Shown piece by piece: positions 1 to 64,000 of a DNA stretch of 64,000 bases (the first letter of the stretch is position 1; each line of letters opens with the position of its first letter). Position numbers and translations under genes: made by a program. A model generated the notes under the pieces. It searched no databases. It was given only the letters and a program-made list of their open reading frames with translations, and was not told the origin of the DNA. The DNA comes from Ensifer canadensis (GTDB lineage Bacteria > Pseudomonadota > Alphaproteobacteria > Rhizobiales > Rhizobiaceae): positions 62,001 through 126,000 of the forward strand of contig NZ_CP083372.1 of NCBI RefSeq assembly GCF_017488845.2, given 5' to 3'.

Positions 1-870
1 TGCGTTCCCGCGGGCATTTCCCTGGTGACGAAGCCGCGATGAAGCTGTTATATCTCGTTCTTAACAACGCGGCCGAGCAATGGAAACGGGCGCCGCGGGA
101 ATGGGTCGAGGCAAAGACACAGTTCGCCGTCATCTTTGGCGAGCGGTTCTTCAACTGATGAAACCGGCCCACCGCACAGAATTCCTGACAGTCCCCTCTC
201 GTTCAGCAGCTCGTCGCGCATGCGGCCGTTGCACCTCTCGACATAGCCGTGTCTCACATCGGCTTTCCCGGTGCGATGTAGTGCCACTCGACCTTGTGCG
301 CCTTCGATCAGGCACTCCGAGGTGAACTCCATGCCATGATCGGAGACGATCATGCCTGGTTTCCCGCGCCGTTCAAGGAGCGCCGTCACCTCCCGTGCTA
401 TACGACGCCGGGCGACCGAGGTGTCGGGGATCGCTGCCAGACATTCGCGCGTCACGTCATCGACGATGTTGAGCACACGGAACCTCCTTCCGCAGGCGAA
501 CTGGTCGTGTACGAAATCCAGCGACCAGCGGGCATTGGTTCAGCCTTGACGAGGATCGGCGCACGCGTGCCGACGGCACGCCGTCTGACTTCCGTTTGCG
601 AACCGAAAGCGCCTTCCTTGCGGTACAGCCGATAGACGCGGTTGACCCCCGGACGGCTCTTCTCCCGCCCGAGCAGGACGAACAGCCGCCGATAGCCGAA
701 GGGACGTCGCTCTTTGGCGAGCTCTCGCAGTCTCGCTCGCAGTTCGACCTCCGGCGTCGGCAAGACCGATAGCGCACCATCTTCCGATCAGCGGATATGA
801 TCTGGCAGGCCCGCCGCTCCGAGAGGTCTTCAGATGCGCGACGGCTTCACGCCTGGCGGCAGACCGTAAC
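1..870 (-). pseudogene. IS3-family transposase OrfB remnant (frameshifted)
   Basis: The minus strand encodes pieces of an IS3-family OrfB (DDE integrase) in different frames. An upstream piece at about 452-763 has the HTH_21-like stretch RRPFGYRRLFVLLGREK, and a downstream piece at about 48-476 has the integrase core stretch IVDDVTRECLAAIPDTS followed by ERRGKPGMIVSDHGMEFTS. The shift near 470 and the loss of a continuous frame mean it is dead. It continues beyond the left edge. Confidence 0.8.
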
Positions 871-927
871 ATTGAAGAAGCTCGCGGAGTACGGCGGCAC
901 CCAGCATTTGCTTGGACAGCATCTTCT

Positions 928-1134
928 TCAGCTTGGCATCTCCTCTTCGAGCGCCTTCAGGCGCTTCGCCTCGGAAACCTCCATGCCGCCGTGTTTGACT
1001 TTCCAGTTGTAAAAGGTCGCTTCCGAAATTCCGTGCTTGCGGCAGAGCTCAGCCACCTTCGCAAGGCCTCCTGCTCCTTCAGCATGCAATAATCTGTCAA
1101 GCGAATCGAGGAATTGACCCCCGCATTGCCTCAC
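928..1134 (-). pseudogene. IS3-family OrfA fragment
   Basis: A short frame contains the OrfA helix-turn-helix core [17 protein letters not shown] followed by GGMEVSEAKRLKALEEE. This is the usual N-terminal DNA-binding protein of IS3/IS407-type elements and pairs with the OrfB remnant downstream on the same strand. Its start and leucine-zipper end are degraded. Confidence 0.8.
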
Positions 1135-1966
1135 GTCGGTTGCTACCGATAAGGTCCCCGTCCTGAGAAAATTACCCGTGGCAGATCACCTCTTCCATGC
1201 TGTCGATTTGCATCTCGGGGCAATGAGTTTTCGACCATACCCAGCGCGCATGATGGGATACGCACTTTGCATGGCGTGAGCTGACCGTGGCCACTAATAT
1301 GGCCATCCTTTATCTGACTATCGGAGCGACTCCATTGATGTACTCAGGAAAGTCCCGGAGAGAAGACGCTGCCACGGCAGATGGTCTCGCTCCGAACGCC
1401 GCGCACAGGTTGACCGGGGCGTCCTCGTCCTCGGCCACTCCATCGAAATTCGAGTGGTGCGCACCAGTGACATCTGACTGGTATGCCCAAGAGGCTGCTG
1501 ACCTTTAAACGACAGGGAAAGGGCTAAGCGGATCTGCATGAGGCGGCTCGGGCTGACTCATCGATGATTCGCAGCCGGTGGCCGCCTGGCACACCTTACT
1601 GAAGAAATGGCGCACAGAAGATGCGCTCGGCCCACCGCGCTCGCACGACAATTCCGTTCGCACGTGGAAGGCGATCGTAGGTAAATGTCAGGAATGCTCC
1701 ACGCAACGAAGTGACGCTTCGCTGGGTTTTGGCGGCCTTGAGCTCGGCCAGCTCTTCAGAAGGTCGTGTGCATTCGTCCGTCGGCCGACAAGCGTATGTG
1801 TTCCTTCGGTACCTGACGCCTGAGACTAGCATGTCCGAGCGCCAGTTGGTCTTGCATCGAGTGCATTGAACAGAGCTGTCCTGCCGTGCTGGCTACGTCC
1901 GGCGAAATGTTCGCCTTTACTGATTGGTCGGATGGTGACCTTTCAACTATGGATACAAACGAAGAC
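1135..1966. other. No recognisable gene
   Basis: Between the IS3 remnant and the nodD start, only short frames without family resemblance are present. I saw no nod box here, unlike upstream of the second nodD. Confidence 0.5.
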
Positions 1967-2908
1967 ATGCGTTTCAAAGGTCTTGATCTAAATCTCCTCG
2001 TCGCACTCGATGCACTGATGACCAAACGAAGCGTTACCGCAGCGGCACGCAGCATCAACCTCAGTCAACCGGCCATGAGCTCGGCCATCGCTCGCCTACG
2101 CTCCTATTTCCAGGACGAGCTTTTTAGGATGCAAGGCCGCGAACTTATCACAACCCCGCGTGCGGAGGCGCTCGCCCCTGCGATCCGGGACGCCCTGCTG
2201 CACATACAGTTCTCCATCATTTCCTGGGACATGTTCAACCCAGCCCAATCGAATCGATGTTTCAGGATCATTCTTTCCGACTTCATGACACTCGTATTCT
2301 TTGAGAAGGTCGTGGAGCGCGTGGCTCGGGAGGCTCCCGGCGTCAGCTTCGAGTTGCTGCCTCCCGACGACAATCCCGACGAGCTTCTCCGGCGCGGTGA
2401 AGTCGATTTTCTGATTTTCCCGGACGTGTTCATGTCGAGCGTACATCCCAAAGCTAAACTGTTTGACCAGACACTGGTTTCCGTCGGCTGCCTCAAGAAC
2501 GAACAGCTGCTAGGGGATCTCTCGTTCGAGAGATATATGTCGATGGGGCATGTTGCAGCCCAGTTCGGACGTGCGCTGAAACCCTCCGTCGAACAATGGT
2601 TATTACTTGAGCACGGATACAAGAGACGTATCGAACTCGTCGTGCCCGGTTTCAATTTAATTCCGCCGCTGCTTTCGGGAACCAAACGTATAGCCATTAT
2701 CCCATTGCGGCTGGCCAACCACTTTGCGAAAAACATACCCTTGCGGATCGTCAAGCATCCGCTGCCACACCTCTCGTACACGGAGGCTGTCCAGTGGCCG
2801 GCTCTCCACAACAAGGATCAGGCAAGCATCTGGATGCGGGAAATTCTCTTGCATGAGGCCGCCCGTATTGCTGCTCCGCGCGAGACCGCAGGGTGTCTTG
2901 GGCGTTAG
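1967..2908 (+). CDS. nodD3: NodD-family LysR regulator (nodD3-like)
   Basis: A 313-residue LysR-type regulator of nodulation genes that binds nod boxes and activates nod operons. The start at 1967 gives the classic NodD N terminus [19 protein letters not shown], followed by the winged helix ([14 protein letters not shown]). The effector domain carries conserved NodD stretches such as [13 protein letters not shown] and [15 protein letters not shown] longer frame upstream is ignored because NodD proteins start here. The C terminus (after ILLHEAAR) departs from the second NodD in this window. The nodD3 assignment rests on position near the syrA-like gene and nif genes; nodD identity is firm, the number is not. 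It is intact and flanked by IS debris. Confidence 0.85.
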
Positions 2909-3116
2909 ACATTGACGGATGCGGCATTGTTTCTCTTCGCTCTTTTCAGCAGATCGAGCGGTCGTGTCCCCACAGGTGGTGTAGCTCGGCGGTAGCGAAG
3001 CCGCTCGCGAGCGCGCCCTCAACAGCGCCGTAGTGAGCCGGCGGCGGAGCGGTGGTCATCGATGTTCTCCGGTAGGGTCGGGTTGCTGACACCAACCTGA
3101 TTCGAAGGAACCACCG

Positions 3117-4101
3117 ATGACCGACGACATGATGAACCTGCGTGCGCTCGTGGAGAAGTCCCCCGACGCCGATCTTCTGCGCGAGATGATCGGTTTTGCC
3201 GCCGAGCGGCTGATGGAGCTGGAGGTGGGCGCCGCCACCGGTGCCGGCTATGGCGAGAAGAACCCGCTGCGGACGGCCCAACGCAACGGCTACCGCGAGC
3301 GGGATTGGGAGACGCGCGCCGGAACCGTCGAGCTGCGCATTCCGAAGCTTGAGGCAAGGGCTCTTACTTTCCGGCCTTCCTGGAGCCGCGGCCCATGGCC
3401 GAGAAGGCGGTGACGGCAGTCATCCAGGAAGCCTATGTGCAGGGAAACTCAACCCGCTCGGTCGACGATCTGGTCAAGGCCATGGGCATGAGTGGCAACT
3501 CCAAGAGCCAGGTCAGCCGGCTGTGCGAGGAGATCGACGGCAAGGTCAAGGCCTGCCTCAATCGCCGATCGAGGGCGACTGGCCATATCTATGGATCGAT
3601 GCCACCTACCTGAAGGTCCGCCGCGGCGGCCGGATCGTCTCCGTCGCCGTGATCATCGCCGTCGGTGTCAACAGCAACGGTCGCCGGGAGGTGCTGGGCA
3701 TGGAGGTCGGCACCTCCGAGGCCGAGCCGATCTGGACCGAGTTCCTACGCAAGCTGACCCGCCGTGGCCTCAGAGGCGTCAAGCCGGTCGTCTCCGACGC
3801 CCACGAAGGCCTGAAGGCAGCGGTCACCAAGGTTCTCAGCGCGACATGGCAACGTTGCCCGGGTTCATTTCATCCGCAATGTGCTGGCGCATGCCGACAA
3901 GAGCGGCCGCCGGGTCGTCTCCGCCTTCGCCCAGGAGACGCCGCAAGCCGCGAGCACACAATGGCGCGCTGCAGCGCGCCGTTGCCGATCAGATCCGGCC
4001 GGAGGTGCCCAAACTCGCCGTCATCATGGATGATGCCGAAGAAGACGTTCTCGCCCACATGACCTTCCCGAAGGACCACCGCGCCAAGCTGCACTCGACG
4101 G
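3117..4101 (+). pseudogene. IS256-family (mutator) transposase, 5' part, frameshifted
   Basis: Starting at 3117, the frames read the N terminus of a mutator-type transposase (LREMIGFAAERLMELEVG, then YRERDWETRAGTVELRIPKL), then switch frame near 3400, 3560 and 3850. The DDE core piece [17 protein letters not shown] and VVSDAHEGLKAAV is visible. The gene is cut near 4101, where AKLHST should run into the NPIERLNGEIKRRTEVV block, which is found at 5688. An IS110 element sits between the two parts. Confidence 0.88.
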
Positions 4102-5687
4102 ATAAGATCGACAAGTCCTCTCCTTCCAAACGTGGTAAATTGCTGATGCGCGGACGACCTCGAGGTGAAGCGTGGTGCATCGGCTGAAAGCGCCGCCGGG
4201 CCACCTCATTCGAGCCTTGTCGGATTGAGGCGTCCGCGCACCTTTTGATTTGGCGGGCGCGGACGCCAGGTCTCGACGAAACGTTCGTAGCTTCTTTGTG
4301 CTTGCTCGGCGAGATGCATCTCCTGGTCACGCAGTTTCTTGATGTTGTAGGTGTAGGCAGGGCCGGGGGCTTGTTCCCCTTTTTCTGAGGTTTCCCGGCC
4401 TGCAATTCCATCGCGCGCATTTTGTGTGCGACGAGACTTGGGCAAGCCCAGAGGTAATCAGCCTCCTTGGTCAACATGTGCCAGACCAGAACCGTTAGTT
4501 TGCGAGCTATGGCGACGGCTGCGACCTGATGGCCGCGTCTGGCCATGACCCGGACGGAGAAGGCGTGCAGCGGCCCCGGCGCTTTCGCCGCCGCCCATGC
4601 CGCCTCCACGAGTATGGCGCGGGCATGGCTACGGCCAATCTTGCTGATACGTCCGTGATGAGCAGCGCCAAGTCCGGACTGGCGAACTCGCGCTTTGAGG
4701 CCGACGTAGCTGACCAGCTTTTGGGGGCTCTTGAAGCGACGGATATCGCCGACGGCTGCCAGCAACCCGGTCGCCACGGGGGAGTTGACGCCCGTGATCG
4801 TGAGCAGCCGCCTGACCGCGGGATCATCCATCGTGCTTTCGGCGATTTGCCGATCGAGGACCGCAAGATCTTCACCGAGCCGGTCCAGTTCGCGTACATA
4901 CCGCTCGATGGCAATCTGCTCATCCTCAGGCACAGGCTGGCGTTTAAGCCAGTCCCGCCCTCTACCGTTGAACAGATCGGCATGCGGGCCCTTCGGAATC
5001 AGGTGGGCGTGCAGGATGGAATGGACCTCGTTCTTGATCCGCGTCCGATGCCGCACAACCTGGTAGCGGCGCGCCTCCAACCGCCGCATGCGCTCCGTGG
5101 CGGCGTCCGGCGTCCAGATCTCCGGCAGATAGCTCGCGGCATACAGGTTGGCCAAGGTGCCTGCATCGATCTTATCGGTCTTCACATGCGCCTGTGCGGT
5201 CGCCTTGACCTGAAGCGGATTGGCAATCACTACTCTGCGCACGAAAGGCGACAGCACGCGAGACACCGTCATGCAGTTGCCCGTCGCCTCTATCACGACT
5301 TCGTCTATTGCTGAGAGGGTCTCGCCGAGACCCTCCAAGGCCGTTCGCGTCATATCAACACGACCACCATGGTGGAGCCGAACGTCTTCCCAGAAAACCA
5401 GCTCGCCGAACGTTCGATATCAATCCCAATCACGCGTCGCATCAGCGCCTCCTGTCGATTCAACAACGGGAGCGGCGGGCAACACGACAACTACGGATCC
5501 GCGCTCTCGGCGCAACCGGGCGAGTCGCAGAGGCGGCCAGCTACTAACACGAGCTCACAGCTCATCGGATGCATCGGCCTGCCCGCACCTTCGTGCTCCC
5601 GGTGCCTCTGTCCCGGATGGTCACACCATACGCCACGATCCACAAAATCGCAGCCGAACATCAGCACCGCAGATCTTATACCGGTTA
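4102..5687 (-). mobile_element. IS110-family element inserted in an IS256 transposase
   Basis: The DNA between the two halves of the IS256 gene (break near codons for LHST/NPIER) holds one IS110-family transposase on the minus strand plus flanking non-coding DNA. Exact ends are inferred from where the IS256 reading frame stops and resumes, so they are good to perhaps 10 bp. Confidence 0.75.
4206..5443 (-). pseudogene. IS110-family transposase, two frameshifts
   Basis: An IS110-type (DEDD RuvC-like plus Transposase_20) transposase. The start at about 5443 reads MRRVIGIDIER, then a frame change near 5400 leads into the long frame (EDVRLHHGGRVDMTRTALEGL, IDEVVIEATGN, ANPLQVKATAQAHVKTDKIDA). The C-terminal domain shows LLTITGVNSPVATGLLAAVG and ISKIGRSHARAILVEAAW. 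A second frame change near 4370 is needed to reach the normal C-terminal tail (AYTYNIKKLRDQE) that stops at 4206. The two shifts make it a likely pseudogene. Confidence 0.82.
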
Positions 5688-5820
5688 CAACCCGATCGAG
5701 CGCCTCAATGGCGAAATCAAACGCAGGACCGAGGTCGTCGGCATCTTCCCCAATGATGACGCCATCGTCCGCCTCGTCGGCGCCATCCTGCTCGAGCAGA
5801 ACGATGAATTGGCTGTGCAG
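5688..5820 (+). pseudogene. IS256-family transposase, 3' part
   Basis: This reads NPIERLNGEIKRRTEVVGI and then FPNDDAIVRLVGAILLEQND, the conserved C-terminal block of mutator transposases, in frame with the missing end of the 3117-4101 gene. It then fuses at AVQR directly to istB sequence, so the natural C terminus and right end of the IS256 element were deleted. Confidence 0.85.
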
Positions 5821-6171
5821 CGTTACGATCGGAAGCTTGCGGCACGCCTCAGGTTTGCCAAGCTTCGCCACCAGGCCACCCCAGAAGATGTCGACTATCG
5901 CGCCGACCGCGGCCTCGACCGTGCTCTCTTCATGAAGCTGCTCGGTGGCGACTGGATCAACGCCCATGACAATCTGGCCATTTGCGGCCCCTCGGGTGTC
6001 GGAAAGAGTTGGTTGGCTTGCGCTCTCGGCCACAAGGCTTGCCGAGACGATCGCTCAGTTCTCTATCAGCGTGTCCCAAGGCTGTTTGCCCAGCTTGCGC
6101 TCGCGCGTGGTGATGGCCGCTACGCCCGCCTGCAACGAACCTTGGGCCATGTTCAGCTCCTGATACTGGAT
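5821..6171 (+). pseudogene. istB: istB (IS21 helper ATPase), 5' part, N-terminally truncated
   Basis: In frame with the IS256 tail, this encodes IstB residues from RLRFAKLRHQATPEDVDYRA through the Walker A motif (GPSGVGKSWLACALG) to VQLLILD, where the Walker B motif begins. The first part of IstB is missing because of the IS256 fusion. The frame is then interrupted by the RIT element and resumes at 9655 with DDWGLEPL. Confidence 0.88.
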
Positions 6172-6257
6172 TAACGTGCACTGCACAGAGATGTGGAGCT
6201 GACACCGCAAGAGCCCGCAGACGCGCGACTTCCCACGATACAACTCCACATAACTGA
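6172..6257 (+). repeat. RIT left terminal inverted repeat
   Basis: Begins TAACGTGCACTGC and matches the reverse complement of 9540-9625 with one mismatch in 86 bp. Each repeat contains its own inverted pair, ATGTGGAG and CTCCACAT, about 45 bp apart, probably recombinase-binding arms. Confidence 0.93.
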
Positions 6258-6368
6258 GCGTTTACAAGCGGCGCAGCCAGCCTAACATCCCGCCATCATA
6301 AGCGATGACCGTCTGATCTTTTGCCGATGACATCACGTCGGGAAAGACTTGTTCGAGCGCTTGCCGCT

Positions 6369-7295
6369 TCATATCGATATCGGCCCGCGCGTATAGCGCA
6401 TCGTTACGTTCAGCCCCGAGTGGCCAAGCCATTGACTGATGGTGGCGATGTCAACACCCGCCTTGAGAAGGTGGATGGCCGTCGTATGCCGCAAAGAGTG
6501 GGGATGGATGCTTTTTCCCGCCAGGGTGGTTTCTTCCCCCGCAGCCATATCAACATATTTGCGCAGCAAGTATCGAACACCGAACCGGGTCAGTGGTGTG
6601 CCGCGGTCGTTGAGAAAGACCCTTTGCTCGGCGGGATTATCTGAGGGCGGGTGCAGCGTGTTGATCAACTCCTGAAGTAGTTGGGCCGTGTTTCGCCAGA
6701 TCGGGCAGAGGCGAACCTTGTTGCCTTTGCCGTGCAAGCGCACCTGACAGGGCGATACCAGACGAAGGTCACAAATGCGAAGATTCAGGATTTCCTGAAC
6801 TCGTGCACCCGTATTGAACATCAGCGAGAACAGCGCGTAATCCCGCTGCCCAGAAGGCGTGCGGCGGTCGATACGCGCCAGGACGCACTTGATTTCGGGC
6901 TCTTCGAGATATTCGACAGGTGCCACCCGCGCGCCCCTCTTGAAGGGAAGTGTCACCACCAGTTGCAGGGTATCCATATATTCGGGATGCTCCGAGATCA
7001 GGAACCGCGCAAAGGTATGCATCGCCGCCAGCCTTGCATTGCGGGTCGCAATGCTGTTGCCACGCTCGACCTCAAGTGACGTGAGAAAGCTGCCGATCCT
7101 GTCGGCATTGATGTCGGAGACGTCGATGCTTTCAACGGATCCATTGGTCTCTGCCGCTGCAAATCGCAGGAACAGGACCATCGTGTCGCGATAGCTTTGG
7201 ATCGTATGATGGCTCATGCCGCGGAGAGCGGGAAGATATTCTTGAAAGAAGCGTGCCATGCTTCGGCCCAATGCGGTGGATTGATGTTTCTTCAT
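6369..7295 (-). CDS. ritC: RIT third tyrosine recombinase (RitC-like)
   Basis: A 308-residue phage-integrase-family recombinase. It has a SAM-like N-terminal core-binding domain (about residues 10-110) and a catalytic domain with the first arginine in NTGARVQEIL, then HSLRHTTAIHLLKAG, the WLGHSG motif and the nucleophile in TMRYTR. Its start overlaps the stop of the middle recombinase by 4 bp (ATGA), so the two are translationally coupled. It is intact. The role is movement of the element by strand exchange together with its two partners. Confidence 0.9.
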   Translation of the reverse strand: MKKHQSTALGRSMARFFQEYLPALRGMSHHTIQSYRDTMVLFLRFAAAETNGSVESIDVSDINADRIGSFLTSLEVERGNSIATRNARLAAMHTFARFLISEHPEYMDTLQLVVTLPFKRGARVAPVEYLEEPEIKCVLARIDRRTPSGQRDYALFSLMFNTGARVQEILNLRICDLRLVSPCQVRLHGKGNKVRLCPIWRNTAQLLQELINTLHPPSDNPAEQRVFLNDRGTPLTRFGVRYLLRKYVDMAAGEETTLAGKSIHPHSLRHTTAIHLLKAGVDIATISQWLGHSGLNVTMRYTRGPISI

Positions 7296-8265
7296 GCCAC
7301 AACCTCGCTGACGAGACCGCCGAAAGCCCCTTCAAAGCGGTCGCTGGCGATCTCTCTCAGCTTTGGAAGGAAGTGCAGATAACATGCCGTCGACACGATG
7401 CTGACGTGGCCCATGTAGAGAGCCAGTTTCGGCAAATTCGATTGCACATCGGCGCCGTCCAGATACCAACGGATGAGCGCGCCGACCGCAAAGCTGTGCC
7501 TCAGATCGTGGATGCGCGGGCGCCGGCCCTCGCTATCCTCAACACCTGCCATTTTGAATAGAGCGTGGATGCCGCCGCTGATCCCAGTTCCGGTATAGGC
7601 ACGAAGACCGCCTTCCGTGTTGATGAGAAGGGTGTGTCGGGATCCCTGCTGAAGGGTGGGGCGAGACGTTTTCGAAGGTAGCTGCACAATTCGGCATGTG
7701 CGTGGGACGACAGCGGCAATATTCTCGATTTGTGGAACTTGGATTCCCGTACCCGCAACACCCCGCTTTCAGGCTCACAGTCTGCCAGCGTAAGGCGTAG
7801 CAATTCGCCGCGACGCATCCCGGTCGTGTACAGCAGAATGACGGCCATCCTATCTACCGCAGGCCGCAGTGGCGATCCCGACGCGACGGACATATTGTTC
7901 GCAGCCGTCAACATTTTGGCTATTTGCCCAGGCTCCACGATAACGGGACGCCGGTAAGGCTGGGGCCGCGCGAAGTACAAGGGATCAGGGACAAAGCAGC
8001 CCGGCTCCTTGCGCCGTCGATAAAGGCAGAACATGCGGACAACGCGTTGGCGATAACGCTGGGTATTGCTTGCCAGATGAGGGAAGGTGGCACACCACCG
8101 ATCAAAGCTTGCTCGGTCAAGATCCTGTCCGGTGCGGCTGATAAATTCGCGCAAGGACACCAGAACCCTTTCCTCCGGATAATAGCGGCGACCAAGAGCG
8201 CGCTGGTGGGCAAGCCATGCCACAATTGGCTGATCGAGGGGTGTCGGAGAGTTGGCTGTGAACAT
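7292..8265 (-). pseudogene. ritB: RIT middle tyrosine recombinase (RitB-like), one frameshift
   Basis: The frame from 8265 (MFTANSPTPLDQPIVAW) covers the N-terminal domain and the first catalytic arginine (YTTGMRRGELLRLTL), then loses frame near 7650 in a C-rich stretch. The correct C terminus (HDLRHSFAVGALIRWYL, LYMGHVSIVSTACYLHF) continues in the next frame to the stop at 7292. Without the shift it would be about 324 residues. This is either a sequencing error or a real lesion that would disable the trio. It begins 11 bp after the stop of the first recombinase. Confidence 0.85.
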
Positions 8266-8276
8266 TGCCGTTCTCC

Positions 8277-9488
8277 TTAAAAGCCGGCAATACCAGGTAC
8301 GGGCAGAGCCACCGTACGCAGCATGTCCGTCTCGATGCGAAGATAAACGCAAGTGCTCTCAAGGCTATGATGGCCGAGCAGGTCACCGATCGTCTTTACC
8401 CCAACGCCGCGGCCTAGCAATCGCATGGCAAACGAATGGCGCAATGCGTATGATGAGACACCATCTAGCGGCAGGCCGCTTTGCCGTGCTCGCTTGGTGA
8501 AGATGTCGCATATCCCCCAGCTCGTCAGGGCTCCCACAGGACTACGCGCTTTAAGGAATAGAAAGTTCGTCGCCGCATCGCAGGGACGCCCATCAACAAG
8601 ATATAGGTCGAGGATTTCAAGGGTCTGGTCGGCCAAAGGAAGAACGAGCGTCGAACGAGTCTTGCGCTGCTCTACCCGCAGCGTACGTCGCTTCCAATTG
8701 ACTGCGTCCAACGTCAGCGCTGCAATCTCAGAAGGTCGCAGGCCGTAATAGGCCATGAGGTGGAGGATCGCATGGTCACGGCGGCCGAGATAATCAGTCC
8801 TCGCGACCGAGGACAGCAATTTTTCGATCACCTCCCAATCAAGGGCACGAGGTGGCAATTCTCCACGATAGGTTCTGGGCGTATCGATGCGCTCTAGCCC
8901 TCGCGCAGTCTTACCACGATCGCCGCAAAAACGCAGGAAAGCGCGCAGATGGGCAACCTTGTGCTGGAGTGTTTGGCGCAGCACCCTGCGGCTCAAGATA
9001 TGAATGAAGTTTTCGACGTGCTCTGATGTCAGTGCGGAAAGATCCTGTGACACGCCAGCCGACAAGGACAGAAACTCCTCGATCGTTCCCAAATGCTGAC
9101 CGATCGTCGCCGGTGCTAACCCCCTCACGTCTAGAAGATATTCTCGATATCGCAGCAGCAACTGCTCCACGGGGCCTTGCGGCTGTGTTTCTTCGAGCCG
9201 CCCCTCTGCCTTGAGGAAGCGGCGATACGCGCGTTCGGTGGAAGCGTGGCGCAGAGCGCCAGGAACGAAGGCTAACGCTCCGTCCAATTCGGCTTCGAGT
9301 AGAATCCGGCCACACTGAAGAGCGGCCGTGGCCTCGAGAATGCACTTCAATCGGTGGACATGGCGACGTGTCGCAGCACCAGGTAGATATCCTGCTGCGA
9401 GCAACCACCGGGCAAACAATTCAAGCTCCGCGCCGAAGCGCGAACATTCGTAATGACAAAAAGACTTCGGGAACAAAACCTTTAGCAT
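8277..9488 (-). CDS. ritA: RIT first tyrosine recombinase (RitA-like)
   Basis: A 403-residue tyrosine recombinase, the first gene of the RIT trio. A long N-terminal region (about 1-200) with a core-binding domain precedes the catalytic domain, which shows AYYGLRPSEIAAL, SYALRHSFAMRLL, the LLGHHS box and the tyrosine in TCVYLRIE. It starts about 50 bp inside the right terminal repeat. The gene is intact, and its length is typical for RitA, which is the longest of the three. Confidence 0.9.
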   Translation of the reverse strand: MLKVLFPKSFCHYECSRFGAELELFARWLLAAGYLPGAATRRHVHRLKCILEATAALQCGRILLEAELDGALAFVPGALRHASTERAYRRFLKAEGRLEETQPQGPVEQLLLRYREYLLDVRGLAPATIGQHLGTIEEFLSLSAGVSQDLSALTSEHVENFIHILSRRVLRQTLQHKVAHLRAFLRFCGDRGKTARGLERIDTPRTYRGELPPRALDWEVIEKLLSSVARTDYLGRRDHAILHLMAYYGLRPSEIAALTLDAVNWKRRTLRVEQRKTRSTLVLPLADQTLEILDLYLVDGRPCDAATNFLFLKARSPVGALTSWGICDIFTKRARQSGLPLDGVSSYALRHSFAMRLLGRGVGVKTIGDLLGHHSLESTCVYLRIETDMLRTVALPVPGIAGF

Positions 9489-9539
9489 GGCGCTCTCCTG
9501 TTGAGGTTTGGGGAGCGGCCATCCTAGGTGGACGGTGAT

Positions 9540-9625
9540 TCAGTTATGTGGAGTTGTATCGTGGGAAGTCGCGCGTCTGCGGGCTCTTGCGGTGTCAGCT
9601 CCACATCTCTGCGCAGTGCACGTTA
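9540..9625 (-). repeat. RIT right terminal inverted repeat
   Basis: Reverse complement of 6172-6257 with a single mismatch. It ends at GTTA immediately before a 32-bp palindrome. Confidence 0.93.
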
Positions 9626-9657
9626 ATCGAGTAATGTTGTGCTGCACATTACTCGAT
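9626..9657. repeat. 32-bp perfect palindrome outside the RIT right end
   Basis: The two 12-bp arms, ATCGAGTAATGT and its exact reverse complement, flank an 8-bp centre. It lies between the RIT right repeat and the resumed istB frame and has no counterpart at the left junction, so it is an extra sequence that the insertion left on one side only. Confidence 0.85.
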
Positions 9658-9894
9658 GATTGGGGGCTCGAGCCGCTCCACGAACAGGCCCGCCACGACC
9701 TGCTGGAAATCCTCGAAGATCGCTATGGACGCAAATCAACGATCATTACCAGCCAACTTCCCGTGTCCGCATGGCACGGCGTCATTGGCGACCCAACCTA
9801 CGCCGATGCCATACTCGACAGGTTGGTCCACAATGCCCACCGCATCGAATTGAGCGGCGATAGTCTGCGCCGAAATCTACCGCGCAAAGCTTGA
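9655..9894 (+). pseudogene. istB: istB, 3' part
   Basis: The frame resumes at [19 protein letters not shown] and runs through [16 protein letters not shown] (sensor region) to the normal IstB C terminus at 9894. Joined to 5821-6171 it would give an almost continuous IstB lacking only its N terminus. Confidence 0.88.
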
Positions 9895-10023
9895 CACCTC
9901 GCCTGAATGAACTGACAACAATCATCGCCTGCAGACCCCACTAAACAGGGGGCGAGATCATCCCGGAAACCGGGGGCGCAATCATCTCGGAACAAACGGG
10001 CGGCTTCATCGGAATCGGCACAG

Positions 10024-10480
10024 ATCCGTCATCTCGAGGCGAAGGTTCGCTTGATAGCACGCCAGAACAATGTCGTCAGACGGCTGATGTCGGTTCCTGG
10101 TGTGGGAGTAATCACTGCGCTCGGCTTCGCCGCAACCATTGATGATCCGACACGATTCAAACGATCGTCCAGCGCCGGAGCCTACCTTGGTCTAACACCT
10201 CGCATCTATGCCTCCGGTGAGACGATGAGATCCGGGCGCGTTTCGAAACGGGGCGACGACTTTCTCCGACGCAGCCTGTATGAGGCAGCCAATGCGCTGC
10301 TGACGCGTATTCCTCGGTTCTCCGCTTTGAAGAGCTGGGGTTACGCATCGCGCGGCGTGGCGGCTACCGAAAAGCTAAGATAGCTGTAGCCCGAAAGCTG
10401 GCCGTGATCCTTCACGCAATGTGGATATCCGGTGAACCTTTCCGTTGGTCATCGCAAGAGCCGGGCGGGCTGGCATCATT
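10024..10480 (+). pseudogene. IS110-family transposase C-terminal remnant
   Basis: The C-terminal Transposase_20 domain only: LMSVPGVGVITALGFAATI, AYLGLTPRIYASGETMRSG, then [20 protein letters not shown] frame change near 10375 is needed to continue into [13 protein letters not shown]. The N-terminal catalytic half is absent. Confidence 0.82.
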
Positions 10481-10986
10481 ACAGTGATGTCCATGATTAG
10501 CTGAGATCAGCGAGATCGTCCGGTCAGGACGATGGCGCGGTCAAGACCGATCTCAGGAATGCGATGCTGTCTGATACAGGCAACCGCGAACACCACATTG
10601 GTCGACCGAGCCTATCCAACGCCATGATGAGGCGGCCAAAGTGCCGACCTCGAAGAGAACCATGAGCCTGACCTGTGACGCCCTCGGCGATCAACTTGAC
10701 AACCGCGATTAGAGAACTCCCTGGGACATGATTCATCGAGATAGACTAGGCCTTTCACGCCGACTTTCCGACTGGTGTCGCCGGAGCTACGCACCGGAGG
10801 CATAACCGGCTGGTCGGTGCGAACCCGCGGAACGCCAATGACATCCACTCGAACTGGTGAAACGCCGCCTGCACCCGCCTCCTCAGTAAGTTGACGTTCG
10901 AGTTGTGAGACGGACAGTTCAGAGTGGAAGTGGTACTCCGCCGTGCTGGGGCCTCCTGATGCGCAGATCTGTCGACATTGAAGCCT
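10481..10986. other. No recognisable gene
   Basis: Only short frames on both strands without family resemblance. The stretch separates IS debris from the syrA-like gene. Confidence 0.45.
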
Positions 10987-11232
10987 TTACTTGGAGCTGT
11001 GATTGCGGTTCTCGCTGAAAATACCGAAAATGCACAGCCGTGCGGATAACTGCGCGATTGCAGCTAGACAGACCAGCAAGAGCACGCTTCCGAAATAAGC
11101 TAGTTGGAAGAGCAGCAAGCAAGCCAGCGTCGTAACGATGAAGCCGGGGCAGGGCTGCAGGGCAAAGTAGATTGCGAGAGAACTGGCGCACAGAAGCAGC
11201 CATAGGATTAGACAAACGAATCTGAAGGACAA
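10987..11232 (-). CDS. syrA: SyrA/ExoX-like small membrane regulator of exopolysaccharide
   Basis: An 81-residue protein made mostly of two hydrophobic segments (about residues 5-28, LILWLLLCASSLAIYFAL, and 30-60, IVTTLACLLLFQLAYFG). This matches the size and layout of the exopolysaccharide production repressor/SyrA family in rhizobia, which sit in the inner membrane and alter succinoglycan output. In S. meliloti syrA lies near nodD3, in line with the context here. The call is based on topology, size and position rather than a catalytic motif. Confidence 0.6.
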   Translation of the reverse strand: MSFRFVCLILWLLLCASSLAIYFALQPCPGFIVTTLACLLLFQLAYFGSVLLLVCLAAIAQLSARLCIFGIFSENRNHSSK

Positions 11233-11732
11233 TGACGTTCTCCTTGGTTTGCCATCGGATCATGCGGCAACCTCGGCAGCGTCCAACTGAGCAATAATAT
11301 CCAACATTTTTAGATAACTGCCGTGACCCGGGTATAATCTAGCGGATCTCCGACGGTTCATTTGAAGCTGAGCCGGTAATCGTCATACAGTCGTTTGGGC
11401 GTAAGTAGCATTCGCCCGAGTCCTACGGCTGATCGCGATCGGAGGGATACCAGAAGGCTTGCGCGCTCCTGGCTAGGAGGCCCGCCCTCCGCGTAGAGAT
11501 ATTGCGTCTCCACAGCAGAATCGATTCGGGGTCGCCGGCGGCGGGATCAGAGCGGCGTCACGGCAAAGTTGGCTCATAAGCTCGGCGGGGCCTCCCCGCT
11601 TCCACGATCCGCAGAAATCTTGAGCTCGGGTCAACGGCGATGCAGTTGATGAATGGTTCGTCATCACTGTCATCGGGGTCACCGGTCGGAACACTTAACG
11701 ATGTCATCAGTCACTCCTCGTCTACGAACCGG
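11233..11732. other. Gap with a short coding-like remnant
   Basis: On the minus strand about 11362-11480 reads a peptide tail, SLLVSLRSRSAVGLGRM followed by LLTPKRLYDDYRLSFK and a stop. A diverged version of the same tail occurs at about 12940-13030 (RRVLFTTKRLVE). I do not recognise the parent protein. The rest shows nothing supportable. Confidence 0.4.
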
Positions 11733-12152
11733 TCATGCTTTTCGCCGATGCGCCTCCGGTGTAATGATAGTGGCTATCGGCCCGCCCCCCTCATGCAAAG
11801 CCGACATTCCGTTATGCTCCCGGTGTATAGTCACAAGCACGAGTTTTCGGCCCACCCTGAAGAGCTCCAGCATGAAGTTCGAATACCACTCCCCGAATTG
11901 CATGACGCCGCCCTCGTCTTCAGTCGAATATGGGGCCCGATTCATAGGCCGGAGAGTGGATGCCAAAGGCAATTTCCTCGACGATCTGCCGGGCCCGGTC
12001 ATTGGTTTCCGTCCAGACATGCGTGAGATCCTCGATTGTATACTCGAGCAACCCTCGACCGGATCCTTGTTGACGAGCCACGTGGTCGTAACCTCAGTCA
12101 ATTCGGGCAGCGCGCGGATCGCGTGATCGCCGAGGATATGGATTTGCTCCAA
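11733..12152 (-). pseudogene. Rieske-type ring-hydroxylating oxygenase C-terminal remnant
   Basis: The frame starts with IHILGDHAIRALPELTEVT and NKDPVEG. After a one-base shift it continues YTIEDLTHVWTETNDRAR and QIVEEIAFGIHSPAYESG, and then in another frame MQFGEWYSNFMLELF. This order (LT.VW..TN.QDR..VE...G..SPAYE.GP, then a Q-F-x-x-W-Y end) is the C-terminal catalytic-domain tail of Rieske oxygenase alpha subunits such as stachydrine/carnitine-type demethylases. The Rieske domain and the iron ligands are gone and at least two shifts are present. Confidence 0.6.
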
Positions 12153-12282
12153 ATCTAATGGTGGTAGTCAGGGTCGACATAGAAGGATCACCGTCAACGC
12201 AATTCGGCCGTTGGTGCACAGGGACGCCCATCGGTTCGAGAGTTCCGAACGACATCGCCGTTCTACCGGTTCTTCTGTCCGA

Positions 12283-12600
12283 TCACGCGGCAAGTATGTC
12301 AGCCGCGACATGAGTCTGGCAGTCCCTGGGGCAGACGCGGGCGCATGCTCCGCAGCCGATGCAACGGCCACGGAAGTCGACGACCATGATCATACGATTG
12401 AGCTCACCACCGAAATCGTCCTCTTCGCCATCGAATGGGCTGAGAATTTCACCTACATCATCTATGCCGTGAAGGTGCATAACCTCGCGCGAGCAGACTT
12501 TAAAGCAGCGACCGCAGCCGATGCAGGTCGCACCGTCGATGGCGGATAGATATTTTGGCATCCATCTGGATCCGTCGCGCGTCACGAATGAGCTTATCAT
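12283..12600 (-). CDS. fdxB: Ferredoxin III, 2[4Fe-4S], nif-associated
   Basis: A 105-residue ferredoxin with two cysteine clusters: CIGCGRCFKVC at about residues 26-36 and CIGCGACARVCPRDC near the C terminus. This is the FdxB arrangement, in which a long insert lies between the clusters. It carries electrons in the nitrogenase or cofactor-assembly system. Its start overlaps the stop of the upstream DUF683 gene (ATGA), placing it in the nifX-(DUF269)-DUF683-fdxB unit usual in rhizobia. It is intact. Confidence 0.92.
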   Translation of the reverse strand: MISSFVTRDGSRWMPKYLSAIDGATCIGCGRCFKVCSREVMHLHGIDDVGEILSPFDGEEDDFGGELNRMIMVVDFRGRCIGCGACARVCPRDCQTHVAADILAA

Positions 12601-12800
12601 TGTGCATTCTCCGACTCAGCAAGTTCTCTTTTCACAGCGTCCAACTCAGCAAAAGCGCGAAACGCTTTTTCCGCGACTGCCATGATTTCGGTCCACTTAC
12701 TTGGAAGATCCTCTGCGAGGTCGTGCAATTCCATCATTGCAGTTCCGGCCCGCGACTGCAGTTTCCGCATCCGTTTCCTCAGTTCTTCAAGATCTGACAT
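12597..12800 (-). CDS. NifX-associated small coiled-coil protein (DUF683/Rop-like)
   Basis: A 67-residue helical protein starting MSDLEELRKRMRKLQSRAG, with the conserved MELHDLAEDLPSKWTEIM block. It belongs to the small DUF683/CCE_0567-type family almost always found between the nifX-associated DUF269 gene and fdxB in diazotrophs; the biochemical role is unknown. The start at 12800 is chosen over an upstream ATG because family members begin here and AAGGGGGAAAG lies just upstream. The stop overlaps fdxB by 4 bp. Confidence 0.88.
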   Translation of the reverse strand: MSDLEELRKRMRKLQSRAGTAMMELHDLAEDLPSKWTEIMAVAEKAFRAFAELDAVKRELAESENAQ

Positions 12801-13273
12801 GATCTTTCCCCCTTCATCCCAAATGTGGATGAGTTCGCGCACTGCGACCGCATCGTTGACCAGCTTCGTACTGCCTTGGCCGACTTTCAGAGCGTGTTAA
12901 AGGTGAATCGGTGCACGTCACATAGGGCCTTCAGCACTCGACGAGCCGTTTGGTCGTAAATAGCACTCGCCTTAAACTCTCAGTGGCGGAACTCTCCGCC
13001 CGCGAGATCATTAGAATCTTCGCTCCTCGATAGAGCGGTCGACGGCCCCTCCACAGCCGGCCGGATCAGGAACCCTCGATTACCGGGATGGCGCGGCGCT
13101 GTTCTTCATGACTGGAAGTTGACCAGTAGCTCGGCACCGCACTTGCGCTTCGACGATGCTTAGGGATCCTGAGCATGGATCGGCCCAGGAGGCCGCCAGA
13201 TGAGCGGATCGGAAAGGGCTTTGCTATCATTGGCGGCAGGGGCGACCCGCGGGATCAGTAACCGCCTCATCAT
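12801..13273 (-). pseudogene. Decayed DUF269 (NifX-associated) gene
   Basis: In the position where diazotrophs carry the DUF269 gene, only traces remain. Just after nifX one can read LSDPLIWRPPGPIHAQDP, resembling the family start (FL..LVR.IRAQD.YG). Just before the DUF683 gene there is GSTKLVNDAVAVREL, resembling the family end (L...G.KLV.DAV..I). The middle is replaced by unrelated sequence with stops, including a copy of the KRL-type tail seen at 11.4 kb. Confidence 0.5.
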
Positions 13274-13798
13274 TCAGTCCTCGTCCTCAAAGTCGGCTCT
13301 CTTTTTAGCTGCACCTGCATCCGCCAACATTTTACGCAGCCAAGGTGGAGGAGCCGTCTGGAGCATTGTCTGGACGCTCGACAATACTTGGCTCATGGAG
13401 ACAGCCTGCTGTGCTTTGATGGGATGAATCTTTGCGGAAATTACCTTGGCGGCCGAAGGACCCCCGATGGCGAGACAAAATAAAAGCTGGCAGCCCTTCA
13501 ACGCGGACACCCTCGACCGGATGCGGCCGTCACCTTCAGTGCGATGCCTTCCGCTCTCGTCCGAAGCGTTATCGAACTCGATGGCTTCCATGAACTGCGA
13601 CTTGTGAGCTGTCACGTCGTAGATGGCAAAACGCTTGGCCGACCCGAAATGTGCGTTCAGCCCTTTGATATCTTCAGTAGCAATCGCAATGCGCAATGCG
13701 CCTAAGGGCCGGTCCGAAATCTCTCTCTGGGACTGATTGCTGACGAGCGAGAGACGACGAATGGAGATCATTTGGCAATTCCCGACTACAGACTGCAT
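13274..13798 (-). CDS. nifX: NifX, FeMo-cofactor precursor carrier
   Basis: A 174-residue NifX. After a short N-terminal extension, the NifX/NafY fold starts at LRIAIATEDIKGLNAHFGSA and continues with KRFAIYDVTAHKSQFMEAIEF. The FeMo-co-binding-like part contains GCQLLFCLAIGGPSAAKVIS followed by HPIKAQQAVSM. In other diazotrophs NifX holds NifB-co and the VK cluster between NifB, NifEN and the apo-enzyme. Here it is separated from nifE by about 460 bp without nifN, which is unusual because nifE-nifN-nifX is the common order. Confidence 0.9.
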   Translation of the reverse strand: MQSVVGNCQMISIRRLSLVSNQSQREISDRPLGALRIAIATEDIKGLNAHFGSAKRFAIYDVTAHKSQFMEAIEFDNASDESGRHRTEGDGRIRSRVSALKGCQLLFCLAIGGPSAAKVISAKIHPIKAQQAVSMSQVLSSVQTMLQTAPPPWLRKMLADAGAAKKRADFEDED

Positions 13799-14257
13799 TT
13801 AGTGGGTGTCGCGCGAGGAGTGCATGAGGTTGGAAAGTTCGGAGAACATATCGTGCATCCCCTAATTTATGCTGCAGCTTGGCTGAGAGGCAGTCGAAGA
13901 GAGTGAAGCCGGATGAATGGAGCAGAAAACACGCCGCAGCGGGCAAAATACCTCTAACAAACCAGAAAAACAGGCGTTTATGGGCGGTCGCTAGCGTAGT
14001 TCACGTCGCTTTAATTCCTAGATCGCTTCAAGTGCTTCCGCGACTGTCCAGCCTGGAGATACCGCCGCGCCCAGAAGCTTGGCCACCTTTTCTTGCTCAA
14101 GTGTCATGTACAAAAACTCTAGTGCCTCCTGGACCGTTGAAATGTGATTCTCCGGACCTACGATATGGACGGATGAAGTCGATGGCGATATGGCACAGAC
14201 CTTCCTCCTTCAGGCGACGACAAGCTCACCGAAGTTGCGGGGGATCTTGCCGCCAAG
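13799..14257. other. Gap where nifN is expected; short DUF982-like trace
   Basis: No nifN can be read in any frame. On the minus strand about 14024-14160 reads VHIVGPENHISTVQEALEFL, then YMTLEQEKVAKLLGAAVS and WTVAEALEAI with a stop. This loosely resembles the small rhizobial DUF982 family. Nothing else is supportable. Confidence 0.35.
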
Positions 14258-15685
14258 CTAAATCACAGTAGCGCTTCCTCCTCCATCTCCTCGCGCAGGA
14301 GCCATCTCCCATGGCGCCGGTTCGCGCACCTGCGCCCAGGTCGGGTTGTGCATTGATAGGTCGATCTGGCGCGCGAGTTCCACTACGCCGTGGTAGCCGG
14401 CGTAGGAGTGCTGGCGCTCCTGGTTGATATCGAGCCAGGGCATTTTGGCCTTGAGCGCTATAAATTGCGTGCGTCCGCCCGACAGCATGATATCAGCCTT
14501 GTGATCCGATAGAGCCGAGTAAAGCTCGCGCGGCGTCGCCGCCCCACTCATACGGCTATCGTTCGTGAGCATCTGCTTAAGACGCTCCTTATCATTGTCC
14601 GTCGATTTCTTAATTGACGTACCGACGATTTCCATGCCGATCTCCATCAGCGCATGTGCGACGGACCAGGATTTCACCCCCCCGGTATTGAGAAGCACGC
14701 GCTTGCCTTGCAGCCGAGGTCGATAGACCTCAAGTCTCCTCCACGCCCTTGCCTCTTCTTCTACAATCAGTGCTTCGGTGCGACTGATTAGGTCCGGACC
14801 GGCCCCTTGCCTTACAAGCAGTCCAGCGATCTGCCTGAGTGCTTCCGAAGTGTCGGTGATGCCATAGAAAGAGCCCTCGAAAAAGGGAATGTCCCAGCGC
14901 TCCTGCATCTTGCGTGCGAGATTGATGAGCGCCGTTGAGCACACCATCATAGCTGCGCGTGCTCGGTGCGCTGTGGCAATATCGAGATAGCGCGAGTCGC
15001 CTGGAATACAGGCGCGGACGCGGACACCAAGCTTGTCCAACAGCGGCCTTACCTGCCAGAATTCACCGGAGAGGTTGAATTCGCCAAGGATATTGATGTC
15101 GCTAGGCCGGGCATCATCGGGCTCTACGGTCCCGATGACATGATCGAGCAAGGCTTCCCCCGCCAGTTTGTTGCCCAGGTTCTTTGAGCCGACGAAGCCC
15201 GGCGCATTGACCGGCACGACCGGCAAGCCGAACTTTTCCGCCGCACGCCTGCACACCGCGTCTATGTCGTCGCCAATCAGTGCCGTAACGCAGGTCGCAT
15301 AGACGAAGACCGCCGCCGGGGCATACGCCTCGTTGATCTCGCGGATTGCTTTGAAGAGCTTTCGCTCGCTATGCCCCATCACCACGTCTAATTCGGTAAC
15401 ATCAGTGGTAAAGCTTGTGCGCCACAGCATGTGACTCGAAGAAGCCGTGCCGCGATTGTCCCAGGAGTTGCCCTCACAGGCGAGCGGTGCATGGATCAGA
15501 TGTGCGACGTTGGTGATCGGCTGCAGTGCCACCTTTGCCCCGTCAAATGCGCAGCCGCCGGCTGCCGCTCCCGGCATCGGCGGCTGCGAACAACCCTTCT
15601 TTCGCACCTCAAAGTCCTTGCTGCGGTTTCTTTCGCAGGCAGGTTCGTTGAAGAAGGCCTGATTTTTAGCACTGAGCGAGGGCAT
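14258..15685 (-). CDS. nifE: NifE, FeMo-cofactor scaffold alpha subunit
   Basis: A 475-residue nitrogenase cofactor scaffold subunit with full family length. Cofactor/P-cluster-type cysteines are in HAPLACEGNSWDNRG and FVYATCVTALIGDDIDAV, and the region corresponding to the FeMo-co pocket reads MMVCSTALINLARKM. The C-terminal part has ADIMLSGGRTQFIALKA and PWLDINQERQHSYAGYHG. NifE works as a heterotetramer with NifN, but no nifN lies downstream. It is separated from nifK by an IS5-family element, which may be polar on it. Confidence 0.95.
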   Translation of the reverse strand: MPSLSAKNQAFFNEPACERNRSKDFEVRKKGCSQPPMPGAAAGGCAFDGAKVALQPITNVAHLIHAPLACEGNSWDNRGTASSSHMLWRTSFTTDVTELDVVMGHSERKLFKAIREINEAYAPAAVFVYATCVTALIGDDIDAVCRRAAEKFGLPVVPVNAPGFVGSKNLGNKLAGEALLDHVIGTVEPDDARPSDINILGEFNLSGEFWQVRPLLDKLGVRVRACIPGDSRYLDIATAHRARAAMMVCSTALINLARKMQERWDIPFFEGSFYGITDTSEALRQIAGLLVRQGAGPDLISRTEALIVEEEARAWRRLEVYRPRLQGKRVLLNTGGVKSWSVAHALMEIGMEIVGTSIKKSTDNDKERLKQMLTNDSRMSGAATPRELYSALSDHKADIMLSGGRTQFIALKAKMPWLDINQERQHSYAGYHGVVELARQIDLSMHNPTWAQVREPAPWEMAPARGDGGGSATVI

Positions 15686-15749
15686 GGCGCTGGCCTCCGA
15701 GGCAATCAGAAGGCCGCCGGCTTTGGCCGTCCGCTGCTCTACGGCGTCG

Positions 15750-16581
15750 ACTCATAAACTTTGGCACCATATTCTTGTTGCGACGAGCTTTACGGCGGCG
15801 AGGTAGTTTTCCGGGCGCTTGTCATATCGGGTTGCGATGCCTCGGAACTGCTTGATCCTGTTGAAGAACCGTTCCACGAGATTGCGTTGCCGATAGACCC
15901 AGCGCGAAAACACGAAAGAGCCCTTGCGATTACTCTTCGGCGGGATGTTGGCCCAGGCCTTTCGCTCGGCGGCCTTGGCCCGAATCGCATTCGTGTCATA
16001 ACCCTTGTCGGCCAGCAGGATGTCCCCCTCGCCAAGCTCATCCGTCAGCGCGTCGGCTTCGGCACAATCGGCGATCTGTCCACCAGTCAGACGCAGATTG
16101 ACGGGGCGACCTTCGGCATCGACGAGCGCGTGGATTTTGCTCGTAAGCCCGCCGCGGGAACGTCCCATGCCACCATCGTCTCCATCCCCTTTTTTCCCGT
16201 GGCCGCGTGCTGGTGAACGCGGACACAGGTCGAGTCGATCATGACGATGTCGCCATCGTAGGCCTTGGACACCGCTTCAAGAAGCCGATCCCATACCCCG
16301 GCTTTGCGCCAGCGGACGAAGCGGTTGTAACAGGTCGTCGGCGGGCCATAGCGTTCCGGAACTTCCGCCCAAGGCGAGCCCGTTCGAAACCGCCAGAGGA
16401 TGCCATTCAATACCCGCCGATCATCAACGCGGGCAACACCGCGTGGCTTGTTGGGCAACAACGGCGATATGATCGACCATTCGTGGTCAGTCAGTTCGTA
16501 GCGACGACGCGTCATCAAATGCTTCCCTATTTCGAAGCCTTGAATCACGGCGGCCGATAAATGCCAAGAAATTTTATGAGT
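15750..16581 (-). mobile_element. IS5-family (IS427-type) element between nifK and nifE
   Basis: About 832 bp, bounded by inverted ends ACTCATAAA at 15750 and its complement ending at 16581, containing one transposase in two overlapping frames. The right end supplies the last codons and the stop of nifK. No clear target duplication is visible. Confidence 0.85.
15752..16548 (-). CDS. IS5-family transposase, two frames joined by programmed frameshift
   Basis: The first frame (16548-16087) has the DUF4096-like N terminus LTDHEWSIISPLLPNKPRG and the first catalytic aspartate in DIVMIDSTCVRVHQH. The second frame (16168-15752) carries GRSRGGLTSKIHALVDA, ILLADKGYDTNAIR and the end RQRNLVERFFNRIKQFR. 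The frames overlap at a run of six A followed by G on the coding strand (16190-16195). Such slippery sites give the fused transposase in IS427-group elements. It appears intact. Confidence 0.85.
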
Positions 16582-18130
16582 TTACGCTGTAGCGAGTAAG
16601 GTCATAAGAATAGTCCGTCACTCCCACCTGCATCGTCTCACGATCGAGTCGGTCGAAGATCTTATCGAGGATCGTCGTCAACACACGCAGTCCACCTTGA
16701 TAGCCCATCAGGGGAAAACGGTGATGGTGGTGCCGGTCGAAAATCGGAAACATCAGCCGGATCAGCGGCGTGCCGGTATCGCGCTCCAGATACTTGCCAT
16801 AGGAATTGCCGATCAGCAGGTCCACCGGCTCGGTGAAAAGGAGTGAGCGCATTGCCCAGAGATCCTTGTTCGTCCAAACCTGTGCATCATTGCCCAGGGG
16901 CGAGGATGCGAGCAGCTTTTTCATCTCAGCTTCCCAGGCTGGGGTGCCGTTGGTTGCTAGGCAGTGGGTTGGCTCCCCTCCAGTCTCCATGGTGAATCGC
17001 GCTACGGCGTATACGAAGTCGGGGTCGCCGTAGATCGCGTATTTCTTACCGTGCAGCCAAGACTGGCTGTCCGCCATCGCGTCGACAAGCCGGCCGCGCT
17101 CCAGGCGGATTGCCTCGGGGATTTCCCTGCCGGAGATCTCCGATACTTTCACCAGGAACTCGTCTGTCGCCTTGACACCGAGAGGATAGTGAAAGGACAC
17201 CGTCGCCTGTCCGGCCGCTTTGCAATATTCCAGTGTTCTGCGAGTATTGTATTGCTGCAGTGACACTGTCGCCTCGGCATTCAGTGCCGCTCTCACGTCC
17301 TCGATCTTGGTGCCTCCGTCATACATGCGGAACTCACCATCCGAGGGCGTATCAAATTGGTCGGAGGCATCTTGGATGAACGTATAGGAAACACCCATCA
17401 AATTGAGCAGGCGCTTCAACTCGCGATTGTTCCCGACGCAGAATCCATCGAAGCCCGGGATGATGTTGATCGAGCCAGGTTTTACAGTGCGCTGCTCGCC
17501 CTTCCAGAAATTCTCCAGCACGCCTTTAACCATGCTGTCATAACCATCGACATGGCTGCCGACCAATGCCGGCGTGTGCGCAAAAGGGACATCGAAATCA
17601 TGGGGGACGGCGCCTTCGTCCTTGGCATTTTCAACGAAGCCGTGCAAGTCGTCACCAATGACCTCCGCCATGCACGTGGTCGACACGGCGATCATCTTCG
17701 GATCGTAGAGCTTATAAGTATTGGCTAAGCCATCGACCATGTTCTTCAAGCCGCCAAATACCGCAGCGTCTTCTGTCATCGAAGATGAGACCGCGGACGA
17801 CGGCTCCTTGAAATGGCGCGACAGGTGCGAACGGTAATAGGCAACGCACCCTTGACTGCCATGTACAAACGACATTGTCCGCTCAAACCCGGCCGCCGCA
17901 TAAACCGCGCCAAGCGGCTGACAGGCCTTGGCCGGGTTCACGACGAGCGCTTCGCGGGCGAGATTTATTTCGCGATAATGCCAGGTTTTGGTGAATTCGC
18001 GTTGATCAGTGACGGTCCGATCCGGGTATGGTCGTTCGAAGTTTCGCTTCTTTTCGGCCAGCATTTTCCTATATTCCGGCTCGCGGAAAAGGGGAGCATG
18101 GTCGAGCACTTTCTCGGCGGACTGCGGCAT
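16574..18130 (-). CDS. nifK: NifK, nitrogenase MoFe protein beta subunit
   Basis: A 518-residue beta subunit of the MoFe protein. P-cluster cysteines are visible in [12 protein letters not shown] (about residue 70), [15 protein letters not shown] (95) and [15 protein letters not shown] (153). The C-terminal region has [21 protein letters not shown]. It starts 90 bp after nifD and belongs to the nifHDK transcript. The last codons (after SYDLTR) and the TAA stop run into the terminal repeat of the adjacent IS element, so the natural C terminus was altered by insertion; the change is short and may be harmless. Confidence 0.97.
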
Positions 18131-18220
18131 GTGGTAACCTCTTCCATATCGGCATCGTCTTACGGCGGCACAGAGACGTTCGAGACGTTGCTGATCTCTC
18201 GCGGGGGAGAGATCGGACTC

Positions 18221-19723
18221 TCATTCAGCGGCGCCTGATGCCGCAAGCATTGCCGCCTTCTGCCAGGGCGCGTCGTAGAGGTCCCAGACCGGATTATTGA
18301 CCGCAAGGTCCATGTCGCGGGCGAAGATGGCGAAGCCATCATAGCCGTGATACGGTCCGGAATAATCCCAAGAGTGCATCTGACGGAATGGGATGCCCAT
18401 CTTTTGCACCGAGTATTTTTCTTTGATGCCGGAGCCGACGAGATCGGGGCGAATCCTCTCGATGAACTTTTCGAGTTCATAGCCGGTGACATCGTCGTAG
18501 ATCAGCGTGCCCTCCTTCACGTAGTGACCAGTGCGCTGATAGTCGTCGTTGTGGGCGAATTCGTAGCCGGTCCCTACGATCTCCATGCCGAGGTCCTCAT
18601 AGGCAGTAATGACGTGACGTGGGCGCAAGCCGCCGACGTAAAGCATTACCCTTTTGCCCCGAAGGCGCGGCCAGTACTTGTCGATCACAGCATAGGTCAG
18701 GGCGCTGTACCAGGCGATTACCCTCTCGGCCCTTTCCTCGATTTCCGGTCCAAAATGTTTCGCTATCTGGCGCAATGAGGCTTCGATCTGGGATGGACCA
18801 AAGAAATTGTACTCCATCCAAGGCACACCATACTTTTCCTCCATGTGCCGGCAGATGTAATTCATCGACCGGTAGCAGTGGATAAGATTTAGCTTTGCCG
18901 TCGGCGCGCGCTCTATCTCCGCGAGTGTGGCGTCCCCCGACCAGTTGCCGACCACGTGCAGCCCGATCTCCTCGAGCAGGATGCGCGATGCCCAGGCGTC
19001 ACCGCCGATATTGTAGTCACCGATCACGTTAACGTCGTATCGACCAGCTTCGTACGCGACTTCGGTCGTGTCGAAAACCCAGTCGCGTATCGCGTCGTTA
19101 GCAATGTGATGTCCAAGGGACTGCGATACACCGCGGAAGCCTTCGCAACGCACCGGCACGATTGTTGTGTTGTACTCCTCAGCCTTCTTTCGCGAAACCG
19201 CCTCGATGTCGTCACCAATCAAGCCGATGGGACATTCCGATTGCACGGTGACACCGTTGTTGAGCGGAAACAGTTCCTCGATCTCGTCGATGATCTTTTC
19301 TAGTTTCTTGTCACCACCGAAAACGATGTCCTTCTCCTGAAAGTCGGAGGTAAACTGCATCGTCACGAAGGCGTCGATGCCCGTCGTACCGACGTAATAG
19401 TTGCGGCGCTGTGACCAGGAATATTGGCCACAACCGACCGGGCCGTGCGAAATGTGCACCATGTCCTTTATCGGACCCCAAACAACGCCTTTGGAACCGG
19501 CATAGGCGCAGCCGCGGATCGTCATTACGCCCGGGATCGACTTGATGTTCGACTTTACGTCGCACTCGGAAACCACCTGTCCTTCCTCGGCGGTCTCCTG
19601 CTTGTTCTTTGCGACACTCAGGTGCTTTTTACGGCGCTTCGCCGCCTTGTCTGGATAGTGGGATAGCACTTCTTCGATAAGCTTCTCGTGCAAAGCATCG
19701 TCATTCTCATAGTCGAGGCTCAT
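18221..19723 (-). CDS. nifD: NifD, nitrogenase MoFe protein alpha subunit
   Basis: A 500-residue alpha subunit of the MoFe protein, where N2 is reduced. P-cluster cysteines are at about residue 72 ([12 protein letters not shown]), 98 ([11 protein letters not shown]) and 164 ([13 protein letters not shown]). The FeMo-cofactor ligands are Cys 283 ([11 protein letters not shown]) and His 450 ([15 protein letters not shown]). Full length and intact. It lies 99 bp downstream of nifH and 90 bp upstream of nifK in one operon. Confidence 0.98.
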
Positions 19724-19822
19724 TTGGGCCTGCCCATTTCACGATCCAGGTGACACCTCATCAATGGCGCCGTTTGTGGAATGGCACGCCGCGTCCAGCT
19801 GCGCCACCCTCTCGGCGGCGAT

Positions 19823-20851
<1,029 letters not shown>

Positions 20852-20900
20852 TCAGATAGTTAGATCTGGAAATTGACCACATGGTTGAAGGAACAATCTG

Positions 20901-20916
20901 TGTCGAGGAGCCGACA
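20901..20916. promoter_or_regulatory. NifA upstream activator site
   Basis: TGT-N10-ACA (TGTCGAGGAGCCGACA) lies about 90 bp upstream of the -24 element of nifH, the normal spacing for NifA acting through DNA looping. Confidence 0.85.
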
Positions 20917-21256
20917 AGGGCACCGGACAGTGTCGTGTGGGCGGTCGTCACGCGCCAGAAATCGCTCAACGAATTGCCGCCTTGCGTGGAAGCCCTTGTG
21001 ACTGGGCGACGACACGCCGAGTGGCCGCGATGACGCTGTACGGTCTGCTCTGGGTAGCGGCTTCTTTTTGCGCCTTCCTCGCGATCGGGAACGACAGAAT
21101 TTCTGCCGCATATGCTTAGCTGCTGTGAACGTGAGTGCATTCCCGCCACGGGGGGAACAAAAGAGAGCGGCCCAAAAACCGGGCGGCTGATGTCGCGATC
21201 TCGCTCCAGGAGCCACCGGACCCGCCTGCTCGAGCGTACTTGCGGGCCAGCATCCC
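20917..21256. other. No gene recognised between the nifH control region and the rpoN remnant
   Basis: Frames here show no family resemblance. This is the DNA downstream of the rpoN remnant. Confidence 0.4.
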
Positions 21257-21493
21257 TCAGAGTCCCGTGGCCCTCGGCAGTGCACGCTTCTCGCGGCGGC
21301 CTTGGACAGAGGCTGGATGTTCATCGCTCCGCGATATTTTGCGACCGTGCGCCCGCCGATATCGACACCTGTCTTCTTGAGGACGTCGACGATGTCGTCG
21401 TCCGAGAGCACCGCTGAGTTCCAGATGACCTATCTGAAGCAGCTGGATTGACTGCATCAGCTGCGGCGTCATAGTCAGCGAATGCGACTGCAT
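21257..21493 (-). pseudogene. rpoN: Internally deleted rpoN (sigma-54) remnant
   Basis: The frame begins SHSLTMTPQLMQSIQLLQ, the activator-interaction Region I of sigma-54. Within a few codons it jumps, with a one-base shift, to LSDDDIVDVLKKTGVDIGG and RTVAKYRGAMNI, the C-terminal RpoN-box region. It then needs another shift to reach VQGRREKRALP. About 400 internal codons are missing. It is not functional and probably derives from a second, symbiotic-plasmid rpoN. Confidence 0.75.
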
Positions 21494-21565
21494 TAAATGA
21501 AGGCTGGGGAAAAGGCCATGCTAACGCGATGCTCCCGTCAATATTGCCGACCCGTGTCCAGTTAG

Positions 21566-21779
21566 GGCGAGTGCATTTTGGAGATTGCGGATATCCCCTT
21601 ACCGTCGAACGCGATCTGACGCAGAGCTGCCATCTTGCTTCCTTTGTTGTTTAAACGAGTTCGGTTGTTCGGGACAAATGAATGCGCACAGTAGGGGCAC
21701 CACTGGGTGATCTTGCAAAAGTCGTGCCAGGCCGAAGGAGTGACCAAATAAAGCTTATAGCCTTTTTTCAGATAGCTAG
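21566..21779 (-). repeat. Second copy of the nifH promoter and first nifH codons
   Basis: This closely matches 20638-20860: the same sigma-54 promoter, leader, ribosome-binding site and ATG (at 21633), then [13 protein letters not shown] before a small deletion scrambles the rest. The copy ends at 21566 at its nifH end and, at the upstream end, at the CTAG target of an IS5-family element. The copy cannot make NifH. Reiterated nif promoters (P1/P2/P3) are known in S. meliloti. Confidence 0.9.
21714..21729 (-). promoter_or_regulatory. Sigma-54 promoter in the duplicated nifH control region
   Basis: The coding strand reads TGGCACGACTTTTGCA, identical to the nifH promoter. No TGT-N10-ACA site can be paired with it, because the IS5-family element begins about 50 bp upstream. 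Confidence 0.9.
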
Positions 21780-21788
21780 GGTCCGGAC

Positions 21789-22216
21789 TCACAACCACCA
21801 GATGACGGCGGCTGCGAGTGCGATTGCCCCCATGAAGTTTTTGATGTTGCGGTCGAAGCGGGTCGCGAGGCGACGCCAGTCCTTGAGGCGACAGAACATG
21901 CGCTCGATGACGTTGCGCTGCTTGTAGATGGCCTTGTCGTATTCATATTGGATTTTGCGGTTCTTGCGCGGCGGGATGACGGCTTGGGTACCACGCTCGT
22001 CGAGCCACTCGCGCAGAGCCTGGCTGTCATAGCCTTTGTCGGCGACGAGTTCGGCGGAGGGTGGCAGAGCTTCGATACAGAGCCTTGCCACCTTGCAATC
22101 GTGGACGTTGCCGGGCGTCAGGAGCAGGACGTGAGGGCGGCCTTTGGCATCGCAGACAGCATGGAGCTTGGTGTTCCGTCCACCTTTGGTGCGGCCGATA
22201 CCATGAGCCAAGGCCC
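21789..22216 (-). pseudogene. IS5-family transposase, C-terminal part
   Basis: Encodes HGIGRTKGGRNTKLHAV, AELVADKGYDSQALREWL and NVIERMFCRLKDWRRLATR, the second catalytic aspartate and the DDE-terminal region. The matching N-terminal part lies at 23756-24080 beyond the inserted IS1111-type element. Confidence 0.88.
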
Positions 22217-22338
22217 CCCTCATATGATGAGTTGTAGGTCAAGGGGATGCGACCATTTTGTAGTCCTTTCTGCGCGATCGACGGTATCCAGTTGCGCCCA
22301 TTTCTCAGTACCGGCATGGCGAGCCTTACCTGTACCAC

Positions 22339-22475
22339 CTCATATCCGGTCGCCGCTCAGGACGGCTGCACCATAATCCCGCATTCGGGGGTTGGGCTCA
22401 GGAGAACGGAACCATTCTTTTAACCGGCGATAGAAGCCATGGGGGGCTTCGGTCCGTTCGCCTGGATCCGTCAGG
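22339..22475 (-). ncRNA. Candidate bridge/seek RNA region of IS1111-type element, copy 1
   Basis: Same sequence as 52633-52769. It lies in the roughly 300-nt non-coding segment after the transposase stop. See the copy at 52633 for conserved blocks. Function is inferred from IS110/IS1111 biology. Confidence 0.5.
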
Positions 22476-22522
22476 CCTGCTCAGGCCCGAGGATTGGGTT
22501 GAGTTACGGTCAAGGGATGTGC

Positions 22523-23677
22523 TCAGGCCTTGGTCATAACGGCTCCCTCAATCTCGACGCCGCTCGTGGCATACTTCCACAAGGCGACGAGCAGTTTGCG
22601 CGCCAAGGCCACGATCGCAATCTTCTTGCCGCGCCCGCCGCTGTGGCTGACGCGTTCATGGAACCAGCGCGTCAGGGCCGAGTCCGGCTGATGGCGCAGC
22701 CAGAGCCAGGCCAGCTGGATCATCATCGTGCGCAGCCTCGGATTGCCTGCCTTCGAGACGCCTTGCTCGCGATCGATTGAGCCGCTTCGCCACGGCGAAG
22801 GTGCGAGCCCGGCATAGGCTGCGATCTGGCGTCGGTTGTCGAACTGGCGGAACAGCCCTTCGCAAGTCAGGATGTTTGCAATCTCCGCGCCAATGCCCTT
22901 GATGCCTTTGAGCATCGCCTGTGGCGCGGTACTATCCGCCGCGGCACACTGCGCATCGCGCTCGGCTTCGACGGCTTTGATCTGCTCGTTCACCAATTCG
23001 AGCCGATCGAGTTCACGACTGAGCTGCGCCGTCAGATGGGCAGGCAGCAGCCGGCCATCTCCCGTCCGCAATTCCTCCAAGCGTTCACGCCGGTCGCGAC
23101 GCGTCGGCTCATAACCTCGGACGCCAATGCTGAAGAGCAGGCCTTTGATCCGGTTGACGTGCCTTTTGCGCTCCTCGATCAGAGCTTTGCGCTCCCGGCC
23201 GATCCGACGCTGGTCCTCCTCTTCAAGCGTCGGCACACGCACCATCGAGCAGACCCGCGGTTCACCGCGCATCCACGCCATCAGCGTGCGAACCAGAGTC
23301 TCCCCATCGATGCGGTCGGTCTTCGCCCGGCGCTGCCGGCGCGACACCGCGACCGATGCGGCATCGACGACATGGCTCGTGATCCAGCCTTCCGCTTCGA
23401 GCGCGCGGTGTATCCAGAAACCATCGAGCCCCGCCTCCTGGATGACAACCACGGGGTAGAGCCTGCCCTCCCGCACCTGCGCCTTCTCGCGCAAGAGGTT
23501 CAAGCATGCCAGCAATGCAGGCAGGTCGCCGCCGGGTACCGAATGACGCGACATCTTCTCGCTGCCAGGCGATAGCGACGTCACCAGCCACGTCGACTTC
23601 GACAGTTCCAACGAGATGAAAATCGCGCCAAGATCAACTCGGATAGCGGCAAGTGGCGAGGCTGGTTCTGCTGTCAT
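22523..23677 (-). CDS. IS110/IS1111-type transposase, copy 1
   Basis: A 384-residue DEDD transposase. The N-terminal RuvC-like domain begins LAAIRVDLGAIFISLELSKS and contains RRQRRAKTDRIDGETLVR. The C-terminal Transposase_20 domain contains LKGIKGIGAEIANILTCEG, AAYAGLAPSPW and SKAGNPRLRTMMIQLAW. The start at 23677 follows GGAGGG. A longer ATG at 23743 has no ribosome-binding site and nears the element end. It is identical to the second copy. Confidence 0.93.
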   Translation of the reverse strand: MTAEPASPLAAIRVDLGAIFISLELSKSTWLVTSLSPGSEKMSRHSVPGGDLPALLACLNLLREKAQVREGRLYPVVVIQEAGLDGFWIHRALEAEGWITSHVVDAASVAVSRRQRRAKTDRIDGETLVRTLMAWMRGEPRVCSMVRVPTLEEEDQRRIGRERKALIEERKRHVNRIKGLLFSIGVRGYEPTRRDRRERLEELRTGDGRLLPAHLTAQLSRELDRLELVNEQIKAVEAERDAQCAAADSTAPQAMLKGIKGIGAEIANILTCEGLFRQFDNRRQIAAYAGLAPSPWRSGSIDREQGVSKAGNPRLRTMMIQLAWLWLRHQPDSALTRWFHERVSHSGGRGKKIAIVALARKLLVALWKYATSGVEIEGAVMTKA

Positions 23678-23755
23678 GGCAAGTCCCTCCAGAGTGGTTG
23701 GTAGCAAACCGACTCTGATCTCCCACAGGCCGCTGTCCACCACTCATCATGGGAT

Positions 23756-24080
23756 CTTTTCCTCCACCCGCACAGCGGTGGACCTTGATGCAACTGCTGT
23801 CGATGAACAGTCGATCCGGCGCATCATCGGCCCCTGCGAGCGCACTGAAGATGCCTTCCCAGATGCCGCGTTCGGACCAGCGGACGAAGCGGTTGTAGAG
23901 TGTCTTCTTCGGTCCATAGACATCTGCGCAATCCGCCCAGCGGCCACCACAGCGCAGCGCATGGACGATCCCGCTCAAGACCCGGCGGTCATCCACGCGC
24001 GGCTTGCCTCGCACATCTGTCGGCAAAAGCGGCTCTATCCGCTCCCACTGCGCGTCGGAAAACCAAAAGAAATCAGACAT
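23756..24080 (-). pseudogene. IS5-family transposase, N-terminal part
   Basis: From MSDFFWFSDAQWERIEPLLP to DRLFIDSSCIKVHRC and GGGK, i.e. the N-terminal domain and first catalytic aspartate, then interrupted by the IS1111-type element. Confidence 0.88.
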
Positions 24081-24157
24081 GCAACCGCCTCCTCGCTGAG
24101 GCGAGTGAATCACGTCGCAGTGCGCAAGGAAACCCACTTATTGGGTCCGGACCCTAG

Positions 24158-24447
24158 AATCCTGCTTTACGGATAATTGATGTTTGGGTGTTTGATCCAG
24201 GCTTTGATGATGCCTTATCATCGCCGCTTGGAGCAGCGGCACTATCGGACACGTCTACATGGCAGACCACGCGGACAGAGGCAGTCCTTCGAGCGATACA
24301 AAGCAGTCAACACAGCCTGAGGCTGCTTTAAGCGTTCTGGCGCTGTCAGCCCTCCAATAGATGCGATACGCGACATTCGAAGCATACACCGGGAACATTG
24401 CCAGTACGTTGTAACGGACCCTCACCAGCAATTCGCTCGTCGCGCGC
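24158..24447. other. No recognisable gene
   Basis: The sequence between the IS5-family right end and the operon end shows no supportable frame. Confidence 0.45.
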
Positions 24448-25920
24448 TCAAATACTGAGGCAAAGATACTTGGTTTCCACATAGTCATCGATGCCGTATT
24501 TGGAGCCTTCGCGGCCTTGCCCCGACTGCTTGACACCGCCGAAGGGAGCTACTTCCGTAGAGATCAGGCCTGTATTGATGCCCACCATGCCGTATTCTAG
24601 CGCTTCCGCCACGCGGAATACCTTACTCACATCCTTGGAGTAAAAATAGGATGCTAAGCCGAACTCGGTGTTGTTGGCCATACTGACAACTTCATTCTCG
24701 GTCTCGAACTTGAAGAGCGGCGCGACGGGACCGAACGTCTCCTCGCGAGCAATCTTCATGTCCATGGTGGCTCCGGTCAGGACGGTCGGCTCGAAAAACA
24801 AACCGCCCCGCGCATTGCCGCCCAGAACCAGATCGGCACCCTTCGTCACGGCGTCCCGGATATGTTCCTCGACCTTGGCGAGAGCCTTTTCCGAGATCAG
24901 CGGGCCAGCGTCGACGTCCGGCTCAAACCCGTCGCCGATCGTCATCTCGCTAACCTTGGCAGTCAGCCTCGCGGCAAAGGCGTCGTAAATTCCGGCCTGC
25001 ACGAAAAGCCTATTGGCGCAGACGCAGGTCTGCCCGTTGTTGCGGTACTTGGCGACCATGGCGCCTTCGACAGCGGCGTCGAGATCGGCGTCGTCAAAGA
25101 CGATGAACGGCGCGTTGCCTCCGAGTTCCAAGCCCAGCTTCATGATCTGGTCGGCGCCCTGGCGCATCAATATTTTGCCGACATTGGTGGAGCCGGTGAA
25201 GGTCAGCTTGCGAACCTTGTCATTGGCACACATTTCCTTGCCAACTTCCGCGGAATCGGTCGACAGGATAACGTTGAAGACTCCGGCAGGCAGGCCGGCG
25301 CGCTCTGCGAGCAAGGCTATCGCCAGTGCCGACAGCGGCGTCTCCGCGGCAGGCTTCGAAACCACTGCGCAGCCTGCGGCAGCGGCAGGCGCCAGTTTTC
25401 GGGCGAGCATCGCATTCGGAAAATTCCACGGCGTGATCGCCGCCACGACCCCGATCGGCTGTTTGAGGACGATGATGCGCTTGTCCGGCTGGTGGCCCGG
25501 AATCGTGTCGCCGTAGACACGCTTCGCCTCCTCGCCAAACCACTCGACGTAAGACGCGCCGTAGAGAATCTCGCCCTTCGCCTCCGTAAGCGGCTTACCC
25601 ATTTCCATCGTCAGGATGGTGGCGAGGTCTTCGGCATTGGCAATCACGAGGTCGTACAGGTTGCGCAGCACCGCGGCGCGTTCCTTGCCCGTCTTCTCCG
25701 CCCATGCCCTTTGCGCCGCGTGGGCCGCATCGATCGCACGTGCGGTTTCGGACCGACTCATGTCGGGCAAGATGGCGATGACCTCGCCGGTCGCCGGATT
25801 GCTGACATCGAACGTCTTGCCGCTGTCGCTTCTGTCAAGCCATTCGGCGCCGATCAAACCCTTATCGACAGCGAGGCTGGGATCCTTCAGTTTGACGAGC
25901 AGTGTTTCCGAAATCGTCAT
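24448..25920 (-). CDS. gabD: Succinate-semialdehyde dehydrogenase
   Basis: A 490-residue NAD(P)-dependent aldehyde dehydrogenase of the GabD type, oxidising succinate semialdehyde to succinate. The N-terminal substrate region has YVEWFGEEAKRVYGDTIP, the cofactor site ITPWNFPNAM, the general base Glu 265 in LELGGNAPF and the nucleophile Cys 299 in NNGQTCVCANR. The adjacent second cysteine is typical of redox-sensitive GabD enzymes. The start at 25920 follows GGAGACC; the upstream extension is antisense to the ABC gene end. It is the last gene of the catabolic operon, where it would convert the end-product of trigonelline ring cleavage (the TgnE role). Confidence 0.93.
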   Translation of the reverse strand: MTISETLLVKLKDPSLAVDKGLIGAEWLDRSDSGKTFDVSNPATGEVIAILPDMSRSETARAIDAAHAAQRAWAEKTGKERAAVLRNLYDLVIANAEDLATILTMEMGKPLTEAKGEILYGASYVEWFGEEAKRVYGDTIPGHQPDKRIIVLKQPIGVVAAITPWNFPNAMLARKLAPAAAAGCAVVSKPAAETPLSALAIALLAERAGLPAGVFNVILSTDSAEVGKEMCANDKVRKLTFTGSTNVGKILMRQGADQIMKLGLELGGNAPFIVFDDADLDAAVEGAMVAKYRNNGQTCVCANRLFVQAGIYDAFAARLTAKVSEMTIGDGFEPDVDAGPLISEKALAKVEEHIRDAVTKGADLVLGGNARGGLFFEPTVLTGATMDMKIAREETFGPVAPLFKFETENEVVSMANNTEFGLASYFYSKDVSKVFRVAEALEYGMVGINTGLISTEVAPFGGVKQSGQGREGSKYGIDDYVETKYLCLSI

Positions 25921-25999
25921 GCGTAGGTCTCCTGGTGCGTCGCCTTGTTTCCGGGCCGCTACTGTTCCATCGCCCGGCGTCCCACAAATAGCGGCTATT

Positions 26000-27079
26000 T
26001 CACTGACCGAAAACGTGCGCCGACCCGGCATCGAATCTGAGCCAAACGGCATCTCCCCGATTGAGTCCCGAGATCGCTTCATGACCGAAGGGAAGGCGGA
26101 CGGACAGGTCGTTGCCTTTGCGGGTTTTCGTGGCCACATGGACGTTGTTGCCGAGGAAGGTGATATCGCTGACCGTGACCGGCAACCCGATGTCTGACTT
26201 CGTCTTTGACAACAGTAGCCGCTCCGGCCTCAGCATAAGCGCCGCTTTGCTCCCCGAAGAAGCAGTCCCATGAAGCGGAATGTTCGAAATGGTCATGGAA
26301 CCGCACACAGCAATATCGGCTCGGCCATTGACCGTCGAGACCACGTCGCAAGGGAGAAAATCGCTGTCGCCGATAAACTCGGCCACGAACCGAGTGGCCG
26401 GGTTGGCGTATAGTTCCGGCCCTGTGCCGATCTGATCGATCACGCCCTTTGAGAAAACGGCAATGCGATCGGAAAGACGAAGTGCCTCCTCCTGGTCATG
26501 CGTGACATACAAGATTGTGACTTCCGTCTGCTGGTGGATCCGGCGGATTTCGTGCTGGATCTCCTCGCGCAGCTTTTTGTCGAGGGCAGAAAGCGGCTCA
26601 TCCATCAGCAGCACTGGCGGGTCATAGGCGAGTGCGCGGGCCAAGGCCACACGCTGCTGCTGGCCGCCGGACATCTGCGCGGGCTTACGGTCCTCAAAGC
26701 CTTCCAACCGGACGAGCTTCAGCATCGCGCGCACCTTGGCGTCGATCTCCGCCTTCCGAAGACGCCTGACCTTTAGCGGAAAGGCGATATTCTCGCCGAC
26801 GGAAAGATGCGGAAACAGCGTGTAGCGCTGGAACACCATGCCGATATTGCGTTTGTGCGAAGGCGTCGCCAGCAGCGTTTCGCCATTTAGCAAGATGTCC
26901 CCGCGCGTCGGGTTCTCAAAGCCGGCCAGGATGTAAAGCGTCGTGCTTTTTCCGGATCCCGAAGGGCCAAGAAAGGTCAGGAATTCCCCCTGTGCAACAT
27001 CGATAGTAACATCTTGCACGGCCGTCACCGGGCCATACTCCTTGCGGATGCCGCGAATCTGCAGGAAGGGTCTATTCAT
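26000..27079 (-). CDS. ABC transporter ATPase, PotA-like
   Basis: A 359-residue ATPase of the polyamine/opine/quaternary-amine importer group. Walker A is GPSGSGKST, the Q-loop MVFQRYTLFPH, the signature MSGGQQQRVALARAL, Walker B LLMDEPLSALD, and the H-loop YVTHDQEEA. A C-terminal TOBE domain (about 270-359) follows. Its start overlaps the stop of the upstream permease gene by 4 bp. With the neighbouring permeases and binding protein it forms one importer, probably for trigonelline given the enzymes in the operon (inference). Confidence 0.93.
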   Translation of the reverse strand: MNRPFLQIRGIRKEYGPVTAVQDVTIDVAQGEFLTFLGPSGSGKSTTLYILAGFENPTRGDILLNGETLLATPSHKRNIGMVFQRYTLFPHLSVGENIAFPLKVRRLRKAEIDAKVRAMLKLVRLEGFEDRKPAQMSGGQQQRVALARALAYDPPVLLMDEPLSALDKKLREEIQHEIRRIHQQTEVTILYVTHDQEEALRLSDRIAVFSKGVIDQIGTGPELYANPATRFVAEFIGDSDFLPCDVVSTVNGRADIAVCGSMTISNIPLHGTASSGSKAALMLRPERLLLSKTKSDIGLPVTVSDITFLGNNVHVATKTRKGNDLSVRLPFGHEAISGLNRGDAVWLRFDAGSAHVFGQ

Positions 27080-27876
27080 GATTTTAATCCTTTACGGACG
27101 ATGGCGACGAGCACCATCAAAAGTACTGTCAAGAGGATGAGAAGCGTGGAGGCGGCGGCAACGACCGGCGTTAAATCCTGGCGCAAGGTCGACCAAACCT
27201 TTACGGGAAGCGTCTGAAGCGTCGGGCTCGCCATGAAAATCGCGACGACCACTTCGTCCCAAGAGGTGAGGAAGGAAAATATTGCCGCTGAGAAGACGCC
27301 GTGGCTGATGGCCGGCAGCGTCACACGGATTTTGGCTTCGAAAGGCGAAGCGCCGCACAGAACGGCGGCATCCTCAATCGATTTATCAAAGCCCTCGAGC
27401 GCATTTGTGATCGACAAGATTGAGAACGGCAGTGCCAGCACCAGATGGGAAATGACGAAGCCGGTGAGGGTTCCATTGAGACCGATCTGCAGGAAGAAGG
27501 CGTATAGCGCCACGGCTAGCACGACGACGGGCAGGATCATCGGCGTCAGAAATAGCGCCTTCAACGCTTCCCGAAACAAGAACCGCCCGCGGTTCAGACC
27601 GAAAGAAGTGACTAGACCGAGAAGGACCGACAGCACCGTAACGATGATTGCGATGCGGAAGCTCGTCCAGGCGGAGTCCAGCCAACGGGGATCTTCGAGT
27701 AGCTCCTGGTACCACCTGAGCGTCCAACCGGGCGGCGGGAATATTAGCCATTGCGACGAACCGAAGGAGAGTGCCGCTATGAATAGGATGGGGAGGAGCA
27801 GGAAGGCAGTTGTCAGCAACGTGATGCCGATGAGAACGAGCTTCCACCAGCCCAGACGGTCGAAATTCAGGAGCAT
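27076..27876 (-). CDS. ABC transporter permease, PotC-like
   Basis: A 266-residue inner-membrane permease with about six hydrophobic segments, beginning WWKLVLIGITLLTTAFLLLP. The EAA loop that contacts the ATPase reads LEGFDKSIEDAAVLCGASP. The gene starts 1 bp after the stop of the partner permease and overlaps the ATPase gene. PotC-like second permease of the importer. Confidence 0.92.
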   Translation of the reverse strand: MLLNFDRLGWWKLVLIGITLLTTAFLLLPILFIAALSFGSSQWLIFPPPGWTLRWYQELLEDPRWLDSAWTSFRIAIIVTVLSVLLGLVTSFGLNRGRFLFREALKALFLTPMILPVVVLAVALYAFFLQIGLNGTLTGFVISHLVLALPFSILSITNALEGFDKSIEDAAVLCGASPFEAKIRVTLPAISHGVFSAAIFSFLTSWDEVVVAIFMASPTLQTLPVKVWSTLRQDLTPVVAAASTLLILLTVLLMVLVAIVRKGLKS

Positions 27877-27877
27877 G

Positions 27878-28753
27878 TCAGCGCCCTCCCATCCGGTTTG
27901 TGCCGAAGAAACGAAGCTGCACGGCGTACAGCGCTAGGGTGACGACCAGAAGCACCAGGGCCGCGGCGCCGCCCATGCCCCAGTTGACGAGAGACTGGAC
28001 GAACTGTGCGATGAGCTCCGCGAGCATCATGTTCGAAGTACCGCCGAGCAGCGCCGGCGTAACGAAGTAGCCGAGCGACATCACGAAGACCATAAGCGCA
28101 CCTGCCGCCATGCCCGGCATTGCGAGCGGCAGCAGCACGCGCACGAGCGACTGCCAGCGATTGGCGCCACAAAGAGCAGCCGCCTGCAGGATGGCAGGAT
28201 CGATCTTCCGGATGACGCCATAGAGCGGCAGGATGATGAAGGGCAACATGATGTAGGTCATGCCGATCGTCACTCCCGTCAGATTGTTGACGAGCGGAAG
28301 CGGCGTATCGATGAGCCCCATTCCAAGCAGCATCTTGTTGATGACACCTGTGCGCTGAAGCAACACCATCCACGCGTAAGTACGCGCAAGAAGGTTCGTC
28401 CACATGGATAGAAGCAGAATGGCGAACACAATGGATGCCGCGCGGCTAGGCATGATGGCCAGTGCCCAGGCGACAGGAAAGCCGATCAGCAACGATACAA
28501 GTGTGACGAGGCTAGAAACGATGAAGGTGTTTGCGAATATTCGCAGGTAGGTTGATGAGCCCAGCAATTCGGCATAGTTGCCGAGACCCGGCACCGGCTC
28601 TGTGACGCTACGCGTTAACAGCATGGCGACCGGCATGACGAAGAACAGGATCAGCAGCCCTAGGGCTGGCAATGTCAGGTCAAAGTCGGTCAGCCGCCGG
28701 ACCTGTGCAGGCGAATTCGGTCTCCCACTCCCGGTTTCGGTCTGCGATACCAT
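27878..28753 (-). CDS. ABC transporter permease, PotB-like
   Basis: A 291-residue permease with six hydrophobic segments. The first is LPALGLLILFFVMPVAMLL after a polar N terminus of about 30 residues. The EAA loop reads IRKIDPAILQAAALCGANR. Partner of the PotC-like permease directly downstream; 92 bp separate it from the binding-protein gene. Confidence 0.92.
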   Translation of the reverse strand: MVSQTETGSGRPNSPAQVRRLTDFDLTLPALGLLILFFVMPVAMLLTRSVTEPVPGLGNYAELLGSSTYLRIFANTFIVSSLVTLVSLLIGFPVAWALAIMPSRAASIVFAILLLSMWTNLLARTYAWMVLLQRTGVINKMLLGMGLIDTPLPLVNNLTGVTIGMTYIMLPFIILPLYGVIRKIDPAILQAAALCGANRWQSLVRVLLPLAMPGMAAGALMVFVMSLGYFVTPALLGGTSNMMLAELIAQFVQSLVNWGMGGAAALVLLVVTLALYAVQLRFFGTNRMGGR

Positions 28754-28845
28754 TGTTTCTCCTCCCTAAACGCAAGGCGCGCCGCTTTCCGGCTGCCGGA
28801 GCGACCGGAAGAACGCCACAACGTCCTTCCAGCCGTTCCCAATGA

Positions 28846-29856
28846 TTACTTCGCCTGCCAGGCGTACCAGCGCTCGCCGATGGCATCGCGATTCTCGGCC
28901 CAGTAGTTCATGTCCGCATTCACTTGGCTTGCCGTCTGCGCGTCCGGCAGGGTCTTTGCCAATTCCGGATCCATCATCTTAGGCGAATCCAGGTTGATCG
29001 GCGCGTATCCGGTGATCTTTGCAAGGTCGGCCTGAGCTTCTGGCGATGTGGCGAGCGCTATGAACTGCATCGCCGCTTCCTTGTTCTTCGAGCCCTTGGG
29101 GACTACGAGAGCGTCGGCGGCGGTGATGTTCTGTTCCCAGGAAGTCTCGACATTGATGCCGCTTTGCGCGAGCGCCGTCATGCGGCCGTTCCAGACGCTA
29201 CCGAAAGGCGCTTCGGCGGAGGCGAGGAGCTGTTGCGACTGCGCGCCGCCTGACCACCAGATGATGTCGGACTTAATCGTGTCGAGCTTCTTGAAAGCGC
29301 GATCCAGATCGAGCGGATAGAGTTTATCGGGCGATACACCGTCGGCAAGCAGGGCGGCCTCGATGACACCCGGCGCGGACCACTTGTAGAAGGCGCGCAT
29401 CCCTGGGAATTTCTGGGCGTCGAAGAGGTCCGCCCAGGTCTTAGGGCAGGCATCGACCGCATCCTTGTTGCAACCTATGACGAAGGAATAATAGAAGCTG
29501 CCAACCGAATAATCAGTGACGAAGCGCGGATCGAGCTTGGACTTGTCGATGATAGAGAAGTCGAGTTTCTCGAGGAGGTCCTTTTTGCCGGCCTGAGCGG
29601 CGTAATCGCCCTCGACGTCGACGACGTCCCAGGTGACGGCATTCGCCTCGACCATAGCCTTCAGCTTGCCGTAATCGGTCGGCCCGTCCTGCAGTACGTT
29701 AATGCCGGTCTTTTCGGTGAACTTATCGGCCCAGGCAGCCTTCTGGGCGTCCTGTGTCGTGCCGCCCCAGCTCGAAAAGACGAGATCGGCAGCCGTCGCC
29801 GGCATCGCTGTAGCAATCGTCGCGGCAGTGGCCGCCAAAACAAATATCCTATTCAT
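28846..29856 (-). CDS. Periplasmic substrate-binding protein, PotD/PotF-like
   Basis: A 336-residue periplasmic binding protein. Residues 1-22 (MNRIFVLAATAATIATAMP then ATA) are a Sec signal peptide with an AxA cleavage site, followed by DLVFSSWGGTTQDAQKAAW, the usual start of spermidine/putrescine-type family 1 binding proteins. The ligand-site aromatic stretch IIWWSGGAQSQQLLAS is present. The start at 29856 is preceded by AAGGGAAC. Family members bind polyamines and also other small cationic amines; here trigonelline or a related betaine is plausible but unproven. Confidence 0.92.
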   Translation of the reverse strand: MNRIFVLAATAATIATAMPATAADLVFSSWGGTTQDAQKAAWADKFTEKTGINVLQDGPTDYGKLKAMVEANAVTWDVVDVEGDYAAQAGKKDLLEKLDFSIIDKSKLDPRFVTDYSVGSFYYSFVIGCNKDAVDACPKTWADLFDAQKFPGMRAFYKWSAPGVIEAALLADGVSPDKLYPLDLDRAFKKLDTIKSDIIWWSGGAQSQQLLASAEAPFGSVWNGRMTALAQSGINVETSWEQNITAADALVVPKGSKNKEAAMQFIALATSPEAQADLAKITGYAPINLDSPKMMDPELAKTLPDAQTASQVNADMNYWAENRDAIGERWYAWQAK

Positions 29857-29893
29857 GTTCCCTTGCTCCGTGTTCCGGTTTTGCTTGGTTGTT

Positions 29894-30229
29894 CTAAGAC
29901 GCGACGGCACCTGTCGGCGAAAATCGTGCCGCCCTCATGATCTTATTTTCAGCGACTTCTATCAGGTCGCGTATTTTGGGAAGAAAATCCCGCCAGGCCG
30001 CATCGTTCATGAGTGCGGCTCGCCGACGCTCGCGCTCATCGAGGCTCGGATAAGCCCAGATATGGACGATCTCGTTGATCGGCCCGATTTCGGAGAAGAA
30101 GTAGCCGACAAGTTCGCCGAGATGCTTCCTCTGGATGGCTATCCCTTCTTCCTCGACCACCTTCAGGTAGGTAGGGATCGCGCCATTCCTCAGCCGATAG
30201 GTGCGGATCTCGTAAAACATCGCTCTCAC
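29894..30229 (-). CDS. NIPSNAP-family protein
   Basis: An 111-residue NIPSNAP-domain protein (ferredoxin-like dimeric alpha/beta fold): FYEIRTYRLRNGAIPTYLKV, then GPINEIVHIWAYPSLDERE and MNDAAWRDFLPKIRDLI. NIPSNAP proteins often accompany catabolic operons without a known reaction. It overlaps the end of the aldehyde dehydrogenase gene. The true start may be the ATG at 30220 (MFYEIRTYRL). In the described trigonelline pathway a conserved hypothetical protein assists the last step; this or the AA_synth protein could play such a part. Confidence 0.85.
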   Translation of the reverse strand: MRAMFYEIRTYRLRNGAIPTYLKVVEEEGIAIQRKHLGELVGYFFSEIGPINEIVHIWAYPSLDERERRRAALMNDAAWRDFLPKIRDLIEVAENKIMRAARFSPTGAVAS

Positions 30230-31689
30230 CGCATCACGAAGGGATCAGGAATTGGATCGTCCGACGTCCTGAGCCAAACGGTCTTGCTCCGGGTATAGTC
30301 GAGCGCCGCCTCCAGGCCGCCCTCACGCCCGTGACCCGAGAGCCCGAAGCCGCCGAAGGGCGCGACCGGGGAGACCGCCCGATAGGTATTGACCCAGACG
30401 ATTCCCGCGCGAATTCCCTTCATGAGGCGGTGCGCTCGGGTGAGATTCTGCGTAAAGACCCCGGCTGCAAGGCCGAAGCGGGAGCCGTTGGCGAGATGGA
30501 GAGCTTCAGCTTCTGTCTCGAAAGACAGAACCGAGAGCACAGGACCGAAGAATTCGTTCTCGAGGGACGGCGATGCGCTGCCGTCGCAATCGAGAATGGT
30601 CGGGCGATAATAGAACCCGGTGCCCTCCGGCGCTGTGCCTCCGGTCACCAGCTTCGCGCCAGCAGCCAGCGAGCGTGCGATAAGGGCCTTGACGTGGTTG
30701 CACTGGCGCTCCGTCGCGAGCGGTCCCACCTCCGTCGACATCTCGAGCGGGCTGCCGATGCGAATTGTCTCTGCCTTGGCCTTTAGGATCTGCAAGAAGC
30801 GGTCCTTGACACTTTTTTCGACGATCAGCCGTGAGCCGGCCACGCAGCTCTGCCCGGTCGCGGCAAAGATCCCGGCGATCTGGGCATTGGCCGCACTTTC
30901 AAGATCTGCGTCGGCAAAGACGATAAAGGGCGATTTGCCGCCGAGCTCGAGCGAGGTCGAGGCGAGATTTTCCGCTGAATTGCGGACTATATGGCGCGCC
31001 GTCTCCGGCCCGCCAGTGAAGGCTATGTGATCGACCTGCGGATGGCGGCTGAGCGCCGCGCCGCATGATGGGCCGAAGCCGGTGACGATGTTGACGACAC
31101 CGGCGGGAAAACCCGCCGCATGCACCAGCCGGGCAAATTCGAGAAGCGGCGCCGGCCCGTCCTCCGAGGCCTTCACCACCATGGTGCAGCCGGCCGCCAG
31201 TGCCGGACCGATCTTTACGGCCGAAAGGAAAAGCTGGCTGTTCCACGGCACGACCATGGCCACGACGCCGATCGGCTCGCGGCGCAGCCAGACATCCATG
31301 TCGGGCTTGTCGATCGGCAGATAGGAGCCCTCAATCTTGTCGGCGATCCCGGCGTAGTAGCGATAGTAGTCGGCGACATAGGCGATCTGCGACGAGGTCT
31401 CGCGGATGATCTTGCCCGTGTCGCGGGTCTCCAGCTCGGCAAGTCTTCCGGCATTCTCAGCGACGAGATCGGCAAGCTTGTAGAGGAGCTTGCCTCTCTG
31501 CGTGGCCGTCAGTGTGGACCATGACTGGTCGTGAAGGGCGATACGTGCAGCCTCGACGGCACGATTGACGTCCGCTTCCCGTGCCTCTGGCATCTCTGCC
31601 CAGGCACGGCCGGTGGTGGGATCGATGCTTTCGAAGCGGGCTTCGCCGTCTGCGAATTCACCGTTGATGTAACACTGGAAGCGCTGCAT
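30226..31689 (-). CDS. tgnC: Aldehyde dehydrogenase (TgnC-like)
   Basis: A 487-residue aldehyde dehydrogenase. Cofactor motif VVPWNSQLFLSAVK, glutamate in STSLELGGKSPF (about residue 248), nucleophile in AATGQSCVAGSR (Cys 282), C-terminal APFGGFGLSGHGREGG. It differs clearly from the GabD protein of the same operon, so two aldehydes are handled. In the trigonelline pathway the second step oxidises the ring-cleavage hydroxybutyrolactone to N-methylformamidomethylene-succinate by an aldehyde-dehydrogenase-family enzyme, TgnC; its place right after the monooxygenase fits. Substrate is inferred from the neighbours. Confidence 0.85.
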   Translation of the reverse strand: MQRFQCYINGEFADGEARFESIDPTTGRAWAEMPEAREADVNRAVEAARIALHDQSWSTLTATQRGKLLYKLADLVAENAGRLAELETRDTGKIIRETSSQIAYVADYYRYYAGIADKIEGSYLPIDKPDMDVWLRREPIGVVAMVVPWNSQLFLSAVKIGPALAAGCTMVVKASEDGPAPLLEFARLVHAAGFPAGVVNIVTGFGPSCGAALSRHPQVDHIAFTGGPETARHIVRNSAENLASTSLELGGKSPFIVFADADLESAANAQIAGIFAATGQSCVAGSRLIVEKSVKDRFLQILKAKAETIRIGSPLEMSTEVGPLATERQCNHVKALIARSLAAGAKLVTGGTAPEGTGFYYRPTILDCDGSASPSLENEFFGPVLSVLSFETEAEALHLANGSRFGLAAGVFTQNLTRAHRLMKGIRAGIVWVNTYRAVSPVAPFGGFGLSGHGREGGLEAALDYTRSKTVWLRTSDDPIPDPFVMR

Positions 31690-31694
31690 GTGCC

Positions 31695-32735
31695 CTACTC
31701 CGCAAATGCTGGCATGACATCGGCGATGAAGCGTTCGAGCGAAGCCTTCTTGCGCTCGAAGGTCATGCCTGTGTCTATCCAGAAGGAATATTCGTCATAT
31801 CCCATTGCCTCGTAGCTCTTGATGCGGGCGATGACCTCGTCGGCTGCGCCGACGACGTTGTTGCGTCGCATTGCCTCGCCTGAGAGCATGGCATTGGCGG
31901 CAATTTCCTCGTCCGGAATCCGATCAATGAGGCCTTGTCTGATCGGTCTTTCGTTCTTGAACCAGGCGAAGAAGTAATTGTAGTATACGCTCATCTCATG
32001 AGCTGCCTGCGCGATATCCGCCTCGTCGGAGCCGACATAGGTGTGCCGCAGCAGCATGATCTTCGGGCGCGGGACCTCTGGATCCTTGGCGCAGGCGTCG
32101 TTGAACCGTCCCATCAGGCTCCGAACCTCCTCGTCGTCCTGCCAGAGTGGCGTCACCTGCACATTGCAGCCGTTCGAAACGGCAAACTCGTGCGAGTTGG
32201 GGTCGCGCGCAGCAACCCATATCGGCGGATGGGGCTTCTGCAGCGGCTTCGGTGACGAGGTCGTGGCCGGAAACTTGAAGAACTCGCCGTCGTGGGCGTA
32301 ATCACCCGCCCAGATCCCCTTCACCGCCGGAATGAGTTCGCGCATGCGCTGCCCAGCGCTCCAGGCGTCGAGGCCCGGCAGCAGCCGCTCGTACTCGAAG
32401 GAATAGGCGCCGCGGGCAATTCCGATGTCGAGGCGACCCTCGCAGATCAGATCCGTCATTGCGGCTTCTCCCGCGAGCTTGATCGGATGCCAGAAGGGCG
32501 CGATCACCGTGCCGGTTCCAAGCCGCACGGTCTTAGTGCGGCGGGCAAGGTCGGCAATCGTTATGAAGGGATTCGGCGCAATGGTGAACTCCATTCCATG
32601 ATGTTCACCGGTCCAGATCGCGTGCATGCCGCCTTTGTCGGCGACTTCGCACAGCTTGATGAATTCTTCGTAAAGCGTCCTGTGGTCTTGCGAAGCATCC
32701 AGGCGCTCCATGTGAACGAAGAGTGAGAATTTCAT
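31695..32735 (-). CDS. LLM-class flavin-dependent monooxygenase, oxygenase component (trigonelline ring cleavage, probable)
   Basis: A 346-residue bacterial-luciferase-like monooxygenase using reduced FMN. It starts MKFSLFVHMERLDASQDH, with WTGEHHGMEFTIAPNPF and TVRLGTGTVIAPFWHPIKL typical of the family barrel, and an FMN-pocket RLDIGIARGAYSFEYERL. The start at 32735 overlaps the stop of the flavin reductase gene (ATGA), so oxygenase and reductase are made together as a two-component system. By operon content it is the probable enzyme that opens the N-methylpyridinium ring of trigonelline. The exact substrate cannot be read from sequence. Confidence 0.88.
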   Translation of the reverse strand: MKFSLFVHMERLDASQDHRTLYEEFIKLCEVADKGGMHAIWTGEHHGMEFTIAPNPFITIADLARRTKTVRLGTGTVIAPFWHPIKLAGEAAMTDLICEGRLDIGIARGAYSFEYERLLPGLDAWSAGQRMRELIPAVKGIWAGDYAHDGEFFKFPATTSSPKPLQKPHPPIWVAARDPNSHEFAVSNGCNVQVTPLWQDDEEVRSLMGRFNDACAKDPEVPRPKIMLLRHTYVGSDEADIAQAAHEMSVYYNYFFAWFKNERPIRQGLIDRIPDEEIAANAMLSGEAMRRNNVVGAADEVIARIKSYEAMGYDEYSFWIDTGMTFERKKASLERFIADVMPAFAE

Positions 32736-33667
32736 GAGTGTACGTCCTTCTTCGCGATCGGATGGACCGTGCCGCCGGTCTCGTCGCCGAAATACATGCC
32801 GAAATTGCCGATAGAGCTTTCGAGTACGAAACGATTGATGATATCGGCGGTCGCACTGCTGCTGAACTTGGCCGCAGCGAGCTCCGCCGGCCTGAGAAAC
32901 CGGCCTTGTCGTGGTGCACCGTCGCTGGCAAGCGCGTGGTAAACGATGTTTTGACGACCATCGCTCTTGTCCTCGTAAACCGAGTAGAGAAATCCGATGG
33001 TGACGTTCAGCCCGGTCAGTTGTTCGAGATAGGCGGCGAGCGTGCGCGCAGGATCGCCGCCTTCGACGGTGCAATTCGGAAGCGACAGGGTTTCATTGCC
33101 TGCCAGAAATACCGCGCCCTGCTGTTCGAGCACCGCACCGAGACGAATTTCTCCCTCAACGGCAGCGGAAACCGCCTTTCCTGCCAACCTCGGCGTGAAG
33201 TAGCCGCCCCGGGCGTAACCCAGGCCATTGAGGCCGCTGTTTTCGAAGGCGGTAACGCGACCGATTATGATGACATGATCGCCCGCCTCGATGATGTCCT
33301 GCATCGAACACTCGAACCAGGCCGCCACATCTGAGAATATCGGGCAGCCGTCCCGGCCAAGCCGCCAATCGACCGTTGCAAACCGATCCTCCACGGGGCG
33401 GGCAAATGTATTCGAGACGTCTTTTTGCGTTTCGGACAAGACGTTGATGGCGAAACGCCCTGCCGAAGTCATCGAATCATAATTGCGCGAGCTCTTGGCA
33501 AGGCAAACGAGCAGCAGCGGCGGATCCAATGAGACAGAGGTAAAGGAATTGGCCGTAAAGCCGATTGGCTTGCCTGCCGCATCGCTCGCCGTCACCACCG
33601 TCACTCCGGTTGCAAATGCGCCGAACGCGTCTCGCAAGGCTCTCGGGTCGAAAACTTCCGCAGTCAT
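32732..33667 (-). CDS. Flavin reductase component with C-terminal Nudix-like domain
   Basis: A 311-residue protein. Residues 1-165 are a flavin-reductase-like FMN-binding domain (DAFGAFATGVTVVTASDA, PIGFTANSFTSVSLDPPL, FECSMQDIIEAGDHVIIIG). Residues about 175-311 form a second domain resembling Nudix/NrtR-type regions, absent from simple reductases. It supplies reduced flavin to the monooxygenase encoded downstream. Start and stop overlap its neighbours by 4 bp each. A paralogue with a shorter tail is found at 47236-47916. Confidence 0.88.
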   Translation of the reverse strand: MTAEVFDPRALRDAFGAFATGVTVVTASDAAGKPIGFTANSFTSVSLDPPLLLVCLAKSSRNYDSMTSAGRFAINVLSETQKDVSNTFARPVEDRFATVDWRLGRDGCPIFSDVAAWFECSMQDIIEAGDHVIIIGRVTAFENSGLNGLGYARGGYFTPRLAGKAVSAAVEGEIRLGAVLEQQGAVFLAGNETLSLPNCTVEGGDPARTLAAYLEQLTGLNVTIGFLYSVYEDKSDGRQNIVYHALASDGAPRQGRFLRPAELAAAKFSSSATADIINRFVLESSIGNFGMYFGDETGGTVHPIAKKDVHS

Positions 33668-34509
33668 CTCGGTTTCTCCCTGGAAGTCAGCCATTCGGAC
33701 ATCAACGCGTTGACGATCTCGGGGGCGGTTAGATTGACCATATGTCTGTGACCATCGACAATGCGTGCCCATCCCTTTGGCGTCACAGACGCCATCTGTT
33801 TGGCCATTTCCGGTGTCGAATTCGGATCTCCCGAGCCCGTTAGGAAGAGAGCCGGGCATTCGACGGACGGCCAGCAGTCTGCATAGATCTCATCGCCCCC
33901 CGCAAAGGCGGCATAGGCAATCGCGTATCCTTCCGGATCGACCATCTCCAACCATGTTCGTGTTAGCTCTCGAGCACGTTGGCTCTCCGGATCCTCGCCG
34001 AACCACCGCTCCAAAGGCCCTTCCGCGTCGACCCCGTTTTCACGGATAGCTTCAGCGCGCGCCAGGACTGCAGCTTTCGCCGCGGCGTCGCGGCGATAAA
34101 CGCCGTTGAGGTAAGCGACACGAGTGATCCGGTCGGAAAAAGTTGCCACCGCGCCTCCGGAAATAAGTGCACCCATCGAATGTCCGGCGATACTCGCCCG
34201 TGCGATGCTCAGGTCTTCCAGGAAGCAGCCAAACCAAGCAACGTAGTCCCGCAACGTGCTGCCCGCTGGGATTTTTTCGCTTGCGCCATGCCCCGGCATG
34301 TCTAATGCGAAAACCCGGTGGGTTTTTGCGAAAGCCTCGATTTGGGGCGCCCAAGCCTCGAGGCGCATGCCGACGCCGTGAATGAGGATTAACGTCTCTC
34401 CATCGCCGGCTTCGAAGTAGGCGGTGCCGCGCGCAGTGGTCTTGCGCGGAAGGGAGGCGCCGCCCTCCCCGGATGTGTGTGATGTAACCGTTTGCATCGA
34501 GGTGTCCAC
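33664..34509 (-). CDS. tgnD: Alpha/beta hydrolase (TgnD-like)
   Basis: A 281-residue alpha/beta-hydrolase. Oxyanion motif ILIHGVGMRLEAW, nucleophile elbow IAGHSMGALISGG (Ser 111), acid region FLTGSGDPNSTPEM and catalytic histidine in VDGHRHMVNLTAPE. The start may be 34509 or the ATG at 34497 (MQTV). In the trigonelline pathway the third enzyme hydrolyses the N-methylformamido intermediate to methylamine, formate, CO2 and succinate semialdehyde; this is the only hydrolase in the operon and so the candidate. It overlaps the reductase gene. Confidence 0.85.
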   Translation of the reverse strand: MDTSMQTVTSHTSGEGGASLPRKTTARGTAYFEAGDGETLILIHGVGMRLEAWAPQIEAFAKTHRVFALDMPGHGASEKIPAGSTLRDYVAWFGCFLEDLSIARASIAGHSMGALISGGAVATFSDRITRVAYLNGVYRRDAAAKAAVLARAEAIRENGVDAEGPLERWFGEDPESQRARELTRTWLEMVDPEGYAIAYAAFAGGDEIYADCWPSVECPALFLTGSGDPNSTPEMAKQMASVTPKGWARIVDGHRHMVNLTAPEIVNALMSEWLTSREKPR

Positions 34510-34515
34510 CGCCGC

Positions 34516-35118
34516 TCAGACACCGGCCGGATTGGTGACATCTTGCCCAAGCTCCTTCAAATCCTCGTAACGGTCGCCGATCCGGTGATGAGGACGTCCG
34601 CCAGTCGAGGCGCCAAGAGCCACCACGATTTCATCGGCGGCTGGGGCATCGGGTACTGCGGTCTGGATTGTCAGGTAGTGCGAACGGCGCCCCTCGTCGT
34701 TCTTGTCCATCAGGGGGATCATGATGGGGGCATTGGCAGGGCCGCGCGTATTGCAGAAGGCCAGGTATGATTTGGCGCCAACCGCTTGGCGATAATGATT
34801 GCCGAAACGCAAGGTATGGATGAGCGCCGAGGCATGCTCGATTTCGCCATCGATCCCGACCACGGCGGCTTTCCCATAAGCTTCAACCGCCTCGGCGGAG
34901 CCAACGGCATCGATAATCATCCTAGTTAAAAGCTCGCCCAGTACCGGTGCCGCTCTGTGAATCTCCGGCCTCAGATCCTCGACGAAGCCGTGCCCAGCCC
35001 ACGGATTTTTCAACACCGCCACCGCCGAAAACAGCTTTAACGGCTGAGGGGCGGCTTTCCCGCCCTCGATTAGGGTCGTTTCCATCTGGAGCAGCGTCTT
35101 GCGGATCTGAACGGGCAT
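34516..35118 (-). CDS. AA_synth family protein (DUF1185)
   Basis: A 200-residue protein of the so-called amino acid synthesis family, whose reaction is not established. Recognisable by VRKTLLQ-like start (IRKTLLQMETTLIEGGK), AVLKNPWAGHGFVEDL and HTLRFGNHYRQAVGA. It is the first gene of the operon, 6 bp before the hydrolase gene. The start at 35118 follows AAGGATG and the GntR-type operator at 35150. Family members repeatedly sit beside LLM monooxygenases in N-heterocycle catabolic clusters. Confidence 0.85.
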   Translation of the reverse strand: MPVQIRKTLLQMETTLIEGGKAAPQPLKLFSAVAVLKNPWAGHGFVEDLRPEIHRAAPVLGELLTRMIIDAVGSAEAVEAYGKAAVVGIDGEIEHASALIHTLRFGNHYRQAVGAKSYLAFCNTRGPANAPIMIPLMDKNDEGRRSHYLTIQTAVPDAPAADEIVVALGASTGGRPHHRIGDRYEDLKELGQDVTNPAGV

Positions 35119-35149
35119 AGGACATCCTTCCTGTGAGCTATTGGTCTTA

Positions 35150-35159
35150 TGGTATGCCA
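35150..35159. promoter_or_regulatory. GntR/FadR-type operator of the catabolic operon
   Basis: TGGTATGCCA, of the form bound by FCD-type GntR regulators (T-G-G-T-N-N-R-C-C-A), 32 bp upstream of the first operon gene. Closely related sites lie at 36349 (upstream of the gntR gene) and 48101. Confidence 0.7.
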
Positions 35160-35580
35160 TCATATAACACAGTCAAGTGGCTCTTCAACGCAAAGCCCGA
35201 ATTCCGGCCAAGTGCCCGATTTTGGTAGGAAAAAATTTGCGATTGAGGGCGAACGCAAACCGAGCGCGTTGATCGCGGTCGGTTTTTTGCAGCGGAATGC
35301 GGGGGATGCGCATCGTGCGCAAACCCGAGCACGTCAGCAGCGGCCACGTTAAGCGGCGATTCTGAGGCGTTCAGGGATGGTGTTCAGGCGGCGGCACAAC
35401 CCGAAGGATGTTCCATCGAGCAATGACCGCCACATCATGCTGCACAAACGCTTTGGATTACCCAACGACTGCAATCAGAAGAAAGGAGGCGCCAGTTGGC
35501 TCATGGCCAACGAGCAGATCTGAGAGCCAGTCTGAGGTGGGTAGAGTCAGCCTTCGTCGCCGATCATAGTCGTAACCTCG
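35160..35580. other. Intergenic, no gene recognised
   Basis: Between the operon operator and the end of the gntR gene nothing coding is supportable. The first about 60 bp, next to the operator, are similar to the sequence following the operator at 48101, so promoter DNA was duplicated along with it. Confidence 0.5.
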
Positions 35581-36276
35581 TCAGTCGCCCGTCTGCTGCG
35601 CTGAGAGTACGGCCTCCGCGATGACGGAAGCTCTGGCGACATGATCAAGGGCAGCCGTGTAAGCCGCTTCGCCGTCGCCTTTTCGGATGGCCTCAACGAT
35701 CCTTTCCATCTGTGCCGGTCCTTCGACGTCTCGATTTCTAGTCTTGATCGTCATGGAACGAAGATGGTTGATCCGGACGGTCAGCAGGCTGACGACGCCC
35801 CAGGCAACGTGGCGATCGACCTTGGTAAAAAGCGTCTGGTAGAATGCGGAAGTGTGATTGAGAACCGCGGGCATATCCTTAGCAGCATAGCTCTGGCGGA
35901 TGCCTTCCAAGGACGCTTCAAGGGCTGCAACAACGGTCGAGTCGTTTCGCTCCGCACAAAGTCGGGCGGCCATCCCTTCGAGGGCGCCGCGAATTTCGTA
36001 GATCTGCTTCGCTTCATTCAGATCTAGACGCGCGACGATCGGCCCTTTGTTAGGCAAGTTCGCGACGAGGCCCTCGGATTCGAGGTGCCGCAGCACCTCA
36101 CGGACGATTGTACGACTGACACCGAGTCGCGCACACAGATCGCGCTCGACAAGGCGATCACCCGGTCTGAAATAACCGTCGACAATAGCGTCCCGCACCT
36201 TGTCGAGCGCCAGTTCCCTCAATGTTTTTGTCGGACGCTCTACCCGAATGGCATTCCCTGCCAGTGCATCGTTCAT
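35581..36276 (-). CDS. GntR-family (FCD) transcriptional regulator of the catabolic operon
   Basis: A 231-residue regulator. The N-terminal winged helix contains LRELALDKVRDAIVDGYF and RLGVSRTIVREVLRHLESE. The C-terminal FCD effector domain carries YEIRGALEGMAARLC, a histidine in NHTSAFYQTLF and the final HVARASV. FCD regulators respond to small carboxylates. The start at 36276 follows AGGTGAG; an ATG 27 bp upstream lacks one. An operator-like TGGCGTACCA about 70 bp upstream suggests autoregulation, with the operon operator 420 bp downstream. Confidence 0.9.
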   Translation of the reverse strand: MNDALAGNAIRVERPTKTLRELALDKVRDAIVDGYFRPGDRLVERDLCARLGVSRTIVREVLRHLESEGLVANLPNKGPIVARLDLNEAKQIYEIRGALEGMAARLCAERNDSTVVAALEASLEGIRQSYAAKDMPAVLNHTSAFYQTLFTKVDRHVAWGVVSLLTVRINHLRSMTIKTRNRDVEGPAQMERIVEAIRKGDGEAAYTAALDHVARASVIAEAVLSAQQTGD

Positions 36277-36348
36277 CGGCTCACCTCGTTTAAATTCGCC
36301 CAACCAGGTATAAGTTCCGCACGAGAACGAATCCGCCCTGCCGTATTA

Positions 36349-36358
36349 TGGCGTACCA
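36349..36358. promoter_or_regulatory. GntR/FadR-type operator upstream of the gntR gene
   Basis: TGGCGTACCA; its reverse complement TGGTACGCCA differs by one base from the operators at 35150 and 48101. The neighbouring TATATAAC is also shared with the operon promoter. Confidence 0.65.
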
Positions 36359-37386
36359 GTATATAACCTGGATGCCCCGCTTAAGGCAACTGCCATGATC
36401 AGTTGCTCGCGATCACTATCGCGTCGATGTTTCCGATGCGTAGCAACGGGACTCGTGAAGTCCGAATTGCTGGGCCGTGGCCGCACCTATTTATGATGCT
36501 TGATATCACCTCATCGAGCCAGGCTCATGAAGTCAAAGTTCCCGCCGCGGGGCGTGCTCACCATCTCGAGGTGTCGCATTTGACCCTTCGATCACTCCAT
36601 GATCGTGTCATCGCGTGAACCCTTCGAGCATACCAAAAATTTGAGAAAGCCGCCTACCGGCGTATCCCGCAATGCAGTGCGGGACCGCGACCGTCGTGCA
36701 GGTCTCAATGGGCGTGAAGGTGCTGCCTCGTGCCGCGCGTACATTGAACAATCCATCGGCGGTTGCTACTCAGTGAAGCTGCTCGTTCGTTCGGAACCAC
36801 GTTGTGTCGTCGGCTCACGACGTTGTTCGAGAGAGGATAGTCGAGAGCCTTGATCCTTTGGCGGGCGGTCGTACACCCAGCTTTGCCGAACGAGACGCAA
36901 AGCGCGTCCGTTTCCAGGCAACACCACGCTGTCCGGTCTGATCATTTCCGTACCCGAGATCGCCGGTGGTCCATTCCCTCCCCTACCCTCGGAGCAAGGG
37001 CGCGTTTGTCGACGTCGAGTTGCGCGGCCGAACGGACCGTGGCCACACAGACTTGCTTCTAGCTTCTAAGGTAGCGTGTTCGTCCCTAAATAGCTGAAAC
37101 ATAGCCAAGTATCTCTTGATCGACTGACGCGAGCCAGTTGGCCTGACTCTTCGACGTTTACTCGTAGGCGCGCAAGCTGCCCTAGGTTCGACAGCGCGGA
37201 GATTAGCTCTTTCGCAAGCCGAGAGCGATTGACCCTGCCCGCAAGTTTATCCAATTTTCGCTCCAACCGTTTCGGGTTGCGCATTCGAAGCGGCGAGTTG
37301 CGGTGCGGAGCCCAGAAAGTGTGTGGGCCGTGGGGATACTAATGGGAGGCCCGCTGAAGCGATGAGTCTTCGATGCAGGCGATTGA
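36359..37386. other. 1-kb region without a recognisable gene
   Basis: No frame on either strand shows family resemblance. It lies between two transcription units that both point left, and may be decayed DNA. Confidence 0.45.
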
Positions 37387-39048
37387 TCAATGGGACGCGT
37401 CAAAGTCATGCATCGGCATTATAGCAACGTGGTCTGGGTCGGTAATGGGTGCGTACAATGCTGAATCGTCAGATTTACCCTGCATAGATCCTACTACGGT
37501 CGGGGCGACCTCTGATACATTGCCACGGAACAGAGAAGCGTTTAACCACTGAACCGAGTGTAGCCTATAGTCCGTACCCGTCGCCACGCCGGGCTTTCTG
37601 ACAGCGTAAAGAGCGGAATAATTGTCGACGTAATCCCTCGGAGACATAGTCTCGACATTTCTACCCGCAGAAATACGTGAGCCGTGGTCGCCATGAACGA
37701 CTATCGTAGCGTCCTGAAATCTCTTATCGCTAAGAACCGCATTAAAGAACTTATCTAGTTGCTTGGCAAGACACAGCGTTTGAGCGAAGTAGAATCCATA
37801 TTCTTTCACCCGCGCTTCATCTAGCTCTTGACCTGCCAACCCGCGGACTTCTGTAAGATATGACCTCTCAACCCAACGGTTCGTTGGTTTGCAATCTTTG
37901 TTGTAGACCGAGGGACTATGCGGAAATAGAAAATGAGCAAAAAAGGCGTTTCCACGACCTTTATCTAGAATCATGTTCTGGAACTGTCCGAGCCAGTAAG
38001 GGAAGGCTAGTTGGTCGTAAGACCGCGGGTGCCATTCTTGTAGTGCCGTGTCCTTCGTCTCCAGCAAGTTGGAGGCCACGAAGCCAACGGCTGCCATTGC
38101 AAGGCTTTGCCTGTTTCCCTCGATCAGCGCTTTAACATCCGCCAGCGAAGCGGAAGCGGGTGGAACGTCCCGGTATGGGCCGCCCTCGATCCGCTGCCGT
38201 TGAATAAATCTACTTCCGTCAAATGATGCGAAGGTGTGACAGTCGACTAGCGCTTCAGTTTTGCAGTAATCAAGATGAGCAGACTGGAAGACATTGACGG
38301 ATAACCCTTGTCGACGCCACAGATTGAATAACGACAGTTCCTTGAACTTTGTTACCTCCCCCGGGTAGGCATAATGCGATCTATCGCCGGGAAAATTATA
38401 AGAATAGTCCATGTTCAAGGCGGCTGGTACTGAAACCTGAGTCAGAATGTGGCGACTGAAAGCCTTGGAATGGAGCCGGAACCCATGTTTCTGGAAAACC
38501 CGCGACAATGCGGCTTTGGCTTCTGCTCCATGGGGTAATCTTGTGTCAATCCCGGAAATGCCGATCATTTCATCAGTCACGATATAAATCAAGGCCGGCG
38601 CGGATTCTTCGGCGCTCGCCTCAGTAATCAAGCCGCGATCAAGAACTGTAGAGCCCAGTAGGGCTACGGCAAATGCGGCCATCATACGGGGCACAGCGGC
38701 CATGAGCTTGAATAGGACCAGAATAAGTACAACCAGTCCAGCGAACGCCAACGCGGCGGCGCCCCCCATTCCTATGTGGTCTGCTAGTCTCCAGAAAACA
38801 CCGTATGAAAGATCGCCAAAAAGGAAAAGGGTAACGGCGAGTGTGCCTGCTGTTACGACGTTGCCAACAGCTCCCCTTTTATAGCAAAAGGTTGCAATCA
38901 TGCCCAGGGCGAGTCCAATTATGGCCACAAAAGCGATGACGGCGTACCCTGCATCGCTTCTGGGGTCAATATACACTCCCTGAAACGCGTCAATGATCGG
39001 GCTAAGCAAGATTACCAGAGGTGATAGCAGTAAGACGATTCGCTTCAT
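37387..39048 (-). CDS. noeB: NoeB, host-specific nodulation protein, membrane sulfatase-like
   Basis: A 553-residue protein. About residues 1-140 contain several transmembrane segments. The rest is an alkaline-phosphatase-superfamily (sulfatase-like) domain with [17 protein letters not shown] near the metal site, [15 protein letters not shown], and [14 protein letters not shown]. It is the last gene of the nod-box operon, 6 bp after noeA. In S. meliloti nodL, noeA and noeB form one operon behind nod box n5, needed for nodulating particular Medicago species; the molecular role of NoeB is unknown. The domain suggests transfer or hydrolysis of a phospho- or sulfo-group outside the membrane (inference). 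Confidence 0.82.
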
Positions 39049-39054
39049 TTCTGC

Positions 39055-40485
39055 TTACTCCGACCTTTCGAACGTGTACAACGTTCGTTTGCTGCCGGGT
39101 ATTAAGTGCTTGCTCACCACCCGGGCTTTCTGGCTGAGCGCGCTTGCAAAAGCTTCTTCGTTGTAGTCACTGAAGATGTCCTCTCGACCCGCCAACATGC
39201 GTCGCACAGTCTCGTCCTCCTTCGGAACGAATTCGATAATGCCCTTTGGTGCAACTTGGGTCACCCATGCGACAACCTCGGCAAGGGGAACGTTGTGAGC
39301 GATTGCCAAATGATGTTCGAAGGCTAGCGCCAGAACAGCATCTGCCGAAAACCTTGAGCTGAACCCTTGACGCTCCCGTTCGCCCCACCCTTGGCTCGGC
39401 GATGGATTACGTGCATCAAGGTAGAGTGGAAGAAAGTTCTTTGATGTCTGAACTGACCGGTCGAACGCGGCGTCGAGCGCGTGCGGGTCGAAATCAAAGC
39501 CGATCGCCTTCTGTGCACCATTCTCCAAAGCTACGTAGCTAAAGTCACCGGTATTACAGCCAAGGTCGATTATAGTTCGCGGCTTGTGTTGAGCGACAAA
39601 CTCTGCGACGTACTGCCCTTTGTCGCTTCTCTGGGTAGCTGTGTACGTGTTGTTCGCAGCGTATCCTTGCCAAACCGATTGTTTTCCAACATCAACTTTC
39701 AGTCCGCTGATCCAGCTGTAAAGTTGGGCGAGCATGGCGCGGAAGGCATCCTTAGGAAGCCGTCTCGCACGAGAGTCTCCAAGATCTACCTTGGTCTGCG
39801 ATGTCCTAGATGACTGCAGCTTTGCAGGCAAAATGATATGCATGAACAACTTGTGGGAAAACCAATGTCGGGTACTCAGCAGCTTTACGAAATCCGCACT
39901 CGGCACCCCTTCGAGGTTGCCGCGATACCAGCTGTGATGCGTGATGTCGAAAACGGATCGTAGTAACAGTGGAACGAGGAACTGCTCACAAAACTGCTTA
40001 TGTCCATACCAAAGCTGTCCATCGCGGTACGGCTTTATAGACAGATGATCGATGAAAGTTGGTCGTGACCCTTCAAACTGAACGTTATAAGCGGTCGCAT
40101 CCGACAGGCAAAAACCCTGATCAAGTAGATCAAGCTGCAGTTGAAGATGAAAAAGCGCCGCCGCCTTCAATCCAGCAAACGACCACTCGTATGGGTAGGT
40201 GATTTGCTCCAGGAGGGGATGCTGCAGAACTCGAGCAATATTCCCTTGAAAAAGCTGATGAAGGCTCGGCTCCGCGTCTGAGAAGTCGACGAGTCGCCCT
40301 TCATCCACGAGCTGTCGCATTACTCTCTCAGCACTGGCAAACTCGATTGCAGCAGCCGAATCCATTGTCCGCAGAATGCGATCCTGGAAGTGGAAGACTT
40401 GACCAGACGGATCTCTAAAGGAACCGGCGACGCGTCCGGGTCTCGGTGCGGCCGCCACCAACTTACTTTCCGCCATTCTTGCCAT
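39055..40485 (-). CDS. noeA: NoeA, host-specific nodulation protein with methyltransferase domain
   Basis: A 476-residue protein. The N-terminal half (about 1-240) begins VAGSFRDPSGQVFHFQDR and contains a conserved IDHLSIKPYRDGQLW. The C-terminal half is a class I SAM-dependent methyltransferase with motif I TIIDLGCNTGDFSYVALE and KAIGFDFDPHALDAAFD. It is part of the nodL-noeA-noeB operon. Members of this two-domain type occur next to sulfatase-like membrane proteins, as here. The start may be 40485 or 40476; both overlap the small upstream gene. The methyl acceptor is unknown. Confidence 0.82.
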   Translation of the reverse strand: MARMAESKLVAAAPRPGRVAGSFRDPSGQVFHFQDRILRTMDSAAAIEFASAERVMRQLVDEGRLVDFSDAEPSLHQLFQGNIARVLQHPLLEQITYPYEWSFAGLKAAALFHLQLQLDLLDQGFCLSDATAYNVQFEGSRPTFIDHLSIKPYRDGQLWYGHKQFCEQFLVPLLLRSVFDITHHSWYRGNLEGVPSADFVKLLSTRHWFSHKLFMHIILPAKLQSSRTSQTKVDLGDSRARRLPKDAFRAMLAQLYSWISGLKVDVGKQSVWQGYAANNTYTATQRSDKGQYVAEFVAQHKPRTIIDLGCNTGDFSYVALENGAQKAIGFDFDPHALDAAFDRSVQTSKNFLPLYLDARNPSPSQGWGERERQGFSSRFSADAVLALAFEHHLAIAHNVPLAEVVAWVTQVAPKGIIEFVPKEDETVRRMLAGREDIFSDYNEEAFASALSQKARVVSKHLIPGSKRTLYTFERSE

Positions 40486-40678
40486 TGTTCTCCCGGCCTA
40501 AAAAAGATCTGACAGCCCATCTGATCTTATTCCAGTATCCGGAGACAGCTGCTCCGCCGATCGCCAACGCACCGATCAAGCCCTGAACGAGCATGCTGCC
40601 CGTGCCGGGGTCGAGATATGCATGAGCTGGCACAATAGAAAGGATGAGAAATCCCAGAACACTCATAATTATCGGCAT
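40463..40678 (-). CDS. Small secreted or membrane protein with YLDPGTGS motif
   Basis: A 71-residue protein whose start at 40678 follows AAGGGGAT. An N-terminal hydrophobic segment (MPIIMSVLGFLILSIVPAHA) looks like a signal peptide. It is followed by YLDPGTGSMLVQGLIGALA, a second hydrophobic segment, and a basic tail. The stop overlaps the start of noeA. Small proteins with the YLDPGTGS signature commonly precede NoeA-like methyltransferase and sulfatase-like genes, so it is probably a third component of that module. Function unknown. Confidence 0.75.
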   Translation of the reverse strand: MPIIMSVLGFLILSIVPAHAYLDPGTGSMLVQGLIGALAIGGAAVSGYWNKIRWAVRSFLGRENNGKNGGK

Positions 40679-40874
40679 CGATATCCCCTTCGCATGTTGG
40701 TTGTTATTCAAGTTTTAACGGTGGTCAATTTCCTGTGCCTTCAGTGGCTGGTCCTGCTTCTGTTGTGCCCCGAACGTACGCAGGGAAGCGTCGCGGCCTC
40801 ATCACAGGATACTTTCGGCTGAGCGCATAGAGAGCTCGAACCATCTGGCAAGCGCGCGACCAAGGAGCCGAAGG

Positions 40875-41426
40875 TCAGCCCCTTGCCCGAGCTGGGCTTC
40901 CCATTACTTTTGCGCCCGCAGGGACGTCGCGCGTGACTACGCTTCCCGCGCCAACGACCGCATGATCGCCAATGGTCACGCCCGGGAGGATGATCGCGCC
41001 ACCGCCAATCCATACGTGCTTGCCAATGAGGACAGGTCGCCCGAGCTGCAGCCCCGCCTGCCGCTGCTCGGGGTCATCCGGATGATCGGCGGTATAGATC
41101 TGCACAGCAGGCCCAATGGCGGTCCCATCGCCGATCGTCACCTTTGCCACGTCGAGGATGACGCAGTTGAAGTTCATATAGGCGTGGGCTCCGATACTGA
41201 TGTTGAAGCCGTAATCGCAGTGAAAGGGCGGACGGATAATCGCTCCAGGCCCAACCTCGCCTAGCCGTTCGCGGAGGAACAAATGCCACTGCTCGGCGGA
41301 ATCGCCCAAAGTACTATTGTAGCGCTTCAGCCAAGCCCCAGCGGCCAGCAGGTCGGCTTGGATTTCTGGATCCGCTGCGTTGTACATCTCGCCTGCGAGC
41401 ATCTTCTCTTTTTGAGTGCGTGTCAT
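40875..41426 (-). CDS. nodL: NodL, Nod-factor O-acetyltransferase
   Basis: A 183-residue left-handed beta-helix acetyltransferase of the LacA/NodL type, which acetylates O-6 of the non-reducing terminal sugar of Nod factors. It starts MTRTQKEKMLAGEMYNAAD, followed by hexapeptide repeats (VTIGDGTAIGPAVQIY, IGKHVWIGGGAIILPGVTI). The active-site histidine is in YTADHPDDPEQR. The start follows GAGGAG. It is the first gene behind the nod box at 41574-41621, 150 bp upstream. Intact. Confidence 0.93.
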   Translation of the reverse strand: MTRTQKEKMLAGEMYNAADPEIQADLLAAGAWLKRYNSTLGDSAEQWHLFLRERLGEVGPGAIIRPPFHCDYGFNISIGAHAYMNFNCVILDVAKVTIGDGTAIGPAVQIYTADHPDDPEQRQAGLQLGRPVLIGKHVWIGGGAIILPGVTIGDHAVVGAGSVVTRDVPAGAKVMGSPARARG

Positions 41427-41573
41427 CGTCTCCTCTCAGAACGTCTTTGATAGTTGATAGGGGGTTGCCCGATGTTGACTATTGCATCGCCTTGACTATG
41501 CCCGGAGTCTTTGGCGCACACGCCCGCACTAACTTGAATTCTTTCGCCTTGCCTTCTATCGAGCACACTTGAT

Positions 41574-41621
41574 GATTAGTAAAATCGATTGTTTGGATCA
41601 CCATCATCCGCGCGGTGGATG
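41574..41621 (-). promoter_or_regulatory. nod box upstream of nodL
   Basis: The coding strand reads CATCCACC...GGATGATGGT followed by GATCCAAACAATCGATTTT and ACTAATC, matching the conserved 47-bp nod box in all its blocks. It lies 150 bp upstream of nodL and is the binding site of NodD. It corresponds to nod box n5 of S. meliloti. Confidence 0.93.
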
Positions 41622-42645
41622 ACACCAGCTTTTCTCCCGCCTTCGGCCGCCTCCATCAGCCCCATGATCTCGACAAGGAAGGAGTTGCGCGACCGCGTCA
41701 CCCGAGCTGACCGAAATCGGCTCGCTCTCGCAGTTGACGACCGAGCGGTCCAGGTCGCTGGTGCCGATACCACGCAGCCGTCGACGGTATCCCTTCGCCA
41801 GCAGCGATCATCAGTCGCTCGCCGGGTTCGATCTCACCGACGGCGCGATATTCCGGCGAGCCGTCGGCATGCAGGACTGTCGCGCCACGCGACGATAGCC
41901 GTGCGAGGCCGCGGATCGTGCGCGGCCGCGCATCATATAGTCGAGCGTCCGGCCGATGAGCAGGAAGAACAGAAGGGTCACGGTCTCGTCGAACCAGGCA
42001 TGCTCCCCATGGCCGATCGTCTCGACATGGCATAGGAGAGAGTGACGGTAAGTGCGATCGGCACGTCCATGTTCGTCCGCCCGTGGCGGAGCGCATTCCA
42101 GGCGGACTGATAGAAGAAGTGGCCGCGTAGATCAGCGTCGGCCCTGCGATCATGGCCGAGACCCAGTGGAAGAGATCGCGTGTGGCCGCGTCCGCACCCG
42201 ACCAGACGGACACGGAAAGCAGCATGATGTTGGCAGCAGCAAAGCCCGACACCGCGACCGCACGGATCAACTGCTTCAGAACGGCATCCCCTTCCCCCTC
42301 ACCGGGCGTGAAGATATGCGTCTCGTAGCCGCGCTCGCTGATCGCGCGCACCAGTTCTCCAGGGTCGCTGCGCTTTCCAGCGACCTCCTCTTTCCAGACG
42401 ATCGAAACGCGGCGGGTGGAGAGATTGACGCGCGTCCGTTCGACTTCGGATCTTTCCCACAACGCCGTCTCGATGGTGGTGATGCAAGCACCGCAGTGAA
42501 CGCCGGCACGCTGAGGTCCGTCTGGCGCAACCCGCCTCCAAGTGCCCGGCTCGTCAGCCGAAGTTCTTCGGAAGAAGGGAGCCACTGACCCGTCCGCGGC
42601 AGTGAACAACTTCACAGAGGGAAGTCGTTGCGCCGGCCACACCGC
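41622..42645 (-). pseudogene. fixI: fixI N-terminal fragment (copper-type P1B ATPase), frameshifted
   Basis: The first frame shows the heavy-metal domain CxxC (AGVHCGACITTIE), then LVRAISERGYETHIF and ANIMLLSVSVWSGADAATR. Later parts appear in other frames, ending at SFLVEIMGLMEAAEGGR near 41640. The phosphorylation (DKTGT) and ATP-binding domains are absent. fixG and fixH, which normally separate fixP from fixI, are missing too. So a deletion joined the fixP region to a truncated fixI, and the second break lies right at the nod box of nodL. Confidence 0.8.
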
Positions 42646-42675
42646 TCTCGTTCGGCCGCCTGGATCTCCTATCCG

Positions 42676-43545
42676 CTACTCGCCGCCGCCGAGCGAATGA
42701 ACGAAGACCGCAAGCTCTTTCACCACCGGATCGCCGAGGCGCGGCAGCCATGCGGGCATGACGCCGTGCTTCGGCGTCTTCATCTGCGCGATCACCGCCT
42801 GCTCCCCCTCGCCGTACAGCCAGATCGCATCGGCGAGGTTGGGTGCTCCCATCTCGCGGTTTCCTTTCGCGTCTGCGCCATGGCAGGAAGCGCAATTGTC
42901 GGCGAACACCTGCTTACCCTGCTCGACGAGGTGCGGTTGCGACGGTGCCTGGGTGAGGCTCATCACGTAGGCGGCCGTCTGCTGCATCTGCTCTGGTGTC
43001 AGCATGTCGCCGAACGGCGGCATCTCGGAACCCCGAGTTTCCCCGTCGGTGGCGTGGCGAACCCCATGAGCTATGGTTTGGTAGATCTCTTGCGGCTTGC
43101 CGCCCCAGAGCCAGTCGTCGTCGTTGAGATTCGGGAAGCCCTGCCCGCCCGCAGCCCCCGAGCCGTGGCACTGGGCGCAATTCACCTTGAAGACGGAAGC
43201 CCCGGCGGAAACGGCAAATTGCTGCAGTTGCGGATTCGCGATGATCTCTTCGACCGAGTTCAATGCGATCTGCTCCAGATTGCCGGCCTGTGCAGCCTTG
43301 GCAGCGGCCAGTTCGACGCCTACTTCGGCGCGGCTGGAATAGCCGAGGACGCCCTTGGTCGCTTCCGTCAGCATTGGCCATGATGGATAAGCGACGGCAT
43401 ATCCTATCGCCCAGATGATCGTGGCATAGAAGCTGTAGACCCACCAGCGCGGCAGAGGATTGTTGAGCTCGCGGATGCCGTCCCATTCGTGCCCGGTGGT
43501 TTCTACGCCGCTGACCTCGTCGACGTGCTTGTGCTTGTCGGCCAT
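42676..43545 (-). CDS. fixP: FixP, cbb3 oxidase di-heme subunit
   Basis: A 289-residue membrane-anchored di-heme cytochrome c of the high-affinity cbb3 oxidase. An N-terminal anchor (WWVYSFYATIIWAIGYAVA) is followed by two CxxCH sites: VNCAQCHG at residues 123-127 and DNCASCHG at 218-222, with methionine ligands in SEMPPFGDML and HGVMPAWLP. Four bases separate its start from the fixQ stop. Intact. Confidence 0.96.
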   Translation of the reverse strand: MADKHKHVDEVSGVETTGHEWDGIRELNNPLPRWWVYSFYATIIWAIGYAVAYPSWPMLTEATKGVLGYSSRAEVGVELAAAKAAQAGNLEQIALNSVEEIIANPQLQQFAVSAGASVFKVNCAQCHGSGAAGGQGFPNLNDDDWLWGGKPQEIYQTIAHGVRHATDGETRGSEMPPFGDMLTPEQMQQTAAYVMSLTQAPSQPHLVEQGKQVFADNCASCHGADAKGNREMGAPNLADAIWLYGEGEQAVIAQMKTPKHGVMPAWLPRLGDPVVKELAVFVHSLGGGE

Positions 43546-43548
43546 GGA

Positions 43549-43701
43549 TCAGTCCTCCTTCAGCGGGATGACAGACGCCTGAGCGGCAGCCTTCTTGGCG
43601 CCGGGGCGGAAGATGAAAAAGACGACGCCGAGGAAGGACAACGTCATGGCGAGCAATCCCCAGCTATCGGCGAAATGCCGCATGGCAGTGTACGTTTCCA
43701 T
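43549..43701 (-). CDS. fixQ: FixQ, small cbb3 oxidase subunit
   Basis: A 50-residue single-span membrane protein, METYTAMRHFADSWGLLAM followed by TLSFLGVVFFIFRPGAKK. Size, position between fixO and fixP and the single helix are typical of FixQ/CcoQ, which stabilises the oxidase complex. Confidence 0.93.
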   Translation of the reverse strand: METYTAMRHFADSWGLLAMTLSFLGVVFFIFRPGAKKAAAQASVIPLKED

Positions 43702-43713
43702 GTTGCCTCCTTC

Positions 43714-44445
43714 TCAGCGGTAGCCGGCGGCGTCGTCGTAGGTGGAGAAGTCGACGAGCGTGCCCAGCATCTGGAGATAGGCGACGAGCGCGTCCATCTC
43801 CGTCAGCCTTTGCGGATCGCCGTCGAAGTCGCCGAGCTTGGCCTTGGGATAGCGTGCCTCCACGCCCGAACCGTCGGCATTCGGATCGGCCTGGGCCTTT
43901 AGGTCCGCTGCCGCGTTGTCGATCATCTCGTCGGTGTAGGGAACGCCGACCGCCCCGTTCGCCTCGAGGCTCATGGCAACAGTCTTCACCTCGAGCGGCG
44001 TCTCCTTGAGGAAGGCGTAGCTCGGCATCACAGATTCCGGCACGACCGAGCGGGGCTCGATCATGTGCTGAACGTGCCATTCATTGGAATAGCGGTCGCC
44101 GACGCGGGCGAGATCCGGTCCAGTTCGCTTGGAACCCCATTGAAAGGGATGGTCGTACATCGACTCCGCCGCCAGCGAATAGTGGCCGTAGCGCTCCACC
44201 TCGTCACGGAAAGGACGGATCATCTGGCTGTGACAGACGTAGCATCCCTCGCGGATGTAGATGTCGCGGCCGGCAAGCTCCAGCGGAGAGTATGGCCGCA
44301 TGCCTTCGACCTTCTCGATGGTGTTTTCGAGATAGAAGAGCGGCGCGATTTCCACGATTCCGCCGATGGAGACGACCAGGAGCGAGCCTATTAGGAGCAG
44401 CGTGGCATTGCGCTCGAGTATCGCGTGTTTGTCGAGAATGGACAT
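43714..44445 (-). CDS. fixO: FixO, cbb3 oxidase mono-heme subunit
   Basis: A 243-residue cytochrome c subunit of the cbb3 oxidase. N-terminal membrane anchor [19 protein letters not shown], heme site [14 protein letters not shown] (Cys 68, Cys 71, His 72), and methionine ligand region [12 protein letters not shown]. It begins 13 bp after the fixN frame. Intact. Confidence 0.96.
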
Positions 44446-44458
44446 GGTCTAGTCCCTC

Positions 44459-46078
44459 CTATTCTGCCGGTGCCGGCAGCGGCGCGGCATCCATGGCCGC
44501 GGCCTCATCGCGCATGCGGCCGAGGATGGTCATTGTTACGTTGAAGGCCATTACGAGCGCGCCGGCGAGGAACAGGGCACCGCCCGCGGCACGCATGACG
44601 TAGTACGGGAACATCGCCGCCACCGACTCCGCGAAGGAGTAGACGAGGAAACCCTGATCATCGTATTCGCGCCACATCAGCCCCTGCTGGATGCCCGCTA
44701 CCCACATTGTGGCGGCATAGACGACGATGCCGAGGGTGGCGAGCCAAAAGTGCCAATTGACCATTTGCAGGCTGTAAAGACGCTCCCGGTTCCAGAGCTT
44801 CGGGACCAGATAGTAAACGGCACCGAAGGTGATGAGGCCGTTCCATCCGAGCGCGCCGGAATGGACGTGACCGATGGTCCAGTCGGTATAGTGGCTTAGC
44901 GAATTGACGGACTTGATCGACATCATCGGCCCCTCGAAGGTCGCCATGCCGTAGAAGGCGACGGCCATGACCATCATGCGGACGACCGGATCCGTACGGA
45001 TCTTGTCCCAGGCACCGGAGAGCGTCATCAAGCCGTTGATCATGCCGCCCCAGGAGGGCATCCAGAGCATGATGGAGAAGACCATGCCGAGCGTCTGAGC
45101 CCAGTCGGGCAGCGCCGTGTAGTGCAGGTGGTGGGGACCTGCCCAGATGTACATGAAGATCAGCGCCCAGAAGTGGATGATCGACAGCCGGTAGGAATAG
45201 ACGGGGCGATTTACCTGTTTCGGGATGAAGTAGTACATCATTGCCAGAAAGCCGGCGGTCAGGAGGAAGCCGACCGCGTTATGGCCGTACCACCATTGCG
45301 TCAGCGCGTCCTGGACGCCGGCGAAGGCCGAATAGCTCTTGGAACCCAGGAACGATACCGGCACCGCCAGGTTGTTGACGATGTGCAGCATCGCGATGGT
45401 GACGATGAAGGCGAGATAGAACCAGTTCGCCACGTAGATGTGCGGTTCTTTGCGCTTCAAGATCGTGCCGAGGAAGACGGCCAGATAAGCAACCCATACG
45501 ATTGTCAGCCAAAGATCGACGTACCATTCCGGCTCCGCTTATTCGCGGCTCTGGGTAATTCCAAGCAGGTAGCCGGTCGCTGCAAGCACGATGAAAAGCT
45601 GATAACCCCAGAAAACGAACCAGCCGAGATCACCGCCGAAGAGGCGCGCTCGACTCGTGCGCTGAACCACATAGAAGGACGTCGCGATCAATGCGTTGCC
45701 GCCAAACGCGAAGATCACGGCCGAGGTGTGGAGCGGCCGCATGCGGCCGAAGCTGAACCAGGGCTCCACATTGAGGTCGGGGAAGGCAAGTTGCAGGGCA
45801 ACGACGACGCCTACGAGAAAACCGACCACACCCCAGAATACCGTGGCGATGACGCCGTACTTCACGACCTCGTCGAAATATTCCGTCTCTCCGGCCCGGC
45901 GACCCGCGGAAGCCGGACGGAAATCAACGCGGCGCATGAGCACCAATGTGCCGCCGAGCAGCACGAAGAACAGTATCCACATGTGCGCGCCGAACAGGCG
46001 GTCCTGGGCGAGACCGGCTCCGACCAGCGCCAGGAAGGCGCCGACGGCAAGTACGACCATCTCGACTGTCTGTTTCAT
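44459..46078 (-). pseudogene. fixN: FixN, cbb3 oxidase catalytic subunit, interrupted by one stop codon
   Basis: Read through, this is a complete 539-codon heme-copper oxidase subunit I. The first 179 codons end ...LLGITQSRE, then a TAA at 45539-45541, and the same frame continues [19 protein letters not shown] to the normal C terminus. Heme/copper ligands are visible on both sides of the stop ([70 protein letters not shown]). A tyrosine TAT or TAC changed to TAA is the simplest explanation. The product would lack all but the first helices, unless the stop is a sequencing error or the downstream TTG is used. Confidence 0.93.
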
Positions 46079-46170
46079 GATTGGGTCCCCACCTCTTTTC
46101 TAATCGCTGACGGTGAACGCTTGCGCGCAAGCCGCCAACGTCGTTCGAGAATTGCCATAGCTTCGGCACC

Positions 46171-46184
46171 TTGATTCAGATTAG
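46171..46184. promoter_or_regulatory. FixK/FNR-type box upstream of fixN
   Basis: TTGATTCAGATTAG matches TTGAT-N4-ATCAA with one perfect half-site and a partial second one, 93 bp upstream of the fixN start, where FixK would activate the operon. Confidence 0.6.
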
Positions 46185-46274
46185 GACACTGAGAGCGTCG
46201 CCGCGCATGCCTCGGAGACCGGAGTGACCGCGACGTGGGAAACGCGGCTGCCAGGCCCCTGTTCGCGGAGCCGG

Positions 46275-46598
46275 TCACCCGGGCACATTGCGGTCTTGAT
46301 GCAAGCTCGGCGCGCAGCACGCCGGATACAGCAGCGCTTCCTGCCCGGGTCCCGCTTCGAACCCGAACATTTCGCCGGGGAGATGAAAGGATACGACTTG
46401 TCGGCGTCCATCTGAAAGGAGGCGGTAGACACGCACGGCTCCGGTCGAAACCTGATAGCACTTGTCGCTCAGATCACCCTGGGCATAGATCTCGCGACCC
46501 GCCTTGTAGGTGGCGACAAGATGGGGGCCAGAAATTGGGGCCGGTCCAAGGTGTTCGGCCTCGAAGGACTTTGGTTTGACTTGTGCAGCGGCGTACAT
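46275..46598 (-). pseudogene. fixK: FixK-like CRP/FNR regulator, truncated
   Basis: A 107-codon frame holds only the N-terminal sensory domain: YKAGREIYAQGDLSDKCYQV, STGAVRVYRLLSDGRRQVV and SFHLPGEMFGFEAG. Normal FixK is over 200 residues and ends in a helix-turn-helix, which cannot be found downstream in any frame. It cannot bind DNA and so is probably non-functional. It lies immediately upstream of fixN, as fixK does in S. meliloti. Confidence 0.8.
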
Positions 46599-46677
46599 GC
46601 ATTATCCCCTGTTCGATGTGGGGACAGATTGCCAATTCGGGTGACTTGGAGAAATTCGGTTAGATCACTAAGGGATA

Positions 46678-47025
46678 CTACTTAGCCGCTTCGATCAGGC
46701 TGTTGATCACGCCGAGCAGGTCGGCACCGGTGAAGGGCTTTGTCAGGGTCGTGTAGTCCGCAGGTGGCTGAGGGGCCGACAGGCCATCGACCAGCAATAT
46801 CGCCCGCGATCCAAGATTCTTAAACAATTGCGTGGCGGCCACGGTCTCTGACTTCAACATCTCATCGTCGAGAATCGTGCAGAGCGCTTCCCCGCTAGAG
46901 GCTTCAGCCTTCTGCACGGTCTCGTAGGATTCGGTGGAATATCCTTCGACTTCGAGCGCGAATGCGACGGACCGCCGGAGGCCTTGGTCCGCTGCAACGA
47001 CGATAATGGTTTTCGCATCCAACAA
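46678..47025 (-). CDS. fixT: Single-domain receiver protein, FixT-like
   Basis: A 115-residue protein with a receiver fold: TIIVVAADQGLRRSVAFALE, the acidic site in LCTILDDEML, LGSRAILLVDGLS and the lysine in YTTLTKPFTGADL. One aspartate of the usual N-terminal acidic pair is replaced (VVAAD), so phosphorylation may be weak or absent. FixT anti-kinases, which inhibit the oxygen sensor FixL, are single-domain receiver-like proteins found next to fixK in S. meliloti; position and size fit. A general orphan receiver cannot be excluded. Confidence 0.6.
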   Translation of the reverse strand: MLDAKTIIVVAADQGLRRSVAFALEVEGYSTESYETVQKAEASSGEALCTILDDEMLKSETVAATQLFKNLGSRAILLVDGLSAPQPPADYTTLTKPFTGADLLGVINSLIEAAK

Positions 47026-47235
47026 TTTGAGTCCCGCGCAATCCGGCGGGCGCCTGCCCGCAATGAGCTGCCATTAAGCCGTTTGTGGCAAGGCGCCGCA
47101 TTGCGCGAGATCAACTCGGCAGATCCCACCGGCGAGAGCCATGCGAACGAGATGGGGGAGGCTCTTCGCCTTCATCTTGCAAATTTGGCTACCCTCGGTC
47201 AGGCCGAGTCTGTGATTGTAGCCCGCCGCATGTCC

Positions 47236-47916
47236 TTAAAGATCAAACAGAGAAAACCAATCGTGGACGCTCAGTCCCAATTGTTCGAGTTGGGACGCCA
47301 GCGTCTTTGCCGGGTCACCGCTTCCGGCGCTGTAACTCGGAAGAGCCAGATTTTGGTCGCCCAATGGGAAAAGCGCGCCGTGGCGCTCCAACACCGCGAC
47401 GGCGCCGATCTCTCCGCCCGCTGCAGAGGAATTGGCTCCCGGAGTGAAGTAGCCGCCGCGAGCATAGCCCAGACCATTCAAGCCGCTGCTTTCGAAGGCC
47501 GTCACGCGACCGACCATCATGACATGGTCGCCCGCCTCGATGACATCATGCATCGAACATTCAAACCACGCGGCCACCTGCTCGAATATCGGACAGCCGT
47601 TCGGGCCCCTCGCCCAGTCGACAGCAGCGAAGCGATCTTCGGCGGGGCGGGCAAATTTAATGGACACATCCTTCTGGGCCTCTGACAGAATGTTGATCGC
47701 GAAGTGCTCGGCTGCGGTCATTGCTGGGTAGTCGCGCGCAGTCTTGGCAACGCAAACGAGCAGCAGCGGCGGATCCAAGGATACAGACGTAAAGGAGTTG
47801 GCAGTGAAACCAACCGGCCTGCCCGCCGGATCGCTGGCTGTTATGACCGTCACTGCGGTTGGAAACGCTCCAAACGCCTCGCGCAAAGCTCTCGGGTCGA
47901 AAACGTCCGCCTTCAT
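47236..47916 (-). CDS. Second flavin reductase, short paralogue of the operon reductase
   Basis: A 226-residue flavin-reductase-like protein. It is near-identical in layout to residues 1-215 of the reductase at 32732-33667: FDPRALREAFGAFPTAVTV, GFTANSFTSVSLDPPL, FECSMHDVIEAGDHVMMVG, YARGGYFTPG. The C-terminal Nudix-like domain is cut short after LEQLGLSVHDW. The reductase domain is complete and probably active. It stands alone, with no monooxygenase gene next to it, behind its own GntR-type operator at 48101. It may come from a partial duplication of the catabolic operon. Confidence 0.85.
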   Translation of the reverse strand: MKADVFDPRALREAFGAFPTAVTVITASDPAGRPVGFTANSFTSVSLDPPLLLVCVAKTARDYPAMTAAEHFAINILSEAQKDVSIKFARPAEDRFAAVDWARGPNGCPIFEQVAAWFECSMHDVIEAGDHVMMVGRVTAFESSGLNGLGYARGGYFTPGANSSAAGGEIGAVAVLERHGALFPLGDQNLALPSYSAGSGDPAKTLASQLEQLGLSVHDWFSLFDL

Positions 47917-48100
47917 GTCATTCCCCCTTTGCGCGCCAGAAATCTCGCGATCGTTGCCTAACGGTTTCCGCCGTTAAATTGCCATGTGCCCGGCCCGCCG
48001 CGGATCGCCAACGATAGGGCCGTTCTGTCGACCTGAGACCTCCCGCACTTCCCTGCGTATTTGAGCCGCCACTGGCAGCCCTCTTCAAGATGATGTCTTA

Positions 48101-48110
48101 TGGTATGCCA
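48101..48110. promoter_or_regulatory. GntR/FadR-type operator upstream of the second flavin reductase
   Basis: TGGTATGCCA, identical to the operator at 35150 and embedded in similar flanking sequence (CTTATGGTATGCCAT, then a GTCAAG...GACTCTT-like stretch). It lies about 185 bp upstream of the reductase start. Confidence 0.65.
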
Positions 48111-48456
48111 TATGATGCAGCTGTCAAGCGACTCTTTAATGCGGGACCTGATCCCCGACCAAGCGCCTTATATCGACGCACTTATTTCTCTGACGATCTC
48201 CCAGTGACAGAATTAGAGAATGAGGCTGACTTTTGCTCCCTCCCACGGAAAGCTGGCGTTCGCTGAAGCGGCTGCGAACCAGACGTGTTCCACGCGCATA
48301 ATTCGGGACCTAAGCCACGCGACGACGTCCCAGCTCGCCGACGGCCGCTCTGTCCCGTCGTGAAGCAAGGACGTTTGAACCCTAGGAAAGGGCGATCGGC
48401 CAGGTCGGGCCCCAGGAGCATTCCAAAGTGCGATGCCTTTGCTCAAATGATACTAG
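48111..48456. other. No recognisable gene
   Basis: Non-coding or decayed DNA between the operator and the CTAG target of the IS5-family nest. Confidence 0.45.
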
Positions 48457-48590
48457 GCTGTAGTGACAATTTAACGGTCTGGGGATTGAACGAAGCCGCT
48501 GGCGCGGCACTTGGAGTGCGGGATTTGCATGATGCGCTTCTGATTTGAAGGATTGGGCTGTTTTAGCCAACCTTTGAACAGGAGATGACG

Positions 48591-49451
48591 ATGACAGAGA
48601 TAAGCCCGCTGCGCCGGCGCATGATCGATGACATGACGATCCGCAATCTTTCGCCAGCGACGCAACGATCGTATTTGCATGCGGTGACGAAGTTCTCGCG
48701 CTATTTCGGGTGTTCGCCAGACCGTCTTGGACTGGAAGACGTGCGCGCGTTTCAGGTGCATCTGGTCTCCTCGGGCCTATCGTGGCCGGCCTTGAACCAG
48801 ACAGTTTGTGCCCTACGGTTCTTCTTTGGCGTCACGCTCGGTCATGCCGAGATACCGGAACGCATTGCCTATGCCCGGACACCCGCCAAGCTGCCGACGA
48901 TCCTAAACGGCGACGAGATCGTGCGGTTTCTGGAAGCAGTTCCGAGCCTGAGAACCCGCACCGCACTGACGACAGCTTATGCGGCGGGGCTGCGCGCCTC
49001 GGAAGCTGTCCATCTCAAGGTCCGCGACATTGATGGCGAACGCGGCATCATCCGTGTCGAGCATGGCAAGGGCGGAAAGGATCGCAACGTCATGCTGTCC
49101 GGGCAGTTGCTCGCGATCCTGCGGGTCTATTGGCGGCTGGCGAGACCCGAGGTCTGGCTGTTCCCGGGCCGGGACGAGACCAAGCCCATCGACGTCCAGG
49201 TTCTGTATTCTGCCTGCCGTTCGGCGTGCACTGCTGCCGGCATCGACAAAAGGGTGACGGTACATACGCTGCGTCACAGCTTTGCCACCCATCTTCTGGA
49301 AAGCGGAACCGACATCCGCATCATCCAGGTTTTGCTCGGCCACAACAATCTGTCCACCACGGCACGCTACACGAAGGTTTCCAATACCCTGATCCGCAGC
49401 ACGACCAGCCCGCTCGACCGGCTGACGTTAGAGGTGGTGCCGCCAGGCTGA
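48591..49451 (+). CDS. Tyrosine recombinase associated with an IS91-like element
   Basis: A 286-residue integrase. N-terminal core-binding domain (LSPATQRSYLHAVTKFSRYF); catalytic arginine in YAAGLRASEAVHLKV; VTVHTLRHSFATHLLESG; LLGHNNLSTTARYTKVS with the nucleophilic tyrosine. The start at 48591 has CAGGAG at the right distance. It lies 13 bp upstream of an IS91-type transposase; recombinases of this type commonly pair with such transposases in Rhizobiales. Intact; its homologue at 61950 is disrupted. Confidence 0.9.
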   Translation: MTEISPLRRRMIDDMTIRNLSPATQRSYLHAVTKFSRYFGCSPDRLGLEDVRAFQVHLVSSGLSWPALNQTVCALRFFFGVTLGHAEIPERIAYARTPAKLPTILNGDEIVRFLEAVPSLRTRTALTTAYAAGLRASEAVHLKVRDIDGERGIIRVEHGKGGKDRNVMLSGQLLAILRVYWRLARPEVWLFPGRDETKPIDVQVLYSACRSACTAAGIDKRVTVHTLRHSFATHLLESGTDIRIIQVLLGHNNLSTTARYTKVSNTLIRSTTSPLDRLTLEVVPPG

Positions 49452-49464
49452 GCATAGCTTCGCC

Positions 49465-50631
49465 ATGGCGGCGGGACTGGAGGTGGCGGACATTTTTCGC
49501 CGCCACGGGGAAAGATATCGTCAAACACACGACGCTCATCTCGGGCGTGTCGAACGCCGGGTCATGAGTGCGGTCGAGATGTGCCGGACCGCTCGCCTGG
49601 GCGGGCATGTCCAGCAATGTCAGGACTGCGCGGCGTTCCGCATCGCCTATAATTCCTGCCGCAACCGGCATTGCCCGAAGTGCCAGGGACAGGCGAGCCG
49701 TGACTGGCTTGCCGCGCGGCAGGCCGACCTTCTGCCGGTCGGCTATTTCCACGTCGTCTTCACCCTACCGCAGCAGATCGCCGCAATCGCCTTCCAGAAC
49801 AAGAATGCCGTTTACACGATCCTGTTTCGCGCCGTCGCCGAGACGCTGCGCAAGCTTGCTGCCGATCCCAGACATCTGGGTGCGGAGATCGGCTTCATCG
49901 CGGTGCTGCACTCCTGGGGACAGAACCTCCATTATCACCCGCATATCCATTGCATCGTGCCGGGCGGTGGGTTGTCATTCGACCAGTCCCGTTGGGTCGC
50001 CTGCCGGCAAAGCTTCTTTCTGCCCGTACGGGTCCTGTCGCGTCTGTTCCGGCGGCTGTTTCTCAACGAGCTGAAGCAGGCCTACGATCTGGGCCAACTT
50101 CAATTCTTCGGCGATATCGCCGGTCTGGCCGATCCGCTCGCCTTCAATCGAACCATCAAAGCAGCGCGTCGCATCGACTGGGTCGTCTATGCCAAGCCGC
50201 CATTTGCCGGACCCAAACAGGTGCTGGCCTATCTCGGCCGCTATACCCATCGCATTGCCATCTCCAATTCACGGCTCGTCAGCATTGATGGCGATCGCGT
50301 CACATTCCGATGGAAGGATTATCGAACGGGCGGCAGGCAAAAGGTGATGACGCTCGATGCCCACGAGTTCATCCGCCGCTTCCTGCTTCACACCGTTCCG
50401 GACGGCTTTCACCGCATTCGTCATTACGGCCTGCTTGCCAATGGCCATCGGCAACTGAAGCTGGACCTGTGCCGAAGCCTGCTCGACGTCCCGCCGCCGG
50501 TCGAAGAACCGGACGCAAAGCCACCACCTTTGCGACACCGCTGCTCCTGTTGCGGCGGAACCATGACGATCATTGCCGCGTGGGCCCCGATCCAGCCGGT
50601 ACGCCGGCCAGCATGGAACGACAGTTCATGA
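49465..50631 (+). CDS. IS91-family HUH transposase
   Basis: A 388-residue rolling-circle transposase. The N-terminal zinc-binding domain has CQDCAAFRIAYNSCRNRHCPKC, the HUH motif is in NLHYHPHIHCIVPGGG, and the catalytic tyrosine region is VLAYLGRYTHRIAISNSR. A C-terminal CSCCGG follows. It moves DNA by single-strand transfer without target duplication. Intact and next to its recombinase partner. Confidence 0.93.
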   Translation: MAAGLEVADIFRRHGERYRQTHDAHLGRVERRVMSAVEMCRTARLGGHVQQCQDCAAFRIAYNSCRNRHCPKCQGQASRDWLAARQADLLPVGYFHVVFTLPQQIAAIAFQNKNAVYTILFRAVAETLRKLAADPRHLGAEIGFIAVLHSWGQNLHYHPHIHCIVPGGGLSFDQSRWVACRQSFFLPVRVLSRLFRRLFLNELKQAYDLGQLQFFGDIAGLADPLAFNRTIKAARRIDWVVYAKPPFAGPKQVLAYLGRYTHRIAISNSRLVSIDGDRVTFRWKDYRTGGRQKVMTLDAHEFIRRFLLHTVPDGFHRIRHYGLLANGHRQLKLDLCRSLLDVPPPVEEPDAKPPPLRHRCSCCGGTMTIIAAWAPIQPVRRPAWNDSS

Positions 50632-51020
50632 TCATATCATGCGCGGCATCATTGCAACGATCAGCGTCGGCATGCCGAGGGGCCGCGAGGCGAATGCTTT
50701 GGCCAATCGTGCCTGAGCGGCAACGCCACCAAGAGTTCGGCCGACGCAAACCAGCCGATAGGAACGTCAAAGACACCGCAAATACCCTCAAAACCCTTCC
50801 AGACCTGTCCACGTGCTCCGCCAAGGCTCACCCCTGCCAGACACCATCTACCACTTCGGCTAAATCCCCATAGTGCCAAACAACCCGCGCCTTCGCTCAA
50901 TCCGGCTTCAATGAGGTCCGATCAGTGAATGCCGCACGCACGGCGCGCGGACCTCACAGAACCCTCCAGATTCCCATCAGGCGCCAAATCAGATTCAAAG
51001 CTGGCTTTTGGAGGTCAGCT
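50632..51020. other. Right end of IS91-like element and start of resumed IS5-family element
   Basis: No gene. The exact junction is uncertain; IS5-family sequence has resumed by 51021. Confidence 0.45.
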
Positions 51021-51352
51021 TTGGAAGGTGAAGTTCTTCGTGACGATCAGTGGGAGCACATCAGACCGTTCGTGCCGGGCGGGCGCAAGGGTAAGCGCGG
51101 CCCGCGCAGCGATGGCCGGCGCTTCGTCGACGCGCTGTTATGGATGGCGCGCTCGGGTGCGCGCTGGCGCGACCTGCCGGAACGGTTCGGTCCCCACCAG
51201 ACGGCAAAGCGGCGTTATTACCGCTGGATTGAGGCGGGCGTGTTCGACCGACTGTTCGAAGCGGTCGCCGGCGATCCAGACCTGGAATGGATGATGCTTG
51301 ATGCGACCGTCATTCGCGCGCAAGCGCAAGCGGCCGGGGCACGGCGCAAAAG
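51021..51352 (+). pseudogene. IS5-family transposase, N-terminal part
   Basis: From LEGEVLRDDQWEHIRPFVPG, through MARSGARWRDLPERFGPHQ to the first catalytic aspartate in WMMLDATVIRAQAQA, ending at the codons GARRK where the IS1111-type element is inserted. The C-terminal half resumes at 52892. Confidence 0.88.
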
Positions 51353-51430
51353 ATCCCATGATGAGTGGTGGACAGCGGCCTGTGGGAGATCAGAGTCGGT
51401 TTGCTACCAACCACTCTGGAGGGACTTGCC

Positions 51431-52585
51431 ATGACAGCAGAACCAGCCTCGCCACTTGCCGCTATCCGAGTTGATCTTGGCGCGATTTTCATCTCGTTGG
51501 AACTGTCGAAGTCGACGTGGCTGGTGACGTCGCTATCGCCTGGCAGCGAGAAGATGTCGCGTCATTCGGTACCCGGCGGCGACCTGCCTGCATTGCTGGC
51601 ATGCTTGAACCTCTTGCGCGAGAAGGCGCAGGTGCGGGAGGGCAGGCTCTACCCCGTGGTTGTCATCCAGGAGGCGGGGCTCGATGGTTTCTGGATACAC
51701 CGCGCGCTCGAAGCGGAAGGCTGGATCACGAGCCATGTCGTCGATGCCGCATCGGTCGCGGTGTCGCGCCGGCAGCGCCGGGCGAAGACCGACCGCATCG
51801 ATGGGGAGACTCTGGTTCGCACGCTGATGGCGTGGATGCGCGGTGAACCGCGGGTCTGCTCGATGGTGCGTGTGCCGACGCTTGAAGAGGAGGACCAGCG
51901 TCGGATCGGCCGGGAGCGCAAAGCTCTGATCGAGGAGCGCAAAAGGCACGTCAACCGGATCAAAGGCCTGCTCTTCAGCATTGGCGTCCGAGGTTATGAG
52001 CCGACGCGTCGCGACCGGCGTGAACGCTTGGAGGAATTGCGGACGGGAGATGGCCGGCTGCTGCCTGCCCATCTGACGGCGCAGCTCAGTCGTGAACTCG
52101 ATCGGCTCGAATTGGTGAACGAGCAGATCAAAGCCGTCGAAGCCGAGCGCGATGCGCAGTGTGCCGCGGCGGATAGTACCGCGCCACAGGCGATGCTCAA
52201 AGGCATCAAGGGCATTGGCGCGGAGATTGCAAACATCCTGACTTGCGAAGGGCTGTTCCGCCAGTTCGACAACCGACGCCAGATCGCAGCCTATGCCGGG
52301 CTCGCACCTTCGCCGTGGCGAAGCGGCTCAATCGATCGCGAGCAAGGCGTCTCGAAGGCAGGCAATCCGAGGCTGCGCACGATGATGATCCAGCTGGCCT
52401 GGCTCTGGCTGCGCCATCAGCCGGACTCGGCCCTGACGCGCTGGTTCCATGAACGCGTCAGCCACAGCGGCGGGCGCGGCAAGAAGATTGCGATCGTGGC
52501 CTTGGCGCGCAAACTGCTCGTCGCCTTGTGGAAGTATGCCACGAGCGGCGTCGAGATTGAGGGAGCCGTTATGACCAAGGCCTGA
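51431..52585 (+). CDS. IS110/IS1111-type transposase, copy 2
   Basis: A 384-residue DEDD transposase, identical in predicted protein to the copy at 22523-23677. RuvC-like domain with DLGAIFISLELSKSTW and KTDRIDGETL; Transposase_20 domain with IKGIGAEIANIL and SKAGNPRLRTMM and the serine region. The start at 51431 follows GGAGGG. It is followed by about 290 nt of non-coding DNA before the element end, typical of the IS1111 group. Confidence 0.93.
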   Translation: MTAEPASPLAAIRVDLGAIFISLELSKSTWLVTSLSPGSEKMSRHSVPGGDLPALLACLNLLREKAQVREGRLYPVVVIQEAGLDGFWIHRALEAEGWITSHVVDAASVAVSRRQRRAKTDRIDGETLVRTLMAWMRGEPRVCSMVRVPTLEEEDQRRIGRERKALIEERKRHVNRIKGLLFSIGVRGYEPTRRDRRERLEELRTGDGRLLPAHLTAQLSRELDRLELVNEQIKAVEAERDAQCAAADSTAPQAMLKGIKGIGAEIANILTCEGLFRQFDNRRQIAAYAGLAPSPWRSGSIDREQGVSKAGNPRLRTMMIQLAWLWLRHQPDSALTRWFHERVSHSGGRGKKIAIVALARKLLVALWKYATSGVEIEGAVMTKA

Positions 52586-52632
52586 GCACATCCCTTGACC
52601 GTAACTCAACCCAATCCTCGGGCCTGAGCAGG

Positions 52633-52769
52633 CCTGACGGATCCAGGCGAACGGACCGAAGCCCCCCATGGCTTCTATCGCCGGTTAAAAGAATGGTTCC
52701 GTTCTCCTGAGCCCAACCCCCGAATGCGGGATTATGGTGCAGCCGTCCTGAGCGGCGACCGGATATGAG
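52633..52769 (+). ncRNA. Candidate bridge/seek RNA region of IS1111-type element, copy 2
   Basis: Blocks in this non-coding tail are shared with the diverged element at 61590-61729: CGGATCCAGG, CATGGCTTC, AAGAATGGT, CTCCTGAGCC, ATGGTGCAGCCG and CGGCGACCG, with variable DNA in between. A short hairpin GCCG-7-CGGC is kept in both although its loop differs. IS1111-group elements express a guide RNA from this position; the assignment is inferred. Confidence 0.5.
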
Positions 52770-52891
52770 GTGGTACAGGTAAGGCTCGCCATGCCGGTAC
52801 TGAGAAATGGGCGCAACTGGATACCGTCGATCGCGCAGAAAGGACTACAAAATGGTCGCATCCCCTTGACCTACAACTCATCATATGAGGG

Positions 52892-53357
52892 GGGACCTGA
52901 AGCCCAGGCTCTCGGTCGCTCCCGCGGGGGCTTCGGCACCAAGCTCCACGCCGTCGTAGACGCGCTCGGCCTGCCGGTCCGTTTCGAGGTCGGGCCCGGT
53001 CAGCAGAACGACATGGCGCCAGCTTGTGATCTGGTCGAGGGCCTGCCGGCCGCCCAAGTGATCGCCGATCGCGCCTACGACGCCGATCGCTTGCACGACA
53101 TCATCCTCGATCAAGGCGGTGAACCCGTCATCCCGCCGCGTCGCCATCGCAAATACCAGCACGGCTACGACAAGGTCGCTTACAAAAACCGCTGGGGCAT
53201 CGAGGGCTTCTTCGCCAAGCTCAAGCAATGGCGGCGCATCGCCACCCGCTACGACAAACTCGCCGCCCACTTCCTCGGCTTTGTCAAACTCGCAAGCATC
53301 ATGCTCTGGCTTAAATCATTAAATTGTCACTACAGCCTAGGCTGTTTGAATCAGTAG
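52892..53357 (+). pseudogene. IS5-family transposase, C-terminal part
   Basis: Reads ALGRSRGGFGTKLHAVVDA, AQVIADRAYDADRLHDI and NRWGIEGFFAKLKQWRRIA. The frame runs through the right terminal repeat and stops 21 bp outside the element. Complements the piece at 51021-51352. Confidence 0.88.
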
Positions 53358-53594
53358 CCTGTTCGGCAGCCGCCTTTTTGGCGACGTGTGACCTCTGCTT
53401 GTAGGGCACTTTGCCTCAACCGCGGCTATTGCTCGTGATGCTCTCGCAATCACGTGCAGCTCTCTCCTTGAGCATCAAATTAAGCTCAGTGAAACATAGA
53501 GTGAGCGCAAGCGTCGAAAACCGGGCTTCTCGAATGCGTGATTTCTGTTTCTGCGTCAGCTCATTCTGGCGGCGACGGAAGAAGTCCTACGCTA
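53341..53594. other. No recognisable gene
   Basis: Short unassigned DNA between the IS5-family nest and the IS630 element. Confidence 0.45.
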
Positions 53595-54766
53595 GTCATC
53601 TGAATCCGAAATTCGTGTCATAAGTCCTGGACTTTCTGGCAGAAACGTTTGACGGAGGCCAGGATGTCGTGTGCGGATTTCGTCCACCTGTAAGGCTTCG
53701 GGTTCTGATTATGGCGTTCGATGAAGCTTCGGATGTCGGCTTCGAGCTGCATTGTCGAAGTGTGGACGCCGCGACGGAGCTGCTTGCGGGTCAGTTCCGC
53801 AAACCAGCGTTCGACCTGATTGATCCATGACGCCGAGGTCGGGGTGAAGTGCACGTGGTAGCGCGGCCGTCGCATCAGCCAGTTTTTGACCGATGCAGTT
53901 TTGTGGGTCGCATAGTTGTCCATCACGATATGAACGTCCAAATCGGACGGTACGCTCGCATCGATCTGCTTGAGGAAATCCAGGAATTCGGTGGCACGGT
54001 GCCGCTTGTAGCATTTGCCGATGACAAAGCCGGAGGCGACATCCAGAGCGGCAAACAACGTGGTTGTGCCGTGTCGGACATAGGAATGCGTGCGCCGTTC
54101 CGGCACGCCAGGCATCATCGGCAACACTGGCTGCTCGCGGTCGAGAGCCTGGATTTGGCTCTTCTCGTCCACGCTGAGAACCAGCGCCCGATTGGGAGGT
54201 GACAGATAAAGACCGACGATGTCGCGGACCTTATCGACGAACAAAGGATCGCTGGAAAGCTTGAACGTCTCTGTGCGATGCGGCTGCAGGCCGAAAGCGT
54301 TCCATATCCGGCGGATGGTCGTGTGCGAAAAGCCTGTGGCCCCTGCCATCGAGCGGATCGACCAATGGGTCGCATCGCTTGGCGTTGAACGCAGCGTGCG
54401 CTCGATCACAGCCGCGATCTGATCGTCGTCGATGGTTCGGGGCCGACCAGGGCGAACTTCGTCGAGCAGCCCATCGAGTCGGTCTTTGAGGAAGCGCCGT
54501 CGCCATTTGCCAACCGTATGTTCATGCACGCCGAGCTCGTCCGCAACGACCTTGCTCGGAACTCCCTCGCCACAGCGAAGAATGATCCGGCACCGCTCCG
54601 ACAGGGAGCGTGCAACACGATGCTTGCGCACCTGTCGCTCCAGATATTCCCGCTCCGCCTCGCTCAAAACCAATGGGGGCGTTGGTCGGCCAGTCGCATT
54701 TGCCATGCCTCAACCTCCAATGAAGAGGCCAAGCATACAATGTAGTGAATTTTAGTTCCAGGTGAC
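53595..54766 (-). mobile_element. IS630-family element
   Basis: A 1,172-bp element flanked by TA on both sides (53593-53594, 54767-54768), with imperfect inverted ends GTCATCTGAATCCGAAATTC and GTCACCTGGAACTAAAATTC. TA duplication is the hallmark of IS630/Tc1 elements. Confidence 0.88.
53618..54706 (-). CDS. IS630-family transposase
   Basis: A 362-residue transposase. N-terminal helix-turn-helix domain ([20 protein letters not shown]), second HTH ([19 protein letters not shown]), and a DDE core with [32 protein letters not shown] and [16 protein letters not shown]. Full length with both terminal repeats, so probably mobile. Confidence 0.93.
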
Positions 54767-54768
54767 TA

Positions 54769-54993
54769 GCATGAATCTCGGATGTTACCATTTTAATGCC
54801 TGAAGAACCCGCCCACGTCGGTGGCGCCCCTTGTCGGGCGGCCTCCTCCGCAGGGGCATCTAGCCGGCTTGGGGCGCTTCTGGCCGCGACCTTGAAGATG
54901 ACAAGGCCTGACCATCACGCCTATCGGCGGATGCATTTTGATCCCATGAAGTACAGTCTCGATGAGAAGCCAGTTAATGTCGTTCGAGGGCGC
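54769..54993. other. No recognisable gene downstream of nodD
   Basis: Only weak frames. This is the short stretch between the nodD stop and the IS630 element. Confidence 0.45.
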
Positions 54994-55920
54994 CTAAAAC
55001 ATTTCTCCCTGAAATTCGCTGCACGAGGCTTCCTGCAAGAGTAACTCCCGGATCCAGACATTTCCGGGATCCTTGTCGTGGAGGGCGGGCCACTGGACAG
55101 CCTCAGTGAACCAGAGGGGCGGCAGCGGATGCTTGACGATCCGCAGGGGTATCGTTTGTTCGAAATACTTGACCAGGCGCAATGGGAGAATGGCTATACG
55201 ATTGGTGCCCGGCAGCAAAGGCGGAATCAAGGTAAAACCTGGCACGACAAGTTCGACACGTCTCTTGAAGCCGTGCTCCAGCAATAGCCATTGTTCGAAG
55301 GAGGGCTTCAACGCACGCCCGAACTGGGCTGACACATGCCCCATCGATATATATCTTTCGAAAGAGAGATCCCCAAGCAACTGCTCATTCGTCGGGCAGC
55401 CGACGCACACGAGCGGCTCGGCAAACAGCTTCGCTTTGGGATGCGCGCTCGACATGAACAAGTCCGGAAGAATCAGAAAATCAACATCCCCGCGCCGGAG
55501 AAGCTCATAGGGATCGTCGTCTAGCGTCAGCAACTCGAAGCTGACGCCAGGAGCCTCCCGAGCCAAGCGCTCCACAACCCGCTCAAAGAATACAAGTGTC
55601 ATGAAGTCCGAAAGGATGATCCTGAAACGGCGATCCGACTGGGCTGGACTGATCGGATCCCAAGCAATGATGGAGAGCTGAATGTGCAGCAGGGCCTCAC
55701 GCACCGCTGGGGCGAGCGCTTCGGCACGCGGTGTCGGGATAAGTTCACGGCCCTGCATCGAAAACAGCTCGTCGCCAAAATAGGTGCGCAGGCGCGCGAT
55801 AGCGGCGCTCATGGCCGGTTGACTGAGCTTGAGCCTGCGTGCGGCGGCCGTGAGCTTGCGCTCGGTCATCAGTGCGTCGAGCGCGACGAGGAGGTTTAGA
55901 TCTAGGCCCCTAAAACGCAT
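54994..55920 (-). CDS. nodD2: NodD-family LysR regulator (nodD2- or nodD1-like)
   Basis: A 308-residue NodD with the standard start [19 protein letters not shown] and helix-turn-helix [15 protein letters not shown]. Effector-domain blocks [19 protein letters not shown] and [15 protein letters not shown] are conserved. The C terminus ends normally ([12 protein letters not shown]). A nod box begins 8 bp upstream of the ATG and faces away from it, the arrangement of autoregulated nodD genes. Synteny with pSymA (next to fixT/fixK/fixN) suggests nodD2; the divergent nod box would also fit a nodD1 whose nodABC genes were lost. Confidence 0.88.
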
Positions 55921-55927
55921 GTGCGGT

Positions 55928-55975
55928 ATCCATAGCGGAGATGATTGTTCCCAAACAATCGATTTTCACACTACC
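55928..55975 (+). promoter_or_regulatory. nod box divergent from nodD, with no nod gene downstream
   Basis: Reads ATCCATAGCGGAGATGATT, then CCCAAACAATCGATTTTCAC and ACTACC, matching the nod box blocks. It points rightward, away from nodD, into DNA without a recognisable nod gene. Confidence 0.88.
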
Positions 55976-57239
55976 ATTAGAGAACCCTGAAGTTAACGAA
56001 ATCAAGCTTCAGCGAAGGATTCTTCCTCATACCTCGCTGGACTGACGTTTCATTTCCTCATTCAATCCATCGAACGCCGGACGCGGCCGATTTTCCTGCC
56101 AAGCAGGCAGCGAGCCAAAGACAGGCGTCAGGGTCTTTTTTCAGTTGCTTGCTTAGGGCGATCCAGGACTCCGTGAGCCGAACGCTGCCAGCTCTTATGG
56201 GCTCATGTACCTGCGCGTCTCCCAGCGCGAGCGCGCCATTGAGTTGGCGGAGAAGGGCTTCGTCAGGGTCGCCGGAGGTGCGGAATTCGCCCACCTCGCC
56301 AAAACGCGGGAACTGCCTGCCGGTTCTCGTCATCTCTGGGCAATTGACGAGGTCTGGTCGCCGATCCCGTCCGCGTCAACTGCAGCAGGATCCAGACCAA
56401 GCTGAACGTCGAGCCCCCGCGGGTGCCGCCGGAGCGCGCCGACGATCTCGCCCGCATGTCGGCGCTTCCCGGTGCCAGCCAGGTCACCGCCGAACAGAGG
56501 GCGTATCGCGGCAAGGTAGAGGCCGACATCGAAGCGGCGGAGCCGATCGAAGAGGAGCGGGCGGCATGACCATCCAGCACCGCACCGTCGATATCGAAGC
56601 AGCTGCGAATCTCTGGAAGGGGATGACCTCTCTGCCTCCCGGACCGCCAAGCGCTTTGGCGGCAGCCGAAACGTCATTGTCGGACTGGCCTTCCGCGACC
56701 GCGGTCTATTCCCGTGGCGTGGTGATGCTGGGAAGAAGACCCGCGCACTGGGCAGCGAATGCTGCTAGCCTCTCAACACCGGCGGACCGTACATGTTCTG
56801 CGCGCGGAAACAACGGACCGCTACTGCCGAAACCACCAATCAAGAGCCGATCGCCAACGGGGTACTTCATAGTCGTCCACCAAACACAATTCGATCGCCA
56901 GGCGCACCACTACGCTGTTGTCAAAGCGCGACTGACGGGAGAGCTGAAGCGCGTCATGATCCGGTGGACATGAGGCACGCCGCTCCGATCAAGCCTGCCC
57001 GGCTGAAAGCATCCGCCCGCGATCAGCAGAACGAGTTCATCAAGCACCGCTGCCAGCAGTTGAGGGTCTGCTGCAAAACCATCACCGCGGAGCGGCTATC
57101 GCCTCGCGTCAGAACCAGATCCTGATGGAGGTCAAAGCGCGGTGGCCTAATGCTCACGCCAGACGCCTTGGCGAGTTGTTTAACCGGAAGGCGAACTCCA
57201 TTCGCGATCTCCTGGCGTCGTTGAAGCCCAAATCACCAG
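55976..57239. other. Coding-like debris without recognised genes
   Basis: Several frames look coding by composition but match no family I know. Examples on the plus strand are YLRVSQRERAIELAEKGFV at about 56205 and ARMSALPGASQVTAEQRAYR at about 56455, ending EEERAA with a stop at 56567. No continuous gene can be supported. Confidence 0.35.
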
Positions 57240-57345
57240 CTGGCCCATTACGCGGGAGGCGGTCGAAACAATGCGCCGGCTTCGGTCGCCCTTGGCGTTT
57301 GAACCGGGCGAAGCCTTCCAGTTCGACTGGTCGGAGGACTGGGCT
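57240..57345 (+). pseudogene. istA (IS21 transposase) fragment
   Basis: Encodes PITREAVETMRRLRSPLAFE and PGEAFQFDWSEDW, the segment just before and at the first catalytic aspartate of IS21 IstA. It ends after SEDW and is joined to IS110 sequence of the opposite strand. Confidence 0.75.
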
Positions 57346-57640
57346 TCTGGGCCGGCACGTCTTGCAACCGCCAACACCCAACCCTTCAGATCGGAACCTT
57401 TGACCGGTCGCGTCAGGATGGCGTTGGCCGCCTCGTAGAGCGCGGTCCGCACGCTGCCATCGCCGATCTTCAAGATGCGACCGCTATGATCGGTCTTGCC
57501 CTATTGATATTTCTTCGGCGCCAATCCGACGAAGTGCTCCGGCGCATCGACGCCCGCCACAAAAGTCAGCGTCACCAGGACGCCAACGCCGGGCGTCGTC
57601 ATCAACCGCTGTGCGTTCTCATCCTGGCGAGCGATGGCGC
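57346..57640 (-). pseudogene. IS110-family C-terminal fragment
   Basis: In two frames: AGVDAPEHFVGLAPKKYQ and ILKIGDGSVRTALYEAANA followed by ILTRPVKGSDLKGW. This is the C-terminal domain of an IS110-family transposase, frameshifted near 57480. Confidence 0.75.
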
Positions 57641-57716
57641 GCGCTTGCGTTCAAAACCTGCTCCGCGATAACGCTGGCCTGCTCCGACGCCTCATCCTCG
57701 CAGTGCGAACGACGCA

Positions 57717-57945
57717 ATGCGCGACCTGCGGTTCTTGGACGAGAGCCGGTTCCCCGACCTGACCAGCGACCAACGCGAGCAGTTCGCCTCCGTGGCCGCG
57801 GGCCCGGAGATCGTGAGCTGGATGCGCCTAATCACCTGGCTTGTACCTCGCCTTGACTCCCTGCCGAAGCAGATCAGGTACAAGTCCTTCGCGGTCCTGG
57901 CATCGCTCGTCAACACAGCGAAGCTGAACGGGGTGGATCCTGAAA
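57717..57945 (+). pseudogene. IS66-type TnpC C-terminal fragment (end of frame)
   Basis: The end of this frame, FAVLASLVNTAKLNGVDPE, is the characteristic C-terminal motif of IS66 transposases (LI.TAKLNGVDP..WL..VL.RI). After a shift it continues LADVLERIHLRQ. The preceding 55 codons (RDLRFLDESRFPDLTSDQRE) are not recognised and may be from another gene. Confidence 0.6.
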
Positions 57946-58070
57946 ATGCTTGCCGATGTGCTGGAACGCATTCATCTCCGGCAAAGTGAAGGCCCTACCG
58001 CATGGAAAGCCTCTTGCCGTGGGCAAGGCGGAACGCGAGGCCCATTGCAGATCGGGAGCGACGGGCGGCA

Positions 58071-58330
58071 TGACACGAAACAGCCAAGGGACGACGACAC
58101 GACCGAAGCTCGATGATGAGGCGTTCGAAGCCTTCATCAGGGCACGTCGTCCTGTGTCGCCGATCTGCTCGATGAGCGGTCTCGATGGTTATCTCACGGC
58201 TCTCATCATCGGCCCGAAGTTTATCGACCCACGTCAGTGGATCCCGGAGCTGGCTGGCCCAGAGGCCCTGAACCTGCCGATGGAAACAACCGAACATCGG
58301 GCCGTGGCAGACCATCGTTGCGGAATATAA
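58071..58330 (+). pseudogene. UPF0149/YecA-like passenger protein of an IS66 element, C-terminally shifted
   Basis: An 86-codon frame: LDDEAFEAFIRARRPVSPI, MSGLDGYLTALIIGPKFIDP and QWIPELAGPEALNLPMETTE. This is the N-terminal UPF0149-like domain that often follows tnpC in rhizobial IS66 elements. The frame is lost after TEHRAV; the expected continuation QTIVAEYNRN is read in another frame. Truncated. Confidence 0.65.
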
Positions 58331-58475
58331 CCGCAATCGCTAGCCAATCAGGTCAGCTGTCCGTCCGCTACGCTAGCCACGTCCGGAACGCGCCCTCAAG
58401 TCGGACACTGAGCAGAGCATGGTGGTATCCCAGAAGCGGACATGCATAGATGCCGCCGAACTGCAGGTTTGCGCC

Positions 58476-60051
58476 GATACTGTTGAAAAACTCGGCATTG
58501 CGGGCACTTGGGACGCGTGATTCAATCCTCTGAGTGATTTGGCAGGGGATCAGGCGAATGATGGGAACGCAGGCGGCTCCGGCGCAGCTCTTTTACAATT
58601 TCAGTCTCGATGAGCATGTGCCAGCCGACCATCTTCTACGCCGGATCGACAACCACCTAGACCTCGATGGCGTCCGCGCGCAGTTGAAGCCCTACTACAG
58701 CAGCACCGGCCGTCCGTCGATCGATCCGGAACTGATGATGCGCATGCTAATCATTGGCTACAGCATGGGCATCCGGTCGGAGCGCCGGCTGTGCGAGGAG
58801 GTTCATCTCAATCTCGCCTACCGTTTGTTTTGCCGGCTTGGACTGGACGGCAAGGTGCCGGATCATTCCAGCTTCTCGAAGAACCGCCATGGGCGTTTCC
58901 GGCAAAGCGATATCCTTCGGCATCTGTTCGAGACGGTGGTTGAGCGCTGTCTGGTACAGGGTCTTGTCGGTGCTGAAGGCTTTGCCGTCGATGCAAGCTT
59001 GATCGCCGCGGATGCCAACAAACAGCGCTCGGTATCGGGCGCAGAATGGAGCGCGCAAGAAGCGAAGGAGAATGCAGGCCGCTCGGTCCAGGAATATTTG
59101 GCGGTGCTTGATGACGCTGCTTTTGGTGCGGCTTCGCCGGTAACGCCGAAGTTTGTTTCCCCGTCAGACCCGGCCGCCCAGTGGACGGGTGCCCATAAAG
59201 GCCATGCCTTCTTCGCCTACGCCACCAACTACCTGATCGACACCGACCACGGCGTCATTCTTGATGTCGAAGCCACTCGTGCCATTCGACAGGCCGAAGT
59301 TGGCGCTTCACGTACCATGATCGACAGAACAGAGAACCGCTTTGGCCTGAAGCCGGGTTATCTGGTCGCCGACAGTGCCTACGGCTCCGCTGACAATCTG
59401 GCCTGGCTTGTGAAGGAAAAGGAGATCGCTCCGCATATTCCTGTGTTCGACAAGTCCAACCGGACAGACGGGACTTTCTCGCGTGCCGACTTCAATTGGG
59501 ATGGCGAGGGCGATCGCTACATCTGCCCGGCGGGCAAGGAGTTGGTTCAGTTCCGCCGCACCTACGCGACGCCTCGATCGGGCAATACCAGTGAAGGCAC
59601 CCGGCTCTATCGGGCCAGCAAGAAGGACTGCGACGCTTGCGAACTCAAACAGCGCTGCTGCCCGAACGCAGTTGCTCGCAAAGTCCCCCGTGATCTCAAT
59701 GAGGATGCCCGTGACGTCGCCAGAGCCATTGCCGGCACGCCCGATTACGAGCGTTCACGGCATCGTCGCAAGAAGGTCGAGATGCTCTTCGCTCATCTCA
59801 AGCGCATCCTGCGGATGGCCAGGTTGAGACTGCGCGGTCCCTGTGGTGCACGCGATGAATTCCTGCTCGCAGCAACCGCACAAAACCTCAGAAGGCTGGC
59901 AAAGCTTAGGCCTTCACGCCTCCCAGCCGCCATGACTGCATAATGGCCTGCGGCTCGGAGCCTCCACCTGCGCCGGGTTCAGAGCCTTCTTCCCCCTGAA
60001 AACTTCGCAAGACAGTCGCGGAGGCTCAAACTCCGAGTTTTTCAACGATAT
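58476..60051 (+). mobile_element. IS1182-family element
   Basis: Inverted ends GATACTGTTGAAAAACTCGG and the complement of GATATCGTTGAAAAACTCGG bound a 1.58-kb element with one intact transposase. Confidence 0.85.
58558..59943 (+). CDS. IS1182-family transposase
   Basis: A 461-residue transposase from the ATG at 58558 (MMGTQAAPAQLFYNFSLDEH). It has the DUF772-type N terminus (RIDNHLDLDGVRAQLKPYYS, GRPSIDPELMMRMLIIGYSM), the first catalytic aspartate in EGFAVDASLIAADANK, YLVADSAYGSADNLAWL, a cysteine cluster CDACELKQRCCP, and a C-terminal DDE_Tnp_1_6-like end RRKKVEMLFAHLKRILRM. Intact within its terminal repeats. Confidence 0.92.
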   Translation: MMGTQAAPAQLFYNFSLDEHVPADHLLRRIDNHLDLDGVRAQLKPYYSSTGRPSIDPELMMRMLIIGYSMGIRSERRLCEEVHLNLAYRLFCRLGLDGKVPDHSSFSKNRHGRFRQSDILRHLFETVVERCLVQGLVGAEGFAVDASLIAADANKQRSVSGAEWSAQEAKENAGRSVQEYLAVLDDAAFGAASPVTPKFVSPSDPAAQWTGAHKGHAFFAYATNYLIDTDHGVILDVEATRAIRQAEVGASRTMIDRTENRFGLKPGYLVADSAYGSADNLAWLVKEKEIAPHIPVFDKSNRTDGTFSRADFNWDGEGDRYICPAGKELVQFRRTYATPRSGNTSEGTRLYRASKKDCDACELKQRCCPNAVARKVPRDLNEDARDVARAIAGTPDYERSRHRRKKVEMLFAHLKRILRMARLRLRGPCGARDEFLLAATAQNLRRLAKLRPSRLPAAMTA

Positions 60052-60284
60052 CCGCCAATAGGAGACATTGGGCTGTGGGGCCCACCACTAATTCCGCTGT
60101 CTATGCCGGAAAGCGTCGACGAACGCCGAGAAGGCTTCGGAGAGTTCACTTTCGTTCGTCTTTCGAACATGCACCTGCTCGGATCTCGACCGAACTTTTC
60201 ATCCGACGCGCTCACCACACACGCTCTTTACCGCAGCAGCTCGGACTGGTTTGAGACCTGCTCCTGAAAGCCGATTGAACTAAG
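60052..60284. other. Short unassigned segment
   Basis: A frame of about 55 codons (ESVDERREGFGEFTFVRLSN and following) ends at a stop near 60255, but I cannot assign it to a family. Confidence 0.35.
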
Positions 60285-60365
60285 ATTCCATGGGGAGTGA
60301 ATAGCGGCCGGCGCTCTGGCAGAGTGAGGCTGCAATAACGCACTCACCTCATAGGAGACGCCGTC

Positions 60366-61544
60366 ATGGAAGCTGGAACTTCCCAACCGCATTCGCCGAC
60401 CGCTATCCGCACTGATCTTGCCGCAATTTTCGTGTCGTTGGAACTCTCTCGCTCAACCTGGCTGATCACATCGTTGTCGCCGGGAAACGGCGAGAAGATG
60501 TCGAAGCACTCTGTGGTTGGCGGCGATGTGACGGCATTGCTGGGTCGTTTTACTCAGCTCCAGGAGAAGGTGCGATCTCGTACGGGCAATCAGGTTCCGA
60601 TCGTGAGCATTCAGGAAGCCGGGCTTGACGGCTTCTGGATCGATCGTGTGCTGAAGGCGAACGGGATAGAAAGTTACGTCGTCGATCCAGCCTCGATAGC
60701 AACCTCGCGCAGGCGCCGGCGAGCGAAGACGGACAAATTGGATGGTGAGGCGCTGGTCCGAGCGCTGTTGGCCTTCAAACGCGGAGAGCCACGGGTGTGC
60801 GCCATGGTCAATGCGCCAAGCCCCGAGGAAGAAGATCGCCGTCGCCTTTGCCGGGAGCGCAAGGTTCTGATCGCCGAGCGCGTCAAACATGTCAATCGCA
60901 TTAAAGGCCTGCTCTTCGGTCAGGGCATAAGTGGTTACGAGCCGCTGCGCAAGAACCGGCGCAAGCAACTGGACGAGCTTCACACGGGTGATGGCCGTCC
61001 TTTGCCGACCCACCTCAAAACTCAAATAAGCCGTGAACTTGATCGCCTTGAATTGTTGCTAGAGCAAATTACAGCGGTGGAGAACGAGCGCGATACGCTC
61101 CTGGCGGCGCAAAAGAACAGCGTGGCGGCAACGCTGATCCCAACTGGGGCGATGTTGTGCGAAGTCAAAGGCATTGGTCTGGAATTCGCGGCTGTTCTCT
61201 GGACCGAAGGGCTGTTTCGCCATTTTGACAACCGGCGACAGGTTGCTGCGTACGCGGGGCTGGCACCGACACCCTGGCAGAGTGGAACCATCGATCACGA
61301 GCAAGGCGTCTCGAAGGCGGGCAACCCGCGCCTGCGTACCACGATGATCCAACTGTCGTGGTTGTGGTTGCGCCATCAGCCGCAATCAGCGTTGAGCCAG
61401 TGGTTTACGGCCCGCGTGCAATCCAGCGGTGGGCGCGCGAAGAAGAGCGCGATCGTGGCGCTGGCACGCAAATTGTTGGTTGCTCTATGGAAATATGTGA
61501 TCGCCGGCGTTGTCATCGAGGGCGCGGTGTTAAAGACGGCCTGA
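60366..61544 (+). CDS. IS110/IS1111-type transposase (diverged paralogue)
   Basis: A 392-residue DEDD transposase that aligns along its length with the 384-residue proteins at 22523 and 51431. RuvC-like domain: AIRTDLAAIFVSLELSRSTW, RRRRRAKTDKLDGEALVRA. Transposase_20 domain: CEVKGIGLEFAAVLWTEGLF, YAGLAPTPWQSG, SKAGNPRLRTTMIQLSW. The start at 60366 follows AGGAG. Intact. Confidence 0.92.
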   Translation: MEAGTSQPHSPTAIRTDLAAIFVSLELSRSTWLITSLSPGNGEKMSKHSVVGGDVTALLGRFTQLQEKVRSRTGNQVPIVSIQEAGLDGFWIDRVLKANGIESYVVDPASIATSRRRRRAKTDKLDGEALVRALLAFKRGEPRVCAMVNAPSPEEEDRRRLCRERKVLIAERVKHVNRIKGLLFGQGISGYEPLRKNRRKQLDELHTGDGRPLPTHLKTQISRELDRLELLLEQITAVENERDTLLAAQKNSVAATLIPTGAMLCEVKGIGLEFAAVLWTEGLFRHFDNRRQVAAYAGLAPTPWQSGTIDHEQGVSKAGNPRLRTTMIQLSWLWLRHQPQSALSQWFTARVQSSGGRAKKSAIVALARKLLVALWKYVIAGVVIEGAVLKTA

Positions 61545-61589
61545 CAATGCACACAAGCCACATTCTCTAATCTTCCAGGAGCGATCAAT

Positions 61590-61729
61590 CCTGGCGGATC
61601 CAGGGGGACGAACCGATCCGCGACATGGCTTCAAACGCCGCTACTAAGAATGGTCTCGTCCTCCTGAGCCTTTGCCGCAACGCAAGCGGAATGATGGTGC
61701 AGCCGCTCGGCGCGGCGACCGAATGTGAG
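61590..61729 (+). ncRNA. Candidate bridge/seek RNA region of the diverged IS1111-type element
   Basis: Lies 45 nt after the transposase stop. Shares GCGGATCCAGG, CATGGCTTC, AAGAATGGT, CTCCTGAGCC, ATGGTGCAGCCG and CGGCGACCG with 52633-52769 in the same order and similar spacing. The conserved GCCG/CGGC hairpin has a changed loop. Confidence 0.5.
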
Positions 61730-61949
61730 TTTGAACCGGCAATGGAAACAGGCCCGTTCACGCGAACAGGCTCAGCCTTGGATGCCGAAAGAGCGACCGA
61801 AGGAAACATGCGATGGACCTTTAAAAGTTCTTGACCCGAAGTTCCCCATGTGAGCCGCTAGTCGCGGCAATTGGTGCCCGCTTTGAGAGATGCCTCCTGT
61901 CTGAGAGGATTTGGGTGTTGCAAACCCATCCTTCAGACAGGAGATCCAG

Positions 61950-62133
61950 ATGGCCGAGATGAGCCCTCTGCGTCGCCGGATGATCGAGGACATGACGGTC
62001 CGCAATCTTTCTCCGGCCACGCAGCAATCCTATCTTTATGCAGTCGCAAAGTTTAGCCGCCATTTCGGCCGATCACCGGATCGGCTCGGCCTGGACGAGG
62101 TCCACGCCTTCCAGGTCCACCTTGTGTCTACGG
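61950..62133 (+). pseudogene. IS91-associated tyrosine recombinase, 5' part
   Basis: Reads AEMSPLRRRMIEDMTVRNL, SPATQQSYLYAVAKFSRHFG and VHAFQVHLVST, homologous to the intact recombinase at 48591. Cut after VST by the IS3 element; the frame resumes at 63357 as GISWSGLNQ. Confidence 0.92.
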
Positions 62134-62198
62134 TGACCTGAGACCCTGAACTTCCTCCAAATTTTGGTAGAGTCCGTCACATTGAGGAGACGGACGGA

Positions 62199-62465
62199 AT
62201 GAAGCGTGCACGGTTCACGGAACAGCAGATCATCGGGATACTGAACGAGCAGGAGAGTGGCCAGAAGACGGCCGATGTCTGCCGCAGGCATGGGATATCG
62301 GAGGCAACCTTTTACAAATACAAGGCGAAGTATGGCGGCATGGATGTTTCCGACGCCAGGAAGCTAAAGGCTTTGGAAGATGAGAATGCCAAGCTGAAGA
62401 AACTGCTCGCCGAAGCAATGCTGGACAACGCGATCCTGAAGGACGTCGCATCAAAAAAATGGTGA
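62199..62465 (+). CDS. IS3-family OrfA
   Basis: An 88-residue Orf[19 protein letters not shown], helix-turn-helix [19 protein letters not shown], then a leucine-zipper-like [18 protein letters not shown]. It overlaps OrfB at a run of seven A (62453-62459), the usual -1 frameshift site that makes the OrfAB transposase. Confidence 0.95.
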
Positions 62466-63298
62466 CGCCCGATGTGAAGCGAGATGCGGTGGCTCATGTC
62501 TGCAAGGAGCATGGTGTGAGCCAGCGTCGGGCGTGCGAGGTTTTGTCCATTGACCGGTCGAGCATGCGATATCGCAGTATTCGGCCTGATGACGCCCATA
62601 TCCGGGATGCCATGAAGAAGGTAGCGTCAGAGCGCCGCCGTTTCGGCTATCGGCGCATCCACGTGATGTTGGATCGGCAGGGTATCGTCATGAACCTGAA
62701 GAAGCTCAGGCGGCTCTATCGGGAAGAGAAGCTGACCGTCCGCAAACGCGGCGGGCGCAAGCGTGCCCTGGGAACCAGGCGGCCGTTGGGATTACCATCG
62801 CGTCCCAATGAGCGCTGGAGCCTGGACTTCGTTAGCGACGCCTTCACCGATGGTCGCCGCTTCCGCGTCCTGGCCGTTGTCGACGACTTCACCCGTGAGT
62901 GCTTGGCGCTAGTCGCCGACACGTCACTCTCAGGGCTGCGGCTTGCTCGGGAGTTGGATACGATCATCGCACGGCGCGGAAAGCCAAGGACCATTGTCTC
63001 TGACAATGGCACGGAAATGACCAGCATGGCCGTTCTCAAGTGGTGCCAGGGCACACACGTCGAATGGCATTACATCGCACCTGGCAAGCCGATGCAGAAC
63101 GGTTTCGTTGAAAGCTTCAATGGCAGCTTCCGCGACGAATGCCTCAACGAAACCCTCTTCTCATCGCTGACACAGGCGCGGACGGACATCACAGCGTGGA
63201 AGGAGGACTACAACCGAAACAGACCACACTCATCGCTCGGAAATATCACACCCAGCGAATTCGCAATGAAAATGGCTATGGAAAAACAGGCCGCTTGA
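62459..63298 (+). CDS. IS3-family OrfB transposase
   Basis: A 279-residue integrase-type transposase. HTH_21 region [18 protein letters not shown], and the DDE core with [35 protein letters not shown] and [17 protein letters not shown] (catalytic D, D, E). Expressed mainly as a fusion with OrfA through frameshifting. Intact. Confidence 0.95.
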
Positions 63299-63356
63299 AG
63301 TCAGATTGAAACCAACGACTCTCCTGAAAAATGGAGGGAAGATGGGTCTCACGTCA

Positions 63357-64000
63357 ACGGGCATATCCTGGTCCGGATTGAACCAGATCGTCTGCGCACT
63401 CCGGTTCCTCTATGGCGTGACACTCGGCCAGAATACGATCCCGGAGCATATTCCGTATGCGCGCGAGCCTCGCCAATTGCCGGTTGTTCTTTCGAGCGAC
63501 GAGGTGGTCGACTTTCTGCAAGCCGTCTCCAGCTTGAAGGCGCGGGTGGCTCTGACAACGGCTTATGCCGCCGGCCTCAGGGTCTCGGAGGTCTGTGGTC
63601 TTCGCGCCAACGATATCGACAGCTCAAGGATGGTGATCCACATCACGCGTGGCAAAGGCGGCAAAGCCCGCTACGTCATGCTGTCGCCGGAACTGCTCGG
63701 CATCCTGCGCAGCTATTGGCGCTTGGCGCGGCCCAAGGACATTCTGTTTCCTGGGCGCGATCCTGACAAGTCAATCGAGCCGTGGGTGCTGCATTCGGCT
63801 TGCCGTTCGGCGGTTGCGGCGGCGGGTCTTTCCAAGCGCGTCACCGTCCATACACTGCGGCATTCCTTTGCCACTCACCTGCTCGAGAACGGGACCGATA
63901 TCCGCATCATCCAGGTCCTGCTCGGCCACGCCCACCTTTCGACGACAGCGCGCTATACGCAGGTCTCCACCGACACGATCCGGTCGACGGCCAGTCCGCT
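63357..64000 (+). pseudogene. IS91-associated tyrosine recombinase, 3' part
   Basis: Continues GISWSGLNQIVCALRFLYG, YAAGLRVSEVCGLRA, HTLRHSFATHLLENG and LLGHAHLSTTARYTQVS. All catalytic residues are present, so before the IS3 insertion the gene was intact. It runs off the right edge of the window, where an IS91-type transposase is expected. Confidence 0.92.

Follow-up and report, generated by a model that had tools for sequence, protein, structure and literature searches.

What does the operon between the nif and nod genes of the Ensifer canadensis symbiotic plasmid import and degrade? We analysed a window of 64,000 nucleotides (contig NZ_CP083372.1, positions 62,001 to 126,000), for which a first-pass annotation had proposed catabolism of trigonelline (N-methylnicotinate), a legume metabolite. 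The operon very likely does take up and degrade trigonelline, as the rhizobial version of the tgn cluster that was reportedly described in Acinetobacter baylyi by Perchat et al. 2018.

Locus layout and genomic setting

Positions 24448-36276 of the window hold 12 open frames on the minus strand, 11 tightly packed structural genes and a GntR regulator gene, as the first-pass annotation had stated, and a Pfam scan confirmed the expected family for 10 of the 10 proteins scanned (all but the two permeases). Only 4-base overlaps to gaps of up to 92 bases separate the structural genes, and a single transcript for all 11 is therefore plausible from their spacing. The GntR gene may be a separate unit, since 462 bases including a putative operator lie between it and the AA_synth gene. 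The operon sits on the symbiotic plasmid with nifHDKE on one side and noeBA and nodL on the other, in agreement with its initial placement, and the whole 12.4 kb is 97.9-99.9% identical in the best 40 of 327 matching plasmid records.

14258-20761: nifE, nifK, nifD and nifH (flank)
22523-23743: IS110 transposase (flank, nif side)
24448-25920, minus: GabD-type succinate-semialdehyde dehydrogenase (SSADH), TgnE; TIGR01780
26000-27079, minus: ABC importer ATPase; PF00005 and PF08402
27076-27876, minus: ABC importer permease 2; synteny with Atu4243-type, pRL10 and Burkholderia loci
27878-28753, minus: ABC importer permease 1; same synteny
28846-29856, minus: periplasmic binding protein of the Atu4243/GtsA/Pf622 GABA-binding type
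29894-30220, minus: NIPSNAP protein, optional accessory gene; PF07978
30226-31689, minus: aldehyde dehydrogenase (ALDH), TgnC; 71-72% to Acinetobacter tgnC
31695-32735, minus: LLM (luciferase-like FMNH2-dependent) monooxygenase, TgnB (ring opening); 72-73% to Acinetobacter tgnB
32732-33667, minus: flavin reductase, TgnA; Pfam; 41% to tgnA as annotated in Acinetobacter sp. PK01
33664-34497, minus: alpha/beta hydrolase, TgnD-type; Pfam
34516-35118, minus: AA_synth protein, TgnF homologue; PF06684
35581-36276, minus: GntR/FCD regulator; PF00392 and PF07729; SMa0789 orthologue by family and position
37387-39048: noeB; order and length as annotated in S. meliloti ml47
39055-40485: noeA; order and length as in S. 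meliloti ml47 and S. medicae ml29
40875-41426: nodL; order and length as in S. meliloti ml47 and S. medicae ml29

The enzymes correspond to the Acinetobacter tgn genes

Alignment with A. baylyi DSM 14961 (the type strain of the species of ADP1), a comparison proposed in the first-pass annotation, gave identities of 73% for the LLM monooxygenase, 73% for AA_synth, 71% for the aldehyde dehydrogenase, 57% for SSADH, 51% for the hydrolase, 44% for the GntR regulator and 40% for the reductase. Homologues of TgnA to TgnF thus span 40-73% identity and, with the regulator, lie in equal order in both species (GntR, TgnF, TgnD, TgnA, TgnB, TgnC, TgnE), which supports the earlier claim that every activity of the pathway is encoded. 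The reductase gene adjoins the LLM gene, the pair constituting the two-component FMN monooxygenase TgnA/TgnB, and the GabD-type protein passes the TIGR01780 SSADH model with 696 bits against a cut-off of 646. The hydrolase, found at the equal position, we take to be TgnD by elimination and from the described pathway. Greater similarity of the monooxygenase to an enzyme of another substrate had been named as a possible objection; the enzyme scores 517-526 bits against Acinetobacter TgnB and 121 bits against the best of the solved luciferase-like enzymes compared, so that the objection does not hold among solved enzymes.

A plasmid of Acinetobacter sp. PK01 is annotated with GntR, AA_synth, hydrolase, tgnA, tgnB, tgnC and SSADH genes, the names tgnA to tgnC being automatic. 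The cluster is adjoined by purU, folD and sarcosine-oxidase genes, which fit formate and methylamine as products. The A. baylyi cluster differs from that of the window in having an NCS1 permease rather than an ABC importer and a 388-aa gene (L021:14318-15484) without counterpart in the window operon, whereas the latter has a NIPSNAP gene and a GntR gene that is not divergent.

The AA_synth protein is of TgnF type

The AA_synth and NIPSNAP proteins had been listed as proteins of unknown function. This no longer fully applies to the former, a homologue of TgnF, itself a BCM-like PF06684 protein to which HcdD is called homologous in passages of PMC7913881; a function for NIPSNAP was not found. 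According to a second-hand report in the literature passages, TgnE is stimulated by TgnF. HcdD of Pseudomonas mandelii is likewise a BCM-like PF06684 protein with a ring-degrading pathway encoded next to it, but that pathway is for 7-hydroxycoumarin and an effect of HcdD could not be demonstrated (passages of PMC7913881).

We surveyed AA_synth in a 249-genome sample (49 matches) and examined 43 stretches, having set aside the window's own copy and a single match of 29.9 bits, and with 4 tandem copies falling within examined stretches. An LLM match lay at most 8 kb from AA_synth in 15 of the 43. This held for 12 of 13 TgnF-type copies (at least 272 bits), the thirteenth (in genome G385) having its LLM approximately 18 kb away, versus 3 of 30 non-TgnF copies (at most 148 bits), where the LLM matches reached only 38-43 bits. 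A general partnership of AA_synth with luciferase-like enzymes was accordingly rejected. Among 14 proteins scanned from five loci, the neighbours of non-TgnF copies had no common theme.

The importer and its binding protein

The nearest solved relative of the binding protein is GABA-binding Atu4243 (PDB 4eq7; 85% identity, 612 bits). All eight GABA-contact positions, as named for iGABASnFR2, are kept, and position 102 is Tyr as in that sensor. The contact residues are conserved in 85 of 85 binding-protein rows, although these include some genes twice and many close relatives, are not independent, and their invariance may partly reflect kinship. GABA is the reported, highly specific ligand of Atu4243 in passages of PMC3907764. 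The first-pass description of a PotABCD-like importer is therefore right as to an ABC importer and loose as to the likeness, the nearest solved relative being one that binds GABA. PDB 4eq7 itself was deposited as 'Polyamine'.

We take pRL100242-252 of R. johnstonii 3841 to be the gts 'GABA transport' operon, for which White et al. 2009 are said to have measured GABA transport. This pRL10 operon has a gene order identical to that of the window over 12 genes, at 63-88% identity, and matches the identification of pRL100242 as AA_synth and pRL100245 as LLM in passages of PMC7105596. Together with the binding protein, it speaks for a GABA uptake operon whose enzymes degrade not trigonelline but some larger compound that gives rise to GABA or succinate semialdehyde. 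We regard this as unlikely, given the 71-73% identity of LLM and ALDH to TgnB and TgnC, the lack of an aminotransferase among the 10 proteins scanned, and the NCS1 permease with which A. baylyi pairs these enzymes instead. Also against this reading, White et al. 2009 reportedly found that aromatic compounds inhibit GABA uptake and proposed a more complex substrate, which was left unnamed.

In each of the 52 Rhizobiaceae loci examined, the binding protein adjoins Tgn-type enzyme genes. Nine relatives came from a phylum-wide sample; all nine have Tgn-like genes next to them, and one of these relatives is nearly identical to the GABA-sensor domain Pf622. A full Tgn-type operon surrounds the 100% match to 4eq7 in genome G302; the Atu4243 locus of Agrobacterium differs in having approximately 4 kb between the GntR and AA_synth genes and in its reported ligand, GABA (passages of PMC3907764). 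In the four Pf622-like loci (f30) the LLM is only 49-52% identical, which weakens the case for trigonelline as their substrate and, like the reported GABA specificity of Atu4243, counts against trigonelline as the ligand of the family. Trigonelline would be the ligand of the operon's own importer, and may be the real ligand of the Atu4243-type family or share a pocket with GABA.

Distribution and relatives of the monooxygenase cluster

A search with PK01 TgnB gave 559 confirmed places, the best 80 of which are the loci nearest Acinetobacter TgnB. Within the LLM's own cluster, ALDH is present at all 80 of these, AA_synth at 79 (the single locus lacking it, L088, is cut by a contig end), the hydrolase at 78 and the reductase at 74. 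That no reductase was detected in that cluster at 6 of the 80, together with the reductase's identity of only 40%, speaks against the trigonelline reading. NIPSNAP is an optional accessory of the operon, found in 34 of 52 Rhizobiaceae loci and, scored anywhere in the locus, in 7 of the best 80 of 559. Scored in the same manner, where SSADH and ATPase scores include cross-hits, the transporter slot varies, with NCS1 in A. baylyi and Xanthomonas, the BCCT betaine family in Pseudovibrio and ABC elsewhere; unrelated importers would serve what looks like one substrate.

A tree of 31 LLMs places the window LLM together with its counterparts from S. meliloti, G302 and pRL10 (100/99 support); with nine open forks and a midpoint root that falls on a very long branch, the tree is used for close placement only. 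Clusters of similar make-up with LLMs 42-52% identical also exist (L014, L015, L286-L289), a second such cluster lying in the same genome as the window (C4:506201-514256; LLM 43% to that of the window), so that either several substrates are served by this gene set or its divergence is deep. Such clusters lend weight to a reading in which the substrate opened by the enzymes is a related N-heterocycle (nicotinate, N-methylpyridinium, homarine or another pyridine betaine) and not trigonelline. That we consider improbable, as the window LLM is 72-73% identical to tgnB versus 43% to its counterpart in the second cluster, and as the pSymA growth phenotype concerns trigonelline (passages of PMC4207669).

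Regulator and operator-like palindrome

35147-35162: palindromic operator-like site TGATGGCATACCATAA, 28 bases upstream of the tgnF start codon
47236-47916, minus: flavin reductase of 226 aa, with 69% identity to the TgnA homologue of the operon; stc3 is the annotation of related genes
48099-48112: operator-like core repeated exactly, 182 bases upstream of the TgnA-like, stc3-type reductase

The GntR protein is 82% identical to its G302 counterpart (L177:1533-2225), whose gene lies upstream of the one for the Atu4243-type protein, and the Atu4232 product represses atu4243 according to passages of PMC3907764; GntR is a probable repressor of the operon. A site with at most 3 mismatches from TTATGGTATACCATAA is present in 142 of 158 upstream regions (not independent, some genes occurring twice and many being close relatives), versus 1 of 158 shuffles and 0 of 158 inside the gene. 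The 16 regions without it include the diverged loci L014, L015, L258 and L261, and also L037, L170, L171, L231 and L233. Two Acinetobacter loci, those of PK01 and A. pittii, carry the exact palindrome ahead of tgnF.

This conserved palindrome, present ahead of tgnF and of stc3 (stachydrine) genes alike, is likely the GntR operator, and we infer the pairing of regulator and site. The operon and the stc genes seem to have only the operator-like site in common; no Rieske-type demethylase was detected among the 10 operon proteins scanned with Pfam, which argues against membership in the stc stachydrine genes. A 56-aa frame upstream of the stc3-like gene was rejected as a hydrolase relic (profile search, E = 0.15, -2.5 bits).

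Trigonelline growth and the trc locus

The trc locus on the S. meliloti pSym was reportedly defined genetically by Boivin/Goldmann 1991. The whole operon is present on pSymA of S. meliloti 1021 at 98-99.6% identity, in the single place on that plasmid similar to the window monooxygenase at E 1e-5, and passages of PMC4207669 state that S. meliloti grows on trigonelline and that a pSymA-less strain does not. The operon is very probably the trc locus. Trigonelline occurs in Medicago nodules (passages of PMC12489286) and activates NodD2 (passages of PMC11771551).

In S. meliloti the importer genes (SMa0799-803) are named potABCD2 for putrescine uptake and were among the symbiosis-essential transport systems by TnSeq (passages of PMC7268258), but a putrescine importer beside unrelated enzymes is hardly credible and the label doubtful, the PotABCD polyamine type being ruled out by a PotD model score of 80.0 bits against a cut-off of 582, with putrescine- and spermidine-binding named chains at no more than 99.1 bits versus 612 for 4eq7 and Tgn-type enzymes beside the binding protein in all 52 loci. 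The alternatives discussed are not fully exclusive of trigonelline catabolism, because importer ligand and enzyme substrate may differ.

Proposed pathway

The steps and products are those of the Acinetobacter pathway. With homology, gene order and operator conservation as the guide, the chemistry in E. canadensis would run as follows. The ABC importer would bring trigonelline, a betaine, into the cell, where the TgnA reductase would give reduced flavin to TgnB. This monooxygenase would open the pyridinium ring, giving an N-formyl-N-methyl enamide aldehyde whose closure yields a hydroxybutyrolactone. TgnC would then oxidise the aldehyde, TgnD would convert the enamide product into succinate semialdehyde, methylamine, formate and CO2, and TgnE would make succinate, TgnF presumably helping the late steps. 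When substrate is absent, the GntR repressor bound near TTATGGTATACCATAA would turn the operon off. The hydroxybutyrolactone is mentioned by name where tgnC is annotated on the PK01 plasmid.

Implications

The trigonelline pathway is already known; its links to gts, Atu4243, potABCD2 and the stc3 site appeared in none of the literature passages reached. The 1991 trc phenotype, the gts operon, Atu4243, potABCD2 and the tgn enzymes would come together as one shared gene set, joining their literatures, and a symbiosis-essential 'putrescine' importer is re-read as a probable trigonelline importer. More tentatively, and with real doubt, we suggest that the 'GABA-specific' proteins Atu4243, GtsA and Pf622 (the iGABASnFR sensor domain) could have evolved as receptors of Tgn-type operons for trigonelline or pyridinium betaines, with GABA as a look-alike. 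Rhizobial and agrobacterial GABA transport could then be partly a side activity, the GABA sensor iGABASnFR may be cross-reactive with trigonelline, and the repressor site could link the operon to stc3 genes around nodD2. For the bacterium itself, the operon most likely lets a nitrogen-fixing alfalfa symbiont feed on plant trigonelline.

Gene content and probable trigonelline pathway

The operon lies on the minus strand (window 24448-36276) and comprises 11 closely packed genes with a GntR gene upstream. It is flanked by nifHDKE and an IS110 element on one side and, on the other, by frames matching noeB, noeA and nodL in order and length in comparison with L273, a stretch of another genome. A tblastn search with the luciferase-like monooxygenase (LLM) matched 324 plasmid records with E-values of 1e-40 or lower, and the only one of the 60 listed to bear a gene name was tgnB of Acinetobacter sp. 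PK01 (72%). The PK01 cluster is annotated as GntR, amino acid synthesis family protein, alpha/beta hydrolase, tgnA, tgnB and tgnC, with an NAD-dependent succinate-semialdehyde dehydrogenase further on. The cluster of A. baylyi DSM 14961 has the same gene order as the window operon, and alignment with its Tgn proteins, proposed in the first-pass annotation, gave identities of 73% for the LLM and AA_synth (PF06684), 71% for the aldehyde dehydrogenase (ALDH), 57% for the succinate-semialdehyde dehydrogenase (SSADH), 51% for the hydrolase, 44% for GntR and 40% for the reductase. The concern that the LLM might lie closer to an enzyme of different substrate was not borne out among solved luciferase-like enzymes, the best of which scored 121 bits vs 517 bits for PK01 tgnB. 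The proposal of a probable complete trigonelline catabolic operon is upheld; the pathway is already known and the window locus is one member of it.

With PK01 TgnB as query against named genomes, at least 559 places were confirmed, and the best 80 of these, including A. baylyi DSM 14961, were analysed. Within the LLM's own cluster, ALDH is present in all 80 of these loci, AA_synth in 79, a hydrolase gene in 78 and a reductase gene in 74, and AA_synth immediately precedes the hydrolase in 77; the sole locus lacking AA_synth (L088) is interrupted by a contig end. On an Acinetobacter plasmid (L010 4453-11407), purU, folD and sarcosine-oxidase genes adjoin the tgn cluster, fitting formate and methylamine as by-products. 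In A. baylyi a 388-amino-acid gene (L021 14318-15484) with no Pfam match at E 1e-6 separates the SSADH gene from that of the NCS1 permease, and a similar gene occurs in 19 of the best 80 loci.

Several variant clusters were observed. TgnD hydrolase and TgnA reductase share one open frame in L012 (10205-12004, annotated as one protein), L011, L074, L083 and L086. Four Caballeronia loci (L051, L052, L055 and L056) carry two back-to-back Tgn-type clusters, the second LLM being 60% identical to the window's. Arthrobacter dokdonellae (L015 6353-10001) has a tandem pair of AA_synth genes, and a tautomerase gene immediately before the LLM gene. The window's genome itself contains a second AA_synth, LLM, ALDH and flavin reductase cluster (L261; G000:C4:506201-514256), with an LLM 43% identical to the window's, which resembles a cluster on R. 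etli p42f (L014).

Plasmid relatives and the probable trc locus

Among the best 40 of 327 plasmid matches to the 12.4-kb stretch, identity is 99.8-99.9% in S. medicae and 97.9-98.1% in S. meliloti or S. kummerowiae. In S. meliloti 1021 the match falls in two pieces and is ~5.9 kb longer than the query; all twelve operon genes run uninterrupted there (98-99.6% identity), so the extra DNA sits outside the operon. pSymA of strain 1021 contains a single place similar to the window LLM at E 1e-5, and the wild type, but not a pSymA-less strain, is reported to grow when 10 mM trigonelline is the sole carbon source (PMC4207669). This makes the operon very probably the S. meliloti trc locus, defined genetically for trigonelline catabolism.

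AA_synth and NIPSNAP

The first-pass annotation had asked what the AA_synth and NIPSNAP proteins do. For AA_synth there is a partial, second-hand answer: its A. baylyi homologue, named TgnF, is reported, on the authority of a 2018 paper, to stimulate TgnE-dependent oxidation of succinate semialdehyde, and the authors of that report could show no such effect for their HcdD (PMC7913881). Solved relatives of AA_synth are PDB 2qtp and 3byq. The family is present in 34 of 249 sampled genomes; an LLM lies within 8 kb at 12 of 13 loci with TgnF-type copies and, weakly, at 3 of 30 with other copies. As its identity to the A. baylyi protein is level with those of LLM and ALDH and above those of hydrolase and reductase, sequence conservation points to a constrained role, either catalytic or structural. 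Both pathway aldehydes, the TgnB product and succinate semialdehyde, would close to 5-hydroxybutyrolactones, and our guess is that TgnF may open the lactones so that both dehydrogenases can act. The NIPSNAP gene is optional, occurring in 34 of 52 Rhizobiaceae loci and 7 of the best 80 loci.

A putative operator and stc3

A palindrome near TTATGGTATACCATAA precedes tgnF, with at most three mismatches, in 142 of 158 upstream regions, compared to 1 of 158 after shuffling and none of 158 within the gene itself; perfect copies occur in Rhizobiaceae and at two Acinetobacter loci. No operator match was found in the 130 bases before the AA_synth gene of L261. In the window genome, TATGGYATRCCATA occurs with up to one mismatch at three places: at the operon, on contig 4, and before a second TgnA-like reductase.

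Putative operator-core sites and associated reductases
Window 47236-47916: TgnA-like flavin reductase, 226 aa, sharing 69% identity with the TgnA homologue of the operon
Window 48099-48112: operator-core copy, 182 bases before the 226-aa flavin reductase
L272 21610-21623 and 25911-25924: operator-core sites upstream of TgnA-like shortened reductases
L273 15949-15962 and 20231-20244: the same
L274 9896-9909: the same, one site
L275 10500-10513: the same, one site

Both TgnA-like reductase copies on pSymA 1021 have the operator-like site upstream, inside matched DNA, and the site lies 181-182 bases upstream of the reductase copies in L273 (two), L274 and L275. The two copies in L273 flank nodD2. 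Genes resembling the 226-aa reductase are annotated as stc3, stachydrine N-demethylase or flavin reductase. Because the operator-like core recurs upstream of such stc3-type reductases, stc3 may likewise be controlled by the trigonelline repressor or one of its paralogues via this putative operator. An integrase-like frame (identified by eye) followed by an IS91 transposase is located at window 48585-50631, where gene order differs from S. medicae ml29 (L096).

The importer, its names and its ligand

The closest solved relative of the operon's binding protein is PDB 4eq7/4euo (612 bits, 85%), deposited as a polyamine-binding protein, which we take to be Atu4243. Searching 297 Rhizobiaceae genomes with 4eq7 returned matches in 51 at E 1e-60, comprising 38 hits of at least 67% identity and 17 others of 38-41%. 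Within the best hit's genus, matches at E 1e-100 occur in 16 of 39 genomes, one of them (G302) with 100% identity. AA_synth, hydrolase, reductase, LLM and ALDH accompany the binding protein in all 52 loci drawn from these searches (37 of the 38 Rhizobiaceae hits, the window being excluded, and 15 of the 16 genus hits, one being already included). G302 has an 82% identical GntR gene upstream, and the ~4 kb between is consistent with the gene numbers Atu4232 and Atu4243. A sample across the phylum yielded the binding protein at E 1e-90 in 9 of 398 genomes, four of which were already known to carry the operon (window, L154, L175/L264 and L237); in a 20-kb stretch, each of the other five has an LLM of 49-72% identity together with AA_synth, hydrolase, ALDH, reductase and GntR genes. 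Two of these five, L288 and L289, have binding proteins with 99-100% and 96% identity to the two stretches compared of PDB 6dgv, reported as the Pf622 domain of iGABASnFR (PMC12999171). These near-identical proteins (genomes G630 and G607, respectively) are encoded inside Tgn-like clusters with an LLM of 49-50% identity.

The gts operon of R. johnstonii 3841 (pRL100242-252) was reportedly found by White et al. in 2009 to transport GABA, with inhibition by aromatic amino-carboxylates and a more complex substrate suggested. Its tags include AA_synth (pRL100242) and LLM (pRL100245; PMC7105596) and an ABC transporter of the POPT class (pRL100248; PMC3333776); these tags agree with gene order on pRL10, and the gts operon is therefore the same as the window's. 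In S. meliloti, SMa0799-803 are named potABCD2 for putrescine uptake and are reported among TnSeq symbiosis-essential transport systems (PMC7268258). SMa0789 is described as a GntR gene (PMC11387232, PMC5539429), and transposon insertions in it reportedly make the bacteria less competitive in the presence of the plant peptide NCR247 (PMC5539429). Identification of SMa0799-803 as the window-type importer rests on gene order and on SMa0789 being a GntR gene. Among the open-licence papers listed, none connected trigonelline genes to SMa07xx tags, gts or Atu4243, which is not proof of absence.

Transporters of the best 80 loci are NCS1 alone (35), ABC alone (16), both (15) or BCCT (5), with none in the flank examined in nine; NCS1 permeases take the ABC slot in A. 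baylyi and Xanthomonas, and a BCCT betaine transporter does so in Pseudovibrio. The constant company of Tgn genes, together with this replacement of the ABC system elsewhere, argues for trigonelline as the likely imported substrate. The reported binding of GABA by Atu4243 (PMC3907764) must be weighed. The eight GABA-contact positions described (W9, T13, F100, residue 102, W202, R205, D228 and Y264; PMC12999171) are invariant in 85 of 85 aligned rows, with Tyr at 102. Family f30, which presumably represents relatives of Pseudomonas, has Phe at position 102 in its four loci, and two more distant solved relatives, 4i1d and the agropine-binding 6hly, carry other residues in place of W9 and T13. 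An aromatic cage with Arg and Asp could have room for both trigonelline and GABA. The worth of this locus is that it unites separately named systems and yields a sharp prediction on a GABA-type binding protein.
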